Below, piece after piece: positions 1 through 55,393 of a stretch of 55,393 bases of DNA (the first letter of the stretch is position 1; every line of letters starts with the position of its first letter). The DNA is taken from NCBI GenBank assembly GCA_947459655.1, contig CANHEE010000003.1, positions 1-55,393 of the forward strand. The letters are read 5' to 3'. Made by a program: the position numbers and the translations under genes. Source of the DNA: Lewinellaceae bacterium (GTDB lineage: Bacteria; Bacteroidota; Bacteroidia; Chitinophagales; Saprospiraceae). The notes beneath the pieces were generated by a model. That model saw only the letters and a list, made by a program, of their open reading frames with translations. It was not told the DNA's origin and did no database searches.

Positions 1-427
1 AAAAACTCCTATAGGAGAAGTCTTTCTCAGAGGGCTTTTTCTTGTACCAGGACCTGGTAGCATCGGTATGCTGATTCCTAATGACTGTATCGCCATAGAT
101 AAAATCAGGCCGGATAGCATTCTCAAAGATGTTTTTCAGGGTATCGTTGCTAAAAAAAGTATCTCCAGCATGCAGGAAGCAGACGTATTCCCCTTTTGCT
201 TTTGCAACTGCCTTGTTGAGCGCATCATAAATGCCCTTGTCTCTTTCGCTGAAAACACTGAATTTTTCTGTCTGGTATTTTTCTACCAGGGCTAGAGTAC
301 CATCGGAGGATCCACCATCCTGTATCAGGTATTCATAGTCCTGAAAAGATTGGTTTGCAACACATTGCAGGGTTCTTTCGATAAATTGCTCTGCGTTGTA
401 ACAAATAGTAATGATGGTAATCAGCAC
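1..427 (-). CDS. Glycosyltransferase family 2, N-terminal part (cut by window edge)
   Basis: The minus strand encodes 142 codons, open to the left edge, so the C-terminal part lies outside the window. The start is taken as GTG at 427 because an in-frame TAA lies only one codon upstream (431-433). The product begins VLITIITICYNAEQFIERTL, the GT-A nucleotide-binding strand, followed by IQDGGSSDGT and FLHAGDTF, the usual GT2 first acidic motif and DxD-like region. GT2 enzymes transfer a sugar from a nucleotide donor to a lipid-linked acceptor on the cytoplasmic face. The gene lies downstream of gmd in the polysaccharide operon and probably acts on the same glycan. Donor and acceptor cannot be read from the sequence. 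Confidence 0.85.
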   Translation of the reverse strand, partial: MLITIITICYNAEQFIERTLQCVANQSFQDYEYLIQDGGSSDGTLALVEKYQTEKFSVFSERDKGIYDALNKAVAKAKGEYVCFLHAGDTFFSNDTLKNIFENAIRPDFIYGDTVIRNQHTDATRSWYKKKPSEKDFSYRSF

Positions 428-584
428 TTTTTAATGTGGGTTTGCAAATCCTGAAATCGGAGTCATTTTGGCACAATTAAGCTACTCTAAAAAGGAACGC
501 TGATTGTGTTCGTATGATTGAAATAATATCGCAAATTCAACTGCAATAATATTTACTTATAATATATATTATGTTAAAAATATG

Positions 585-1700
585 CTATTCATACTGATTT
601 TTTGTCCTGAAACCTGCATCTTTAAGGTGTTTTTCCCGTCTAAAAAGTTGTAGGTCGGCTGCTACCATTTCACTGCAAAGTTCTTTCAGTGTGTAAGTGG
701 GATGCCATCCTAGTTTCTGTTGCGCTTTTGCCGGATTTCCGATAAGCAGTTCAACCTCAGTCGGGCGGTAATAATCAGGATCAACGGCTACAACCACATG
801 TCCCGGAGCCAGTTGAAATTCTGGATTAGACGATGACTTCACGATACCTTTTTCTTGGTCTCCCGAACCTGTGAACTCTAGTTCCACACCTATTTCGGCA
901 AATGCCATACGCACAAAATCCCTGACACTGCTGGTTACTCCTGTGGCAAGTACAAAATCTTCCGGTTCCTGCTGTTGCATTATAAGGTACATGCCTTGGC
1001 AATAGTCTTTGGCATGGCCCCAATCTCTTTGCGCATCAAGATTGCCGAGGTAGATTTTGTCCTGCATTTCGAGTGCTATTTTGGCAACACCCCGGGTTAT
1101 TTTCCTAGTAACGAATGTTTCACCACGGAGTGGACTTTCGTGATTGAACAAAATGCCGTTGACAGCGAAAATGCCATACGCTTCGCGGTAATTGACGGTA
1201 ATCCAGTAGGCATACAGCTTGGCGACAGCATATGGTGACCTAGGATAAAAAGGTGTTTTTTCGGACTGTGGAATTTCCTGAACGAGTCCGTACAGCTCAG
1301 ACGTTGAGGCCTGATAAAACTTTGTTTTTTTGCTGAGTCCGAGCAGTCTGATGGCCTCAAGAATGCGCAGCGCCCCTATTCCATCTGCATTTGCGGTATA
1401 TTCCGGCGTTTCAAAACTTACTTTTACATGTGACTGTGCTCCCAGATTGTAGATTTCATCCGGCTGAACCTCCTGGATTATACGGATCAAATTGGTAGAA
1501 TCAGTTAGGTCGCCGTAATGCAGGATAAAGTTTCTGTTGTCAATATGCGGATCCTGATAAAGGTGGTCAATTCGCTCGGTATTGAAAAGCGAACTTCTAC
1601 GTTTGACACCATGCACTACATATCCTTTTTCAAGCAGAATTTGGGCAAGATAGGCACCATCCTGACCTGTAATACCGGTAATTAGTGCGACTTTGGACAT
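585..1700 (-). CDS. gmd: GDP-mannose 4,6-dehydratase
   Basis: This 371-residue short-chain dehydrogenase/reductase has the family's normal length. The N-terminal NADP-binding motif GITGQDG is at residues 9-15. The catalytic residues are Thr133 and Glu135 in STSELYG and Tyr157/Lys161 in YAVAK, all as in Gmd. The enzyme converts GDP-D-mannose to GDP-4-keto-6-deoxy-D-mannose, the precursor of GDP-L-fucose, GDP-D-rhamnose or GDP-perosamine. The enzyme for the second step is not in the window and may lie further left. The gene is separated from pglF by 73 nt and reads in the same direction, so it is probably part of the same operon. Confidence 0.96.
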
Positions 1701-1773
1701 ATTTTTGATTTTATAACGCTCTGTTTTTGCATCCAGAATAGACCGGAACAGCGTTCAGTATTTGTTTTTTCTT

Positions 1774-3672
1774 TTAATCGAGGGCTTGATAAATTGAATT
1801 ATCACTTACGAATTCAGGTACGATTAGTTTCATTTGTCTGACCACTTGCAGATCATCTCCAACTTCAGCCATTTTGAATAAAAGGTCTATTTTTTCACTT
1901 ATCTCGCTGAAATTGTACTCGCGCACTTTTGCCCTCAGAATTTTCTCATGGTGGGTAGGCAGAGTCGTTTCCTTATCGTTAAGTAATTCTTCATAGATTT
2001 TTTCACCTGGCCGAAGGCCCGAAAAACGGATATCTATGTCAACATATGGGGTTAATCCGGTCAGTTGCACCATCTTTTCAGCCAATTCGACAATACGCAC
2101 CGGTTCGCCCATATCAAAGACAAAAATCTCGCCACCATTTCCCATGGCACCCGCCTCAAGGACGAGCTGACAGGCCTCCGGAATGGTCATGAAGTAGCGG
2201 GTAATATCAGGATGGGTTACGGTGATCGGGCCACCAGCCTCAATTTGCCTGCTGAATCGCGGTATGACAGAGCCGTTTGAACCAAGTACATTTCCAAACC
2301 TGGTGGTTACAAACTGCGTTGCACGGGCGTTATAAAACAAACTCTGGGTGTAAATTTCCGCAATCCTCTTCGATGCGCCCATAACATTCGTCGGATTAAC
2401 AGCTTTATCGGTAGATACCAGTACAAATTTCTCGACATCATATTCCACTGAGAGGTCGGCAATGTTTTTGCTGCCCTTCACATTAATCTGCACCGCTTCG
2501 GATGGAAAATGCTCCATGATGGGCACATGTTTGTATGCAGCAGCATGGAATACTATCGTGGGGCGGTAGGTTTCAAAAACCCTTTTCATACGGGTATGAT
2601 CCCTGACGTCAGCGACTATTGCGGTGCTGTATCTGAATTGGAGCGATTCCTTCATTTCAAGATCCAGCTCAACAAGGGGACTTTCAGCCTGATCTACCAG
2701 AATGATTGCGGAGGGCTGGTATTGTACAAGTTGCCTTGCAATTTCCGACCCGATAGACCCCGCCGCACCGGTAACCAATATGGTTTTATTCTGAAGCACA
2801 CTATCCAATTTCTGTTGATTGAGTTTAATGGTGGGTCTATTAAGTAGGTCTTCAATCCGGATATTTTTTAGTTTAACACTATTGACATTGCCCTCCAGCC
2901 AGCTTTCGGTTGGAGCGACCTCCATCACTCCGACGCTTTTTTCCAGGCATTGTTCAATGAATGCCTTTTTTCGAGTCGGATTAAGATCCTTGATGGCGAT
3001 GATTGCTTTCTTTACCTGATTTCTGTCTGCAATCTCCTTAAAATACTCTGGAAGATATACTTTGACTCCATCAAGAAACTTGCGGTTTACCTGCGGGTTG
3101 TCGTCGATAATGGCTACCACATTGTACTTGGTGTTGTCTCCCTGATGCAGTACCTTCAGCGTTTTTGATCCAAGTTCGCCCGCACCAAAAATTATAATAT
3201 TCTGCATCATTCCGCCGTATGGTCGTCTAAGGTAATTGTGCAGCAACCTCATGGCAATTCGGTAGCTAAGCAGCATGAATATGAGCAGTACAAAATCTAC
3301 CACTAAAAGCGAACGGAACATAATCCATTCCAGTTGCAGTGGTATGTTCAGGAAAGTCAGTATGAAGAAAAAAGCTGTTCCACCTCCCACAGCGGCCACT
3401 GCTTTCAGAAAATCTCTTTCCCCCAGAAATCGTATGATGAAGGAGTAGGTTCTGAAGCGCCAAAAAAAGAAGAAACGGATAAAAGATACAATAAGTGCGG
3501 TGGTAAATACTTGCCAGAAAGTGTACTTGTCATTTAGGGCGTGAATGGTCAAAATCAGAACCGAGGCAAAACTGTAGCTCAGAAAAGACATAAACAGATC
3601 CGTCATCATGATAAGTAGACGGGTCTGGTAAGCTTTGGAAGTATATTTTTTGAATTGTTGGGTAAGCCACAT
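1774..3672 (-). CDS. pglF: Membrane UDP-GlcNAc 4,6-dehydratase (PglF/WbpM/CapD family)
   Basis: The product is 632 residues. About four membrane segments fill residues 17-140. A first Rossmann-like nucleotide-binding domain follows (GAGELGS near 163), then the catalytic SDR domain with TGAAGSIGSE at 301-310. The active site has Thr421-Asp422-Lys423 and MGASK (Met431, Lys435). Met replaces the SDR tyrosine, as in WbpM and PglF. The family converts UDP-GlcNAc to the 4-keto-6-deoxy sugar. The gene lies directly after a PglE-like aminotransferase, a PglC-like transferase and a PglD-like acetyltransferase, so the bacillosamine-pathway role is favoured. A WbpM-type role in making FucNAc or QuiNAc precursors is the alternative. 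Confidence 0.9.
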   Translation of the reverse strand: MWLTQQFKKYTSKAYQTRLLIMMTDLFMSFLSYSFASVLILTIHALNDKYTFWQVFTTALIVSFIRFFFFWRFRTYSFIIRFLGERDFLKAVAAVGGGTAFFFILTFLNIPLQLEWIMFRSLLVVDFVLLIFMLLSYRIAMRLLHNYLRRPYGGMMQNIIIFGAGELGSKTLKVLHQGDNTKYNVVAIIDDNPQVNRKFLDGVKVYLPEYFKEIADRNQVKKAIIAIKDLNPTRKKAFIEQCLEKSVGVMEVAPTESWLEGNVNSVKLKNIRIEDLLNRPTIKLNQQKLDSVLQNKTILVTGAAGSIGSEIARQLVQYQPSAIILVDQAESPLVELDLEMKESLQFRYSTAIVADVRDHTRMKRVFETYRPTIVFHAAAYKHVPIMEHFPSEAVQINVKGSKNIADLSVEYDVEKFVLVSTDKAVNPTNVMGASKRIAEIYTQSLFYNARATQFVTTRFGNVLGSNGSVIPRFSRQIEAGGPITVTHPDITRYFMTIPEACQLVLEAGAMGNGGEIFVFDMGEPVRIVELAEKMVQLTGLTPYVDIDIRFSGLRPGEKIYEELLNDKETTLPTHHEKILRAKVREYNFSEISEKIDLLFKMAEVGDDLQVVRQMKLIVPEFVSDNSIYQALD

Positions 3673-3709
3673 ATTGGCAAAAATACGCTAATTAATTCAG
3701 ATAGACAGA

Positions 3710-4870
3710 CTACAGCAGCAGACCGTCAAGAATGGTAGTTATACGCTCCATATCGTTCGGATGCATATTTGAACCGGATGGGAGGCAAAGTCCCTGCTCG
3801 AAGAGATGTTCAGAAATGCCATTGGTATAAGCCGGATATTGTTGAAAAATCGGCTGCAGATGCATCGGTTTCCAAAGCGGTCGTGCCTCGATGTTTACTG
3901 CGTCAAGTGCAAGTCGCAATTGCTCCCGGTCGATGCCATTTTTTGATTTTGAAGGGTCAATCAATATCGTGGTCAGCCATTGGTTGCAGACTGAGCCTGC
4001 AGGTTCGGTCAGAAATTTTACCCCAGGAGCATTTCGGTATCTTTTTTTATAGTAACGGAATATTGCCCTCCTTTTCTGCACTCTTTTTGGTAGTACCATC
4101 ATTTGTCCACAACCAATCGCAGCACATACATTACTCAGTCGGTAGTTGTAACCAATTTCAGAGTGCTGATAATGCGGTGCGGGATCACGAGCCTGCGTGG
4201 CCAAAAATCGAGCCTTTTGCGCTGATAATTCGTCAGGGCAAAGTAATGCACCACCACCCGATGTGGTGATGATTTTGTTTCCATTGAAAGAGAGTATCCC
4301 GTATCGGCCGAACGTGCCCAATGCTTTTCCTCCGAAAGAGGAGCCGAGCGCTTCGGCTGCATCTTCAATGACCGGAATCTCATATTGATCAGCAATAGCC
4401 ATTATTTTATCCATTTGGGCTGGCATTCCGTAGAGGTGAACAAGTACTATTGCTTTAGGTTTTTTTCCGGCAGAAATCCTGTCCCGGATGGCCTTTTCCA
4501 GTAGTAATGGGGACATGTTCCATGTACGCGACTCAGAGTCCACGAATACAGGTATTGCTTTTTGGTAGACAATCGGATTGCAGCTTGCGGAAAAGGTAAA
4601 ACTGGAGCAAATGACTTCGTCACCGATGTCTACACCCAATAGGATCAATGCAAGGTGCAGTGCTGCAGTACCTGAACTCAAAGCAACTGCGTGTGGCGAA
4701 CCGGTATACTCCTGTAAATCTTCTTCAAACCGATTGACGAAAGGTCCAAGTGGCGCTATCCAGTTGGTTTCGAATGCTTCTCTGACAAACTTCTGCTCCA
4801 TTTTTCCCATGTGTGGTGAAGAGAGCCAGACTTTACTCAGATTTTCGCTTGCAGAATTTTTATCCGACAT
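3710..4870 (-). CDS. pglE: DegT/DnrJ/EryC1-family sugar aminotransferase (PglE-like)
   Basis: A 386-residue PLP enzyme of the sugar aminotransferase family. The N-terminus KVWLSSPHMG and the cofactor region SSGTAALHLALI are typical of PglE-type UDP-4-amino-4,6-dideoxy-GlcNAc synthases. The PLP lysine lies in LSFNGNKIITTSGGGAL. An open frame continues upstream to an ATG at 4936, but that would overlap the preceding gene by 77 nt. ATG at 4870 gives an 11-nt overlap and the usual family N-terminus, so it is preferred. The enzyme would aminate C4 of the 4-keto sugar made by the adjacent dehydratase, using glutamate. The family is certain; the exact substrate rests on the neighbours. Confidence 0.9.
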   Translation of the reverse strand: MSDKNSASENLSKVWLSSPHMGKMEQKFVREAFETNWIAPLGPFVNRFEEDLQEYTGSPHAVALSSGTAALHLALILLGVDIGDEVICSSFTFSASCNPIVYQKAIPVFVDSESRTWNMSPLLLEKAIRDRISAGKKPKAIVLVHLYGMPAQMDKIMAIADQYEIPVIEDAAEALGSSFGGKALGTFGRYGILSFNGNKIITTSGGGALLCPDELSAQKARFLATQARDPAPHYQHSEIGYNYRLSNVCAAIGCGQMMVLPKRVQKRRAIFRYYKKRYRNAPGVKFLTEPAGSVCNQWLTTILIDPSKSKNGIDREQLRLALDAVNIEARPLWKPMHLQPIFQQYPAYTNGISEHLFEQGLCLPSGSNMHPNDMERITTILDGLLL

Positions 4871-5498
4871 GCTTAATAGGTTTTTTATTGTTTTCGCTGC
4901 CATTGAATTTTTCCATCGTAGTCTCCTGAGAGGCATTTATATTTCGCATTCCAAAAACGCGTAGAGCCGTCAGAAAAAAAATTTTCAGATCCAGAAAGAA
5001 CGACTGGTGGTCAACGTAATAGACATCCAGCGCAAATTTTTCTTCCCAGCTGATGGCATCTCTGCCGTTAATCTGTGCCCATTCTGTAATTCCGGGTTTT
5101 ACCTCATGCCTCCTTTTTTGAGCAGCACTGTACAGCGGAAGATATTCCGTCAGCAATGGCCTGGGACCGATCAGACTCATATCGCCCCTCAGCACATTGA
5201 TTAATTGTGGCAGTTCGTCAAGCGAGAGTTTTCTTACCCATCTTCCTGCTTTGTGCAAACGAACGTTATCCGGCAGCAGCAGTCCGTGTTCATCTTTTCG
5301 GTCGTCCATGGTTTTGAATTTGATCAATTTGAAAATCCTTTCATTTTCACCCGGCCTTTCCTGAAAGAAGAAGACTTTGCCATTATTTTTCATATACAAT
5401 AATACATAAACGAAGAAAATAATCGGGGTTGCGAGGATTAGGCCCAACAACGCCGCTAAAAAATCCGCAGATGGTTTGATTATTCGTTTGTAAATCAT
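4860..5498 (-). CDS. pglC: Initiating phosphoglycosyltransferase (PglC-like bacterial sugar transferase)
   Basis: A 212-residue member of the bacterial sugar transferase family in the short form without an N-terminal four-TM domain. One hydrophobic re-entrant segment (about residues 11-35) precedes FQERPGENERIFKLIKFKTM, SLDELPQLINVLRGDMSLIG and PRPLL, the conserved catalytic and phosphate-binding blocks. It transfers a sugar 1-phosphate, here probably diNAcBac-P, to undecaprenyl phosphate and so starts the repeat unit. ATG at 5498 overlaps the preceding stop as ATGA, which fixes the start against a longer open frame reaching 5663. The C-terminal 25 residues are polar and overlap pglE. Confidence 0.92.
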   Translation of the reverse strand: MIYKRIIKPSADFLAALLGLILATPIIFFVYVLLYMKNNGKVFFFQERPGENERIFKLIKFKTMDDRKDEHGLLLPDNVRLHKAGRWVRKLSLDELPQLINVLRGDMSLIGPRPLLTEYLPLYSAAQKRRHEVKPGITEWAQINGRDAISWEEKFALDVYYVDHQSFFLDLKIFFLTALRVFGMRNINASQETTMEKFNGSENNKKPIKHVG

Positions 5499-6121
5499 AA
5501 CAGTTCCCTTCCAGGGTTTCCAACTACGGTGCAGTTGTCTGCGACATCTTTCAATATGACCGCCCCCGCCCCTATAGTGACATTTTTTCCTATTTTGATA
5601 CCTTGTTTGACTACAGCATTGGCACCAATAAAACTGTTCTCGCCTACAGAAACATTGCCACAAAGTACAGAACCCGGAGCCAGATGCGCGAAATCAGCTA
5701 TAATGCATTCATGTTCAATGATTGCACCGGTATTGCAGATTACCCCGTTACCAATTGATGCAAAAGCATTTATTTTCACGCCGGTTCCTACCATTACTGA
5801 GGCACCCATAGTTGACCGGTCTGAGATGATCGCGGAGGGATCTATGGCGTTGACTGAAGAGAAGGCATTGAGTTTCCCGAATATCTCTCTACGTGTTTTA
5901 TTGTTGCCGATTGCGATGAAAAAACTGCTTTTTTCAAGAACCTCATTTGCGGCATCAGAATGGAAATCCCCGTACCAGGGGAGTCCAAAAGGATTATTTT
6001 CTTTTTCAACAGCATCGCAATAGCCTATCAGAGATGCACCTGTTCTCAATAATATATCTGCGACGACATAAGCATGGCCAGAATAACCTACCAGGATGAC
6101 TTTATTTTTTTCCAATGACAT
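5495..6121 (-). CDS. pglD: UDP-4-amino-sugar N-acetyltransferase (PglD-like, left-handed beta-helix)
   Basis: A 208-residue protein in two parts. The N-terminal Rossmann-like domain (VILVGYSGHAYVVADIL) binds the UDP-sugar. It is followed by hexapeptide repeats forming a left-handed beta-helix (roughly residues 95-205) and the end VVGNPGRELL. His137 in IIEHECI and His146 in DFAHLAPGS match the catalytic base region of PglD. The enzyme acetylates the C4 amine to give UDP-di-N-acetylbacillosamine. ATG at 6121 overlaps the upstream glycosyltransferase by 20 nt. A longer open frame to 6193 exists but adds unrelated residues. The downstream pglC overlaps by ATGA, suggesting coupled translation. Confidence 0.9.
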   Translation of the reverse strand: MSLEKNKVILVGYSGHAYVVADILLRTGASLIGYCDAVEKENNPFGLPWYGDFHSDAANEVLEKSSFFIAIGNNKTRREIFGKLNAFSSVNAIDPSAIISDRSTMGASVMVGTGVKINAFASIGNGVICNTGAIIEHECIIADFAHLAPGSVLCGNVSVGENSFIGANAVVKQGIKIGKNVTIGAGAVILKDVADNCTVVGNPGRELL

Positions 6122-7367
6122 CTGTAATAGTTGAAATGTATTTTTCCGCAAGTGCCTGTCTGTCAAAATGCACATGAGCGTAGGTATATCCATTATCGCC
6201 CATGTTTTGCAAACTTAAGGGTTGGGACAGATAGTTTTCAATAATTTTCGCAAAAAGCTGCGGATTTTCAGGCTCTACATAGACTCCGCATCGAGCATTT
6301 TCAACCAGCTCCCTAGAGACTCCGTCTATCAGCATGAAAATCGGTTTTTTACAAGACATGTAGTCAAAGGTCTTGTTGGAATACACAGTTTTGAAGGTAT
6401 CTACTTTTTTTAAGATGGATGTTCCAGCGTCTGAAGCCAGAATGTACTTGAAGACCTCTTTTTTAGGTACAGCATCAATGAATCTGACGGCGTTTCCCAC
6501 ACCCCGTTTCTCTACCTCTTTTTTCAACATAGCTTTCTCCATTCCCTCCCCTATCATGAGGAATAAAACTTCAGGATATTTGCTGTGTAAAATTTCTGCT
6601 GTCTGTACTGCCTGAATCAGATGATTGGCAACACCATGTGCACCAACATAGGTTATTACAAATCGTTTTTCCAAATCGTTTTCTCTCCGGAAAGCATCAA
6701 CATCAAATGTGTGCAGCAACTCTTCGCTTATCGCGAAATCAGCAGCGTTGGGAATCATCACGATTTTTTCTTCAGGAACCTGCTTTTCTTGAATGAGCGT
6801 ATCGCGGAATGCTGGTGTAAGTACATTAATCAGCCTTGCCTTCCGATAAATGAAAGCCTCAAAAGCATATGCCATTCGGATAATCCAACGGTTTTTCAGC
6901 ACTCCCGTATCAATGGCAGATTCCGGCCAAAGGTCTCTGATTTCAAAAACCAGCGGAGTTCGCCTTAGTAAGGACAAAATGTAGCCTGATATGCCAACAA
7001 ACAAAGGAGGAGAGGTGACAATAATCACATCAAATTTGCCTTTTGTTTTGAAAAATCCGGCGTAGAGACTTGAAAAGACAAATGAAAAATAAGCCCATAG
7101 TCTTCCTGCGAAGCTCACATTGTATGCCTCTGATACATGACTTCTGATGACTGTTAATTGCTCATCCCGCTTATCGGTGTGGACAAATTTTCCCCTGTAG
7201 CGTGCTGTCTTCCTGCCGGTATTGTAATGTACCATTCCAGCGAGAACGGTAATTTGATGCCCTTTCTCTGTCCAGAGTCTCGTCATTTCATTCCATCGTG
7301 AACCTCCCCCATCTCCATCTTCGAGGAAATACTGGTGTATGAGCAGAATGTTTAGTTTTTTATTCAA
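6102..7367 (-). CDS. Glycosyltransferase family 4 (WbuB-like)
   Basis: A 421-residue GT-B glycosyltransferase. The N-terminal acceptor domain starts ILLIHQYFLEDGDGGGSRWN and contains VTSPPLFVGISGY and FEIRDLWPESAIDTG, a signature of the WbuB/CapM-like GT4 group often found next to PglC-type transferases. The C-terminal donor domain has ITYVGAHGVANHL and the region SCKKPIFMLIDG. It probably adds the second sugar to the undecaprenyl-linked initiating residue, as these genes usually adjoin the phosphoglycosyltransferase. WbuB itself is linked to L-FucNAc transfer, but the donor here cannot be inferred safely. Confidence 0.88.
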   Translation of the reverse strand: MNKKLNILLIHQYFLEDGDGGGSRWNEMTRLWTEKGHQITVLAGMVHYNTGRKTARYRGKFVHTDKRDEQLTVIRSHVSEAYNVSFAGRLWAYFSFVFSSLYAGFFKTKGKFDVIIVTSPPLFVGISGYILSLLRRTPLVFEIRDLWPESAIDTGVLKNRWIIRMAYAFEAFIYRKARLINVLTPAFRDTLIQEKQVPEEKIVMIPNAADFAISEELLHTFDVDAFRRENDLEKRFVITYVGAHGVANHLIQAVQTAEILHSKYPEVLFLMIGEGMEKAMLKKEVEKRGVGNAVRFIDAVPKKEVFKYILASDAGTSILKKVDTFKTVYSNKTFDYMSCKKPIFMLIDGVSRELVENARCGVYVEPENPQLFAKIIENYLSQPLSLQNMGDNGYTYAHVHFDRQALAEKYISTITDVIGKK

Positions 7368-7387
7368 TTGGAATTTTGTAACAAAAT

Positions 7388-9301
7388 TTATTCGGCACCC
7401 ACAGTTATGGTAGTGATAATTCGGTCTTCAAGGGATGTAAAAGCCATACAAGTGCTCTCTTCCATTTTTCCGTAAAAAGCAGAGTAATAAGCCTGCTCAG
7501 TAATGCAGTTTTCTGCTGTGCTGCTGAAATTGATATTTGCAGCTACAGATTTATCGTAGTGCCAGCGCTGTGTAATGTTGTTATTACTGCTGTGTTTCAT
7601 TGTGTCTTCAATTGTCCAGACCGCTTTTCCCTTCTGTTTTTTGATGATTCGACGGTGTAAAATACCTGTCTTTATGTGTCGGAAAACCTCTGTTTCTCCC
7701 AAGAATTCAAATTCGGTTTTTTTCATGGTAATGTTTGCATGCAGTACTTTTGACCAATATAACCAAATAAATCGTGGCCCTTTAAGCATCTGGTCGTGGT
7801 CACCTAACATCACAGTGTTGTGTCCCTTGGTACCTGCAAAATAGCGAACTAGTTCAGCATCTGCGTTGTAACTGTAGCTGCCGGCATCCCTGAGCACATT
7901 TAGACCATTTACCCAGATGTCTACGTGCAAGTTATCTGCCTGAGAGGGACGATCCCGATAGCCCGCGCATTTGATAAAGGTAAATGTATTACCGTCCCTG
8001 ATAGTGTAAATACCACCTTTTCGAAATTCGCAAACCGGATTTAGCGAGAGGCTAAATCCTGGATTGAAACCAGTTGTGCTGTCAAGTCCCAGCCAGAACA
8101 GGTCCTCAGTTTGATCCATCCCAGCTTCTGGGAATAGGTTTTTGCCGGAAAAATAGTAGTATAATGCATTTAGTTGCGGACGATAATCCCTGAAATTGGC
8201 ATCGTTCCATTTGAAAAAAAGTGCGCCGTCATTCGCCCCGTAGTTGGGAAGTTCACCATTCCTGCCGGCCATACACTGGTAAAGGTAATCCAGACTTTTT
8301 GCAGCTCGGTGGTAAATCGTAGGGCTGAAATGTTCGTTGTTTAGTGCGGCAATTTGGAATCCGACCGAAAACAACTGAATCAGAACCCGGTGGTAGTTGT
8401 GCGAAAATTGCAAGAATGTCCCATCCTCATAGACCTGATAAAGGATTTCCTGTTCAAACCAGATTTTCCCTTTCTTTTTCCATATAGGCGATTCCGGAAA
8501 AGAAGGAAAAAGGATTCCGGCGATGTAAAGCATCAGGCATTCGGTAATCGCATGATTGTTGCGGACTGTGTATCGTGAAAAGTTGATATTGGAATACACA
8601 TGTCGCAACTGCCAGTAAATGTTGTGCTGTATTTTTTGAAAAAGCGTTTCGTCCAGCGCCGTTGCATTTTTATAATAATGCAAGGCAAAAATCCAGTTCA
8701 GTAGTCGCAACGATATTTCCTGGCTGCACTTGTAGTTGGGGCCCTGATTGATAGGGTTTGCAGCTATCCAGCTTTCTATCTCTGAAAATACCAGTTCACT
8801 GAGATCTTCTTCAAAATGATAATCGTATCTGATGATGTCGTGGAGATAGCTGAACCGTGATTTCTCCCAAATATACTTGATGTCACCTGCTTCGGTGGAA
8901 AGATCGCTTATTTCAGACCAGTGTCTGGAGATGTCATACTTATAGCCATTTGAGGGATTTGTCAGCCAGTCATACTCGGTTCCAATATTATATTGTGTGG
9001 AATTAAAAAACCAAATCTTACCGGAATTAAAATCCAGGAATCTCTGGCGCAGAGTATCGTTTTTTTGTTTGGGAATGCGGAGTGTCTCTTTACTTCCGAA
9101 AAAGTAATGCACATCAGCATCCTTCCAGTTTTGAAGAGTAAAAAAATGCTTCCGGGGCGGATTGACGGGAAATTGTGTCTTTAATACGCCAAGCTTTTCC
9201 TTCAGAGCGAAAAAAACACGGTAAAGAACATATTTCCACCCCATGTTCCGAAAAATCTGAAAGTAAAGATTTGCCTTTTTAAGCATCAGAGTTCTATCCA
9301 T
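7388..9301 (-). CDS. Heparinase II/III-family protein (polysaccharide lyase-like)
   Basis: A 637-residue protein with an N-terminal alpha/alpha-toroid region (about residues 30-370) and a C-terminal beta-sandwich heparinase II/III-like domain. His459 in NLHVDIWVNG, the block DAGSYSYNADAELVRYF and His494 in GHNTVMLGDHDQM match conserved features of the family. Relatives cleave uronic-acid-containing glycans by beta-elimination. No signal peptide is visible: the N-terminus is MDRTLMLKKANLYF with no hydrophobic stretch. The gene overlaps the upstream bi-domain oxidoreductase by 16 nt, so the two products probably work together. It may edit or trim the uronate-rich polymer encoded around it. Lyase activity is inferred only from the family. 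Confidence 0.88.
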   Translation of the reverse strand: MDRTLMLKKANLYFQIFRNMGWKYVLYRVFFALKEKLGVLKTQFPVNPPRKHFFTLQNWKDADVHYFFGSKETLRIPKQKNDTLRQRFLDFNSGKIWFFNSTQYNIGTEYDWLTNPSNGYKYDISRHWSEISDLSTEAGDIKYIWEKSRFSYLHDIIRYDYHFEEDLSELVFSEIESWIAANPINQGPNYKCSQEISLRLLNWIFALHYYKNATALDETLFQKIQHNIYWQLRHVYSNINFSRYTVRNNHAITECLMLYIAGILFPSFPESPIWKKKGKIWFEQEILYQVYEDGTFLQFSHNYHRVLIQLFSVGFQIAALNNEHFSPTIYHRAAKSLDYLYQCMAGRNGELPNYGANDGALFFKWNDANFRDYRPQLNALYYYFSGKNLFPEAGMDQTEDLFWLGLDSTTGFNPGFSLSLNPVCEFRKGGIYTIRDGNTFTFIKCAGYRDRPSQADNLHVDIWVNGLNVLRDAGSYSYNADAELVRYFAGTKGHNTVMLGDHDQMLKGPRFIWLYWSKVLHANITMKKTEFEFLGETEVFRHIKTGILHRRIIKKQKGKAVWTIEDTMKHSSNNNITQRWHYDKSVAANINFSSTAENCITEQAYYSAFYGKMEESTCMAFTSLEDRIITTITVGAE

Positions 9302-11403
9302 CTACCCTCTTTAAGGGACTGCACTGCCGAGATAGCTGCTTTTGAAGTGTTGATGAGTTCATCAAAGGGAATTATGGCATCGCCGCCCTTCTTCAGGCTA
9401 TTGACAAAACGGCTGAACTGTTCGAGGTGGCCTTTGTCCTGTGCACCACTTTTACCTGATTTTGAAAAACCATAATAAGTAGATTTTCTGAAATTATCGA
9501 CAACGATTGTTCGCTGCTGCGAATAAATTTCAATCCGCTCTTTGGAATACGCCTTGCTTCCATTGGAAAAATAGTTGATCACTCCTGTTGACCCATTCTT
9601 GTATTTCAGCAGAATGGAGGCATTATCTGTACCTGCTTCGGGATTGGTTCCCATGGCGTTCATCACTACACTACTTACGCTGCTGCCGGTCAGAAAAGAG
9701 ATTAGATCTATCAGATGGCAAGCCTCTCCAATAACGCGGCCGCCTCCAATTTTTATATCTTGTACCCATGAATTTGGTGGTATAAAACCCGCATTCATGG
9801 TTGCGATGATATTTATTGGAGCATCTCCGACTCCAATCTGAAGTTTTGCATCAGTAATAAAAGGCGAAAAGCGCCGGTTGAAGCCCACTGTTAGTGTCTT
9901 TTTCTGCTCAGTATACACCTTTTCTATTGCCACCAGATCATCCATTGTAAGCGCAAGCGGTTTTTCCACGAAAACATGTTTTCCACTTTTCAATGCTTCA
10001 ATACACATTTCAGCATGGGTATTGTGCCTGGTTGTAATCAGAACAGCATCAACTTCAGGGTCATTGAGGATATCCCTGTAGTTGGTAGTGGCATGGCCGA
10101 TACCATATTTTTTTGCGAGGGTTTTGGCCGATAGTCCGGATGCACTGGAAATATATTTTACCTCTGCCCGCAGTTTCTTCAATGCCGGTAAAACCGTTGC
10201 ATTGGTGAAGTTTCCGGCACCAATAATGCCTAAGACACCCTTTTGTGCACTAAATTTTCTGTTGCTGACCGGAACCGATGTGGCAGACAAGTCTACCGCG
10301 CCACTGTATTTAAGTAGCGAAGCAATGGCTCCCGAGCCCTTCATATTGCCATAAATCTGGTTGTAATCCTGGAGTTCGACAATTTCTGTAATGAGCGGCT
10401 GTACGTTTAGTCTTTTTGTGGCGATGGCCTGCAAAATGGCTTCAAAATTCCGTTTTTCTGTCCACCGAACAAAAGGTAACGGATAATCCCAGCCATTTTG
10501 TTCGTAGTTGCTGTCATATCTGCCCGGTCCGTAGCTGCAGGAGACCTGAAAAGTCAGTTCCTTTTCGTAAAATTCGCTTCTTTTCAACTCAAGTCCGGTT
10601 ACTCCCACAAGCACAATCCTACCGCGTTTGCGGCACATCCTCGCCGCCTGCGATACAATTTCGTTGCCCTGTGCGGAGGCTGCAATAATTACACCGTCCA
10701 CTCCTACTCCGCCACTTAGAGCATTTGCTAACCCCACAGGATCTGCGCCATTTGAAATATTGTAGGCCTTTATTCCCTTTGTATTTGCGAGGTCAACCTT
10801 TTTCTGGTCAACGTCAAAACCAATTACTTCGCAACCGTTGGCAACCAATAATTCGGCGGTAATCAATCCTATCAGGCCGAGACCCTGCACGACTATCCTT
10901 TCGCCGAAGGTGGGATTGAGCAGGCGTATACCCTGAAGACCTATTGATGCAATAACGGTAAAACATGCTTCGTCATATGAAACGCCCTCCGGAATACTTG
11001 CGACCAGGTTTTTCGGTACGCAGACCACCTCTGCATGTTGTCCGTTGGATACTACCCTATCGCCTACTTTGAAATCTTCAACACCTTCTCCTACGGCAAT
11101 CACCTCCCCGGCATTGCAGTAGCCTAGGGGAAGCGGCTCACCCAGTTTTCTGAAAACAGCCTCCAGTGTAGGCAGAAGACCGTCGGATTGTATCTTTTCA
11201 AACACCTGTTTCACCTTTTCGGGCTGCTGTCTGACCTTATGAAAAAGGTTGGCCTTACCAAATTCAACCAGCATTTTTTCCGTTCCAAGTGATACCAGGG
11301 AGCGGTGGGTTTTTATAAGTACCATCCCCTTCTGCACCAGAGGGACCGGAATGTCTTCCAGAATGGTTTCGCCTGTTTGAAGGTTTTGTATAAGCTGCAT
11401 CAT
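9286..11403 (-). CDS. Bi-domain oxidoreductase: MDR dehydrogenase fused to Gfo/Idh/MocA
   Basis: A 705-residue fusion. Residues 1-370 are a medium-chain dehydrogenase/reductase with the cofactor motif VQGLGLIGLITAEL and the region GYCNAGEVIAVGEGV. A classic catalytic zinc-ligand set is not obvious. Residues 390-705 are a Gfo/Idh/MocA oxidoreductase with GVLGIIGAGNFTNATVLPAL, the conserved HVFVEKPLALT and GFNRRFSP. Each half binds NAD(P). These fusions occur in polysaccharide loci beside heparinase-like genes, and that pairing is seen here (16-nt overlap). The substrate is unknown; oxidation and reduction of a sugar or uronate is inferred. A second ATG lies one codon after the first. Confidence 0.88.
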   Translation of the reverse strand: MMQLIQNLQTGETILEDIPVPLVQKGMVLIKTHRSLVSLGTEKMLVEFGKANLFHKVRQQPEKVKQVFEKIQSDGLLPTLEAVFRKLGEPLPLGYCNAGEVIAVGEGVEDFKVGDRVVSNGQHAEVVCVPKNLVASIPEGVSYDEACFTVIASIGLQGIRLLNPTFGERIVVQGLGLIGLITAELLVANGCEVIGFDVDQKKVDLANTKGIKAYNISNGADPVGLANALSGGVGVDGVIIAASAQGNEIVSQAARMCRKRGRIVLVGVTGLELKRSEFYEKELTFQVSCSYGPGRYDSNYEQNGWDYPLPFVRWTEKRNFEAILQAIATKRLNVQPLITEIVELQDYNQIYGNMKGSGAIASLLKYSGAVDLSATSVPVSNRKFSAQKGVLGIIGAGNFTNATVLPALKKLRAEVKYISSASGLSAKTLAKKYGIGHATTNYRDILNDPEVDAVLITTRHNTHAEMCIEALKSGKHVFVEKPLALTMDDLVAIEKVYTEQKKTLTVGFNRRFSPFITDAKLQIGVGDAPINIIATMNAGFIPPNSWVQDIKIGGGRVIGEACHLIDLISFLTGSSVSSVVMNAMGTNPEAGTDNASILLKYKNGSTGVINYFSNGSKAYSKERIEIYSQQRTIVVDNFRKSTYYGFSKSGKSGAQDKGHLEQFSRFVNSLKKGGDAIIPFDELINTSKAAISAVQSLKEGRWIEL

Positions 11404-11413
11404 GGGAGGTTGG

Positions 11414-11469
11414 TCGATTAGTTGTTCAGTTGACTAGTCTGTAAGTATGTATATTGTTTAGTTGTTTAG
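11414..11469 (+). repeat. Octanucleotide-periodic array, left arm beside the four-helix-bundle gene
   Basis: Read on the plus strand, this stretch falls into 8-nt units: tcgattag, ttgttcag, ttgactag, tctgtaag, tatgtata, ttgtttag, ttgtttag. The consensus is WTGTTYAG with degraded middle units. The array runs toward the small gene at 11509-11865. A related array in the opposite orientation lies on its other side (11897-11928). Confidence 0.6.
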
Positions 11470-11508
11470 CTGCCTATTCGTTTATCGAAGTTACCAGCTC
11501 ATGTGAAA

Positions 11509-11865
11509 TCACTGGATGCTTTTTCTTAATGAATTTATTTTGTTGGAAATCACAAAGATTTGTGTTTTTACTTTTTCTTTTTGAATCTCTGAATTGTAGT
11601 TAAGGTCTGATGCGATGTCGAGACAAGCTATTACCTCCATCAAACTTCCATATGCAATCTCACAAAATCTAATTTTTTCTTTAGAGGAAAACCTACTGCA
11701 ACCCTCTGCCAGATTCAAACAAACGGAAACTGCTGCTCTTCTGATTTGGTTGGTTAATCCGAATTTCTCGTCATTAGGGAAAGGACCAGATAATTTATAG
11801 ACAATTGAAGTCAAATTTCTGGAATCTTTGTAAACATCCAATTTTTCAAATGAGTACTGGTACAT
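11509..11865 (-). CDS. Four-helix-bundle protein (S23/IVS-type family)
   Basis: A 118-residue protein of the four-helix-bundle family first described from 23S rRNA intervening sequences and related to the Avd accessory proteins of diversity-generating retroelements. Recognisable blocks are FEKLDVYKDSRNLTSIVYKL at the start, LTNQIRRAAVSVCLNLAEG, then GSLMEVIACLDIA. No rRNA or reverse transcriptase is nearby. It sits between the epimerase and oxidoreductase genes, flanked by inward-facing octanucleotide repeats, which suggests it arrived as a small insertion. Members form pentamers and may bind nucleic acid; no role in glycan synthesis is known. Confidence 0.85.
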   Translation of the reverse strand: MYQYSFEKLDVYKDSRNLTSIVYKLSGPFPNDEKFGLTNQIRRAAVSVCLNLAEGCSRFSSKEKIRFCEIAYGSLMEVIACLDIASDLNYNSEIQKEKVKTQIFVISNKINSLRKSIQ

Positions 11866-11896
11866 GGCTTTTGTTTTTCATGAAATTTATCTTGGT

Positions 11897-11928
11897 ATAA
11901 ACATCTAAACATCTGAACATCTGAACAT
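11897..11928 (-). repeat. Octanucleotide tandem array, right arm
   Basis: On the minus strand this reads ATGTTCAG, ATGTTCAG, ATGTTTAG, ATGTTTA: four 8-nt units. They overlap the last codons and the TAG stop of the epimerase gene (ending at 11905), so the terminal residues MFRCSDV are encoded by repeat. The unit resembles the left-arm unit, and both arrays point toward the four-helix-bundle gene. Confidence 0.65.
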
Positions 11929-13008
11929 TTGGCCCAATTGACCAACTATCCTCCCCGCCGTCTGCCCATCCCACATCTCAGGAATGCTGCCTTTTTTCCA
12001 GTTGCCATCGAACAACTTTTTAAGTGCCGGCGCGATGGCAGCCGGATCGGTACCGATGAGCTCGTTGGTACCGATTGTGACCGTTTCCGGTCTCTCTGTA
12101 TTGTCTCGTAGGGTAATGCAGGGTACAGACATCACAGTCGTTTCTTCGGTGATGCCACCACTGTCAGTGATTACACATTTTGCCCGCTCAACCAGGTAAT
12201 TGAACTCGAGGTAGGACATGGGTGCCACGGTATGCAGGTTTGGTGCGCTGATTCCCAGTTCTGCAAATATTTTCGCTGTGCGCGGATGAACTGGAAAAAC
12301 AATCGGCAATCCACTAGTATTATTCGTTATTTGAGCAATTAATTCTCGCAACTTTTCCGCCTGATCAACATTAGCCGGACGGTGTAGGGTCATAACAAAA
12401 TAATGTTTTTCCTGCAGGTTCAGTTCATCCCAGATGGCCGGTCGCACGAAGCGGTGTTTATTTTTCAGAAGGGTATCAATCATGGTATTGCCGACAAAGA
12501 AAATCCGGTCTTCCGATACGCCTGTCTTTTCAAGATTTTTTCCTGCCTCCGGAGTAGTAGTGAAAAAATAGTCTGTTATGCAATCGGTCACCAGTCTGTT
12601 AATTTCCTCCGGCATACTGAGGTCATTCGATCGAATTCCGGCTTCGACATGGGCAACTTTGATGTGCATTTTTTTGGCCACAATTGCACACGCCATGGTT
12701 GAGGTCACATCTCCAACAACCAGACAAAGATCCGATGGTTTTTCCATCAGCACCTTTTCGTATCCAATCATGATGGCGGCTGTTTGTTCCGCCTGTGTTC
12801 CACCGCCTGCACCGAGATTTATATCCGGCTCAGGTATTCCCAGCTGCTCAAAAAAATCATCGCTCATGTTTTTGTCATAGTGCTGGCCGGTGTGTATTAG
12901 TCGGTACTGAATGTTTGTCCCTGATTTTCTGGCATCCTCAGTTGCAGCAATAATCGGTGCGATTTTCATGAAGTTCGGGCGGGCTCCCGCAATAATGTCA
13001 AAGAGCAT
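11905..13008 (-). CDS. wbpI: Non-hydrolysing UDP-GlcNAc 2-epimerase family (WbpI/WecB-like)
   Basis: A 367-residue GT-B-fold epimerase. Family motifs include IIAGARPNFMKIAPI at the N-terminus, VVGDVTSTMACAI (Asp), HVEAGIRS (Glu), MPEEINR (Glu), TLHRPANVD (His) and ITDSGGITEE. WecB converts UDP-GlcNAc to UDP-ManNAc. WbpI is the homologue that epimerises UDP-GlcNAc3NAcA to UDP-ManNAc3NAcA. The same operon contains the WbpA, B, D and E steps and the WbpG/HisH2/HisF2 trio, so the WbpI role is favoured, but sequence alone does not exclude WecB activity. The start overlaps the upstream gene by 11 nt. The 3-prime end runs into the octanucleotide array. Confidence 0.85.
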   Translation of the reverse strand: MLFDIIAGARPNFMKIAPIIAATEDARKSGTNIQYRLIHTGQHYDKNMSDDFFEQLGIPEPDINLGAGGGTQAEQTAAIMIGYEKVLMEKPSDLCLVVGDVTSTMACAIVAKKMHIKVAHVEAGIRSNDLSMPEEINRLVTDCITDYFFTTTPEAGKNLEKTGVSEDRIFFVGNTMIDTLLKNKHRFVRPAIWDELNLQEKHYFVMTLHRPANVDQAEKLRELIAQITNNTSGLPIVFPVHPRTAKIFAELGISAPNLHTVAPMSYLEFNYLVERAKCVITDSGGITEETTVMSVPCITLRDNTERPETVTIGTNELIGTDPAAIAPALKKLFDGNWKKGSIPEMWDGQTAGRIVGQLGQMFRCSDV

Positions 13009-13966
13009 ATTTCTGCTTCTTAAATAGTCGGTAAATCAGATAGATTTCAATTAATACAATAAGGAAAACAACAATCGAAAATGTTATGCGAATACTGTTG
13101 AAATAACTTTTGAAACAATCTTTGGGATCAAACATCATATATTTTGGCTGAATACCAAAGGTCAGCAACAACACCTGACGGATTTCTTTCGGAAGAAATG
13201 CCATTTTTTTATTGTAATAGTCCTGCGCAAAAACGTTATTCCCAAGCGTCATAGTGAGCACATCAAACTCTTCCGGATTGAAATAATTTGTTATTTCACT
13301 TGAAATGGCTTTGTGGTAGAAGGCGTGGTTTTCGTTTCCGAAAAACTCCCATTTTACAGGTTTCTTTTCCTGCATGCACCTGTAAATTCCGTTCAAACCT
13401 ATTAATTGTCCAGCCTCATCCCTTGCCATAAGGCAATACTGCGAATCAACCCAAACCCATTTCCCTTCGTTTGGATCAAAGTACTCGGCAAAAGTATGTG
13501 ACTTGTGATGGACTTCGCGGGGAAAGATTCGGTTTACGAGGCACATGGCCAAAAAAACCTGCGAATGGTCAGAACAACATCCATGTCCGTTATCCTCATG
13601 AAGCCATCTGATGTTTTTAATCAGGTCATCGCTGTATAGTCCGCAACCCTCACCCCCGTTTTTTGAATAAGACAGAACAATTTTCTGCACCCGCTTGTAA
13701 AAGGGAACAGTATCTGCAAATTTAAATGCCTCTATCTGGTTCTGACTAAAAAAATCGCTCAGGTACTTTTGTTTGTAGCAGATGAACGGGACACCAGCAG
13801 ACTGCATTTCGTCCGGTTCCAACGAGAAAACTTCGTTGCTTTCTGTAATTTGGGTGAAAAAAGCAAATCTGGTATCGATTTTAAGCTGATCCGGCATCAG
13901 GTAAAAACCAATGAGTATTAATAGATTGAAAAGGAAAAAAATAAGGTATTTACGCATGTGATTCAT
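12998..13966 (-). CDS. Membrane-anchored transglutaminase-like protein
   Basis: A 322-residue protein with one membrane segment near each end (about residues 6-24 and 293-314) and a central domain that would be periplasmic. Within it, Cys130/Cys131 in NGHGCCSDHSQ, His157 in HHKSHTFAEYFD and Asp174 in WVWVDSQY have the spacing and order of the Cys-His-Asp triad of the transglutaminase-like superfamily. Such folds act as cysteine proteases, amidases or acyl-transfer enzymes. It is fused by overlaps into the asparagine-synthetase and epimerase genes (17 and 11 nt), so it belongs to the glycan operon. The substrate is unknown. An ATG three codons downstream (13957) could be the true start. Confidence 0.72.
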   Translation of the reverse strand: MNHMRKYLIFFLFNLLILIGFYLMPDQLKIDTRFAFFTQITESNEVFSLEPDEMQSAGVPFICYKQKYLSDFFSQNQIEAFKFADTVPFYKRVQKIVLSYSKNGGEGCGLYSDDLIKNIRWLHEDNGHGCCSDHSQVFLAMCLVNRIFPREVHHKSHTFAEYFDPNEGKWVWVDSQYCLMARDEAGQLIGLNGIYRCMQEKKPVKWEFFGNENHAFYHKAISSEITNYFNPEEFDVLTMTLGNNVFAQDYYNKKMAFLPKEIRQVLLLTFGIQPKYMMFDPKDCFKSYFNSIRITFSIVVFLIVLIEIYLIYRLFKKQKYAL

Positions 13967-15848
13967 CTGAAAATTGCCTCATCCATGACTCAATGGCCAG
14001 AATACACCAGATTGGATAAGAGGCATCTATTTTACCTTCCTTGTTTTCGGTAATAAGTTTTTTTAGGTTTTCGTGATCAAAAATACCTCGCTTTGCAACG
14101 CTTACTTCAGAAAGGTAAGAATCAATAATTGGAGACAATCCATCCGTGACCCATTCTCTGACCGGTGCGCCAAATCCAGCCTTGGGTCTGTAAATGACTT
14201 CATGTGGAAGGTAGCGTTCCATAACTTTTTTCAACAGGTATTTTGTCGTCTTTCCTTTCATTTTCATGTGGGGCGGAATCTTCGTACTGAATTCCACCAG
14301 TTCCTTGTCTAAAAACGGGACACGCACTTCAACTCCCGCAGCCATACTTAGTTTATCAGTATAATTGAGGTTGTGGTCGCAGAGAAAATACTTCATTTCC
14401 CAGTAAAGCATCTGGTTCAGTTCACTTTTTTCATATGGAATATTATCCAGACTATCGATCAGGTACTGAGCGGGGTCAAATTTTTCAATTTTATTCCTGA
14501 CTGACGCAGCAAACAGATTTATGTTTACTGAAAGCGGTAGCCAACTGAAATATCCCGCCATCCTGTGCAGCTTTGGCTTATCGATGTCCCGGAGCAATTT
14601 TCTTATTCTCCGCACCAGAGGCCGCTTGACATCCAAAGGTTTAGTGGCGGCTTTAGCCAGGTAGGTTGCAAAAGGTGGAATGAATCTGAAATATTTTTCC
14701 AGGTAAAGTGCCTGATGTCTCCTGTAACCTGAAAAAAGGTCATCACCTGCTGTTCCACCCAAAAGCACAATATCTCCATTTTTTCTCGCTTCTCTGCATA
14801 TGTTCAATACATTCAGGGGCGCAGCATCGGCCTGTGGCTCATCCAAATGGTAAATCATTTTATCAAAATCACCAATAATGTCAATGTCTGCTTTAACAAC
14901 ATGAAGTTCAGTATCGAGATGCTTTGCCACGAGCTTTGCATAGTGCAAATCGCTGGAAAAACCATCGCTGCTTTCTCCCTCTCCAGTGTCGATGGTATAG
15001 CAGGATAGTCTTTTTTCCGGCATAATTTTCCTTGCCATCGCGACAATCGCACTGGAATCGAGTCCACCGGAAAGAAAAAAGCCCACAGGTACATCAGAAA
15101 GCAGTTGCCGTTTAACTGCTTTGTAAAGCAAGTGGTCAAGTTCTTCAATGAGATCTTCCTCACTTTTTTCCGAGTAAATTCCGTTGAGCGGAATTTCATA
15201 GTACCGGGAAGTACTCAATTTCTCCGGCGATTTGACGTTTAGGCTGATAAAATGTCCGGGCAGAAGTTTTTTTACCTTTATAAAAGGAGTCTTTTCTCCG
15301 GGAGACCATAAGAAATTGATGTAGTTTACCAGAGCCTCGTAGTCAATGCTGCGCTCTGCTTCGGGTGCTTTCAGGATTGCCTTCATTTCAGAAGCAAATA
15401 GAAAAACACCTTCATTATGGTAGTAATACAATGGTTTGACACCAAACTGATCACGTACGACCAGCAAGTCGCCGCTTATGGTATCGTAAAAAGCAAATGC
15501 GAAGATCCCGTTGAGCATGTCCAGCAATGCTGTTCCGAATTCTACCAGACCATAAAGAACAGTCTCTGTATCGCCGGTTGACCTAAAATGGTATTTGTGC
15601 TCAAATTTTGCCCTTACCTCGCGATGATTGTATATCTCGCCATTGAAAACAATGCAGTAACGACCATCCTCAGTGAACATGGGCTGATGTCCATTGGGAC
15701 TCAGGTCCTGTATCGACAGTCTCCTATGACCAAGCCCGAGATAATCATCCTGATAACTGCCGGAATCATCCGGACCCCGGTGGCTCATTGTGTTTGTTAG
15801 TTCAGCGATGTTCTTTTCGGTGCCTATGGCCCCTACTATTCCGCACAT
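13950..15848 (-). CDS. Asparagine-synthetase-like glutamine amidotransferase (AsnB family), copy 1
   Basis: A 632-residue protein with an N-terminal class II glutaminase domain. Cys2 in MCGIVGAIG becomes the nucleophile, which fixes the start, and FNGEIYNH follows. The C-terminal ATP-pyrophosphatase synthetase domain has GFFLSGGLDSSAIVA near residues 250-264. AsnB makes asparagine, but paralogues inside polysaccharide loci are thought to amidate sugar carboxylates or otherwise modify glycans (WbpS is one named in Pseudomonas O-antigen loci). The overlap with the transglutaminase-like gene and the uronic-acid genes around it support a glycan role here. This is inferred, not shown. Confidence 0.9.
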   Translation of the reverse strand: MCGIVGAIGTEKNIAELTNTMSHRGPDDSGSYQDDYLGLGHRRLSIQDLSPNGHQPMFTEDGRYCIVFNGEIYNHREVRAKFEHKYHFRSTGDTETVLYGLVEFGTALLDMLNGIFAFAFYDTISGDLLVVRDQFGVKPLYYYHNEGVFLFASEMKAILKAPEAERSIDYEALVNYINFLWSPGEKTPFIKVKKLLPGHFISLNVKSPEKLSTSRYYEIPLNGIYSEKSEEDLIEELDHLLYKAVKRQLLSDVPVGFFLSGGLDSSAIVAMARKIMPEKRLSCYTIDTGEGESSDGFSSDLHYAKLVAKHLDTELHVVKADIDIIGDFDKMIYHLDEPQADAAPLNVLNICREARKNGDIVLLGGTAGDDLFSGYRRHQALYLEKYFRFIPPFATYLAKAATKPLDVKRPLVRRIRKLLRDIDKPKLHRMAGYFSWLPLSVNINLFAASVRNKIEKFDPAQYLIDSLDNIPYEKSELNQMLYWEMKYFLCDHNLNYTDKLSMAAGVEVRVPFLDKELVEFSTKIPPHMKMKGKTTKYLLKKVMERYLPHEVIYRPKAGFGAPVREWVTDGLSPIIDSYLSEVSVAKRGIFDHENLKKLITENKEGKIDASYPIWCILAIESWMRQFSDESHA

Positions 15849-15917
15849 ATTAAGCTTTTTGTAATGCTTTGCCTTGGGTCAAGCATCGAAATGGCCTCTA
15901 CCATTCTGCCGATAATT

Positions 15918-17162
15918 TTATTGCTGCTCTATGGGTATGAATTGATTTTCCCCGATAGAGATATTATTTTGGGACTGATTTACAATTTCCTTTTTCGCGA
16001 ATGTTGGTTTCCCGAAAACATTGTTTCTGATGCTCAATCGATCGGATTCTGGTGAGATATAAATGGCCATATTGTCTATAGGATCATTTTCTGTGGCATA
16101 CTGTGTAATGGAATTATTTTCAATCCGTGTATTGATCAGTCTGCCAGTAAAAAAATATGTGCCAATCTGACCAATTTTATTGCCTGAAATGCTGGCATTT
16201 TGTACAGAAGACTGACCACTTGTTCGAAAAAAATGAAGGCAATTGTCTACCACATTCTGGGTGATGTTGATGTTGTACGCTGTTCTTTTTTCATTGGCCA
16301 GACAATCTGTTCCAAAACTTAACCTACAGTTATTCAAAGTGTTGTATGAAATGTTTACACCATCTACATCTTTTGCCATGGCTATGTTTACAGCCGTCCA
16401 GCAATCTGAAAATTGATTATTGAAAATTTTAATGTTGCTCCCGCTCTGTACTTTTACTCCCCTTGAAGCGCATTTATGAAATCGGTTTCCTGTTATTTCC
16501 ACATCATTTATTCTTCCTTGACCCTGAATATGAACACCATCGCCATCATTGGGCCATGATGGTACTCCCTGCGAAAAATTCGTCCCGATATTCTTGAAGG
16601 AACATTTACTGATACTTATTTTTTCAGTGTTTTCTCTTGCTCCAATGATTATACCATCATAGGAATACAGCCCATCTCCAGTCGTGGAAACTCCAATATT
16701 GCTGAATGCGGAATTTTTAAAAGCAACCTGGCTGCAATCACTCAGATGCACTGCTGTCCCGTAACTATTCGTAAACCTGCAATGATCAAGCGTGATTTCC
16801 GAGCTACCATGCATCTCCATCACAAACCAATAGTTGTATTTTTCAAGAGTGCGTTTATCAGTTTGCTCGTCCAACTTCTCTCCGTAGAATTCAATATTTT
16901 GAAGATTTGTTCCGGATATCTGCGAAGCCCTAAAAATTGGGAAAGGACTAGCTTCATCAAACCTAATTTTCGTCCCATGGCCGATAATGGTTGTCCCAGA
17001 TGGGACTGTTATGGTCTGTTTTGGATAGAAATCTCCTCTTTTAAGATGACAAACCCCGTCTTTCCTAATGTTGACAAGGTCTTCAAATTCATCAACCGTA
17101 ACGGTTTTACAGGAAAGTAGAGCAAAGACTGCAAGCAGAAAGGGAAATAAAGCTCTTTTCAA
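15918..17162 (-). CDS. Right-handed beta-helix lipoprotein
   Basis: A 414-residue protein. The signal peptide MKRALFPFLLAVFALLSC ends in the lipobox LLSC, so Cys18 is probably lipidated. The mature part is a series of short repeats rich in N-x-F/I patterns, such as ITGNRFHKCASRGVKV, IKIFNNQFSDC and ISYNTLNNC, typical of pectate-lyase-like right-handed beta-helices. Proteins of this fold include polysaccharide lyases, epimerases and glycan-binding proteins. No catalytic set could be assigned. It overlaps hisF2 by 4 nt (ATGA), so it is co-translated with sugar-modifying genes and probably acts on the exported polymer in the periplasm or at the outer membrane. Confidence 0.8.
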   Translation of the reverse strand: MKRALFPFLLAVFALLSCKTVTVDEFEDLVNIRKDGVCHLKRGDFYPKQTITVPSGTTIIGHGTKIRFDEASPFPIFRASQISGTNLQNIEFYGEKLDEQTDKRTLEKYNYWFVMEMHGSSEITLDHCRFTNSYGTAVHLSDCSQVAFKNSAFSNIGVSTTGDGLYSYDGIIIGARENTEKISISKCSFKNIGTNFSQGVPSWPNDGDGVHIQGQGRINDVEITGNRFHKCASRGVKVQSGSNIKIFNNQFSDCWTAVNIAMAKDVDGVNISYNTLNNCRLSFGTDCLANEKRTAYNINITQNVVDNCLHFFRTSGQSSVQNASISGNKIGQIGTYFFTGRLINTRIENNSITQYATENDPIDNMAIYISPESDRLSIRNNVFGKPTFAKKEIVNQSQNNISIGENQFIPIEQQ

Positions 17163-17929
17163 AAAATTCCTTTTAGCAAGCGAGCTTTTTCCTCGGCTTT
17201 GGGGTAGTTAATAAGTACAGCTTTGTAAACGCCTTTAAAGACAAATAAACTACCAGCAGCAGCACCTATGATGCCAAACCGCTGAATGAGTCGGGCAAGA
17301 TCATCAGCCGAACCGGCACCACCAATGATGGTCAGAGGAATATTTACGGCCTCCCTGATTTTATCCGCAATAGTCATGTCGTAGCCCTTCATTTCGCCAT
17401 CATTATCGATCGAATTAATGACGATTTCACCTGCTCCAAGACTTTCAAACTGTTTTGCCAGTTCAACCGGGGACTTTCCACTGCTCTTTTTTCCGTTGTG
17501 CGTCATGACCTCGTATCCGCCAAATAATTTCTTTTTCACATCCAGCACAACTACGACACTCTGCGCTCCGACAGCTTTAGAAATATCAGATACCAGTTTG
17601 GGATTTTCGATGGCTGCAGCACTAATGGCAACTTTTTCTGCGCCGAGACCAATAATTTTTCGTGCCTGTTCTGCAGTGGTTACGCCACCACCGTAACAAA
17701 ATGGCATCCGGCATTCGACTGCCAGATTTTTAATCATTTCAAAATCCGGCTCCCTTTTTTGCACTGTAGCATCGATATCGATGACCATCAATTCATCAAC
17801 TTCCTTTTCGTTGAAAATTTTAACAGCATTGAGTGGATCACCTACGTATTTGGCATCCTTGAACTTCACCGTTTTGACCAGTCCTTTGTTCTGGACCAGC
17901 AGGCAAGGAATAATTCTGGGTCTGAGCAT
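17159..17929 (-). CDS. hisF2: HisF2-type ammonia-dependent cyclase homologue of sugar amidination
   Basis: A 256-residue TIM barrel of the HisF family. The N-terminus reads RIIPCLLVQNKGLVKTVKF: in true HisF the general-acid/base aspartate follows PCL, and here it is leucine. The later aspartate in VVVLDVKK is kept. Loss of the first Asp, together with the position beside HisH- and WbpG-like genes, marks it as the surface-polysaccharide paralogue (HisF2/WbuZ) that channels ammonia rather than making imidazole glycerol phosphate. It would help convert a C3 acetamido group to acetamidino. Overlaps of 1 nt upstream (TGATG) and 4 nt downstream suggest tight coupling. Confidence 0.9.
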   Translation of the reverse strand: MLRPRIIPCLLVQNKGLVKTVKFKDAKYVGDPLNAVKIFNEKEVDELMVIDIDATVQKREPDFEMIKNLAVECRMPFCYGGGVTTAEQARKIIGLGAEKVAISAAAIENPKLVSDISKAVGAQSVVVVLDVKKKLFGGYEVMTHNGKKSSGKSPVELAKQFESLGAGEIVINSIDNDGEMKGYDMTIADKIREAVNIPLTIIGGAGSADDLARLIQRFGIIGAAAGSLFVFKGVYKAVLINYPKAEEKARLLKGIF

Positions 17930-18546
17930 CAGATTAATTTTGCGTAGTTTTTGAATAGCTGAATACCATTCATGTGGCTTTTTTCAGGATGAAATTGCAC
18001 ACCGTATACATTCCCGTGCTGCACCATGCACGCAAATTCACGTCCATAAAAGGAAGATGCAAGCACATCGTTTTCAGCTGTACAATCAAAATAGTAGCTG
18101 TGCAGAAAATAAAAACCTTTTTCGCAGTCAATGCCCTTTAACAAAGTCGAATCATTTTTCGGCCGAATTGCGTTCCAGCCCATGTGCGGAAGGTGAGGTT
18201 TATGCTGAATTAGTGACACATCTATTTTTCGGACGTTACCTTTGATCCACCCAAAACCCTGTAAACTACCTTCCTCGCTACTATCAGCCATAATCTGCAT
18301 TCCAACACAGACCCCGAGAACAGGTGTCTGCTTTTCAATAACCAACTCGTTGAGTAAACCTGTGAGCCCGGACCGGTTCAGTTTGTTCATGGTTTCATCA
18401 AATGCGCCTACCCCAGGTAAAATCAGTTTTTCGGCCTTTCTCAGTTCCCTGTGTTCGTTGCTAACCAGATAAGGAATATCGAGTCGCTTGTACAGATTAG
18501 CTATCGCGAACACATTTCCCGATCCGTAATCAATAATTCCTATCAT
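17929..18546 (-). CDS. hisH2: HisH2-type glutamine amidotransferase of sugar amidination
   Basis: A 205-residue class I glutaminase of the HisH family. The N-terminus IGIIDYGSGNVFAIANLY is the HisH signature. The nucleophile is the cysteine in VLGVCVGMQIM, and the His/Glu pair lies in GVQFHPEKSHMNG. It releases ammonia from glutamine for the neighbouring HisF2/WbpG proteins. No other histidine-biosynthesis gene is present, so a role in histidine synthesis is unlikely. Its ATG overlaps the wbpG stop (ATGA, 18543-18546). Confidence 0.92.
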   Translation of the reverse strand: MIGIIDYGSGNVFAIANLYKRLDIPYLVSNEHRELRKAEKLILPGVGAFDETMNKLNRSGLTGLLNELVIEKQTPVLGVCVGMQIMADSSEEGSLQGFGWIKGNVRKIDVSLIQHKPHLPHMGWNAIRPKNDSTLLKGIDCEKGFYFLHSYYFDCTAENDVLASSFYGREFACMVQHGNVYGVQFHPEKSHMNGIQLFKNYAKLI

Positions 18547-19682
18547 CTTTTTGGCGAATTTTCCAGTCCTAGTATTGCAAAAATCCTGGTGCCGAGGTTA
18601 AAAAGCCATTCCTGGTTTTTGTAGTCTCTGTACGATTTGTTCGGAGCATCCATATAGCGCTGCAATTCTTCGACAGATATACCTAGCTTGGTAGCCACAT
18701 ATTCAAAATCGTGAGCCGCGGTTTCCTCATCTATAGCAGGGTGCTTCAGCTTTTCCAGCGCTTCCTCCCTTTTCATCTGTCCCGTAAGAATAAGACTTGA
18801 ATACTGAACTTTTCGCGTATCGTAACCGAATTTTCTAGGCAACCAGTAGCCTTCATAAAATCGGGTAAATCTTGATTCGAAATGTTTTTGGGGGTAGGGC
18901 TGCCAGCCATATTCTTGCTGCAAAAATTGCATCGCATCTTCTTTGATGTAAGGCATGTAATTCAGCGGTTTGACTACCTGAATCTTCCGAATGTAGCGGA
19001 GGAAAAACTTATGTCTCAGTACCGAGCTGAAGGGATAATTTTTCAGTGGAATTTGGCCAAATTGGCCATGAATATCGCGAATCTGCGCCATATCCGTCCC
19101 GAAATACAGCCATTCTTTCGGATTATTGATGCATTCGGTGGAATAATTTCCCCCGTTCAGGATGTATTTGATATTGTATTTATCGGCAAAATTGTATAAT
19201 GTGGCTACGAATGCATGGTCTTGGGGTATATCCAGATGTGGTACACTGGCCTTAAAGAATGACAACTGAAAGTCTTTCATTTCCTCCCAGTTGATGACCT
19301 CAGTATACAGGTCAAGTCCCAGTTTGTCAATCATCACCTCAATGTTCTGCACGGCCAGTTCTGAATTCCAGCCTCCATCGACGTGAAAAACCAGTGGTCG
19401 CAAGCCAAATTCTTTTACCACGAGGTGTAGCATGTAGGAACTATCGGCACCACCACTCATTCCCATAATGCAATCAAAATCGCGGTTTTTCCCGTCTTCC
19501 TTTATCTTTCGGATAACCTCCTGCAGAGCATTTTTTCCACCTTCCCCGGTATCCCAGTTGGGTAGTATATTGGTGTAATAATTGTTGCAGTGGTCGCAGA
19601 CGCCATTCTCATCAAAGGTGATGACAGAATCTGTTGTATCCATTACACAATTGGTGCATATTTGGTTTGGTCTGTTGCTCAT
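18543..19682 (-). CDS. wbpG: N-acetyl sugar amidotransferase (WbpG/PseA family)
   Basis: A 379-residue ATP-pyrophosphatase-type enzyme. A Cys-rich N-terminus (CTNCVMDTTD, then CDHCNNY) suggests a metal site. The PP-loop is MGMSGGADSSYML, and later blocks include ILNGGNYSTECI. In Pseudomonas B-band O-antigen synthesis, WbpG with HisH2 and HisF2 turns the C3 N-acetyl group of ManNAc3NAcA into an acetamidino group. Here the three genes are adjacent with 1-4 nt overlaps. PseA-type action on pseudaminic acid is the alternative, but no PseB/C/G/I set is in the window while the Wbp set is complete. Confidence 0.92.
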   Translation of the reverse strand: MSNRPNQICTNCVMDTTDSVITFDENGVCDHCNNYYTNILPNWDTGEGGKNALQEVIRKIKEDGKNRDFDCIMGMSGGADSSYMLHLVVKEFGLRPLVFHVDGGWNSELAVQNIEVMIDKLGLDLYTEVINWEEMKDFQLSFFKASVPHLDIPQDHAFVATLYNFADKYNIKYILNGGNYSTECINNPKEWLYFGTDMAQIRDIHGQFGQIPLKNYPFSSVLRHKFFLRYIRKIQVVKPLNYMPYIKEDAMQFLQQEYGWQPYPQKHFESRFTRFYEGYWLPRKFGYDTRKVQYSSLILTGQMKREEALEKLKHPAIDEETAAHDFEYVATKLGISVEELQRYMDAPNKSYRDYKNQEWLFNLGTRIFAILGLENSPKR

Positions 19683-19689
19683 AAATATT

Positions 19690-20424
19690 TTATAAATAAA
19701 CCCTTCGGACCAATTCGATCAATGAGCGCACAAATACGAATCTTGACCGGATTTTCCGGAAAATGTTTCTTTTAACAATACTCGCATTTCCCCCATGTAC
19801 GCGTCTCAACAGGGTTATGTCTTCAATATGTTGGTTTGACCTGAGCAGATTGGCTGCTTTGGCAATCCACAAATCATGTGATTCAATATAGCGGGGAAAG
19901 GGCAAAATAGTCTTTTTTAACTCACCGGAAAACGCCATAACGCATCCGAAATAGTTTCCTTTTCCCAGAAGTATATCCAGAATGTTCTTTAAGTGTGACT
20001 CGGAATTTAGAACTGAAACAGCTCCAAGTGAAATTTCTATTGCTTTGCCATCGGCATCAATACAGGTTGAGTTTGTGGTTAACAGCCTTTTGCCGGAGAG
20101 GCGAAGCGCATTTTTCATCACCGACACCCTTCCACTAACCCAAATGTCATCCTGATCAGCCATAAAAATTATGTCTTTTTCTGCAAATTCAATTGATTTT
20201 TCAAATGATGCATTTACACCCCTATTGTTAGTGTTCGGAAACCACTTTATACGCGGATCATGAAAAGAAAGTACGATTTCAGCAGTTGTATCGACAGAAG
20301 CGTCATCTACAATGATGAGTTCATCCTCTGCTCCGAGTTCCTCAAGAATGCTCTGAATTTGTTGCTGCAGAAATTTTTCGCCATTGTAAGTGGCCATACA
20401 AACGCTTACGCTCTCCACTCGCAA
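19690..20424 (-). CDS. Glycosyltransferase family 2
   Basis: A 244-residue GT-A enzyme. The N-terminus VSVCMATYNGEKFLQQQIQS and IIVDDASVDTT bind the nucleotide, and MADQDDIW carries the DxD motif that binds the metal and UDP. A conserved ESHDLWIAKAANL block follows. It resembles rhamnosyl- and N-acetylglucosaminyl-transferases of O-antigen loci, but the donor is not predictable. The gene begins 1 nt after the methyltransferase stop, and its own stop is 7 nt from wbpG. It probably builds the repeat unit on the cytoplasmic face. Confidence 0.9.
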   Translation of the reverse strand: MRVESVSVCMATYNGEKFLQQQIQSILEELGAEDELIIVDDASVDTTAEIVLSFHDPRIKWFPNTNNRGVNASFEKSIEFAEKDIIFMADQDDIWVSGRVSVMKNALRLSGKRLLTTNSTCIDADGKAIEISLGAVSVLNSESHLKNILDILLGKGNYFGCVMAFSGELKKTILPFPRYIESHDLWIAKAANLLRSNQHIEDITLLRRVHGGNASIVKRNIFRKIRSRFVFVRSLIELVRRVYL

Positions 20425-21114
20425 CTATTTTTTTCGGCCAACGATAATGACCTGATCGGTTATCCAATAGGGGAACAAATTCAGGCTCATCATATTGATG
20501 TATTTTAGCCTGTTTTTTTTGAAAAAGACTGCCTCTTTATGCAGAAAATTTGGCGTAATTAATTCAACCTGAAGGTCTGCCTGCCTGACGAGTTCAATAA
20601 TGTCGTTTTTACAGAAAAACCGCAGATGGGTTTTGTCCAGAACGCCTTCCTGCTCATATTTGAAAGAATTCTGGAAAATAATCTTACCAAGCGTATAAAA
20701 ATTCCTGAAATTGGGAATGCTGATTACTACGAGGCCGTTTTTAGCAAGATGGTCCTTGCAGATAGACCGAAGCACCGTCCATGGATCTTCCATATGCTCA
20801 AGGACATCTGCAAATATGATCAGGTCAGTTGGCTGAAGATTCTTTAACTCGGGTAAAACTTCCTCAAATGTACCTTTAAAGAACTGGTCCAGAATGTGAT
20901 CCGGCTGCGGACTTCCGTAGGGATCCAGACCTGTCACACTGCTCACTAATCCACTTCGTTTTAGCGAGGTAAGCAAGGCACCGCTGCCACAACCCACCTC
21001 CAGAGCATGACTAAATTTGCCAAACTTTTTGATGACGTTGAACACATCATCCCTGTCAGATCCGTAATAGGTTGACTGTTTATCGCGGTAATAATCTGTT
21101 TTAGCGGTTTCCAT
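20425..21114 (-). CDS. SAM-dependent methyltransferase (class I)
   Basis: A 229-residue protein with the class I fold. Motif I is ALEVGCGSGALLTSLKRSG, the motif II region is VTGLDPYGSPQ, and LIIFADVLEHMEDPWTVLRS follows. The family methylates many small molecules and glycans. Inside this operon it may O- or N-methylate a sugar or cap a chain end. It lies between GT4 and GT2 genes with 14-nt and 0-nt spacing. It has no membrane segment, so it acts in the cytoplasm. Confidence 0.85.
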   Translation of the reverse strand: METAKTDYYRDKQSTYYGSDRDDVFNVIKKFGKFSHALEVGCGSGALLTSLKRSGLVSSVTGLDPYGSPQPDHILDQFFKGTFEEVLPELKNLQPTDLIIFADVLEHMEDPWTVLRSICKDHLAKNGLVVISIPNFRNFYTLGKIIFQNSFKYEQEGVLDKTHLRFFCKNDIIELVRQADLQVELITPNFLHKEAVFFKKNRLKYINMMSLNLFPYWITDQVIIVGRKK

Positions 21115-21128
21115 TTCTGACTTGTGTT

Positions 21129-22259
21129 TTAGGACTGATAGGCCTCCCCGGCAATCCGAATAAACCGCTCAACCATAATATCAACATTGTACCGGGTTCT
21201 TGTAATTTGCTGGTTTTGTTCTGCCATTGCTTTTCTTTTTTCATCATCAAGCAACAATAGGGCTACCTTTTCTGCGAAATCTGTGAAGTCCCCCTCTCTA
21301 TAACTTAATCCGGTTACACCCTCTTCAAAAGCGGCAAATTCAGGACCCTGTAGCGTGGCGTTACCATGTGTAACCAGTGGTAAACCATAGCCAAAAGCGT
21401 GCATAAGACTAAGGCCAATTGCTCCCGGATGGGCAAACACGCTTGAGGATAAAAACCATGGACAAAGCAGTTCCTCCTCGTAAATCTCGCCTGCAAAATG
21501 TACATTATCAATTACCCCCAGGCTATATGCGAGCGATTTCAATGCAGACAACTCAGGACCATCTCCGATGACCACCCAGTAAATATCCGGTATCGAGGGT
21601 TTCAGAATGGCAAGAGCCTGTATAATTACATCATACCTGTTTTTTTCGGTCAGACGCGAGCAGGAAAGAATAATTTTCTTCTCAGAAATTTCATGTGCTT
21701 TCCTCCATAGATCCAGTTTTTCCTCAGACCACTTTTCTATTTCCCTATCAATTTTTTGCTGATCGAGGCCGTTGTTCTGACCGATTAAAAACTGGTCTTT
21801 GAAACCCTTTTCCCTGAAATAATGTACCTCTGCGTCGGTGTACAAAAGCAAAAAGTTAAAGTACTTAGACCACCATATTCGAATATTTTCTGTGAGGGGA
21901 TTGGCACGATGAGAATGGCCCATCGTCCACAACACTACTTTTTTACCTAAAAACTTCAGGCATGTCGCTATAGCTACATTAGAGAGGTTTCGTGGGTTGC
22001 CGGTCACGAAATACACATCATATTCCGAAAATATTTTCCGCCAAGGAAGAAATTGCCAGGAAGCTTTTTCGTGCTTTAATGTGATGTTCCTCACAAGATT
22101 GATATGTTCGGGATACCTTGTGTGTATTGATTTCAGGTTCACGCCTGGAATGCTACTTTGGCAAAAAATGGTGACATCTAGTTCATTTTGGGCCAGCAAG
22201 CGATCGTAAAATCCCTGAGAGTAACTGACTACCATGCCCTTGATGATGCATATTCGCAT
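21129..22259 (-). CDS. Glycosyltransferase family 4
   Basis: A 376-residue GT-B enzyme. The C-terminal donor domain contains ILSCSRLTEKNRYDVIIQAL, VVIGDGPELSALKSLA and VHFAGEIYEEELLCPWFLSS, the usual GT4 order. In the E-x7-E catalytic region it reads HPGAIGLSLMHAFGYGLP, so the first acidic residue of the canonical motif appears replaced. The enzyme may be diverged or use a different residue. The N-terminal acceptor domain shows no transmembrane helix. It probably adds one sugar of the repeat unit. The next gene downstream starts 14 nt away. Confidence 0.88.
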   Translation of the reverse strand: MRICIIKGMVVSYSQGFYDRLLAQNELDVTIFCQSSIPGVNLKSIHTRYPEHINLVRNITLKHEKASWQFLPWRKIFSEYDVYFVTGNPRNLSNVAIATCLKFLGKKVVLWTMGHSHRANPLTENIRIWWSKYFNFLLLYTDAEVHYFREKGFKDQFLIGQNNGLDQQKIDREIEKWSEEKLDLWRKAHEISEKKIILSCSRLTEKNRYDVIIQALAILKPSIPDIYWVVIGDGPELSALKSLAYSLGVIDNVHFAGEIYEEELLCPWFLSSSVFAHPGAIGLSLMHAFGYGLPLVTHGNATLQGPEFAAFEEGVTGLSYREGDFTDFAEKVALLLLDDEKRKAMAEQNQQITRTRYNVDIMVERFIRIAGEAYQS

Positions 22260-22278
22260 ATTATTAACCTCTTGCTTT

Positions 22279-23613
22279 TTAATTGTGGGCTATGGTTACT
22301 ACCGCCTGATTGGGCCGGGATGACCCTGCAAAATTTAGAGAAAGAAAAAAACTCAGCAGTATCCAGAAATCAGGGTCCGTAAACAAGCAGCCCGAGGTCA
22401 TTGCAAGCGCAACTTTGGGGAAAACAAACACCAACGCGAGGAATTGGTACTTTTGCTCTGCCCCAAAACTTGAAATGGCCCTAAGAATTAGTGAAATGAT
22501 GATAATCAGCATCAGTATACCTCCAATTAAGCCGGTCGCCATCAGTGTTTCCAAAAGGAAATTGTGCGGATAAAAATTATCGAATGTGCCTAGGAACTGC
22601 TTCCCGATAACGGGACTCTCCACAAAGTCGTTCCATGCTGAAGCGTATGCAAAATCCCTGTATTCCTTACCCCCGGAGGCCCTGTCAGTCTGGAATTCTA
22701 TCAGTCTGTTCAGCAGGGCAAAGTCTTTGCCTTCCGTGTAGGGCTGAATGACGGAAAAATAAATCCACGTCAGCAAGGTCACTGATGCAATAGAATTCAT
22801 CAGGTATTTAGCAGATTTGGCGTACTTTACAAAATTATAAAACAGCATGACAATGGTCAGCAAAACCAAAGAAATCAGCGGACTGCGTGATGCTGCAACC
22901 ATTACATTAAAAAATCCCAATCCCAAAACCAGCATCAACAGCATTTTTCGCAGAAGCGGATTTTTCCTGATGACAATGAGCCAAGCAAGGGCATTCACGG
23001 CGAGCTGCTGCCCGTAGTAGCCAATGGAAATAGTATTTAGCACCACTCCCCTTCCAACATCCTCTTCATTCATAATATTTGCCCGCTCCGCAAAAAGGTC
23101 TTTACCCAGCATAGTAATGTTTTGGTAGAGATAAATTGCAACCTCGACATTTGCCAGCACAAGAAAAAAGATCAGGTGTTTTACCAGTGACTGTAAATTT
23201 ATGTACCTGGCGGTAAAGATGATTGCCAAAGAAGGAATCAGAGCAGAAAGAAAAAAAAAGGAATAAACCTGAAACGCCGTATTTTTAACGAATTCTGAGT
23301 TACCAGACCCATCCGCCAGCTTAACACCTGCAAACGAAATATCGTGAATTAACCGTATGCTGTAAATTAACCAGAACAGGAAAAGTACGTAATGTACTTT
23401 GTTCAGGGGTTCGTTTTTTCTGAAAACACAAATGAGTAAGATAAAAAGTGAAATACCACAGAAAATGCCCTTCAGGGTCATATTAATAGGCGTCGAAGGC
23501 AGACCCAGCGAAGCGATGGGCACCGCTGTGATTGGGTAACTGAAGCAGGTGAGCAAAAAAAGCCACATCCCCAGTTTCCCAATGTTCTCATCCCTGCTGA
23601 AGTAACGTATCAC
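22279..23613 (-). CDS. wzy: O-antigen polymerase/ligase-like membrane protein (Wzy)
   Basis: A 444-residue polytopic protein with about 11-12 hydrophobic segments and a large hydrophilic loop at residues 290-350 (TEGKDFALLNRLIEFQTDRA, then SPVIGKQFLGTFDNFYPHNF). The loop PHNFLLETLMATGLIGG matches the O-antigen ligase/polymerase family conserved block. In the context of Wzx and Wzz it most likely polymerises repeat units in the periplasm. A WaaL-like ligase cannot be excluded by sequence. It overlaps wzx by ATGA (23610-23613). Confidence 0.88.
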   Translation of the reverse strand: MIRYFSRDENIGKLGMWLFLLTCFSYPITAVPIASLGLPSTPINMTLKGIFCGISLFILLICVFRKNEPLNKVHYVLFLFWLIYSIRLIHDISFAGVKLADGSGNSEFVKNTAFQVYSFFFLSALIPSLAIIFTARYINLQSLVKHLIFFLVLANVEVAIYLYQNITMLGKDLFAERANIMNEEDVGRGVVLNTISIGYYGQQLAVNALAWLIVIRKNPLLRKMLLMLVLGLGFFNVMVAASRSPLISLVLLTIVMLFYNFVKYAKSAKYLMNSIASVTLLTWIYFSVIQPYTEGKDFALLNRLIEFQTDRASGGKEYRDFAYASAWNDFVESPVIGKQFLGTFDNFYPHNFLLETLMATGLIGGILMLIIIISLILRAISSFGAEQKYQFLALVFVFPKVALAMTSGCLFTDPDFWILLSFFLSLNFAGSSRPNQAVVTIAHN

Positions 23614-25097
23614 GATTTGTGGTCTTTAATCAGCGTGAATGGTAAAATCTGCAGCATCAGTGACTTTAGGGCATCCGAAAAAAACAAAAAGATAAAAACC
23701 AATGCTGTGATGGATGTCATTGCAAGATATTGGAAAGACGCCTCAACCTGAAAATTGATCAGCAAAACCAGAAGTATTACCAGTGCAAAAATGAGTGAGA
23801 ACCATTTTTTGGGTTTTAGGATTCCAGCTTTAGTAATATTCAGATGATATCTTCTGCCGAAATCGTAAAACATCCATACGGCCGCTACAGCAATACTGAG
23901 TCCAAGAGCAACACTCATGCCTTTGGCAGAATGGAATAAAAATCCAAAAATCAATGAGAAAATTACTACACTGATGGTTTGAATCAACTGCTGATATACA
24001 TTTCCATTCAGATGAGCTGTGCCCAGATTGATGTAATTTATTGGAGAAGCGATGGTATTCAACAGGTAACCCAGTGACAACGAAACCGACATCCAGATGA
24101 ATGTTTCATTTAGCGACCCAACCCAGTACCTCGATATTAATGGTAAAAGAATGATAAATAGTCCCGACGTCATCAGCGCGAGGTCAAGTATCTGGACAGT
24201 TGATTTTTTGAAGTAATGTGAAATTTTTTCTTCGCGATCTTCATTGGATTCTGCAATCGCAGGAATTAGTGTCTGTAAGCCAACCATTAAAGGACTTCTG
24301 ATCTGATTGGTTATTTTATTCGCCATTTCGTAGTACCCTGTTATGGCCAGCCCGCCGGTTAGCGTCAGAAAAAATTTGATGATGGGCTCTGAAAAGGTGC
24401 TCAACAAAGAGATGCCCTGCAATTTTATCCCGTACCTGAAGATCTCCCTGAAGCTCTCGCGACAAAAAACCAGTCTGAATCGTACCAACCTGTAAACAAT
24501 GAGCAAACCTGCGACGGTTAAGAAGAGGTATTGAATAATGAGCGCCCAGAATAGTCCCTGCAAATCGTAATAAATCATAAGTTTTGCAGAAAGTGCAAGA
24601 TTCAGAATTTGTGCCAGGGAATTGAAAAGGACCCGCCTGACATACATCTGGTAACCATCTATCACAGACCAAAGTAGAAAAGAAACAGAATATAAAATAA
24701 AATATACAAACGAAAGATAGAGCAAATGCTGTGAAGTATACTCAAAATAATCCGGAGACAACATTTTATACAGGGTAAATTTCGCAACCGGAAACAATAT
24801 CATCAACGTGACCGATACTGAAATAGTAACAAAAATGAGACTGGTAGAAACAATCTTCCTAACTTTTTCCCTGTTGTCCTCTGCAAGATACCTGGCTACA
24901 AACATGACTATACTTGAACCACTTGCACCAAAATTTCCTATGCTTGCGGTCATCGTAAAAGAAGTGATGACAGACCATAGTCCGAGTTTTTCCACGCCCA
25001 GTTGCATGATGATCAGCCTATATAATACAAACTGGCACAAGGCGAAAACCAACACTTGTGAAACCGTCGCAATCACATTCTTTTTCAGAATTCCCAT
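23610..25097 (-). CDS. wzx: Lipid-linked repeat-unit flippase (Wzx, PST family)
   Basis: A 495-residue integral membrane protein with about 12-14 predicted helices. The N-terminal segment is SQVLVFALCQFVLYRLIIMQ, with LGLWSVITSFTMTASIGNFG soon after. The pattern is that of polysaccharide flippases of the MOP superfamily. It would move undecaprenyl-linked repeat units across the inner membrane for Wzy. It sits between wzz and wzy. A second, shorter flippase is encoded at 36239-37477. Confidence 0.9.
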   Translation of the reverse strand: MGILKKNVIATVSQVLVFALCQFVLYRLIIMQLGVEKLGLWSVITSFTMTASIGNFGASGSSIVMFVARYLAEDNREKVRKIVSTSLIFVTISVSVTLMILFPVAKFTLYKMLSPDYFEYTSQHLLYLSFVYFILYSVSFLLWSVIDGYQMYVRRVLFNSLAQILNLALSAKLMIYYDLQGLFWALIIQYLFLTVAGLLIVYRLVRFRLVFCRESFREIFRYGIKLQGISLLSTFSEPIIKFFLTLTGGLAITGYYEMANKITNQIRSPLMVGLQTLIPAIAESNEDREEKISHYFKKSTVQILDLALMTSGLFIILLPLISRYWVGSLNETFIWMSVSLSLGYLLNTIASPINYINLGTAHLNGNVYQQLIQTISVVIFSLIFGFLFHSAKGMSVALGLSIAVAAVWMFYDFGRRYHLNITKAGILKPKKWFSLIFALVILLVLLINFQVEASFQYLAMTSITALVFIFLFFSDALKSLMLQILPFTLIKDHKS

Positions 25098-25134
25098 ATT
25101 CAGATGTATACCGGCTTGGCGCTGCTTATCTTGA

Positions 25135-26214
25135 TTACTGCCGTAGACTTTCTCTGATGAGCCTCCTGAAAATCAGGAACAACGTACCCAGCAGTATTCC
25201 AAGCCCGATGCCAATCGCAATGGCTTTGGCCAGGGATCTGGCACTGGGCTCATTGGGAGAAAAGGGCATGTCAATGACCTGTACATACGGCCTTTTATTT
25301 TTAAGCGCAAAATCGGATAGCTCCAGATTTTTCACCGCTTCACCGTACATAATTGTCAGACGGCTAACATCTCTGCTCAATTGCTTAGTCGGCACTTTTA
25401 CCGTTTCCATCAACAACCCGCGGTTGCTGTCTTCAAACTTGGCCTGTCTGTAGTCTGCACCTATTAGCACACTTTTTAGGGAGTCTACTTTGCGTTTTAC
25501 CAACCGATAGGTCTCCGCCTCTCGCTCTACTGTTTTTTCAATGTAGAAATCACTCAAACGCTGGAATATGATTCTGGCAAGACTGACAGATAATTCGTCA
25601 GAAATGGTTGTCACTTTCATCGTCATTATAGAGGTAAGCCGTGACTGACTGTTTGCCATCAGTCCTTCCTTTGACTCGGTTCCGATGACAATATTGTAAA
25701 TGCTCTTTATGGCCTTGCGCTCAGCGACAGAGAAGGAATCCAGATCTGGTCTTGTAAACCTGAAGTCTTTCAGAATAGCTATTTTCTTCCAGTCTTTCTC
25801 ATACAGATTGTAGGTTCGGATGATGTGATTTCCCAAGAAATCATATTGACCGTCAACCTGCGTTTTGGTTAGCAAGGCATCCTGAATAATTCGAAATGAC
25901 TTTGAAAGAGCAAGAATTTTATCCAGGTTGTCCTCCATTGGTGCCTGCATTCCCAGTGAGTTCAGGATGCTTGCAGCACCGGCAAGTCCACCTCCCCCTT
26001 CATTTTCATTGACCATGAAAGTCAGCGTAGCCGTGTACTTTTTGGGATTGGTCCAGTAGTTGTACAATGAGGCCAGCAGTGCAAACGCAATGAAAATTAA
26101 GATAATTTTCCAGCCTTTTTTAACCTCCAGATAGGTATCCTTCACTTTCAGGATAACATCCTTAAAAGTAATCTCATTTGACGAGACGGTTTCATTTTGA
26201 TGAGTTGGTTCCAT
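25135..26214 (-). CDS. wzz: Wzz/chain-length determinant protein
   Basis: A 359-residue protein with one helix near residues 36-55 (IILIFIAFALLASLYNYW) and one near the C-terminus (AIAIGIGLGILLGTLFLIF). Between them is a periplasmic coiled-coil-rich domain, and PFSPNEPSARSLA, the Pro-rich motif, precedes the second helix. This is the layout of Wzz co-polymerases. It lacks a C-terminal tyrosine kinase domain, so it is a Wzz rather than a full-length Wzc. It regulates polymer length with the adjacent Wzx and Wzy. Confidence 0.9.
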   Translation of the reverse strand: MEPTHQNETVSSNEITFKDVILKVKDTYLEVKKGWKIILIFIAFALLASLYNYWTNPKKYTATLTFMVNENEGGGGLAGAASILNSLGMQAPMEDNLDKILALSKSFRIIQDALLTKTQVDGQYDFLGNHIIRTYNLYEKDWKKIAILKDFRFTRPDLDSFSVAERKAIKSIYNIVIGTESKEGLMANSQSRLTSIMTMKVTTISDELSVSLARIIFQRLSDFYIEKTVEREAETYRLVKRKVDSLKSVLIGADYRQAKFEDSNRGLLMETVKVPTKQLSRDVSRLTIMYGEAVKNLELSDFALKNKRPYVQVIDMPFSPNEPSARSLAKAIAIGIGLGILLGTLFLIFRRLIRESLRQ

Positions 26215-26244
26215 AATCCGTTGTATAAATTGATTTCAGGGATA

Positions 26245-27189
26245 CTATTTCACTACTTGTTTAAAATACTCGTACGTTCTGCGCAAGCCTTCTGCTCTAT
26301 CTACCTTTGGTTCCCAGCCAAGGATTTCCTTTGCCTTACTGATGTCCGGCTGACGCTGTTTGGGGTCATCAACCGGCAATGGCCGATAATCTTTGTAGGC
26401 TTTGGGGTTGTCAACGAGCGCAAGAATCTCGTCTGCAAAGGTCAGCATAGTGATTTCCGAAGGATTTCCGATGTTTACAGGAAGCGAATAATCACTGAGC
26501 AACAGGCGATAAATACCCTCCACAAGATCGTCTACATAGCAGAATGAGCGGGTCTGAGTACCGTCGCCGAAAATGGTTAGCCCCTCTCCCCTTATGGCCT
26601 GGGAGAAAAAAGCCGGCAATACCCTGCCATCGTTTACGCGCATCCTTGGGCCGTACGTATTGAAAATCCGCACGATGCGGGTTTCCAGTCCGTGGTAGGT
26701 ATGGTATGCCATCGTAATCGCCTCCTGAAAACGCTTGGCTTCATCGTACACGCCGCGAGGACCAATTGGATTTACGTGTCCCCAGTACTCCTCATTCTGG
26801 GGATGTACAAGCGGATCGCCATATACCTCGGATGTAGAGGCAATCATAAATCTGGCCTGCTTCGCTTTTGCCAACCCAAGCAGATTGTGCGTGCCAAGTG
26901 AGCCAACCTTCAGCGTCTGAATAGGCATCTGAAGGTAGTCAATCGGACTGGCAGGCGATGCAAAGTGAAGAATATAGTCTAGCTCTCCGGGGACGTGGAC
27001 AAATTTGGAAACATCGTGGTGGTAAAACTCGAAAGAGGCTACAGGAAACAGGTGGCTGATGTTCTCAAGATTACCCGTGATCAAATTGTCCATGCCAATG
27101 ACTTGATATCCCTCGGCGATGAACCTGTCACAAAGATGCGAGCCCAGGAATCCCGCTGCACCCGTAATTAAAATTCTTTTTTTAGACAC
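26245..27189 (-). CDS. uxs: UDP-glucuronate decarboxylase-like SDR (UDP-xylose synthase)
   Basis: A 314-residue extended SDR. The motif [14 protein letters not shown] binds NAD. The active site includes STSEVYGDP and YDEAKRF, and IFNTYGPRM and [14 protein letters not shown] are typical of UDP-xylose synthase and dTDP-glucose dehydratase relatives. UXS converts UDP-glucuronate to UDP-xylose, and a Ugd that makes UDP-glucuronate is encoded at 31327-32667. The YDEAKR sequence supports UXS over the dehydratases. It is in the operon between wzz and wbpB. Confidence 0.88.
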
Positions 27190-27208
27190 AGTGCTGTCAG
27201 ATTAATGT

Positions 27209-28150
27209 TTAGAGATGAGCAAGCAACGGATGCTTTATTGGATGATCAGGTTTTGTTCCGGCATTTCTGATGTCATGCGTAATCAACACCGCTTTTCTTG
27301 CCTCAGAAATCGGGAACCCATCCCCATTCAATATGGCCCCGTAACTTTTGGTATGTAAATCAGTAAAACCCTCACTCAAATCAACCTGATCGCCATCAAC
27401 CAGAACTGAACGGTACGTGCGGTTTCCTATGTTCCTGTGCCTTTCCGGTATCATTTTTTCGTCAATACTCAAAAACCACCTCACTCTCGCCTTATTGAAG
27501 GTGATATAACCTGCAGCATGGTTCTTTTCCAGCAGATGAACTACATTTTCTTCGACATCGCCAAAAAGATAAATGAGTAGATCAAAAAAATGGATGCCTA
27601 TATTTGTTGCAATTCCTCCGGATTTGGACAAATCACCCTTCCAGCTATTGTGATACCAGCTTCCTCTACCTGTAATGTAGGTCATTTCAACGTCACAGCG
27701 ATGGTTTTCGGGCAATAAACTGATTTTCTCTTTCAGGGCCGCTACAGCTTCATGGAGTCTGAGTTGAAGTATGGCATTGACTTTTCTACCTGTTTCATGT
27801 TCAATTTCCTGTAGCGCATCGGCATTCCAGGGATTGAGCACGAGTGGTTTTTCGCATATCACATCGGCTCCATGGCGCAATCCGAACCTGATATGCGCAT
27901 CATGAAGGTAATTCGGAGAAGCCACCGAAAGGTAATCCATAGCAATTCCCTGTCGCTTTAGTTTTTCCACATGACGGTCGAAGCGTTCAAATTCTGTGAA
28001 AAAATCTGCTTCCGGAAAATAGGAATCCAGTATTCCGACAGAGTCACACTTGTCAAGAGCGGCAACCAGCCGGTTTCCCGTTTCCTTTATGGCCTTCATG
28101 TGCCTTGGAGCCACATAGCCGGCTGCTCCTATCAAGAGGAAATTCTTCAT
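27209..28150 (-). CDS. wbpB: UDP-GlcNAcA 3-dehydrogenase (WbpB/WlbA family)
   Basis: A 313-residue Gfo/Idh/MocA oxidoreductase. The opening [20 protein letters not shown] and the block [17 protein letters not shown] are characteristic of the WbpB/WlbA group. The enzyme oxidises C3 of UDP-N-acetylglucosaminuronate, working with WbpE, which aminates the resulting ketone. That partner is encoded at 30153-31274. Its start overlaps the stop of rfbA by ATGA. Assignment is strong from the N-terminal sequence and the wbpA/E/D genes nearby. Confidence 0.92.
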
Positions 28151-29013
28151 TTTACCTGCCTTCTTAAATATTCTCCATAGCCGCTCTTCGCGTATTTATC
28201 GGCAAGACTGATCATCTGCGTCCTGTCTATGAATCCCATACGGTATGCAACCTCCTCTATACAACCTATTTTCAATCCCTGTCTTTTTTCTATTACCCTT
28301 ACAAACTCAGATGAGTCGTGAAGCGAATCAAAAGTTCCCGTGTCAAGCCAGGCTGTTCCGCGATTTAGGACAGCGACCTTCAGTTTGTTCTGTTCCAGGT
28401 ACCATTTATTCACATCGGTTATCTCATATTCGCCGCGTGCTGAGGGCTCTATTTCAGCGGCCACTTTCAAGACGGAATTGTCGTAAAAATACAAACCTGG
28501 AACAGCATAATTGGATCTTGGATTTGCAGGTTTTTCCTCTATCGATACCGCTTTATTTTGTTGGTCAAATGCCACAACCCCATATCTTTCCGGATCGGAA
28601 ACCTCATAGGCAAAAATCAATGCACCTTCGATGTCGGATGCTTCCTGAAGCGTTTTACTTAAGCCACTTCCGTAAAAAATATTGTCGCCAAGAATCAAAG
28701 CCGCCTTATCGTTACCCACGAAAGGAGCACCAATGACAAACGCCTGAGCAAGACCATTTGGTTTTTCCTGTATGGCATATTCAAATCGACAACCTACATC
28801 TGAACCATCACCCAGAAGACGCCTGAACTGTGTATTGTCCTCAGGAGTGGTGATGATCAGAATTTCCCTGATTCCGGCGAGCATCAGCACGGAAAGAGGA
28901 TAATAAATCATAGGCTTGTCGTATATGGGCATCAATTGTTTACTGATTCCCATCGTAATTGGGTACAATCGCGTGCCGGATCCTCCGGCGAGAATTATTC
29001 CTTTCATTTTCAT
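28147..29013 (-). CDS. rfbA: Glucose-1-phosphate thymidylyltransferase
   Basis: A 288-residue nucleotidyltransferase of normal RmlA length. The signature [20 protein letters not shown] with [20 protein letters not shown] is at the N-terminus, followed by [14 protein letters not shown] and [20 protein letters not shown]. It makes dTDP-glucose from glucose-1-phosphate and dTTP. None of rfbB, rfbC or rfbD is in the window, so the dTDP-sugar product is unknown or is made from genes elsewhere. It overlaps galE and wbpB by 4 nt on either side. Confidence 0.96.
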
Positions 29014-30098
29014 TGTCTTCCTGAAGTAAAGTAATTATCGTTGTCAAGTTGCTTCTCCCATTCCCACGCAGTACGCATGATGTCTTCCATATTGAATATA
29101 GGTGACCATCCCAGCACTTTCTGTGCCTTCTGATAATCGGCATATATGGCTACCACATCCCCTTTTCTTCGCTGACCGAGAGCATAGTTCAGTTTTTTTC
29201 CGCTTACTTTTTCAAATGCCTTGATGGCCTCGAGTACAGTTGCCCCCTGCCCAATTCCAAGATTGAACACTTCTACACGGTTTAGTTTACCGTTAAGCAA
29301 GGCCTGCATGGCCAGGGTATGTGCTTCTGCGAGATCAGACACATGTATGTAGTCACGCACGCAGGAGCCATCACGTGTATCGTAATCCGTTCCAAAGACG
29401 GTGAGACAGTCCATTTTTCCTGAAGCCACTGCCGTAATCACGGGAACCAGATTTGCGGGCTTGTTTTGAGGAAGCTCACCAATCAACGCGGATGAGTGTG
29501 CCCCTGCAGGATTGAAATAACGCAACAGAACAGCCTTTGCGATTGGTGTGGCATGAACAAAGTCAGTGACAATCCGCTCACCCATAACTTTGGTTGCACC
29601 ATACGGACTTTCGGCTGTCTGCAGTGGCGTACTTTCTGTCACAGGAAGTTTATCAACATTACCATAAACAGTACAGGAAGAGGAAAAAATAAAATTCGGG
29701 ACCTGAAACTTGGCAGCCATCTGTAAAATGCTGATTAATCCGTTTAGATTATTGTCGTAGTATTTAAGCGGATTTTCTACAGATTCGCCCACTGCCTTGT
29801 GTGCTGCAAAATGGATGATTCCACTGATTTCGGGATATTTTTCAAAAATTTTACGAAGCTTTTGTTTTTCGCAGATGTCAACATCATGAAAATGAACTTT
29901 CGCCTCGTTTCCTGCAATTTCCAAAATACGATTGTTAATCCACTTGTGTGAATTGTCGTAATTGTCGAGCGAGATAACCCGAAATCCCTTCTCGAGGAGA
30001 TTTACAACAGTATGGCTTCCAATGTAACCGGAGCCTCCGGTGACAAGTATTGTTTTTCCTGTTTTATTTACGTGTTTTGAAGTACCAACTGTGTTCAA
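29010..30098 (-). CDS. galE: UDP-glucose 4-epimerase (GalE)
   Basis: A 362-residue extended SDR. The cofactor motif [19 protein letters not shown] is preceded by a 15-residue N-terminal extension, and some of it could be upstream of the real start. SSSCTVYGN and YGATKVMGE hold the catalytic Ser and Tyr-x-x-x-Lys. [10 protein letters not shown] and [13 protein letters not shown] are GalE signatures. The enzyme interconverts UDP-glucose and UDP-galactose (possibly also the N-acetyl forms). It is encoded between wbpE and rfbA and overlaps rfbA by ATGA. Confidence 0.93.
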
Positions 30099-30152
30099 GT
30101 TGCTGATTGTTTGCAGTTTATGACGGGTTTTACAATGCTGTGATTTATAGAA

Positions 30153-31274
30153 TTATGCAGCAAAAAAATCTTGTACCTGCTTTGTGATAAAATTTAAGGT
30201 TTCCTTGCTCATTTCGGTATGCACCGGTATTGATAGTACTTCATTGCAAAGAATTTCTGTTGCAGGCAATTCTTTTCCGTTCCAGTACGCCTCAAATGCC
30301 TTTTGTTTGTACAGTGGAATCGGGTAGTAAATCATACAGGAAACGCCCTTGCTATCCAGATACTTTTGCAAAGCTTCTCTCCTTCCGTCTTTTACCCTTA
30401 GTGTGTACTGGTGAAAAACATGACTGGAATTACGACTTCTTTTAGGAATCTGCAATCCCTCGATATTTCTAAAAACCTTGTCATAACCGGCTGCAACCCT
30501 CTGCCTGGCCTTCGCGTACTTGTCCAGGTGTGGTAGCTTAACCTTCAGCACAGCTGCCTGTAGTGAATCAAGTCGGGAATTCACTCCAACGACATCGTGG
30601 AGGTATCTCGCCGGCTGTCCGTGGTTGGCAATCATTCTCATTTTCGCTGCAAGTTGATCATCATTGGTCATAATAGCACCTCCGTCACCATAGCAACCCA
30701 GATTTTTTGATGGGAAAAAAGATGTGCTGCCAATATGACCAATTGTTCCGGTTTTGGCAATCCTGCCATCAGAAAATTTGTAGTCCGCGCCAATCGCTTG
30801 GGCATTGTCTTCAATCACATACAAACTATGCTTTTTTGCGATGGCCATTATACCTTCCATATCGCAGCTCTGGCCAAAGAGATGCACCGGAACAATGGCT
30901 TTGGTACGAGGAGTGATTGCTTTTTCTATGATTTTAGGCGTAATGTTGTATGTATTGATATCTACATCGGTCATCACCGGTGTTAGTCCTAATAAAGCAA
31001 TTACCTCCGCAGTTGCCACATAGGTAAATGTTGGTACGATGACCTCATCTCCGGGCTTCAGACCAAGTGCCATCATAGCAATTTGTAAAGAATCGGTACC
31101 ATTGGCACATGGAATCACATGTTTTACCCCCAAATAACGCTCAAAATCGCGTTGAAATTCTCCGACTACCGGACCGTTTATAAATGTTGCATTTTCCAGT
31201 ACAGAAGCAAACTCAGCGTTGATTTGTTTTCTTATTTTCTTGTACTGACCTTTTAGGTCGACCATTGGAATCAT
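30153..31274 (-). CDS. wbpE: UDP-3-keto-GlcNAcA aminotransferase (WbpE-like)
   Basis: A 373-residue DegT/DnrJ/EryC1 aminotransferase. The family blocks are PCANGTDSLQIAMMALGL, GDEVIVPTFTYVATAEVI, AIVPVHLFGQSC and STSFFPSKNLGCYGDGGAIM, which holds the PLP lysine. In the WbpA-B-E-D pathway it transfers an amino group to C3 of the 3-keto uronate, with glutamate as donor, and WbpB regenerates its cofactor. It clearly differs from the PglE-like enzyme at 3710-4870. The start could also be Met4. A 54-nt gap separates it from galE. Confidence 0.9.
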   Translation of the reverse strand: MIPMVDLKGQYKKIRKQINAEFASVLENATFINGPVVGEFQRDFERYLGVKHVIPCANGTDSLQIAMMALGLKPGDEVIVPTFTYVATAEVIALLGLTPVMTDVDINTYNITPKIIEKAITPRTKAIVPVHLFGQSCDMEGIMAIAKKHSLYVIEDNAQAIGADYKFSDGRIAKTGTIGHIGSTSFFPSKNLGCYGDGGAIMTNDDQLAAKMRMIANHGQPARYLHDVVGVNSRLDSLQAAVLKVKLPHLDKYAKARQRVAAGYDKVFRNIEGLQIPKRSRNSSHVFHQYTLRVKDGRREALQKYLDSKGVSCMIYYPIPLYKQKAFEAYWNGKELPATEILCNEVLSIPVHTEMSKETLNFITKQVQDFFAA

Positions 31275-31326
31275 CTTATCTGTTGAATTTTGTAGTTTAT
31301 ATTGTTGTGAGATTGTTTTATGAGGC

Positions 31327-32667
31327 TTATTTGACAGTTTTTCTTCCGATTGAATTGTAGTAAAAACCTTCAGATTCCATCACATGCAAATCGTAGAGGT
31401 TTCTACCATCAAATATGACCGGTTGACGAAGCAGTTTTCTAAGTACGTCAAAACCCGGAGTGCGGAATACATTCCACTCAGTGGCGATAATCAGAGCATC
31501 GGCATCCACCAGAACCTCATACTGATCCTGGAAATAATCAATCTTAGTACCCAGCAAGGTCCTAACATTTTCAACTGCTTCTGGATCAAAAGCCCTTATT
31601 TTTGCGCCAGCTTCCAGAAGCTCCTCAATGATCGTCAAGGCCGGTGCCTCTCTGATATCGTCAGTATTGGGTTTAAACGCCAGTCCCCACAGTGCAAAAG
31701 TTTTTCCCTTCAGGTCTCCTCTAAAGAACTCGTATACCTTTTGGTATATTCTGCTTTTTTGTTTCTCATTGACTTTCATAACAGATTTCAGAATCTGGAA
31801 TTCGTAGCCGTGCTCCTCGGCAGTTTTGGCCAGCGCCTGAACATCTTTTGGGAAACATGAACCACCGTAACCGATTCCGGGGAACAAAAACCGCTTTCCG
31901 ATGCGGTTGTCGCTGCCCATCCCAATTCTGACTTTGTCCACGTCTGCACCCATGGCTTCACAGAGGTTGGCAATTTCATTCATGAAAGAAATTCTGGTAG
32001 CCAGATAAGAATTTGCGGCATATTTTGTCATTTCCGCTGAGCGCTCATCCATAATGTATATAGGATTTCCCTGTCTCACAAAGGGTTCGTACAGTTGTTT
32101 CATTTTATTGGCCGCACGCTCTGAACTTGTGCCTATCACTACGCGGTCGGGCTTCATAAAGTCCTCAACGGCAACCCCCTCGCGCAAGAATTCTGGGTTG
32201 GAGACGACATCAAACAGGCCCTCAGCAGCATCCTCCGGAGTAAATCTCTTGTCAAGTTCAGTTCTAATTGCAGAAGTAACCATTTCGGAGGTACCCACCG
32301 GCACGGTGCTTTTATCGACAATAACTGTATATGAGTGAATGAGCTTTCCCAAGTCCTTCGCCACACCCAATATGTAACTGAGATCTGCAGACCCGTCTTC
32401 GCCTGGGGGAGTTGGCAATGCGAGAAAAATAATCTCAGCAATGTCTACCGCCTCTCTGAGTTCAGTCGTGAAATGCAATCTCCCTTGTTTGGTATTTCGC
32501 TGAAAGAGGAGCTCGAGTCCCGGCTCATAGATGGGAACCACTCCTTTTTTTAGCATTTCTACTTTTTTCTGATCAATGTCTACACAAAGGACATTGTTGC
32601 CTGTTTCTGCAAAACAGGTACCTGTCACCAATCCGACATAACCTGTTCCAATAACTGCTATATTCAT
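31327..32667 (-). CDS. ugd: UDP-glucose 6-dehydrogenase
   Basis: A 446-residue enzyme. The N-terminal Rossmann fold carries NIAVIGTGYVGLVTGTCFAE, LALPTPPGEDGSADL is in the middle, and GYGGSCFPKDV holds the catalytic cysteine. It oxidises UDP-glucose to UDP-glucuronate in two NAD-dependent steps. The product can feed the UXS-like protein at 26245-27189. Its ATG is fixed by the usual N-terminus. It is separated from the upstream UpxY-like gene by a 223-nt untranslated stretch with several inverted repeats. Confidence 0.95.
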   Translation of the reverse strand: MNIAVIGTGYVGLVTGTCFAETGNNVLCVDIDQKKVEMLKKGVVPIYEPGLELLFQRNTKQGRLHFTTELREAVDIAEIIFLALPTPPGEDGSADLSYILGVAKDLGKLIHSYTVIVDKSTVPVGTSEMVTSAIRTELDKRFTPEDAAEGLFDVVSNPEFLREGVAVEDFMKPDRVVIGTSSERAANKMKQLYEPFVRQGNPIYIMDERSAEMTKYAANSYLATRISFMNEIANLCEAMGADVDKVRIGMGSDNRIGKRFLFPGIGYGGSCFPKDVQALAKTAEEHGYEFQILKSVMKVNEKQKSRIYQKVYEFFRGDLKGKTFALWGLAFKPNTDDIREAPALTIIEELLEAGAKIRAFDPEAVENVRTLLGTKIDYFQDQYEVLVDADALIIATEWNVFRTPGFDVLRKLLRQPVIFDGRNLYDLHVMESEGFYYNSIGRKTVK

Positions 32668-32730
32668 ATTTTACCTTCCGTAGACAGTTGCTTTTCGAAG
32701 CAAACTGAAATTTTTTAAATGGCTTCGCCG

Positions 32731-32755
32731 TTGATAAATCAGCTTGATTTATCAA
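32731..32755. repeat. Perfect inverted repeat in the upxY-ugd intergenic region
   Basis: ttgataaatca (32731-32741) is followed by a 3-nt spacer and its exact reverse complement tgatttatcaa (32745-32755), giving an 11-bp stem. It lies in the 223-nt gap (32668-32890) between the UpxY-like gene and ugd. Nearby are a 7-bp pair, cagaatt/aattctg (32762-32776), and two overlapping alternatives: aaaatgg/ccatttt (32786-32810) and tttgcgtg/cacgcaaa (32793-32827). These could be an RNA switch, an operator or an attenuator; none is assigned. Confidence 0.55.
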
Positions 32756-32890
32756 ATAGGGCAGAATTAAATTCTGAAATTACTAAAAATGGTTTGCGTG
32801 TTGCCATTTTATTTGGAACCACGCAAATACGCTGCATCATCACTGATGTCTGGATTTTTATTTTTTGTTTTTCAATAAATCAGCTTTCGC

Positions 32891-33397
32891 TTAAACTTTA
32901 ATCAGCTGCTGTTTATCAATGCTGATCTGGAGATGGAAACCTAGGTGACCAAGTTCTACCAGGACCCTGTTTTTACCATCTATTTCCACCATTTTTCCTC
33001 TAATCCCGGCCAGATTTCCCAGCACAATTTCAACCTCATCACCTGCATAAAAAGTATATTTTTCTACAGCAACATCTACATCCTCTCCCACAATTCGCCT
33101 CATCAGATTAAATTCCTCATCGGGTATGGGGAATATATCTTTTGCAAAACGCACAAAACCAACCACGTACTCCGTTTCCAGTACTTTTACATAATCTTCC
33201 CTTGTGATGTAGACAAAAACATAGCAACTAATGAGGGGCAACTCTGTCATTAACCTCTTGGCACCATGCAATCGGTATCTTTTCTGTAACGGCAAGTAGC
33301 ACTCAATGTGCTTTTGCCTGAGCAGCCGGACGACTACTTTTTCAGATTTAAAACGCGTATGCACAGCATACCATCGTGGTGTTGTCTCGTCAATCAA
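32891..33397 (-). CDS. upxY: NusG-like transcription antiterminator (UpxY family)
   Basis: A 168-residue NusG paralogue. The NGN domain covers about residues 6-110 (RWYAVHTRFKSEKVVVRLL, then ISCYVFVYI). A C-terminal KOW domain at about 118-165 contains FYAGDEVEIVLGNLAGIRGK. In Bacteroides, UpxY proteins are encoded in capsular loci and let RNA polymerase read through terminators in the leader of their own locus. Here the gene is the fourth of the operon, with a 30-nt gap from wbpA and a structured 223-nt gap downstream. A locus-specific antitermination role is inferred from the family and position. Confidence 0.9.
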   Translation of the reverse strand: MIDETTPRWYAVHTRFKSEKVVVRLLRQKHIECYLPLQKRYRLHGAKRLMTELPLISCYVFVYITREDYVKVLETEYVVGFVRFAKDIFPIPDEEFNLMRRIVGEDVDVAVEKYTFYAGDEVEIVLGNLAGIRGKMVEIDGKNRVLVELGHLGFHLQISIDKQQLIKV

Positions 33398-33427
33398 AAC
33401 AATTTCCTGTAGTTGTTAAACAATTGT

Positions 33428-34720
33428 CTATAGTCTCCAGTAGGTCAGTTCCTTTTCAAACGTCTTTTTGTCAAAAGTGCCTTTCACGTCAATAAGTACC
33501 GGATCGGTGTTCATCATTGCCTTAAAATCCGTCACATTCATGTGCTTAAAATCTTTGTGTGCAACTGCCACCACAACGGCATCATAACTGCCTGCTGCAT
33601 CCTTCGCCAGAGAAATCTGGTATTCATGCATAACCGCATCTGTATCTGCATAGGGATCAAGAACATCAACCTGCACAGAATAACCCTCAATTTCATGTAT
33701 CAGGTCAACTACCTTGGAATTGCGGATATCAGAAACATCTTCCTTAAAAGTAATGCCCATCACTAGCACCCTGGTGTCTTTCGGATTTTTACCGCCTGAA
33801 ATCAGTGTCTGCACCAGTTTTTTGGCAATCCAGGCAGGCATTTGATCATTAATACGTCTACCTGAGCGAATCACCTGCGGGTCATGCCCAAGCTCAATGG
33901 CCTTGTGCATAAGGTAGTACGGATCTACCCCAATACAATGTCCACCCACCAGTCCGGGATACAATTTCACAAAATTCCACTTGGTCCCAGCTGCTTCGAT
34001 CACCTCCCTGGTATCAATTCCTGCCTTATCAAAAATCATCGACAATTCATTCATCAGGGAAATATTGATATCACGCTGGGTATTTTCAATAACTTTTGCC
34101 GCCTCGGCCACTTTAATAGAACTGGCGCGGTAAACTCCTGCCTCAATGATATGCCCGTAAACAGCTGCAATCTCTGCACTTGCCTCTTCATCAGACCCGG
34201 AAACAATCTTCAGAATTTTGGTAAGTGTTCTCACCTTGTCACCCGGAACAATTCGCTCAGGAGAATAGCCAAGTTTGAAATCGCCAAGCGAAAGACCGCT
34301 TTCCTGCTCAATTACGGGCAAACAGTCCTCCTCTGTGCAGCCAGGGTATACTGTTGACTCAAATACCACATAATCACCTTTTTTCAGACCATATGCCACG
34401 CTTTTTGATGCGTTAAGCAGCGGACGTAGATTAGGCACTTTGTGTTCATCAATATCAGTGAGAACTGAAACGATGAAAGAGTGGGCCTTTTTTAAGTCCT
34501 CCCTGTCAGAAGAAAAAAGGATGTCGGTATTTTCAAATGCTGATTTGTCAATCTCATTGGATGGATCAATATGCCTTCGCATCATTTCTATCCGACCGGC
34601 ATTGATGTCGTATCCAATTACACTAAAATGCTTGGCAAATTCAAGCGCTATCGGCAAACCCACGTATCCGAGTCCGATAACTGCAATTTTCTTTTCCTTT
34701 TTTATTAGTTCCTGATACAT
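33428..34720 (-). CDS. wbpA: UDP-N-acetylhexosamine 6-dehydrogenase (WbpA/WbpO/TviB type)
   Basis: A 430-residue nucleotide-sugar dehydrogenase. The N-terminus IAVIGLGYVGLPIALEFAKH, the block LGYSPERIVPGDK and GGHCIGVDPYYLMHKA, with the catalytic cysteine, match the TviB/WbpO group rather than the Ugd group. It oxidises C6 of UDP-GlcNAc or UDP-GalNAc in two NAD-dependent steps. With wbpB, wbpD and wbpE in the same operon, the likely product is UDP-GlcNAcA as substrate for WbpB. TviB/WbpO-like enzymes prefer different UDP-N-acetylhexosamines, so substrate identity is not settled. Confidence 0.88.
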   Translation of the reverse strand: MYQELIKKEKKIAVIGLGYVGLPIALEFAKHFSVIGYDINAGRIEMMRRHIDPSNEIDKSAFENTDILFSSDREDLKKAHSFIVSVLTDIDEHKVPNLRPLLNASKSVAYGLKKGDYVVFESTVYPGCTEEDCLPVIEQESGLSLGDFKLGYSPERIVPGDKVRTLTKILKIVSGSDEEASAEIAAVYGHIIEAGVYRASSIKVAEAAKVIENTQRDINISLMNELSMIFDKAGIDTREVIEAAGTKWNFVKLYPGLVGGHCIGVDPYYLMHKAIELGHDPQVIRSGRRINDQMPAWIAKKLVQTLISGGKNPKDTRVLVMGITFKEDVSDIRNSKVVDLIHEIEGYSVQVDVLDPYADTDAVMHEYQISLAKDAAGSYDAVVVAVAHKDFKHMNVTDFKAMMNTDPVLIDVKGTFDKKTFEKELTYWRL

Positions 34721-34768
34721 CTCATTATGCTGGCCCAGAATTCGAACCGGGTCTCGGTGTTGGTTTTA

Positions 34769-35353
34769 TTATTTGAAATCTTTTTCCTCTTTGTTAACAT
34801 GACCATCTTTAAAAATATAGCGTTCGTTTGTATCTCTACAAACGGCCAATCCGTCAGTATTAAACTCCAGTCGGTTACCGTACTCGCTTACCCACCCTAC
34901 CTGTCTCGCAGGGTTGCCGACAACCAGTGCGTAAGGCAAAACCTCTTTCACTATCACCGAACCTGCTCCGACCATTGCATATTTTCCGATTTTATTCCCG
35001 CAGACAATGGTTGCATTGGCACCAATCGATGCGCCCTTCTCCACGATTGTTGCTGCAAACGCGTCTTTCCGGTTTACCGCACTTCTCGGATTGATGACAT
35101 TTGTAAACACCATCGAAGGGCCCAAAAAAACATCATCTTCACAAACGACTCCCGTATAAATGGACACATTGTTTTGCACCTTTACATTTTTGCCTAAAAC
35201 GACCTTTGGGGAGACCACCACATTCTGACCGAGATTACAGTTTTCTCCGATGATACTGTCAGGCATGATATGGCAGAAATGCCAGATTTTTGTGCCCTTT
35301 CCAATCTTGCAGCCCTCATCAATAACAGCAGTCTCGTGTGCGAAGTATTCCAT
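34769..35353 (-). CDS. wbpD: UDP-3-amino sugar N-acetyltransferase (WbpD-like)
   Basis: A 194-residue acyltransferase of left-handed beta-helix hexapeptide repeats. It opens EYFAHETAVIDEGCKIGKGT and KIWHFCHIMPDSIIGENC, the WbpD/WlbB pattern, where the FCHI histidine sits near the active site. The C-terminus ends in a short coil. It acetylates the C3 amine of UDP-GlcNAc3NA to give UDP-GlcNAc3NAcA. It is the second gene of the operon, next to the wbpA-type dehydrogenase. A different WxcM-like acceptor is possible. Confidence 0.9.
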   Translation of the reverse strand: MEYFAHETAVIDEGCKIGKGTKIWHFCHIMPDSIIGENCNLGQNVVVSPKVVLGKNVKVQNNVSIYTGVVCEDDVFLGPSMVFTNVINPRSAVNRKDAFAATIVEKGASIGANATIVCGNKIGKYAMVGAGSVIVKEVLPYALVVGNPARQVGWVSEYGNRLEFNTDGLAVCRDTNERYIFKDGHVNKEEKDFK

Positions 35354-35384
35354 TTTTACTATATGTTAATATGTTTCCCCAGCA

Positions 35385-35915
35385 CTATTTGGACCAAAGT
35401 GGCAGAAAAGAATTCCGCTCCTTCTCTTTCAGATTCTCTTGAAATTCCATTTCGCTGTAAATGACAAACCTGACCTTCCTATGAATCAATTTTTCCACTT
35501 TTCCAACCAATTCATTTAGATAAGCCCTATCAATGTTTCCTACAAATATCAAATCGATTACATTACTGTCGAGGCCTTTTGCAAATCCTCCGGTCAGAAA
35601 AACCTCCTCAACATCACCAAGCCTTTCAATCACATTTTCTATGATCTGGTCAATACCGACATATTTTCTGATAATGTTGTGAATGTCTTTGAAGAGCGGG
35701 TGATTCTTGTTGGCCTGAAATTTCTTTTTGTTTCCGTCCGAAAATGAAGAGAGCATTCCGGCTTCTTCCAGACGGTTTAATTCCAGACGGATGGCATTCG
35801 TAGACTCACCGAATTCTGCCTCGAGATTTCGGAGGTAGTCAGTGGTACTGCTGTTGAGAAAGAATTTCAGCAACAACTTTACTCTGGTTTTCGAGGATAT
35901 TAATGTTTCTAACAT
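35385..35915 (-). CDS. Winged-helix/nucleotidyltransferase-like regulator
   Basis: A 176-residue protein. The N-terminal winged helix (about residues 1-75) has STTDYLRNLEAEFGESTNAI and RLELNRLEEAGMLSS, an ArsR-like fold. The C-terminal part (about 85-170) resembles MNT-type nucleotidyltransferases, with VFLTGGFAKGL and IDLIFVG. The acidic pair of active enzymes is only partly kept, so catalysis is doubtful. Such genes commonly open Bacteroidota polysaccharide loci. Here it is the first gene of the operon, behind a long leader, and may regulate it. The operator is not identified. Confidence 0.7.
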   Translation of the reverse strand: MLETLISSKTRVKLLLKFFLNSSTTDYLRNLEAEFGESTNAIRLELNRLEEAGMLSSFSDGNKKKFQANKNHPLFKDIHNIIRKYVGIDQIIENVIERLGDVEEVFLTGGFAKGLDSNVIDLIFVGNIDRAYLNELVGKVEKLIHRKVRFVIYSEMEFQENLKEKERNSFLPLWSK

Positions 35916-36091
35916 GGGCAGAAATTATACTTCATAAATTAAACACTGCATTCAACTATGCTCTTCATTCAGATTACATTGCTGAACTACGCAAGCAGAC
36001 CCTTGCTTCTCCGCCACAATCAATCTAGTCATTGCTTGCCATAACAAATAATTAATCCAAAATACCTGTTAAATAGTATAAAAAATAAGCA

Positions 36092-36114
36092 AATGAGTAG
36101 CAAAATTACTCATT
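36092..36114 (-). terminator. Possible weak leader terminator/attenuator hairpin
   Basis: On the minus strand, aatgagta and tactcatt form an 8-bp stem around a 7-nt loop (36092-36099 and 36107-36114). A T-rich run, with tttttt, follows about 5 nt after the stem. It is AT-rich and weak as a simple terminator, but it lies in the leader between a promoter-like box and the first operon gene, where an antiterminator could act. Confidence 0.35.
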
Positions 36115-36159
36115 CTTTAAGTATTTCCCAAAATGATTTTTACTTTTTTTAATGTAGAT

Positions 36160-36167
36160 CAAAGATA
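36160..36167 (-). promoter_or_regulatory. Bacteroidota -7 box candidate for the polysaccharide operon
   Basis: The minus strand reads TATCTTTG, an exact match to TAnnTTTG. A TTG trinucleotide (minus strand, 36184-36186) lies 16 nt upstream, closer than the usual -33 spacing, so only the -7 box is supported. It would produce a leader of about 240 nt before the first operon gene. Confidence 0.35.
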
Positions 36168-36238
36168 GGTGGCATTCCAACCGCAATCATCTATCATACA
36201 GCTATTTATGAATTTTGGTGAGATCGTATCCGCACTGA

Positions 36239-37477
36239 TTACTTGTGTTGGAGTGCCGGCGACTCACTTTGTATGAGGTGTTTCCATATCCAACGGAACC
36301 AGTAAGACATAAGCAGCACATGGGCGAGCAGCATGGCAAAAGAAATGCTGCTGATTTCAGGTTTCAAGTAATAAAAAAGGAAAATACTCAATACTGTAAC
36401 CAGGATATTCAGAAACTGAAAATAAAACTCAAAGTCAACTCTCCCTTTTACTGCAAGCACTGAAGCCCCAGGCTCGGCGAGTGCCCTCAGCAAAGCTACT
36501 CCGCAAAGCACAACTGCTGGACCTGCCGAAGGTGTCCACTGCTGTCCGTAAACCAATGCGATCAGCGGATACATCAGAAGAGCCAGTAAACTATAAACAG
36601 GCAACTGCACAAGCGCTACTTTTTTCAGGGCTTCAATATAGAGTTTTTTGACATTCGATGCTTTTGCCATGAGTGGGAAAGCAACCCGTAAAATGACAGG
36701 ATTGAAAAATGAAACCGGTTTTACAGTTATATCCCATGCAAGAGCGTAGTACCCCAAAGCTGTTTGTCCCAACAGTCGACCGACCAGGATATTGTCAATA
36801 TTGGTGTAAAAATAGTTCAGCAACTGGGCACCGAGATCGTATTTGCCAAAACCGATGATTGGCCTGATACTATTAATATTACAACCGAAACGAACACTGT
36901 AGCCACTAAAAATCAGGTAAGAAAGGTGCTGAATGCTAAATCGCAGCATAAACGCCAGTAACAATGACCACAAGCGCCAACCCTGAAGAAGCAACACCAA
37001 AAATAATGCGAACTCACAGAGCGAAGCAAATACCTGAATTGTTGCCAACTTGCGGAATTGAAGGTCCTTCTGCAGAAGACTTCCTCTGAGAGTGCCAAGT
37101 CCGATTACTATAAATATGAGGGAAAAAACACCGAAATAAAAATCTGAACCATCTAGGTAAAAAAACTGTGAAACAGCATCGGCCAAGATGAACAACAAGA
37201 CCGCGGCACTCAGTCCCGAAAGTACGTTCAGACTAAACAAGGTGTCTATCTGTGTCTGCACTAAGCTTTTTTCTCTGATAACTGCCCTGTTAACTGCTTC
37301 CACAAGGGGCGTCAGCAGACGATACAACATCATCAGGACTGCCCACATTCCCAGTTCTGCAGGCAGAAGCAATCTTGCCGCAATGATCATCTGCAGCAAC
37401 TGGGTCAACGCTAGTACAGAGGTGCCAAGAAAAGACCACCTGTAGTCGGCAGAAATCTGTCGGAAATACCTGAGCAT
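36239..37477 (-). CDS. Second polysaccharide flippase (WzxC/TuaB-like)
   Basis: A 412-residue polytopic membrane protein, somewhat short for the family (often 450-500). N-terminal helices include LGTSVLALTQLLQMIIAARL and the block GMWAVLMMLYRLLTPLVEAV. KYDLGAQLLNYFYTNIDNIL and VGRLLGQTALGYYALAWDI match the WzxC/TuaB group. It is transcribed with, and 20 nt after, the Wzi-like gene, apart from the main operon. It probably exports a second glycan or a lipid-linked intermediate. The main operon already has its own Wzx. Confidence 0.85.
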   Translation of the reverse strand: MLRYFRQISADYRWSFLGTSVLALTQLLQMIIAARLLLPAELGMWAVLMMLYRLLTPLVEAVNRAVIREKSLVQTQIDTLFSLNVLSGLSAAVLLFILADAVSQFFYLDGSDFYFGVFSLIFIVIGLGTLRGSLLQKDLQFRKLATIQVFASLCEFALFLVLLLQGWRLWSLLLAFMLRFSIQHLSYLIFSGYSVRFGCNINSIRPIIGFGKYDLGAQLLNYFYTNIDNILVGRLLGQTALGYYALAWDITVKPVSFFNPVILRVAFPLMAKASNVKKLYIEALKKVALVQLPVYSLLALLMYPLIALVYGQQWTPSAGPAVVLCGVALLRALAEPGASVLAVKGRVDFEFYFQFLNILVTVLSIFLFYYLKPEISSISFAMLLAHVLLMSYWFRWIWKHLIQSESPALQHK

Positions 37478-37497
37478 ATAATTTATGAACTATCCTT

Positions 37498-39312
37498 TTA
37501 CCAGTCCATTCTGCGGTTGGCAATATTTATTCTTATACCAGCCCCGATATAGCTGCTTTTCTCATCCCGCGAATCCAAAGCACTGTTTTTGTATCGATAA
37601 AAATACTGCAACTCTGCAAACATATTGTGCATAAACTGGTAGCTGATGTCTATTCCGGCAATGTATATTTTTGTCGGAATACCCTGTCCAACAGTATTGC
37701 CAAACTCGTTGGGAAAGCGGTAATACGGAGACAACACATTTTGCCCATAAGGCCGCTGAAAAGTACTGTCCTCACCGGTGCGAATGTATAGTGCCCGTGC
37801 ATCTATCCTCCACCTTGCCAGTGGTTCATATCGGATTTGCCAGCTGACTTCACTGCAGTTGGCCCCGAGCGGATGAGCAAGTGGCTGCCTGGCATTGGAG
37901 TACGAGGTAGATTCATAATGCGAGTAGGTATAGGGCCTGATATAGTTGAATTCTAGGCGGGTATCGAGGTGATCAACTCCAAGCACGTCTATGTACTTCA
38001 GTCCACCTTGCAAGGCATATTTGTTGGCCCACCAGCCCTGTGGGGTATTGCCCAGCGAAAGCAGATACTTCACATTGAATTCATCCAGCAACAACTGACC
38101 GTATAGTGAAAATCTTTTGAGAAAATTGTATTTCAGCTGCATTCCCAGCAATGCATTGTCATTACTGCCACTGATGTATTCAACAGTGCGATAAAAAATG
38201 ACCGGATTCAGATAGTTGAAATCAAACTGATCGCCACTTCGGGGCTGAATCATAACACTTTCAAAAAGGGCAATATCCAGGCCGGGAAATAGTTTGTAAT
38301 TGAGTAAATGCGTTGCCATGTACTTACGCCTAAGGGTATCAGACTCCTGATTGGCGCTCGAAAACTGAGTAAAAATATTCTGGTAAGAGAATTTACCAAC
38401 CTGTGTATTGATTTTCCAGTAGAGGTAGTTGGCCGAATTGTTTGAAAGCAATAATGAGCGGTATCCGTCACCCAAAAAATTTGTGCCGTGCCCAAACTGC
38501 ATTCCTATATGCCTGCTCAGATTGAAGCCGAGGTAGCCATTGGCTATTGCATAGTCATACCCATCTTTCAGATTTTTGATTACCCGGCTGTTGTACGGTT
38601 TGTACAAATGTGCACCCTGAATGGCATGATCACGTTCAATTCTTTCGGTAACGTACGGAGCAAACCTCGACTGTGTCTCCTCAATATCAGCATAAAAAAA
38701 AACCTTGTCGTCTACCCCACCCCTGAGCTGCAGTCCCCTCAAATTGGTAAACTGCCATTGTTCGTCGTAACTGTCTTTCCCTAGGCGAAAATTCAAGGTA
38801 GGATTAATTCGCAGGTGAAAATACCTGGAATTAAGTTCAAAAGCGTTCGCCGGACTTTTGAATAAATACCGGAAAACAGGTTTTCTCTCAATGTATTTGT
38901 TGCTTTCAAAACTGAGCTGTGATTGTGATTTTTCTGTTTTTTGATCAGTAAGCAGTGATTTAGCAAAATCTCCCTGTGCCAGCCACTCATTGTTGTCTTT
39001 GAATAGCCAGTACAAATCTTTCCTGTCCATACTTGAAATGGCTACGGCCGCGGTATCCAACTGCATAGCATACCTGACCACATCTCCGCGCAAATAAGGT
39101 TTCATTCCGGTCACAAATGGTACGGGAATGCCGGTTTTGATCTCCAGTCTGTCTATTATCTGATAAGCATCGCTCCCCAGCGGAACAGCAGATCCTTGTG
39201 CGTGCAGAAAATTATAACAGAACAGAAGATTTATTGCCGTAAAAAGCAGATTTTTGCCAGATAAAAAGCGAGCCGGAGAAATGCAGATGTTGTTGGGGAA
39301 ATGTCCGTGCAT
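37498..39312 (-). CDS. wzi: Outer-membrane beta-barrel, Wzi-type capsule assembly protein
   Basis: A 604-residue protein. The N-terminal hydrophobic segment KNLLFTAINLLFCYNFLHAQ looks like a signal peptide ending near AQG. The remainder is beta-strand-rich, with aromatic-ended strands such as FSYQNIFTQFSS, and contains GHGTNFLGDGYRSLLLSNN, a hallmark of the Wzi family. Wzi forms an 18-stranded barrel that anchors capsule at the cell surface. ATG at 39312 is chosen because the upstream ATG (39363) adds residues unlike a signal peptide. Transcribed with the flippase at 36239. Confidence 0.85.
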   Translation of the reverse strand: MHGHFPNNICISPARFLSGKNLLFTAINLLFCYNFLHAQGSAVPLGSDAYQIIDRLEIKTGIPVPFVTGMKPYLRGDVVRYAMQLDTAAVAISSMDRKDLYWLFKDNNEWLAQGDFAKSLLTDQKTEKSQSQLSFESNKYIERKPVFRYLFKSPANAFELNSRYFHLRINPTLNFRLGKDSYDEQWQFTNLRGLQLRGGVDDKVFFYADIEETQSRFAPYVTERIERDHAIQGAHLYKPYNSRVIKNLKDGYDYAIANGYLGFNLSRHIGMQFGHGTNFLGDGYRSLLLSNNSANYLYWKINTQVGKFSYQNIFTQFSSANQESDTLRRKYMATHLLNYKLFPGLDIALFESVMIQPRSGDQFDFNYLNPVIFYRTVEYISGSNDNALLGMQLKYNFLKRFSLYGQLLLDEFNVKYLLSLGNTPQGWWANKYALQGGLKYIDVLGVDHLDTRLEFNYIRPYTYSHYESTSYSNARQPLAHPLGANCSEVSWQIRYEPLARWRIDARALYIRTGEDSTFQRPYGQNVLSPYYRFPNEFGNTVGQGIPTKIYIAGIDISYQFMHNMFAELQYFYRYKNSALDSRDEKSSYIGAGIRINIANRRMDW

Positions 39313-39422
39313 AGGATATTTTTTCAGATGATCGCTGCAACAAATGTAATCAGGATAATCCAATCATCAAAATATGGGTGTGATTTCAGTATTTCCCCCG
39401 GCAACCGTAAAATACAGGACAT

Positions 39423-40193
39423 ATGTTTTTCTTATTCTCCAAACTTTTCTTTTTCCTTACAAAGCCACTGAACTGGATACTGCTCGGCGCGACCAGGGCG
39501 ACATTGGTCAATAACCAATGGAAAAGGAAAAAGGCGATTACATTTGTCCTCCTAACAGCGCTCTTTTTCACCAATCCGCTCTGCTTCAACATCGTTGCAA
39601 AATGGTGGGAGCCGACCCTTATCCCTTTGCAGAGTATTCAAACCCACGATATCGCCATCGTTCTCGGAGGTTTTACGCGCTCCGGTCTGCATCGGGTAGA
39701 CGACCGCTATACTGCCTCCGCAGCCAACCCGCGCATCACAGTGGCCATGGAGTTGTACAGACTAGGTAAAGTTAAAAAAATACTGGTGAGCAGCGGTGAC
39801 GGAGCTGTTTTTCGCAGAACTCCTGAACCGGAAGCAGATGAAGTGAAGGCCTTTCTCGTCAGAACAGGTATTCCCGAAGAGGATATCATTATCGAAAACG
39901 CTTCCAGAAATACCAGGGATAATGCGGTTTTTACCAAGGCACTTGTTGACGAAAAATTTCCCCGATCTAAGTGTCTGCTGATTACATCGGGCTCACATAT
40001 GCCCAGGAGCATCGCATGCTTCGAAAAAGCAGGACTTTCATGTACGGCATTCCCGGCCGACAACAAAGCCGAGCGAATTACCAATGAGCCACGCACCTGG
40101 CTTTCACCCGATCCGCAATATCTTGAATTCTGGCAGTTTCTGATTAAAGAATGGATTGGCTACGCCGTTTACAAAATGTTCGGATATGCATAA
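39423..40193 (+). CDS. DUF218/YdcF-ElyC-like membrane protein
   Basis: A 256-residue protein with two hydrophobic segments at the N-terminus (residues 1-25 and about 38-58), then a DUF218 domain. Key blocks are IAIVLGGFTRSG, KKILVSSGDGA, ENASRNTRDNAVFTKAL and LLITSGSHMPRSIACFEKAG. ElyC and SanA, in the same family, are needed for envelope integrity and peptidoglycan or ECA lipid-carrier use. The gene overlaps the alpha-toroid gene by 8 nt, so they are translationally coupled. The exact reaction is unknown. Confidence 0.85.
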   Translation: MFFLFSKLFFFLTKPLNWILLGATRATLVNNQWKRKKAITFVLLTALFFTNPLCFNIVAKWWEPTLIPLQSIQTHDIAIVLGGFTRSGLHRVDDRYTASAANPRITVAMELYRLGKVKKILVSSGDGAVFRRTPEPEADEVKAFLVRTGIPEEDIIIENASRNTRDNAVFTKALVDEKFPRSKCLLITSGSHMPRSIACFEKAGLSCTAFPADNKAERITNEPRTWLSPDPQYLEFWQFLIKEWIGYAVYKMFGYA

Positions 40194-41253
40194 AACTGAA
40201 CTGAAGTATCTCGCCGATCCGACACTCGAGTGGCTCAAACAGAGTTTTGATGCCTGCGAGGGAAAAGGCTCTGCCGCATGGTATTCACGCCTACGGAGGC
40301 CTTTGAATGGTTGGTCTGAAGCCTATCCTGAAACAACAGGATATATCATCGAAACGCTACTGGATTATCATGAAATCTGCCAGGAGTGCTGGATGAAAAA
40401 TTATGCACTGGCTGCTGCAGACTGGCTCGTGAGCATACAGAAACCTGATGGTTCTTTCCCCGCCGGACTAGGAACAAAGGGTTCTCCCAGCGTATTCAAT
40501 AGTGGAATGATTCTCTTTGGTTTGGAGCGTTCATTTGTTTTTACCGGCGATGAAAAATATTTTGATGCTGCAAAAAAAACGGCAGACTGGCTTTGCGGTA
40601 ATCTAGACTTAGAAGGCAAGTGGACAAGCGGAGCGTACGTTGAGGGCTATGTTCCCTCGTACTATTCCCGGGTAATCTGGGCAGTATTATTGCTCAACCG
40701 ACACAATCGGAATCAGGATACGGAACGTAAAATGAACCTTGCGTACAATTTTTACTGCGACAAATTCGAGGATAAAAACGCAGACTGGGACTGGTCGTTT
40801 GCGCCTGGAAAACCTGCTTTTACACATACCATCGCCTACACGATGAGAGGGTTTCTTGAAAGCGCAACACTACTCAAAGACAGTCGGGGACTCCAAATCG
40901 CAAAGGATATTGCTGAACAATTTATTAATGAGCTGCAGAAAAATGGTGACGTAGCGGGCTCATACGATGAGGACTTCAAAGGTGACTACAGCTTCGTATG
41001 CGTTACCGGAAACGCGCAGCTTTCCATCAACTTCTATCGACTATTTCAACTAACCGGTGAGGAAAAGTATAAGATGTTTTCAAAACGACTTTTTGAAACG
41101 GTCAGAGAGGCACCATCGCGCATACCCATTTCTGGTCTGCGCGGTGGTATCCCGGGATCCTTTCCCATCATCGGCAAGTACATGCCCCTGCAACGCGTCA
41201 ACTGGGGTGCAAAATTCTGGCTTGATGCGGCCAGACTGGTATCTGAATCATGA
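40186..41253 (+). CDS. Alpha/alpha-toroid protein (glycosidase or cyclase fold), function unknown
   Basis: A 355-residue protein with no signal peptide or membrane segment. It contains regular helix-turn-helix units and blocks WLVSIQKPDGSFPAGL, GMILFGLERSFVFTGDEKYF and DAAKKTADWL, which suggest an alpha/alpha-barrel like the unsaturated glucuronyl hydrolase or terpene-cyclase-like toroids. No catalytic Asp/Glu set could be assigned. ATG at 40186 is used because it overlaps the stop of the DUF218 gene by 8 nt; an earlier in-frame ATG (40156) would lie inside it. The pair is divergent from the Wzi gene and ends 3 nt before a convergent S9 peptidase. Confidence 0.7.
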   Translation: MHKTELKYLADPTLEWLKQSFDACEGKGSAAWYSRLRRPLNGWSEAYPETTGYIIETLLDYHEICQECWMKNYALAAADWLVSIQKPDGSFPAGLGTKGSPSVFNSGMILFGLERSFVFTGDEKYFDAAKKTADWLCGNLDLEGKWTSGAYVEGYVPSYYSRVIWAVLLLNRHNRNQDTERKMNLAYNFYCDKFEDKNADWDWSFAPGKPAFTHTIAYTMRGFLESATLLKDSRGLQIAKDIAEQFINELQKNGDVAGSYDEDFKGDYSFVCVTGNAQLSINFYRLFQLTGEEKYKMFSKRLFETVREAPSRIPISGLRGGIPGSFPIIGKYMPLQRVNWGAKFWLDAARLVSES

Positions 41254-41256
41254 AAA

Positions 41257-43269
41257 TTATTTCAGATACTTGTCCAACCAGGAGTAATATTCGCGCTGCC
41301 AAAGCACACTGCTTTGTGGATTCTGTATCCAGTGTCCTTCATCAGGTAACCACAAAAATTTGCTTGGAATTTTTCGCAATTGTGCTGCCTGAAAGGCCTG
41401 CATACCCTCACTTATCGGCACCCTGAAGTCTTTTTCCCCGTGAGTAATCAAAATAGGTGTATTCCATTTGTCGGCTGACAGATGCGGCGATACAGCGTAC
41501 ATCTTTGGACGCGGCTTCTCCCAATATGCACCACCCTTTTCGTGGTTTTCGAAAAACATTTCTTCGGTGGTGCCATACATACTTTCAAAGTTGTATATGC
41601 CGGCGTGAGCCACAAAAGCCTTGAATCTTTTCTGATGATGCCCGGCAAGCCAGAAAACGGAGTATCCACCGAAGGATGCGCCTACCGCTCCCATTTTATT
41701 TTTGTTTACATATGGTAATTTTGCCGCTGCATCGATTGCAGAAAAGTAATCTCGCATACACTGCCCTCCCCAGTCACCGCTGATCTGTGCGTTCCAGGCT
41801 TCACCGAAGCCCGGCATTCCGCGACGGCAGGGAGCAACGATGATATAACCCTTGCTGGCCATCAATTGAAAATTCCACCTGAAGGAGAAAAACTGACTGA
41901 GGTGCGACTGAGGTCCACCCTGACAATAGAGCAATGTAGGATATTTCTTTGCCGGATCAAAATCTGGCGGAAGAATATGCCACACCAACATTTTCTTTCC
42001 ATCTGTGGTTGTAATGTATTTCTTCTCCACCCTTGCTTTTTTGATTCCTTTCCAGAATGCAGTATTTTCCTGCACAATTTCAGTTGCACTGCCATCCTTT
42101 TTCTCCACGCGTACAATTGTGGGTGGCTCGGTCATCGACATCCGCTGGGCAATCAAAAATGTAACACCATCTTTTACGGCACTGAAATCAAACATTCCAG
42201 AGCTGATTTGCCGAAGTTTGTTGCTTTGAATGTTGAGTACAAAAATGTGCTGAGTACCTTCCGATCCGCTGATGAAATACAACTCCTCTCCATTGGCACT
42301 CCAGCATAAATTTTCAGCATCGCGGTCGTAATTTGCCGTCAGGTCACTTTTCTTTCCGGTCTGAAGATCCATCAGCATGATTCTGCTTTTGTCCGCTTCG
42401 TTACCGGCCGTTTTCATACTTCTCCATGCAATGTACTTGCCATCAGGAGAAAAAACCGGGTCAAGGTCATAACCCATGATGCCTTCACTGAGGTTTCTGG
42501 TTAATCCGCTTTCTGTGTCGTAAAGAAAAACATCTGAATTTGTACTAAGAGCCAGTGCAGTACCATTCTCTTTGCGGCAGGTATAAGCTATCTTCTTTCC
42601 GTCCACACTGAAGGCCATTTGTTCGCTTCCACCATGTGGCTTTAGTGGACTATCGTAAGGAACATTCATAATGTTTATGGCCTCACCATCTAACTTACCG
42701 CTGTCGTATCGCTGCACAAAAACATTGCTTCTTTGGTCGTCCTCCCAACTTTTCCAGTGCCTGTACATAAGCCCGTCTATGACTTTCACATTTGCACCAG
42801 GAAGGTCAGGATACATCTCCTTTACGGTCTGGAAATATTTCACATCTTTGAAAAAAAGTATACTCTTGCCGTCAGGCGCATACTTAAAGCCATCGAAAGG
42901 CTCCTTTCCTACCTGGGTCTGGACACTGCCATCGAGATTCATTTCCCATAGTATTCCATCTCTTAAAAAACCTATTTTGTTCCCATCCGGACAAAAAAGA
43001 CCATCACTATCTAATCCTGTAAAATCAGTAAGTCTTTTCGCATTATTTCCGTCCGAGGACACCAGGTACAGATCCTGGTTTCCTTTATTTTCCTGCAAAT
43101 TATAACTGGTCACACTGTATAATACCAGCGAACCATCTTTGGACACATCTTCCAGATTTACTCTTCCTAACTTCCAAAGCGATTCGGGTGTCATGATTTC
43201 CTGGGCATTGGAAACAAAGGCGGAAAAAAGAAACAGTACCAACACAATTGGATAATGTTGTAACCTCAT
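41257..43269 (-). CDS. S9-family serine peptidase (dipeptidyl/acylaminoacyl peptidase type)
   Basis: A 670-residue secreted enzyme. A signal peptide (MRLQHYPIVLVLFLFSAFVS, followed by NAQE) is clear. An N-terminal seven-bladed beta-propeller (about residues 30-400) precedes an alpha/beta-hydrolase domain. The triad is Ser532 in GASFGGYSVF, Asp614 in HGEKDFRVP and His646 in PDEGHWIQN. The family cleaves short peptides, often after proline or from blocked N-termini. It is encoded 3 nt from the end of the convergent alpha-toroid gene. A terminator at 43346-43382 separates it from the upstream aminotransferase. The likely location is the periplasm. Confidence 0.93.
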   Translation of the reverse strand: MRLQHYPIVLVLFLFSAFVSNAQEIMTPESLWKLGRVNLEDVSKDGSLVLYSVTSYNLQENKGNQDLYLVSSDGNNAKRLTDFTGLDSDGLFCPDGNKIGFLRDGILWEMNLDGSVQTQVGKEPFDGFKYAPDGKSILFFKDVKYFQTVKEMYPDLPGANVKVIDGLMYRHWKSWEDDQRSNVFVQRYDSGKLDGEAINIMNVPYDSPLKPHGGSEQMAFSVDGKKIAYTCRKENGTALALSTNSDVFLYDTESGLTRNLSEGIMGYDLDPVFSPDGKYIAWRSMKTAGNEADKSRIMLMDLQTGKKSDLTANYDRDAENLCWSANGEELYFISGSEGTQHIFVLNIQSNKLRQISSGMFDFSAVKDGVTFLIAQRMSMTEPPTIVRVEKKDGSATEIVQENTAFWKGIKKARVEKKYITTTDGKKMLVWHILPPDFDPAKKYPTLLYCQGGPQSHLSQFFSFRWNFQLMASKGYIIVAPCRRGMPGFGEAWNAQISGDWGGQCMRDYFSAIDAAAKLPYVNKNKMGAVGASFGGYSVFWLAGHHQKRFKAFVAHAGIYNFESMYGTTEEMFFENHEKGGAYWEKPRPKMYAVSPHLSADKWNTPILITHGEKDFRVPISEGMQAFQAAQLRKIPSKFLWLPDEGHWIQNPQSSVLWQREYYSWLDKYLK

Positions 43270-43345
43270 AACTAATTTACTTTTTGAATTTTTAATATAG
43301 TTTTCATTCCTGCAAAGAAATGAATTTTTATTTAACTTGTATGTG

Positions 43346-43382
43346 AAAAAGCCCGTCGAACCTGAGCCTCAGCGGGCTTTTT
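43346..43382 (-). terminator. Intrinsic terminator downstream of the PLP aminotransferase
   Basis: aaaaagcccg (43346-43355) pairs with cgggcttttt (43373-43382) to give a 10-bp stem around a 17-nt loop. On the minus strand it is followed by the required T tract and lies 36 nt after the stop of the aminotransferase gene at 43418. Because A and T flank both arms, it could also work in the opposite direction. Confidence 0.8.
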
Positions 43383-43417
43383 ATGTATTTTTTTCAGGAA
43401 ATTCTGAAAAACCAATC

Positions 43418-44632
43418 TTATCGTGCCTTTTTCAGCTCAGTCCTTCCGGGATAGGTATTTAGCGCAGCTTCAAGGCAATCCATCGCCTGGTTGAGATCAT
43501 CTGCGTTCAGAACATATGCAATTCTGACCTCCTGCTTTCCAAGTCCTTCTGTTGCGTAAAAACCGCTACCTGGGGCGAGCATTACCGTTTTATTGTCCAG
43601 ACTGAATTCCTCCAGCAACCACCTGCAGAATCGGTCGCAATCGTCTATAGGCAACTGCACAAAACTGTAAAATGCACCTCCCGGACGATAACAGACTACA
43701 TCTTCCATTTTGCTCAATCGTTCAAAAAGTAGATTACGTCTTTTTACATATTCCTCCTTCACCTCATCGAGATACTGCTGTGGCGTATCTACAAGGTACT
43801 CTGTAAGTATCTGACCGAATGTCGGTGGACTCAATCTGACCTCAGAAAACTGCGTTAAGATACGCATCACCTCTTTGTTGCGGGTAACGACCATTCCTAT
43901 TCTTGCACCACATGCACTATATCTTTTGGAAACCGAATCCAGCACGATGACATTGTTTTCCAATCCTTCAAGGTGAAGCGCAGAAAAATACTGCTGATTG
44001 TCGTAACAAAATTCTCGGTAGACCTCGTCAACAATCAAAAATAGGTTGTGCTTTTGCACCATAGCTGCTATCTCACGAAGTGCTTCTTCACTGTACAAAC
44101 AGCCGGTCGGGTTGCCGGGGTTACACAACATGATGGCTTTGGTGCGTGGAGTAATCTTCCGTTCAAAGTCCTCACAGGTCGGCATAGCAAAACCATTGTC
44201 AATGTAGGATGTAATTGGCACTACCTTGCAGCGGGCATACTCAGCAAAGCCGATATAGTTCGCATAGAGCGGCTCCGGGATAATCACTTCATCCCCCTCA
44301 TCCATACAAGAGAGGAAGGTGAAGAAAATTCCCTCTGAAGCACCTGTGCTGATGAGAATTTCCTCCGCATCAAGCGCAACATTATATCGTTGATAGTATT
44401 CTGTTATTTTTTTCCGTAGCGAAAGATAGCCTTTTGATGGCGAATATGCCAGTACATCAACGGGCGTTGATTGCATTTTCTGTATGGCCTCTTTCGGCGT
44501 TTTAATATCCGGCTGACCGATATTCAGGTGAAAAATCTTCTTTCCGGATTGTTTGGCTTTGTCCGCGAAAGGTGTCAGTTTACGGATTGGCGATGAGTAG
44601 GCTTCCGCGCCACGCTTGGATATGTCAGGCAT
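43418..44632 (-). CDS. PLP-dependent aminotransferase, class I/II (AspC-like)
   Basis: A 404-residue fold type I enzyme. The opening PIRKLTPFADKAKQSGKKIF and HLNIGQPD is normal for the AspC/aromatic aminotransferase group. Further blocks are LISTGASEGIFFTFLSCMD, CNPGNPTGCLYSEEALREI and VLDSVSKRYSACGARIG, which holds the PLP lysine. It transfers an amino group between an amino acid and a 2-keto acid. The exact amino acid is unclear, with aspartate or aromatic substrates likeliest. It has its own terminator (43346-43382) and a -7-like box (44679-44686), so it is probably a single-gene unit. Confidence 0.9.
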   Translation of the reverse strand: MPDISKRGAEAYSSPIRKLTPFADKAKQSGKKIFHLNIGQPDIKTPKEAIQKMQSTPVDVLAYSPSKGYLSLRKKITEYYQRYNVALDAEEILISTGASEGIFFTFLSCMDEGDEVIIPEPLYANYIGFAEYARCKVVPITSYIDNGFAMPTCEDFERKITPRTKAIMLCNPGNPTGCLYSEEALREIAAMVQKHNLFLIVDEVYREFCYDNQQYFSALHLEGLENNVIVLDSVSKRYSACGARIGMVVTRNKEVMRILTQFSEVRLSPPTFGQILTEYLVDTPQQYLDEVKEEYVKRRNLLFERLSKMEDVVCYRPGGAFYSFVQLPIDDCDRFCRWLLEEFSLDNKTVMLAPGSGFYATEGLGKQEVRIAYVLNADDLNQAMDCLEAALNTYPGRTELKKAR

Positions 44633-44678
44633 ACAATTTTGTTTAGCTAAGTGAATGAACGAATCAGTTTTGAGGCCG

Positions 44679-44686
44679 CAAAGTTA
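44679..44686 (-). promoter_or_regulatory. -7 box candidate for the aminotransferase gene
   Basis: The minus strand reads TAACTTTG, matching TAnnTTTG, about 47 nt upstream of the ATG at 44632. An 8-bp inverted repeat (ttttcgga 44693-44700, tccgaaaa 44706-44713) lies immediately upstream and may be an operator. No good -33 box is clear. Confidence 0.35.
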
Positions 44687-44838
44687 GGCTTGTTTTCGGA
44701 GATTTTCCGAAAATATACGCCTTGATTTTCGAAGTTCAAAAAGAAATTGCTGAAAAGCGGATTGTGTTTTTTTTGCATTTCTTCTTTTTTTCAGAAAAAA
44801 TAAATAGGAAGAAAATTTCATCTGAGTAATTAAAAAAA

Positions 44839-46731
44839 TTAATCAATCCACTCCCTGAACCAAAGTTCTACCCCGAGCAAGCGATAAAGAAAAGCACCAT
44901 GCCCTTTTCCCGACCGCACCGCTCTGATCTGCCTGCGAAGCGCCTTCTCATCAAACAAACCCCTATCCAGACAACGCTTTGAGAGTAATATTCCCGCCGG
45001 ACTATCTTCCTCATCACTCAAAAATAGCGCTGCCATCGGCGAATGGAATCCTATTTTGACCGGATCAAAAAAACCAGGGTGTTTCTCCGCAACAATGTCC
45101 TGCAATGCCACTCTGTGAAGATACTTTCCAATGCCATCCTTTACTTTAAAATGGCCGGGTAGCTGGAAAATCAATTCAACCAACCTATAATCCATGAAGG
45201 GCATCCTACTCTCAATAGAGTGCTGCATACTTAGTGCATCACCGTAATGCAAAAGATTGACAAGTCCGCCGCTGTGCTGCTCAAACAGTATTTTATTGAG
45301 TTGACATTCGTAATCAGGTGTCTCGAAGGGACTGTCATTTATCAATTGAAAGGATTTGATCTTACCCTTATATACATTGCTCCTGCCGGTTCGCAGTTCA
45401 TTTAGAACCTGAAGAAATGGCAGATCAAGGGTTCTGAGGTAAGAATACAAAGCATTTTTAAGTGAGTAATGATGCCAGAATTTCCACATTTCATTTACCG
45501 CCTGTTTTAGTTTTCCAGATCTAATCAGATCTTTCAGATGGTGAAATATTATCTGGGGTAGGTAACCGCCCAGCAACTCATCCGCCCCCTGACCTTCAAG
45601 AATAACTTTTACTTCTTTACCGGCCGCTGAATACAACTGGCTCAGTGGGACAACGGTGGTAAATGGGTGCGGCGCCTCCATGTGATAAATGAGCTTTTGA
45701 AGCTGCCCCACGTAATGGTTGTAATCTACTTCAATCAGGTGACCCTCCAGATGAAACACTCGGTTTATGTTTTGCACAACTTCGGTTTCAGAGACATCAA
45801 TGTTATTTCTGAACGAACGTTTGTCGCTCTCCAGGTAATGCTCCTCAGGACTGAATGCAGTAAATGAATGGTGTGGCTTTTGGTAATATTGTCGCATTGC
45901 GGCCACAATCGAAGGCGAATCGACGCCGCCCGAAAGCGATGTTCCAAAGGGCACATCAGAGCGCAAACGCAGACGGACGGCATCTAAAAACAGCTCCCTA
46001 TACCGTACAGCCGCCTCTTCGAAGGAAATGTCTGAAGTGTCAACTGGATATGTCCAATACCGATCTGAAACAGTACGCTGACCAGGGCGAACATGAAGAT
46101 TGTGTGACGGTAGCAAGCGAAATACCCCTTCAAACCACGTCTCTTCGGATTGCAACACCAGACTTTTTCGGCAAAAATTACTGATTATGTTGTAGTTAGG
46201 TACTTTTAACTTTGTGAAATATGTTATAATTGACTTAATTTCAGATGAAAAAATGAAATATCCGTCACAAACTGCGTAGCAAAAAGGCTTAACACCAAAA
46301 CGGTCTCGAGAGCAGAACATTTTTTTTTCTTGCTTATCATAAATCGCAAATGCCCACATACCATTAAAGTACCGGACACAGTCCTCACCCCACTCCAGAA
46401 AGGCATTCATCAGCACCTCAGTATCACCATTTGTGCTGAAAATATAACCTTTTTCACAAAGCTCTGACCTCAGTTCCAGGTAATTGTAAACAGCACCATT
46501 GTACACGAGGTGATATCTGCCACTTTGATCACTAAATGGCTGATTGCTTTTTTCACCGGGGTCGATAACCGTCAGGCGCAAATGTCCGAGCAGGATATCT
46601 TCATCGGGTTCGGTGAGGGCGAAATTATCCGGACCCCTGTGTCTCATTTTGAGCAGAGCCTCGCGGGCAAGTTCCCGATCCGGTTTTTTTGCCTCTTTAT
46701 CCAATCTGATTATACCAAATATCCCGCACAT
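44839..46731 (-). CDS. Asparagine-synthetase-like glutamine amidotransferase (AsnB family), copy 2
   Basis: A 630-residue protein with the same two domains as copy 1. The class II glutaminase has Cys2 of MCGIFGIIR, and the synthetase domain has SLSGGVDSPSIVAAMRQYYQ. The two copies differ strongly outside the core motifs, so they are paralogues, not a recent duplication. It is encoded after a GT-C-like membrane protein with an 18-nt gap, suggesting a glycan or lipid-linked amide role, but it could be an ordinary asparagine synthetase. A 206-nt gap, rich in T on the plus strand, separates it from the downstream aminotransferase. Confidence 0.88.
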   Translation of the reverse strand: MCGIFGIIRLDKEAKKPDRELAREALLKMRHRGPDNFALTEPDEDILLGHLRLTVIDPGEKSNQPFSDQSGRYHLVYNGAVYNYLELRSELCEKGYIFSTNGDTEVLMNAFLEWGEDCVRYFNGMWAFAIYDKQEKKMFCSRDRFGVKPFCYAVCDGYFIFSSEIKSIITYFTKLKVPNYNIISNFCRKSLVLQSEETWFEGVFRLLPSHNLHVRPGQRTVSDRYWTYPVDTSDISFEEAAVRYRELFLDAVRLRLRSDVPFGTSLSGGVDSPSIVAAMRQYYQKPHHSFTAFSPEEHYLESDKRSFRNNIDVSETEVVQNINRVFHLEGHLIEVDYNHYVGQLQKLIYHMEAPHPFTTVVPLSQLYSAAGKEVKVILEGQGADELLGGYLPQIIFHHLKDLIRSGKLKQAVNEMWKFWHHYSLKNALYSYLRTLDLPFLQVLNELRTGRSNVYKGKIKSFQLINDSPFETPDYECQLNKILFEQHSGGLVNLLHYGDALSMQHSIESRMPFMDYRLVELIFQLPGHFKVKDGIGKYLHRVALQDIVAEKHPGFFDPVKIGFHSPMAALFLSDEEDSPAGILLSKRCLDRGLFDEKALRRQIRAVRSGKGHGAFLYRLLGVELWFREWID

Positions 46732-46749
46732 ATTAAAGCAATGCTAACT

Positions 46750-48342
46750 TCACCAGTTGTTTTTTTTCCATAAATGAAACAAGTGAACACCCCTGTTGAC
46801 ATCGTGTTCCACGACTGTCTGGCCGATTTCCTCGTTATAGTGTTCGGCGGCATAAATGATAATATCGTCGACCTGATCTGCCATAACCATGACATCAGGC
46901 TTATTCCAGACCGCTTTCATCAGGTTCCCGATTTCTCTTTTTTTCAACATATCATTGTAAATCGGGTACCCGGCCAATACATCAATCCAAAATAAATTTC
47001 CTTTACTGTATCTTCGGGGATCTTCCCACAATGGACAGCCTTCCAGATTCACCCAGGAATCTTTATTGATAATTAGATGGTCAGGATACTTATTTAAAAC
47101 CGCCATGGATTTTTCAAAATCAGCCCTGCTGGAAAGGTTTTGATCTGCCGACAGATAAATTTGAAACAAAATCAGAGCGCTGCTTAGCCCAAAGAAAATA
47201 TTTGGGTAGCGACCTTTGATTGGCCCTGCTTCAGCAACAATCACCATCAATATACAGGTAAGTGCCGGAATAACGACCCTGGGAACAAAACGTTCCAGCA
47301 GGAATAGGCCCGCAAGTAATACCAAAAGAGGAACGATCCAGACTGCCATTTGTCTTTTACTTGAAGCATTCCGGAATAGGTAAAAAACCAGAAAAAAGGC
47401 TGCCATAAATCCACAACATGAATAGATAAAATGTAGCAGTGACTTTAATTTCCCTTGTGGACTCAAATCAAATACTATTGTATTTGAGAGCTTTTTGAAA
47501 TTTTCCCAGTGATAAAATTCCGAATCTGCCCAGAACCACTGCCTACAAAGCTTGTAGTCATTTATTGACCATCCGGCCTGCTCAAGATCAGTTTCTGATA
47601 CCCTTTGCGGAAAGTCCATAATAAATCGCATCTGCTGCTCTGTCTCGGGATTCATCACGGTCTCCCCTACCCCAAAGGCATAGGCAGATTCGTGAATCTG
47701 TCGAAGTCCAAATGCTGCCAGTATAAAAAGGGACAAAAAAAGCAAAAATGTCTTCCACCTGTTACGATAAAGTTCAAATGCAAGTGGAAAAAAACCGAGA
47801 ATAGAAACCAAAATAAATGATTCCCAGCGAATGAGCAAAGAGATGATAAAAAGAACAGCAGCAAAGAGAAGTAAGGGTACACTTTTTTTCCTCAGCGCAA
47901 GTAGGACAATCATTAAACCTGCAAATGCAACCATAATTGAAGCAGAAGTAAATTGAAGGTTGCAAAGCATTAACATTTCTACAGGCAGCAGAAAAAACAG
48001 ACAAAACAGTAGAATCATTCTACCATGAAAATGTGCGCAAAAATAGAAAAGGGCGGACAGCGACAACCAATGCGCTGTATAAAGATAAATCGGATAAAAA
48101 TTTATCCCAGGAAATTGGCCGTACAACAAAACAAGCATATTTCCTAAATAAATATGGCTGTAAACCAGATACGGACTTCCCTCGCCGGACAAAGAACCTG
48201 CGCTAATGTGCATCATTAGCGCATCATCATTGGTTTCAAAACCTGCCCAGGGAAAAAAAACCATCAGCAGATTGAAAACACCGGCGAGCAGCAAACTGCT
48301 TGGAAATAGCAATTTAGCGGGTAACCGTTGCAGTAGAGACAT
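46750..48342 (-). CDS. Polytopic membrane protein, GT-C-like (unassigned)
   Basis: A 530-residue protein with about 10-12 hydrophobic segments and a C-terminal hydrophilic domain of about 110 residues (from around residue 415). The first extracytoplasmic loop has FETNDDALMMHIS with a pair of acidic residues, where GT-C glycosyltransferases keep their catalytic acid, and the overall arrangement matches lipid-phosphate-sugar transferases. Homology was not recognised at family level. It is followed by the asparagine-synthetase-like gene 18 nt away. The intergenic region upstream is shared with the divergent porU2 gene. Confidence 0.65.
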   Translation of the reverse strand: MSLLQRLPAKLLFPSSLLLAGVFNLLMVFFPWAGFETNDDALMMHISAGSLSGEGSPYLVYSHIYLGNMLVLLYGQFPGINFYPIYLYTAHWLSLSALFYFCAHFHGRMILLFCLFFLLPVEMLMLCNLQFTSASIMVAFAGLMIVLLALRKKSVPLLLFAAVLFIISLLIRWESFILVSILGFFPLAFELYRNRWKTFLLFLSLFILAAFGLRQIHESAYAFGVGETVMNPETEQQMRFIMDFPQRVSETDLEQAGWSINDYKLCRQWFWADSEFYHWENFKKLSNTIVFDLSPQGKLKSLLHFIYSCCGFMAAFFLVFYLFRNASSKRQMAVWIVPLLVLLAGLFLLERFVPRVVIPALTCILMVIVAEAGPIKGRYPNIFFGLSSALILFQIYLSADQNLSSRADFEKSMAVLNKYPDHLIINKDSWVNLEGCPLWEDPRRYSKGNLFWIDVLAGYPIYNDMLKKREIGNLMKAVWNKPDVMVMADQVDDIIIYAAEHYNEEIGQTVVEHDVNRGVHLFHLWKKNNW

Positions 48343-48400
48343 TTTTCATAATGGTAAAGTCAAATTTGCCAATTCGCGTCGTAATAAGGCAAACAATACA

Positions 48401-48408
48401 TACTTTTG
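48401..48408 (+). promoter_or_regulatory. -7 box candidate for porU2
   Basis: The plus strand reads TACTTTTG, an exact TAnnTTTG match, about 88 nt before the ATG at 48496. A TTTG lies at 48365-48368, but it is 32 nt upstream, too far for a normal -33 element, so confidence is limited. The 153-nt region is shared with the divergent membrane-protein gene. Confidence 0.35.
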
Positions 48409-48495
48409 TTACTCACATTAGTGATTACTTTCTTTTCTTGCAATAATACAATAAATATTGTTTTTATCAAATCGTATCAATACATCCGCTGAATA

Positions 48496-51400
48496 ATGAA
48501 AATCAAACTGTCATTTATCGCATTGATTTTTGGATTCTGTTTAAATGTCTGTTCTGGTCAGATGATCACGGGTTCTGGTCTGGTGTACGGCAATGAATGG
48601 ATAAATTATAGTCAGCGCTACTGCAAAATTCAGGTCGCTTCCGACGGAATATACAGGATAACTGCCGATGAACTCATCAGCTCAGGCGTGCCGACATCGG
48701 CCATATCTTCCAGCCAATACAAAATGTACCACCTGGGCAAAGAAATTCCTATTTACACGAACGCAGATACGCTGCGCAAAGCAGACGATTACATCGAATT
48801 TTTTGGCCGTAAAAATCGCAGCGAAGTGGATGTTCACCTGTACAGAAATCCGGCAACTGAGCTGATGAATCCAAAATATAGCCTGTTCAACGATACTTCA
48901 GCCTGCTTCCTGACCTGGTCTGCTTCCTCAACAGGTCTGCGATATGCCGATATTGCCAACGATTTGAGCAATCTTCCTGCCAAAGAGGAATTTTTTATGT
49001 TTCCTCTGGACACCGTTTTCAGCGAGGGTTTTGATAAAAAATTCAATCAGCTGGTTTCAGGTGATGAGTTAAAATCCTCGCAATTCGTTCTTGCAGAAGG
49101 ATTTGCCTCATACTATGCTCAAAGCGATTCCATTTTGCTCAATCCTCAGGATTTTTATGCAAATGGAATCAGCTCTAGAATAAGTGTCTTCACCGGCTGG
49201 CGCAACCTCAGTAAAATTAGGGGAACGACACCACCAAAGCACAAAACCTTAATTTCTGTAAATAAAAATACTTATTTTCGGGACTCTACCTTTTCGGGAA
49301 ATGAGTACGGAATTAAAAATCTGGAATTTTCAGTACCCGCCGCTGAAATCAAACCGGTGACGTCGATCAGTGTCCGCTCCTATGGAAACTCCATTGACGA
49401 CCATCGAATTGCCTATATTTCACTGAATTACCCTCGAAATTTTGGGTTCGGCTACAAGAATAATTTCGTTTTCAACCTAAGAGCCTCTGCACAAAAAGTC
49501 TACATTGAAATAGATAAAGTACCAAATGGCCTAAATCCAGTCATTTATGATCGGAGCAACAATCTCCGCATTCGAGGTGCCGTCGACGGCTCTTTAGTAA
49601 AATTTGCGCTACCACCCTCTGCATCAGAAAGAGAACTGGTTTACTGTTTTGAAAACAGTGCTCATCGGACACAAATCCGGAAAAATGTCACATTCACCGA
49701 TTACAAACAAAGTAGATCGGATTATCTGATTTTATCGCATAACAGATTTTTTGGAGGCAACAACAACCAGAATTTCGTCAGGGAATATGTCGATTACCGC
49801 AGCAGTGCATCGGGAGGAAATTACAACGCATCAGCGGTAGATGTCGAAGAATTATACGACCAGTTTGCCTACGGAATTGACCGACACAACATTGCCATTC
49901 GCAACTTCAGTAATTATGCGCTGAAAAACTGGAGTCCAAAATTTCTTTTTCTGATAGGAAGAGGTATCACTTATGATGAATGCCGGAAACCACTGAACGC
50001 TGCTCAGTGGGAGGCATTCACTGTCCCAACTTATGGATACCCGGGTGCAGACAACCTGCTGAGTGCAACAAATGAAAGCAATGAATTCGGACTGGCCACC
50101 GGCAGGATTCCCGTAGTAAATCCTACAGAAATAAAGGCATTTCTGAAAAAGATACAGACTTTCGAGCGCATACAGCGGGAGGCCGCTCAAACTATTGCTG
50201 AAAGACAGTGGATGAAAAGAATTGTCAATATTTCAGGGGGCGATGTGAATATTCAGCAAATTGCGGAACGTGAACTGGAACAAATGGGTAGAATTTTGGA
50301 ACTGAACAAGTTCGGAGGCAAGGTATTTACTTTCAAAAAAACAAGCAATGCTCCGGTGAGCGTGGCAAGTTCGGATGAGCTTAGAAACTACCTGAATAGT
50401 GGATCGGCAATGGTCAATTTTTTCGGCCACTCTGCTACTTCTAATATCGATTATGCCATAGATCCTGCCTATAAAATGGAAAATCGGGACAAGTATTTTT
50501 TCTTCGCTTCTTACGGATGCTATTCAGGTCTCGCACATGGTGTGGGTAAATCCTTTGGAACCACCTACGTATTGGAAGACGGACGAGGTGCGATTGCTTA
50601 TCTATCACCTGGACAATACGGTACAACAACCGCCCTTCCTGAGTTTGCACAGCAATTTTACTTCTTGCTCGGAGGCAGCTATTTTGGAAAAACAGTTGGA
50701 GAAACATTGAGAGAAACCGTCAGGCAACTCGACCAGTTTGGCATCTATTCGAGAGAACTTATCAATCACATGACTTTTCAGGGCGACCCTGCCATGCGCC
50801 TCAATACCAATCCTGGTCCGGATTATGTCATTGATCCTTCGTCCGTGAGCGTTGAACCAAAGTTGTTGACAACAGCCAGGGGCACTTTTGATCTGAAATT
50901 CAACATGGCAAACATTGGCTGCGCTTCCTACGATACGCTTACTCTGCGCATCAGCAGAAAATATCCCGATGGTCGGACGCGTATTGTTTTGATCGATTCT
51001 ACACTCAGAAATATTCGGTATGAGAGCACTATCAACTACACATTGCCTACCGAGGATGATAAAAATGCCGGTCTCAATTCTTTTTTCATTACAATTGACC
51101 CGAAAAACAAAATTAGGGAGTTGCCACTGCCTGATGCTGAAGACAACAATGAACTTTTTATCAATGGTCAGCAGGGTTTTTCAACCTACATCATCAGCAG
51201 CGACCTGAACCTTGTATACCCCCAGCGCTATGCCATTGTCAACAAACCAAGGGTAACACTTAACGCCACAACAAGTAACGCCTTCGCCGGCACACAGAAC
51301 TACCTCCTTGAGATTGATACAACGGCTCTTTTCAACAGTCCCCTGAAGAAAAGTACCGCACTGGTACAAAAAGGTGGACTTATCAGCTGGCAACCCGAAT

Positions 51401-53619
51401 TTGATCTGACAGATAGCACAGTTTACTACTGGAGAGCCGCACCGGACAGTATAACTCCACTGGGTTATGTTTGGAGATCATCCTCGTTTGTATACCTTAA
51501 AAACAGCGAACCCGGATGGAACCAGTCACATTTTTATCAGTTTAGGGACAATGCCTATCAGTATATTGAGTTAAGCGACAAACGACGTTTTGGATACAGT
51601 GCTACCATTTCCACGCTGGGTATGCAAAATTTCGCCTACGATTATCCAGTAAACCCAAATCTGCCGGGTGGAATTATCAATAGCAGACTCTACAAAGTTG
51701 AAAATTTTGCCGTACCTTATCAAAAAGGTTTTTATCTGACGGAAACCAATACAGGTGTAGTAGTTATCGTAGTCGAACCACGAAATCTCGAGCCATGGTT
51801 AAACCGCTATCCGGGTTTATACGGAAGCGACCACGCTCAAAATCAGTGGGAGGAATTCTGGTTTCCATATGCGACCAATACGCCTTCCAACAGAGCCAAA
51901 CTGATTAATTTTCTTGAAAATGTAGTACCGGCCAATCATTACGTGGCCATCATGACCATTCAACAGAAAAAAGGGTATACCAGCTATTTTGCCGATCAAT
52001 GGGCGGCAGACTCATTGTCGTCCGTCACTAACAACAAAAGTATTTTTCAGGTACTTGAAAAACAGGGCGCTAAAAGAGTACGGGAGCTGGCCAATGGTTC
52101 AGTACCATATATTTTCATGTATAGAAAAGATGACCCCACTTTTCAGTCAAGGGAAGAAAAAGCCGATAGTGCAAATCAACAATACATTGCGCTGGAAATT
52201 CCGATGAAAAGCAATTGGATCAACGGAAAAGTTAATAGTCGACTTGTCGGTCCTGCAGAACAATGGTCCAAAGTGTACTGGTCTTCAGTTGAAAAGGAAA
52301 CCAACGACCAGTCATTGCTTAACATTTATGGCAGGGACAAGTCCGGCAAAGACTCGCTGTTGTATAAAAACATAGCCAATCCGGTTATAGATATAGCTGG
52401 AGTAGATGCAAAACTGTTTCCAAATCTCAGACTGGAATGGTTTTCGGGTGATACGATCAATAGGACTTCACCGCAACTTGAATACTGGAGGGTTACGCAC
52501 GAGGGTCTGCCGGAAGCTGTACTTGCTCCAAATCTGAATTTTAGTTTTTTTTCCGATACCTTGGAAGCCGGTCAACTGATGAAGCTCAATTTTGCAGCAA
52601 AAAACATCAGCAATCACAATATGGATAGTCTACTGATCATGTACAGAATCAGGAGCGACAACAATACCACCATCACCTCGATCAAAAGAGCGAAACCGTT
52701 GATTTCCGGCGATTCGATTGTCGGTTCTTTCAATTTTGACACGCGCAGCCTCTCAGGCAACCAGGAGCTGAGCATACGAATAAATGCGGGTAATGATCAG
52801 CCGGAACTCGATACCAGCAACAATTTTGGCGTGCTCAACTTTTTCGTAAAGAAAGACAGGGAACAACCGCTAATAGATGTGTTGGTTGATGGAACCCGCA
52901 TTATCAATGGAGATATTGTTTCAACCAGACCCGTTATCAGCATTTCCGTCAAAGATGAAAACAAGTACCTATTTTTACAGGATACCACTCTATTTCAGGT
53001 ATTCATCAGGTATCCGGGTGAAGCGACAGCACGAAGAATAGCGTTTAATGACCCCATGCTGAAGTTTTTTCCGGGAAGTTCAGATAACCGGAACAGGGCA
53101 GGTATTGAGTTAAATCCAGTCTTTGATGTTGACGGTGATTACCAGTTGCTGGTAAAGGCCAGAGACGTGAGCGGAAACAAGTCTGCTGAATATCAACTAA
53201 AAGACATAGATGTTGCGAATCCCGATTTTTACAACTACAAACTCACCTTCAAGGTGATTACCAGACAGACCATCACCAATGTGCTAAACTATCCGAACCC
53301 ATTCACCAGTTCAACTCATTTTGTCTACACATTGACTGGAGATGAGGCTCCCTTTTATTTTAAGTTACAGATTATGACCATCAGCGGACGGGTTGTAAGG
53401 GAACTTAGCCAGACCGAATTGGGTCCGCTAAAAATTGGAACCCACAAGACAGAATATGCCTGGAATGGTACGGACCAGTTTGGTGATCCGCTCGCTGCCG
53501 GGGTTTACCTTTACAGGGTTATTGCGAAAAAAGCCAATGGAGAAGATTTTGAATTAAATACCGGCCAAGCGGATTCCTATTTCAAAAACGGAATTGGTAA
53601 GATGGTTATATTGCGCTAA
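48496..53619 (+). CDS. porU2: Type IX secretion sortase-like C25 protease (PorU2-like)
   Basis: A 1707-residue protein. The signal peptide MKIKLSFIALIFGFCLNVCS ends before GQM. An N-terminal domain is followed by a gingipain-type C25 cysteine peptidase domain (roughly residues 410-770). The catalytic His645 lies in FFGHSATSN and Cys675 in ASYGCYSG. The middle is a series of Ig/CARDB-like beta domains, and the C-terminal about 110 residues, starting near LNYPNPFTSS, form a FlgD-like/T9SS sorting-type domain ending KMVILR. PorU trims C-terminal sorting domains at the cell surface. The length is well above P. gingivalis PorU (about 1158), fitting the PorU2-type group. The strong terminator at 53637 indicates a single-gene unit. 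Confidence 0.88.
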   Translation: MKIKLSFIALIFGFCLNVCSGQMITGSGLVYGNEWINYSQRYCKIQVASDGIYRITADELISSGVPTSAISSSQYKMYHLGKEIPIYTNADTLRKADDYIEFFGRKNRSEVDVHLYRNPATELMNPKYSLFNDTSACFLTWSASSTGLRYADIANDLSNLPAKEEFFMFPLDTVFSEGFDKKFNQLVSGDELKSSQFVLAEGFASYYAQSDSILLNPQDFYANGISSRISVFTGWRNLSKIRGTTPPKHKTLISVNKNTYFRDSTFSGNEYGIKNLEFSVPAAEIKPVTSISVRSYGNSIDDHRIAYISLNYPRNFGFGYKNNFVFNLRASAQKVYIEIDKVPNGLNPVIYDRSNNLRIRGAVDGSLVKFALPPSASERELVYCFENSAHRTQIRKNVTFTDYKQSRSDYLILSHNRFFGGNNNQNFVREYVDYRSSASGGNYNASAVDVEELYDQFAYGIDRHNIAIRNFSNYALKNWSPKFLFLIGRGITYDECRKPLNAAQWEAFTVPTYGYPGADNLLSATNESNEFGLATGRIPVVNPTEIKAFLKKIQTFERIQREAAQTIAERQWMKRIVNISGGDVNIQQIAERELEQMGRILELNKFGGKVFTFKKTSNAPVSVASSDELRNYLNSGSAMVNFFGHSATSNIDYAIDPAYKMENRDKYFFFASYGCYSGLAHGVGKSFGTTYVLEDGRGAIAYLSPGQYGTTTALPEFAQQFYFLLGGSYFGKTVGETLRETVRQLDQFGIYSRELINHMTFQGDPAMRLNTNPGPDYVIDPSSVSVEPKLLTTARGTFDLKFNMANIGCASYDTLTLRISRKYPDGRTRIVLIDSTLRNIRYESTINYTLPTEDDKNAGLNSFFITIDPKNKIRELPLPDAEDNNELFINGQQGFSTYIISSDLNLVYPQRYAIVNKPRVTLNATTSNAFAGTQNYLLEIDTTALFNSPLKKSTALVQKGGLISWQPEFDLTDSTVYYWRAAPDSITPLGYVWRSSSFVYLKNSEPGWNQSHFYQFRDNAYQYIELSDKRRFGYSATISTLGMQNFAYDYPVNPNLPGGIINSRLYKVENFAVPYQKGFYLTETNTGVVVIVVEPRNLEPWLNRYPGLYGSDHAQNQWEEFWFPYATNTPSNRAKLINFLENVVPANHYVAIMTIQQKKGYTSYFADQWAADSLSSVTNNKSIFQVLEKQGAKRVRELANGSVPYIFMYRKDDPTFQSREEKADSANQQYIALEIPMKSNWINGKVNSRLVGPAEQWSKVYWSSVEKETNDQSLLNIYGRDKSGKDSLLYKNIANPVIDIAGVDAKLFPNLRLEWFSGDTINRTSPQLEYWRVTHEGLPEAVLAPNLNFSFFSDTLEAGQLMKLNFAAKNISNHNMDSLLIMYRIRSDNNTTITSIKRAKPLISGDSIVGSFNFDTRSLSGNQELSIRINAGNDQPELDTSNNFGVLNFFVKKDREQPLIDVLVDGTRIINGDIVSTRPVISISVKDENKYLFLQDTTLFQVFIRYPGEATARRIAFNDPMLKFFPGSSDNRNRAGIELNPVFDVDGDYQLLVKARDVSGNKSAEYQLKDIDVANPDFYNYKLTFKVITRQTITNVLNYPNPFTSSTHFVYTLTGDEAPFYFKLQIMTISGRVVRELSQTELGPLKIGTHKTEYAWNGTDQFGDPLAAGVYLYRVIAKKANGEDFELNTGQADSYFKNGIGKMVILR

Positions 53620-53636
53620 ACAGTGTCTTTTGCATC

Positions 53637-53677
53637 AAAAGAGACTGGAGTTAAAAATGCTCCAGTCTCTTTTTTTT
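53637..53677 (+). terminator. Intrinsic terminator of porU2
   Basis: aaaagagactggag (53637-53650) and ctccagtctctttt (53660-53673) form a perfect 14-bp stem with a 9-nt loop, ttaaaaatg, and a T tract to 53677. It begins 18 nt after the porU2 stop and separates porU2 from the convergent rep gene. Confidence 0.9.
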
Positions 53678-53684
53678 AGATAAC

Positions 53685-53723
53685 TATAACAAATATCACA
53701 AATAAATTATAACACTTTTCACA
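53685..53723 (-). repeat. Two iteron copies downstream of rep
   Basis: On the minus strand, TGTGATATTTGTTATA (53685-53700) and TGTGAAAAGTGTTATA (53708-53723) are matches, exact and one-mismatch, to the same 16-bp consensus (TGTGAWATNNGNTATA) found upstream of the rep gene. They start 23 nt apart and lie between the porU2 terminator and the rep stop. Confidence 0.75.
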
Positions 53724-53730
53724 AAACATC

Positions 53731-55170
53731 TTATTTGATTTTTTGCTCAAATCCCCTAATTTTAACCAGATAATCCTCGAGTATTAAAAATTCTTCGGGT
53801 TTGAGTTTTTGAATGGCTCTTATTATTGCGGAACGAAGTACTTGGTCTTTTCTGTATTCATCAAATTCCATGGTCTCTAGGTTAATATTCTTCATGTGCG
53901 CATAAGCCTGAATACTGGTTTCCTGTTTTACAAAGTCCACGGCCTTTTCCAGTAATGTCAAATCGTTTGCTGTTAATTCGCGGATGATATTGTTTCTTAG
54001 CGTTTCATATTCTTCTCTCATTGACGTCAGTTGTACCTGGGCCTCTGCTTTCTTTTTTGACTTTTCTACTTCTTCCTGTGCGCGGCGCTTTTTCAGCAGT
54101 TGTAATTCAAAATCTTTACTGGTAAATTTATTTTTTACGGCTGTAATAAAGAAACCGGAGATGTTCTCTTTAATTTTCCCCGCATTTTTAGCCATTTTGG
54201 TATACTCTACCCCATTCAATATGGCCTCTTCAGACTGGGTTTCAATCAACAATTTGAGAACCTCTGCGTCAATGCCGAGTTCTGCAACCTGAGCAGATAT
54301 GTCGTCAAAAAATCTGGAATCTGAATGGTTATAGATAATATGTGTCTCTTCCTCAGGCATTTCAGAAAACAATTCACCCTGATTGGCAATCACTGTTTTT
54401 CTGCTTTTGCTCTTTGCATTCCGTAGCACTGTCTCCTGATGTTTCGGCTCATTGGCATGAATGTAAAATATCAGGGCAACCACTGCCCTACCCTCTTTGA
54501 TTTCTTCAAATGTAAAAGAAATATCGGTATGCTCCTCCAAATCTTTCTGAGCCTTTTCAATAATGCGCTGTTTGAAATTGGCATACAACCTGTACTCAGT
54601 TGTCACTCCAAACATTTCTTTGAGTTCCTGTACAGTTAGTTTTCTTCTTCCTATTTTTTCATACTGTTTCAGCAGCTCGTAAATCCGAATGGAATAGGTG
54701 CTTGGAAGCCTCAATATATTCCGTGCATCATAGACAACATACTTTGACTTAAGGTCTAGCAAGAAAGGTTTCAGATCGGGATGAAATGAAATTTTAATGT
54801 ACACATTGTCATCATCGTCATCGTTGTAAAGTGGATTCTTGACAGCTCCCACGATAGGCGTATTGAGCTCCTGAAATCCGTCTACATCCTTTACCACAAC
54901 CTTTACAATACGGCTCATCAATCGCAGCGCACTATCTTTAAGGTGCTGGTAATTTCTGCCATCGCGTTGAAGTCCGAAGTACTGTATAATGTCCTTCAGG
55001 TAAATCTTGTACTCTTTGAATGCCTTATCGTCGTGCTGAATAAGGGTCACCATCTTGGTAAAGATGCGCATCTCCCAAATATCAAACTTGTATTTACCCT
55101 CGACAAGGTCGTTTGCTTTTCGCACAAAGGAGACCTCTCCCCCCTTTTTTCTGGCTACTTTTTTTACCAT
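53731..55170 (-). CDS. Replication initiator protein, Rep_3/RepB family
   Basis: A 479-residue initiator. The N-terminal winged-helix half (about residues 15-240) has VRKANDLVEGKYKFDIWEMR, LKDIIQYFGLQRDGRNYQHL and RLPSTYSIRIYELLKQYE, signatures of Rep_3-type initiators that bind iterons. A long lysine/glutamate-rich, probably coiled-coil region (about 300-420) and a polar C-terminus follow; the usual plasmid initiator is shorter. ATG at 55170 gives the expected start; the open frame to 55254 adds unlike residues. Iterons occur on both sides of the gene. Plasmid, chromid or chromosome-integrated replicon are all possible. Confidence 0.85.
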   Translation of the reverse strand: MVKKVARKKGGEVSFVRKANDLVEGKYKFDIWEMRIFTKMVTLIQHDDKAFKEYKIYLKDIIQYFGLQRDGRNYQHLKDSALRLMSRIVKVVVKDVDGFQELNTPIVGAVKNPLYNDDDDDNVYIKISFHPDLKPFLLDLKSKYVVYDARNILRLPSTYSIRIYELLKQYEKIGRRKLTVQELKEMFGVTTEYRLYANFKQRIIEKAQKDLEEHTDISFTFEEIKEGRAVVALIFYIHANEPKHQETVLRNAKSKSRKTVIANQGELFSEMPEEETHIIYNHSDSRFFDDISAQVAELGIDAEVLKLLIETQSEEAILNGVEYTKMAKNAGKIKENISGFFITAVKNKFTSKDFELQLLKKRRAQEEVEKSKKKAEAQVQLTSMREEYETLRNNIIRELTANDLTLLEKAVDFVKQETSIQAYAHMKNINLETMEFDEYRKDQVLRSAIIRAIQKLKPEEFLILEDYLVKIRGFEQKIK

Positions 55171-55185
55171 TTTACAAAAAAGATA

Positions 55186-55393
55186 TGTGAAATCTGATAT
55201 AGTTTGTGTGTGATATTTGGTATAGATATCAAAAATCACAAGCACACAAAACACATAATGACACCAAAGATAACATTTATCACATACAAATTCCCGTTTA
55301 TATAAAGATTTGTATGTGAAATACGTTATAAGAGCGCGTGAATTTAGTTATAAATAGTTGTGATATTTGGTATACTCAAGAGTGAAATATGTT
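55186..55393 (+). repeat. Iteron array and operator-like dyad upstream of rep (origin candidate)
   Basis: Copies of the 16-bp consensus TGTGAWATNNGNTATA occur in direct orientation at 55186, 55209, 55315, 55337 (two mismatches), 55359 and 55381 (cut by the edge, last 3 nt missing). Inverted copies with two mismatches each lie at 55225-55240 and 55269-55284. Those at 55315, 55337, 55359 and 55381 are exactly 22 nt apart. The copies at 55209 and 55225 abut in opposite orientation, forming a 32-bp imperfect palindrome like a Rep operator. This arrangement matches an iteron-type origin and rep autoregulation. The array continues past the window end. Confidence 0.8.
55265..55272 (-). promoter_or_regulatory. 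-7 box candidate of rep, overlapping an iteron
   Basis: The minus strand reads TATCTTTG, an exact TAnnTTTG match, about 95 nt from the rep start codon. It overlaps the inverted iteron at 55269-55284, so Rep binding there would block its own promoter. The nearest TTTG upstream (55287-55290, minus strand) is only 14 nt away, which is shorter than usual. Confidence 0.4.

Follow-up and report, generated by a model that had tools for sequence, protein, structure and literature searches.

A divergent transglutaminase-fold membrane protein encoded in a Wzy-type polysaccharide locus of a Lewinellaceae bacterium

Proteins of the transglutaminase fold have a documented link to surface polysaccharide, in the role of a regulator (PMC4241560). 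In Caulobacter crescentus the transglutaminase homologue HvyA, which carries a Sec signal, is a product of the capsule export locus; it keeps the cell from becoming capsulated, and for this it depends on Cys192, His226 and Asp241 (PMC4241560). A sequence-only reading of the DNA considered here, which knew of no standard polysaccharide step for such an enzyme, missed this precedent, although HvyA is described as a regulator (PMC4241560). The open-access literature searched yielded papers on HvyA and LapG-type proteins, and among the entries listed none that looked like a transglutaminase-like enzyme acting on a surface glycan. LapG is a BTLCP periplasmic protease that cleaves a large adhesin. 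The BTLCP family of LapG and HvyA is taken here to be Pfam PF06035. Among other enzymes, the eukaryotic PNGase acts on a sugar amide, and GdmF-type amide synthases and arylamine N-acetyltransferases carry out triad thiol acyltransferase chemistry, presumably with acyl donors that differ from the present case.

The protein analysed here (P1) is encoded by an ATG-initiated open reading frame of 322 codons in the window, by which is meant the whole stretch of 55,393 nucleotides (Table 1). Like HvyA, it is a homologue of transglutaminases whose gene sits in a polysaccharide locus, with a catalytic triad and a probable periplasmic location; HvyA differs in having a Sec signal without any segment for retention in the membrane, in belonging to BTLCP, a family with no listed match for P1, and in being a negative regulator (PMC4241560). 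The P1 gene lies within a long run of polysaccharide genes on the minus strand, which comprises Wzx-, Wzy- and Wzz-like genes (Wzy and Wzz scoring slightly below their Pfam cut-offs) together with genes for glycosyltransferases, sugar-nucleotide enzymes and initiating transferases, and it was the sole match in its own genome both in a protein search and in a search with the family alignment. The open reading frame coordinates bear out the overlaps of 17 nt with the AsnB gene and 11 nt with the epimerase (WecB) gene that had been noted previously; from an alternative in-frame ATG at 13957, three codons in, the AsnB overlap would be only 8 nt. Taken alone these overlaps say little, because 12 of the 27 consecutive pairs among the 28 genes listed for the run also overlap, the three longest overlaps depending on the start chosen. 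Consecutive frames at 3710–7367(-), for example, overlap by 77, 169 and 92 nt, and the downstream gene of each overlapping pair there probably starts further in. The run also holds a Heparinase II/III-like protein (7388–9301(-)) inside the biosynthetic operon, with a 16-nt overlap with the bi-domain oxidoreductase, a 23S rRNA intervening-sequence-type protein (11509–11865(-)) between that oxidoreductase and WecB, and, in its upstream part, an UpxY-type antiterminator scoring above cut-off (32891–33397(-)).

Table 1. Positions in the window of P1, its sequence elements and its neighbours
Feature	Position	Strand	Basis
Transglutaminase-like membrane protein, 322 aa (P1, P0001)	12998..13966	-	ORF; family profile 2.6e-16; Pfam Transglut_core E 0.18, below cut-off
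Transglutaminase-like core, about residues 104–208	13343..13657	-	Conserved block, 16 members; model pLDDT
Cys131 codon, predicted nucleophile	13574..13576	-	16/16
His157 codon	13496..13498	-	16/16
Asp174 codon	13445..13447	-	16/16
N-terminal hydrophobic (transmembrane) segment, residues 7–25	13892..13948	-	Hydropathy 2.17
C-terminal hydrophobic (transmembrane) segment, residues 294–312	13031..13087	-	Hydropathy 2.58
AsnB-type glutamine-dependent amidotransferase, WbpS-like candidate	13950..15848	-	GATase_7 + Asn_synthase; TIGR01536
WecB-type UDP-GlcNAc 2-epimerase, WbpI-like candidate	11905..13008	-	TIGR00236 above cut-off
Bi-domain oxidoreductase, same operon	9286..11403	-	Counterpart in the G397 locus, 65% identity

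P1 is a very divergent transglutaminase-fold protein. The Pfam family Transglut_core (PF01841), the only transglutaminase-type family listed for it, matches residues 118–174 below threshold (12.5 bits against a cut-off of 23). P1 shares with that family the order and spacing of the triad, the secondary structure of the core and the rows returned by fold searches, and differs from it in scoring below the curated cut-off and in lacking, before the catalytic histidine, about 10 residues that its own homologues have. A search with P1 alone in 395 genomes of the phylum gave one relative besides P1 itself, 30 per cent identical over the core. Alignment searches gave six loci in the named genome collection, five of them encoding family members, and, in the 219 genomes of the first relative's family, 19 matching genomes, 10 of which (11 loci) matched strongly, at E 7e-56 or better; five weak matches (E 0.0025–0.0082) and nine from the 219-genome search (E 4e-10 to 1e-6) are not counted as members. 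The family thus delimited holds 15 flavobacterial homologues of 262–300 aa that are 17–23 per cent identical to P1 over aligned residues, L172 and L147, which agree in length and genes, being taken as the same Snuella contig and counted once. Left out of the resulting count of 16, P1 included, are the proteins of G397 (36 bits on the A7 profile) and G629 (45 bits), and an Auribacterota protein (L149) that is one of the six named-collection loci. Among viral contigs and plasmids no relative was confirmed.

The assignment of P1 to this family can be judged from a profile made from the other 15 members alone, which recovers P1 over residues 69–289 (Z 3000) ahead of the next transglutaminase-like protein in that search (1.5e-11), while none of 200 shuffled copies of P1 reached E 1 on the same profile. 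With E 1 as the limit, Transglut_core is matched by every one of the seven aligned members (best 1.3e-7). Two homologues were also scored individually against its 23-bit cut-off, and L146 lies above it at 27 bits and L148 below it at 21.4. In the tree P1 groups with the family weakly (bootstrap 66, SH-aLRT 94), on a very long branch (2.68). All 16 members keep Cys131, His157 and Asp174 as well as S132, D133, Q136, C142, N145, E151, E161 and W170, and their Cys-His-Asp order aligns with that of generic bacterial Transglut_core members. The triad had been proposed in the sequence-only reading as periplasmic Cys130/131, His157 and Asp174, with its conservation among homologues named as a check; Cys131, His157 and Asp174 withstand that comparison, Cys130 is specific to P1 (V or T in the other 15 members), and the periplasmic placement is probable, as argued below. 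Since Cys130 is not conserved, Cys131 is the likely nucleophile.

Structural evidence is consistent with this assignment. An AlphaFold model built from seven sequences had a mean pLDDT of 54.7, with ten-residue blocks averaging 53–87 across residues 131–230 and values below 50, and so unreliable, in residues 24–129; an earlier model from two sequences (pLDDT 43.1) was kept out of the fold search. The order of strands and helices around the triad in the model is that of the transglutaminase superfamily. The best PDB rows from Foldseek were Rad4 and a Cytophaga cysteine protease (3isr), with a best E of 3.2e-3 and none below 0.001, and further down the list, starting at rank 19 (E 0.12 or above), deubiquitinases, menin and a proteasome chain also appear. 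VIA-align placed PNGase (9–13 per cent identity in those rows), factor XIII, TG2/TG3 and LapG among its best rows, with Z at most 6.1 (25 chains at Z 5 or above, none at 8). Further rows were Rad4, vasohibins, two microtubule-doublet chains and, at Z 4.5–4.6 and with no sequence match listed, arylamine N-acetyltransferases and GdmF. A PDB sequence search with P1 alone found nothing, and with the alignment as query it gave one marginal match, again 3isr, at E 0.012. Structure prediction, which had been suggested as a way to expose a different fold, returned best rows that are transglutaminase-like, from a weak model. Although Z values below 8 alone are no proof, the transglutaminase fold class of P1 is regarded here as secure when the model is taken together with the sequence evidence.

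The genomic positions of the homologues tie the family to surface polysaccharide, a tie that is real at the family level. Nine of the 15 homologues are encoded in polysaccharide loci (G118, Snuella (G861), Mangrovimonas, G867, G750, G802, G740, G812 and G744), and the eight of these loci with a genus label represent eight genera. They share a gene order of glycosyltransferases, homologue, Wzy, GT4 and then, where the stretch extends, a WcaJ-type transferase; the homologue stands just before Wzy in eight of the nine and just after it in Snuella. In G750 four open reading frames separate GT4 from the homologue (L174 10413–14266); one is FemAB-like, one is methyltransferase-like, and of the other two one encodes an unassigned protein of 534 aa. 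The other six homologues (three in Flavobacterium, two in G849 and one in G848) have neighbours that were not recognised as belonging to polysaccharide synthesis. Five genomes carry these six copies, and in four of the five a Wzy homologue, 43–48 per cent identical, is encoded elsewhere. When Wzy was used as bait, a match was found in 74 of 130 family genomes. Among the best 30 of these 74, surveyed for about 1.5 kb on each side, a transglutaminase-like gene stood beside Wzy in all six loci at a Wzy identity of at least 60 per cent (G118 included) and in none of the 24 loci at 46–57 per cent. It follows that the gene belongs, as an accessory, to one version of the locus; the G867 and Mangrovimonas loci (Wzy 63 per cent) fit the split, and Snuella (57 per cent, gene present) breaks it. 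Such a correlation would be expected of a tailoring enzyme for one repeat unit, and would equally be expected from vertical descent of the locus, with which it is confounded. In the window's own family, none of 20 further transglutaminase-like regions, some of them very short (3.6 kb), was polysaccharide-like by BLAST against the window's polysaccharide genes.

The membrane attachment of P1 is less widely shared. The two end-anchors claimed from the sequence are borne out by hydropathy peaks close to either terminus (Table 1). Positive charges flank both helices, with R5 and K6 (+2) before the first and R, K, K and K (+4) after the second, and on the strength of these charges both ends would lie inside and the catalytic domain in the periplasm. 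None of the 15 homologues has an N-terminal hydrophobic segment, their maxima there not exceeding 0.98. Towards the C terminus several of them do have a hydrophobic stretch (up to 1.92), and six aligned homologues end before the position of the C-terminal segment of P1. The homologues may therefore be cytoplasmic and may act on substrates other than that of P1; if they are, location is not conserved across the family and a shared substrate becomes less certain. Two transglutaminase-like proteins of 450 and 459 aa (L016 and L017), both of them hydrophobic at either end, had looked similar to P1 in layout but are encoded outside polysaccharide loci and branch elsewhere.

There is reason to think that P1 is an active thiol enzyme, anchored in the inner membrane and facing the periplasm, that tailors the glycan made by this locus, and this is the leading account, held tentatively and at less than even confidence. 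Under it a helix at each end would hold P1 in the inner membrane with the catalytic domain on the predicted periplasmic side, and Cys131, activated by His157 and Asp174, would be acylated by a carboxamide, a peptide-type amide or an ester, the resulting thioester then handing the acyl group on to an amine or to water. Substituents joined by an amide or ester bond could in this way be formed, exchanged or removed, either on the lipid-linked repeat or on the new polymer. Computation shows the gene, its fold class, the conservation of the triad and the recurrence of the family in Wzy-type loci, whereas the periplasmic side, the catalytic activity, the substrate and the reaction are inferred. In favour of tailoring, the triad and eight flanking invariant residues are kept at an identity of 17–23 per cent, and a homologue recurs beside Wzy; against it stand the six homologues outside polysaccharide loci, the absence from the homologues of the two anchors of P1, the weak model and the long P1 branch.

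Tailoring is slightly favoured over processing of a protein. A periplasmic protease or deamidase resembling HvyA or LapG could act on an assembly, export or surface protein and so control how much polysaccharide is made or kept, a possibility that is on the unlikely side and still the first to be weighed. It draws on the triad-dependent block of capsulation by a capsule-locus homologue, HvyA (PMC4241560), on the LapG chains among the VIA-align rows, and on the apparently periplasmic domain of P1. However, BTLCP is listed neither for P1 (E up to 10) nor for the seven aligned members (E up to 1), in a search whose filters may hide weak matches; the flavobacterial homologues, moreover, have no N-terminal signal-like segment.

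The gene might instead encode a peptidase or stress enzyme that hitchhikes in the locus and has nothing to do with the glycan. The six homologues found elsewhere and the 20 own-family regions without polysaccharide-like genes would both be expected of such a passenger, but its retention beside Wzy in at least eight genera would not, and this explanation is considered improbable.

A more specific chemistry is suggested by the sugar pathway of the window. Deletion work in Porphyromonas gingivalis showed that the uronamide of its T9SS linking sugar is the product of WbpS (PGN_1234), an AsnB-like protein (PMC7468200). The window encodes a TviB/WbpA-like dehydrogenase (33428–34720) and a UDP-glucose-dehydrogenase-like protein (31327–32667), Gfo/Idh, DegT and hexapeptide acetyltransferase candidates, and WecB, WbuX, HisF2-type acetamidino and HisH-type proteins, Wbp roles being assigned here from family and not from a model match; the genome holds 94 T9SS tail matches above cut-off. 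Because of the WbpS precedent, these candidate Wbp-type genes and the T9SS tails, a uronamide is likely in the polymer of the window. A uronamide is a carboxamide that a transglutaminase could use, so the earlier idea that P1 forms or breaks an amide on the glycan survives as a minority reading, and amide formation or cleavage on a uronate by P1 would be chemically reasonable. The AsnB protein itself combines GATase_7 and Asn_synthase domains, starts with MCGIVG and so has an intact N-terminal Cys2, and scores 450 bits on TIGR01536 (above the cut-off of 267) and 456 bits on TIGR03108 (below the cut-off of 817). A second AsnB-type gene at 44839–46731(-), 378.8 bits against the asparagine synthase cut-off of 267.1, lies away from the polysaccharide run and is perhaps a housekeeping copy.

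AsnB and P1 might form a coupled pair, in which AsnB would make a uronate carboxamide that mimics glutamine and P1 would exchange it with an amine such as an amino acid, a peptide or a protein lysine. In favour of this, AsnB lies directly upstream of P1 and overlaps it, and there are the WbpS precedent (PMC7468200) and the candidate Wbp-type genes. Yet no AsnB match (1e-5) was found in the nine flavobacterial polysaccharide loci with a homologue, in stretches of 14.5–20.3 kb. Conversely, of 60 genomes searched for AsnB, 39 gave a match, the window's own included; of 20 AsnB regions of relatives, one each from 20 of these genomes and including some short contigs (8.6–20 kb), 19 had no transglutaminase-like gene. 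The exception, G397, has the AsnB closest to that of the window (57–58 per cent) and an oxidoreductase 65 per cent identical to the window's; its transglutaminase-like protein has an N-terminal hydrophobic anchor and belongs to a different branch of the tree from P1, and a near relative in G629 is encoded outside a recognised polysaccharide locus. In G428 (L136 9013–12098), away from any clear polysaccharide locus, the gene directly after an AsnB gene overlaps it and encodes a transglutaminase-like protein whose start is lipoprotein-like, but this product reaches only E 0.46 on the P1-family profile. These two or three cases are a hint. As a family trait, coupling to AsnB was rejected on the nine homologue loci and the 20 AsnB loci covered, and the description of P1 as coupled to an amidotransferase is not supported as a general feature; for the window alone a coupled pair is very unlikely. 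Its furthest extension, in which P1 would swap the glutamine-like carboxamide in the periplasm with an amine of a surface protein, possibly a lysine or the amino terminus, is a longer shot still. If true, a glycan transamidase would be a second route, besides the sortase-like T9SS, by which proteins are bound to surface polysaccharide.

The remaining alternatives fare worse against the sequence evidence. Rad4 chains are among the top Foldseek rows and the P1 branch is long, as might be seen in a catalytically dead scaffold with a transglutaminase fold of the Rad4 kind, but the triad and its flanking residues are fully kept, which makes a dead scaffold highly improbable. AsnB-like and transglutaminase-like folds co-occur in lasso peptide operons as a cyclase and a leader peptidase, but a lasso-type pair is barely conceivable here and was rejected: with 243 bits the AsnB protein falls well short of the lasso cyclase cut-off (525), whereas its 450 bits on the asparagine synthase model exceed the cut-off there (267), Transglut_core is the only transglutaminase-type family listed for P1, and the neighbours are sugar genes.

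Transglutaminase-fold proteins appear to have entered polysaccharide loci more than once, as P1, as the flavobacterial family in at least eight genera, as the G397 branch and as HvyA, and the conserved syntenic flavobacterial set makes the tailoring role preferred here for P1 testable. Beyond the polysaccharide run, the window encodes a 1707-aa protein (48496–53619(+)) that combines a peptidase domain of the C25 (gingipain) type with a match to a T9SS tail (53290–53532). Replication initiators of the Rep3 type are usual on plasmids, and one of 507 aa lies at the window's end (53731–55254(-)).
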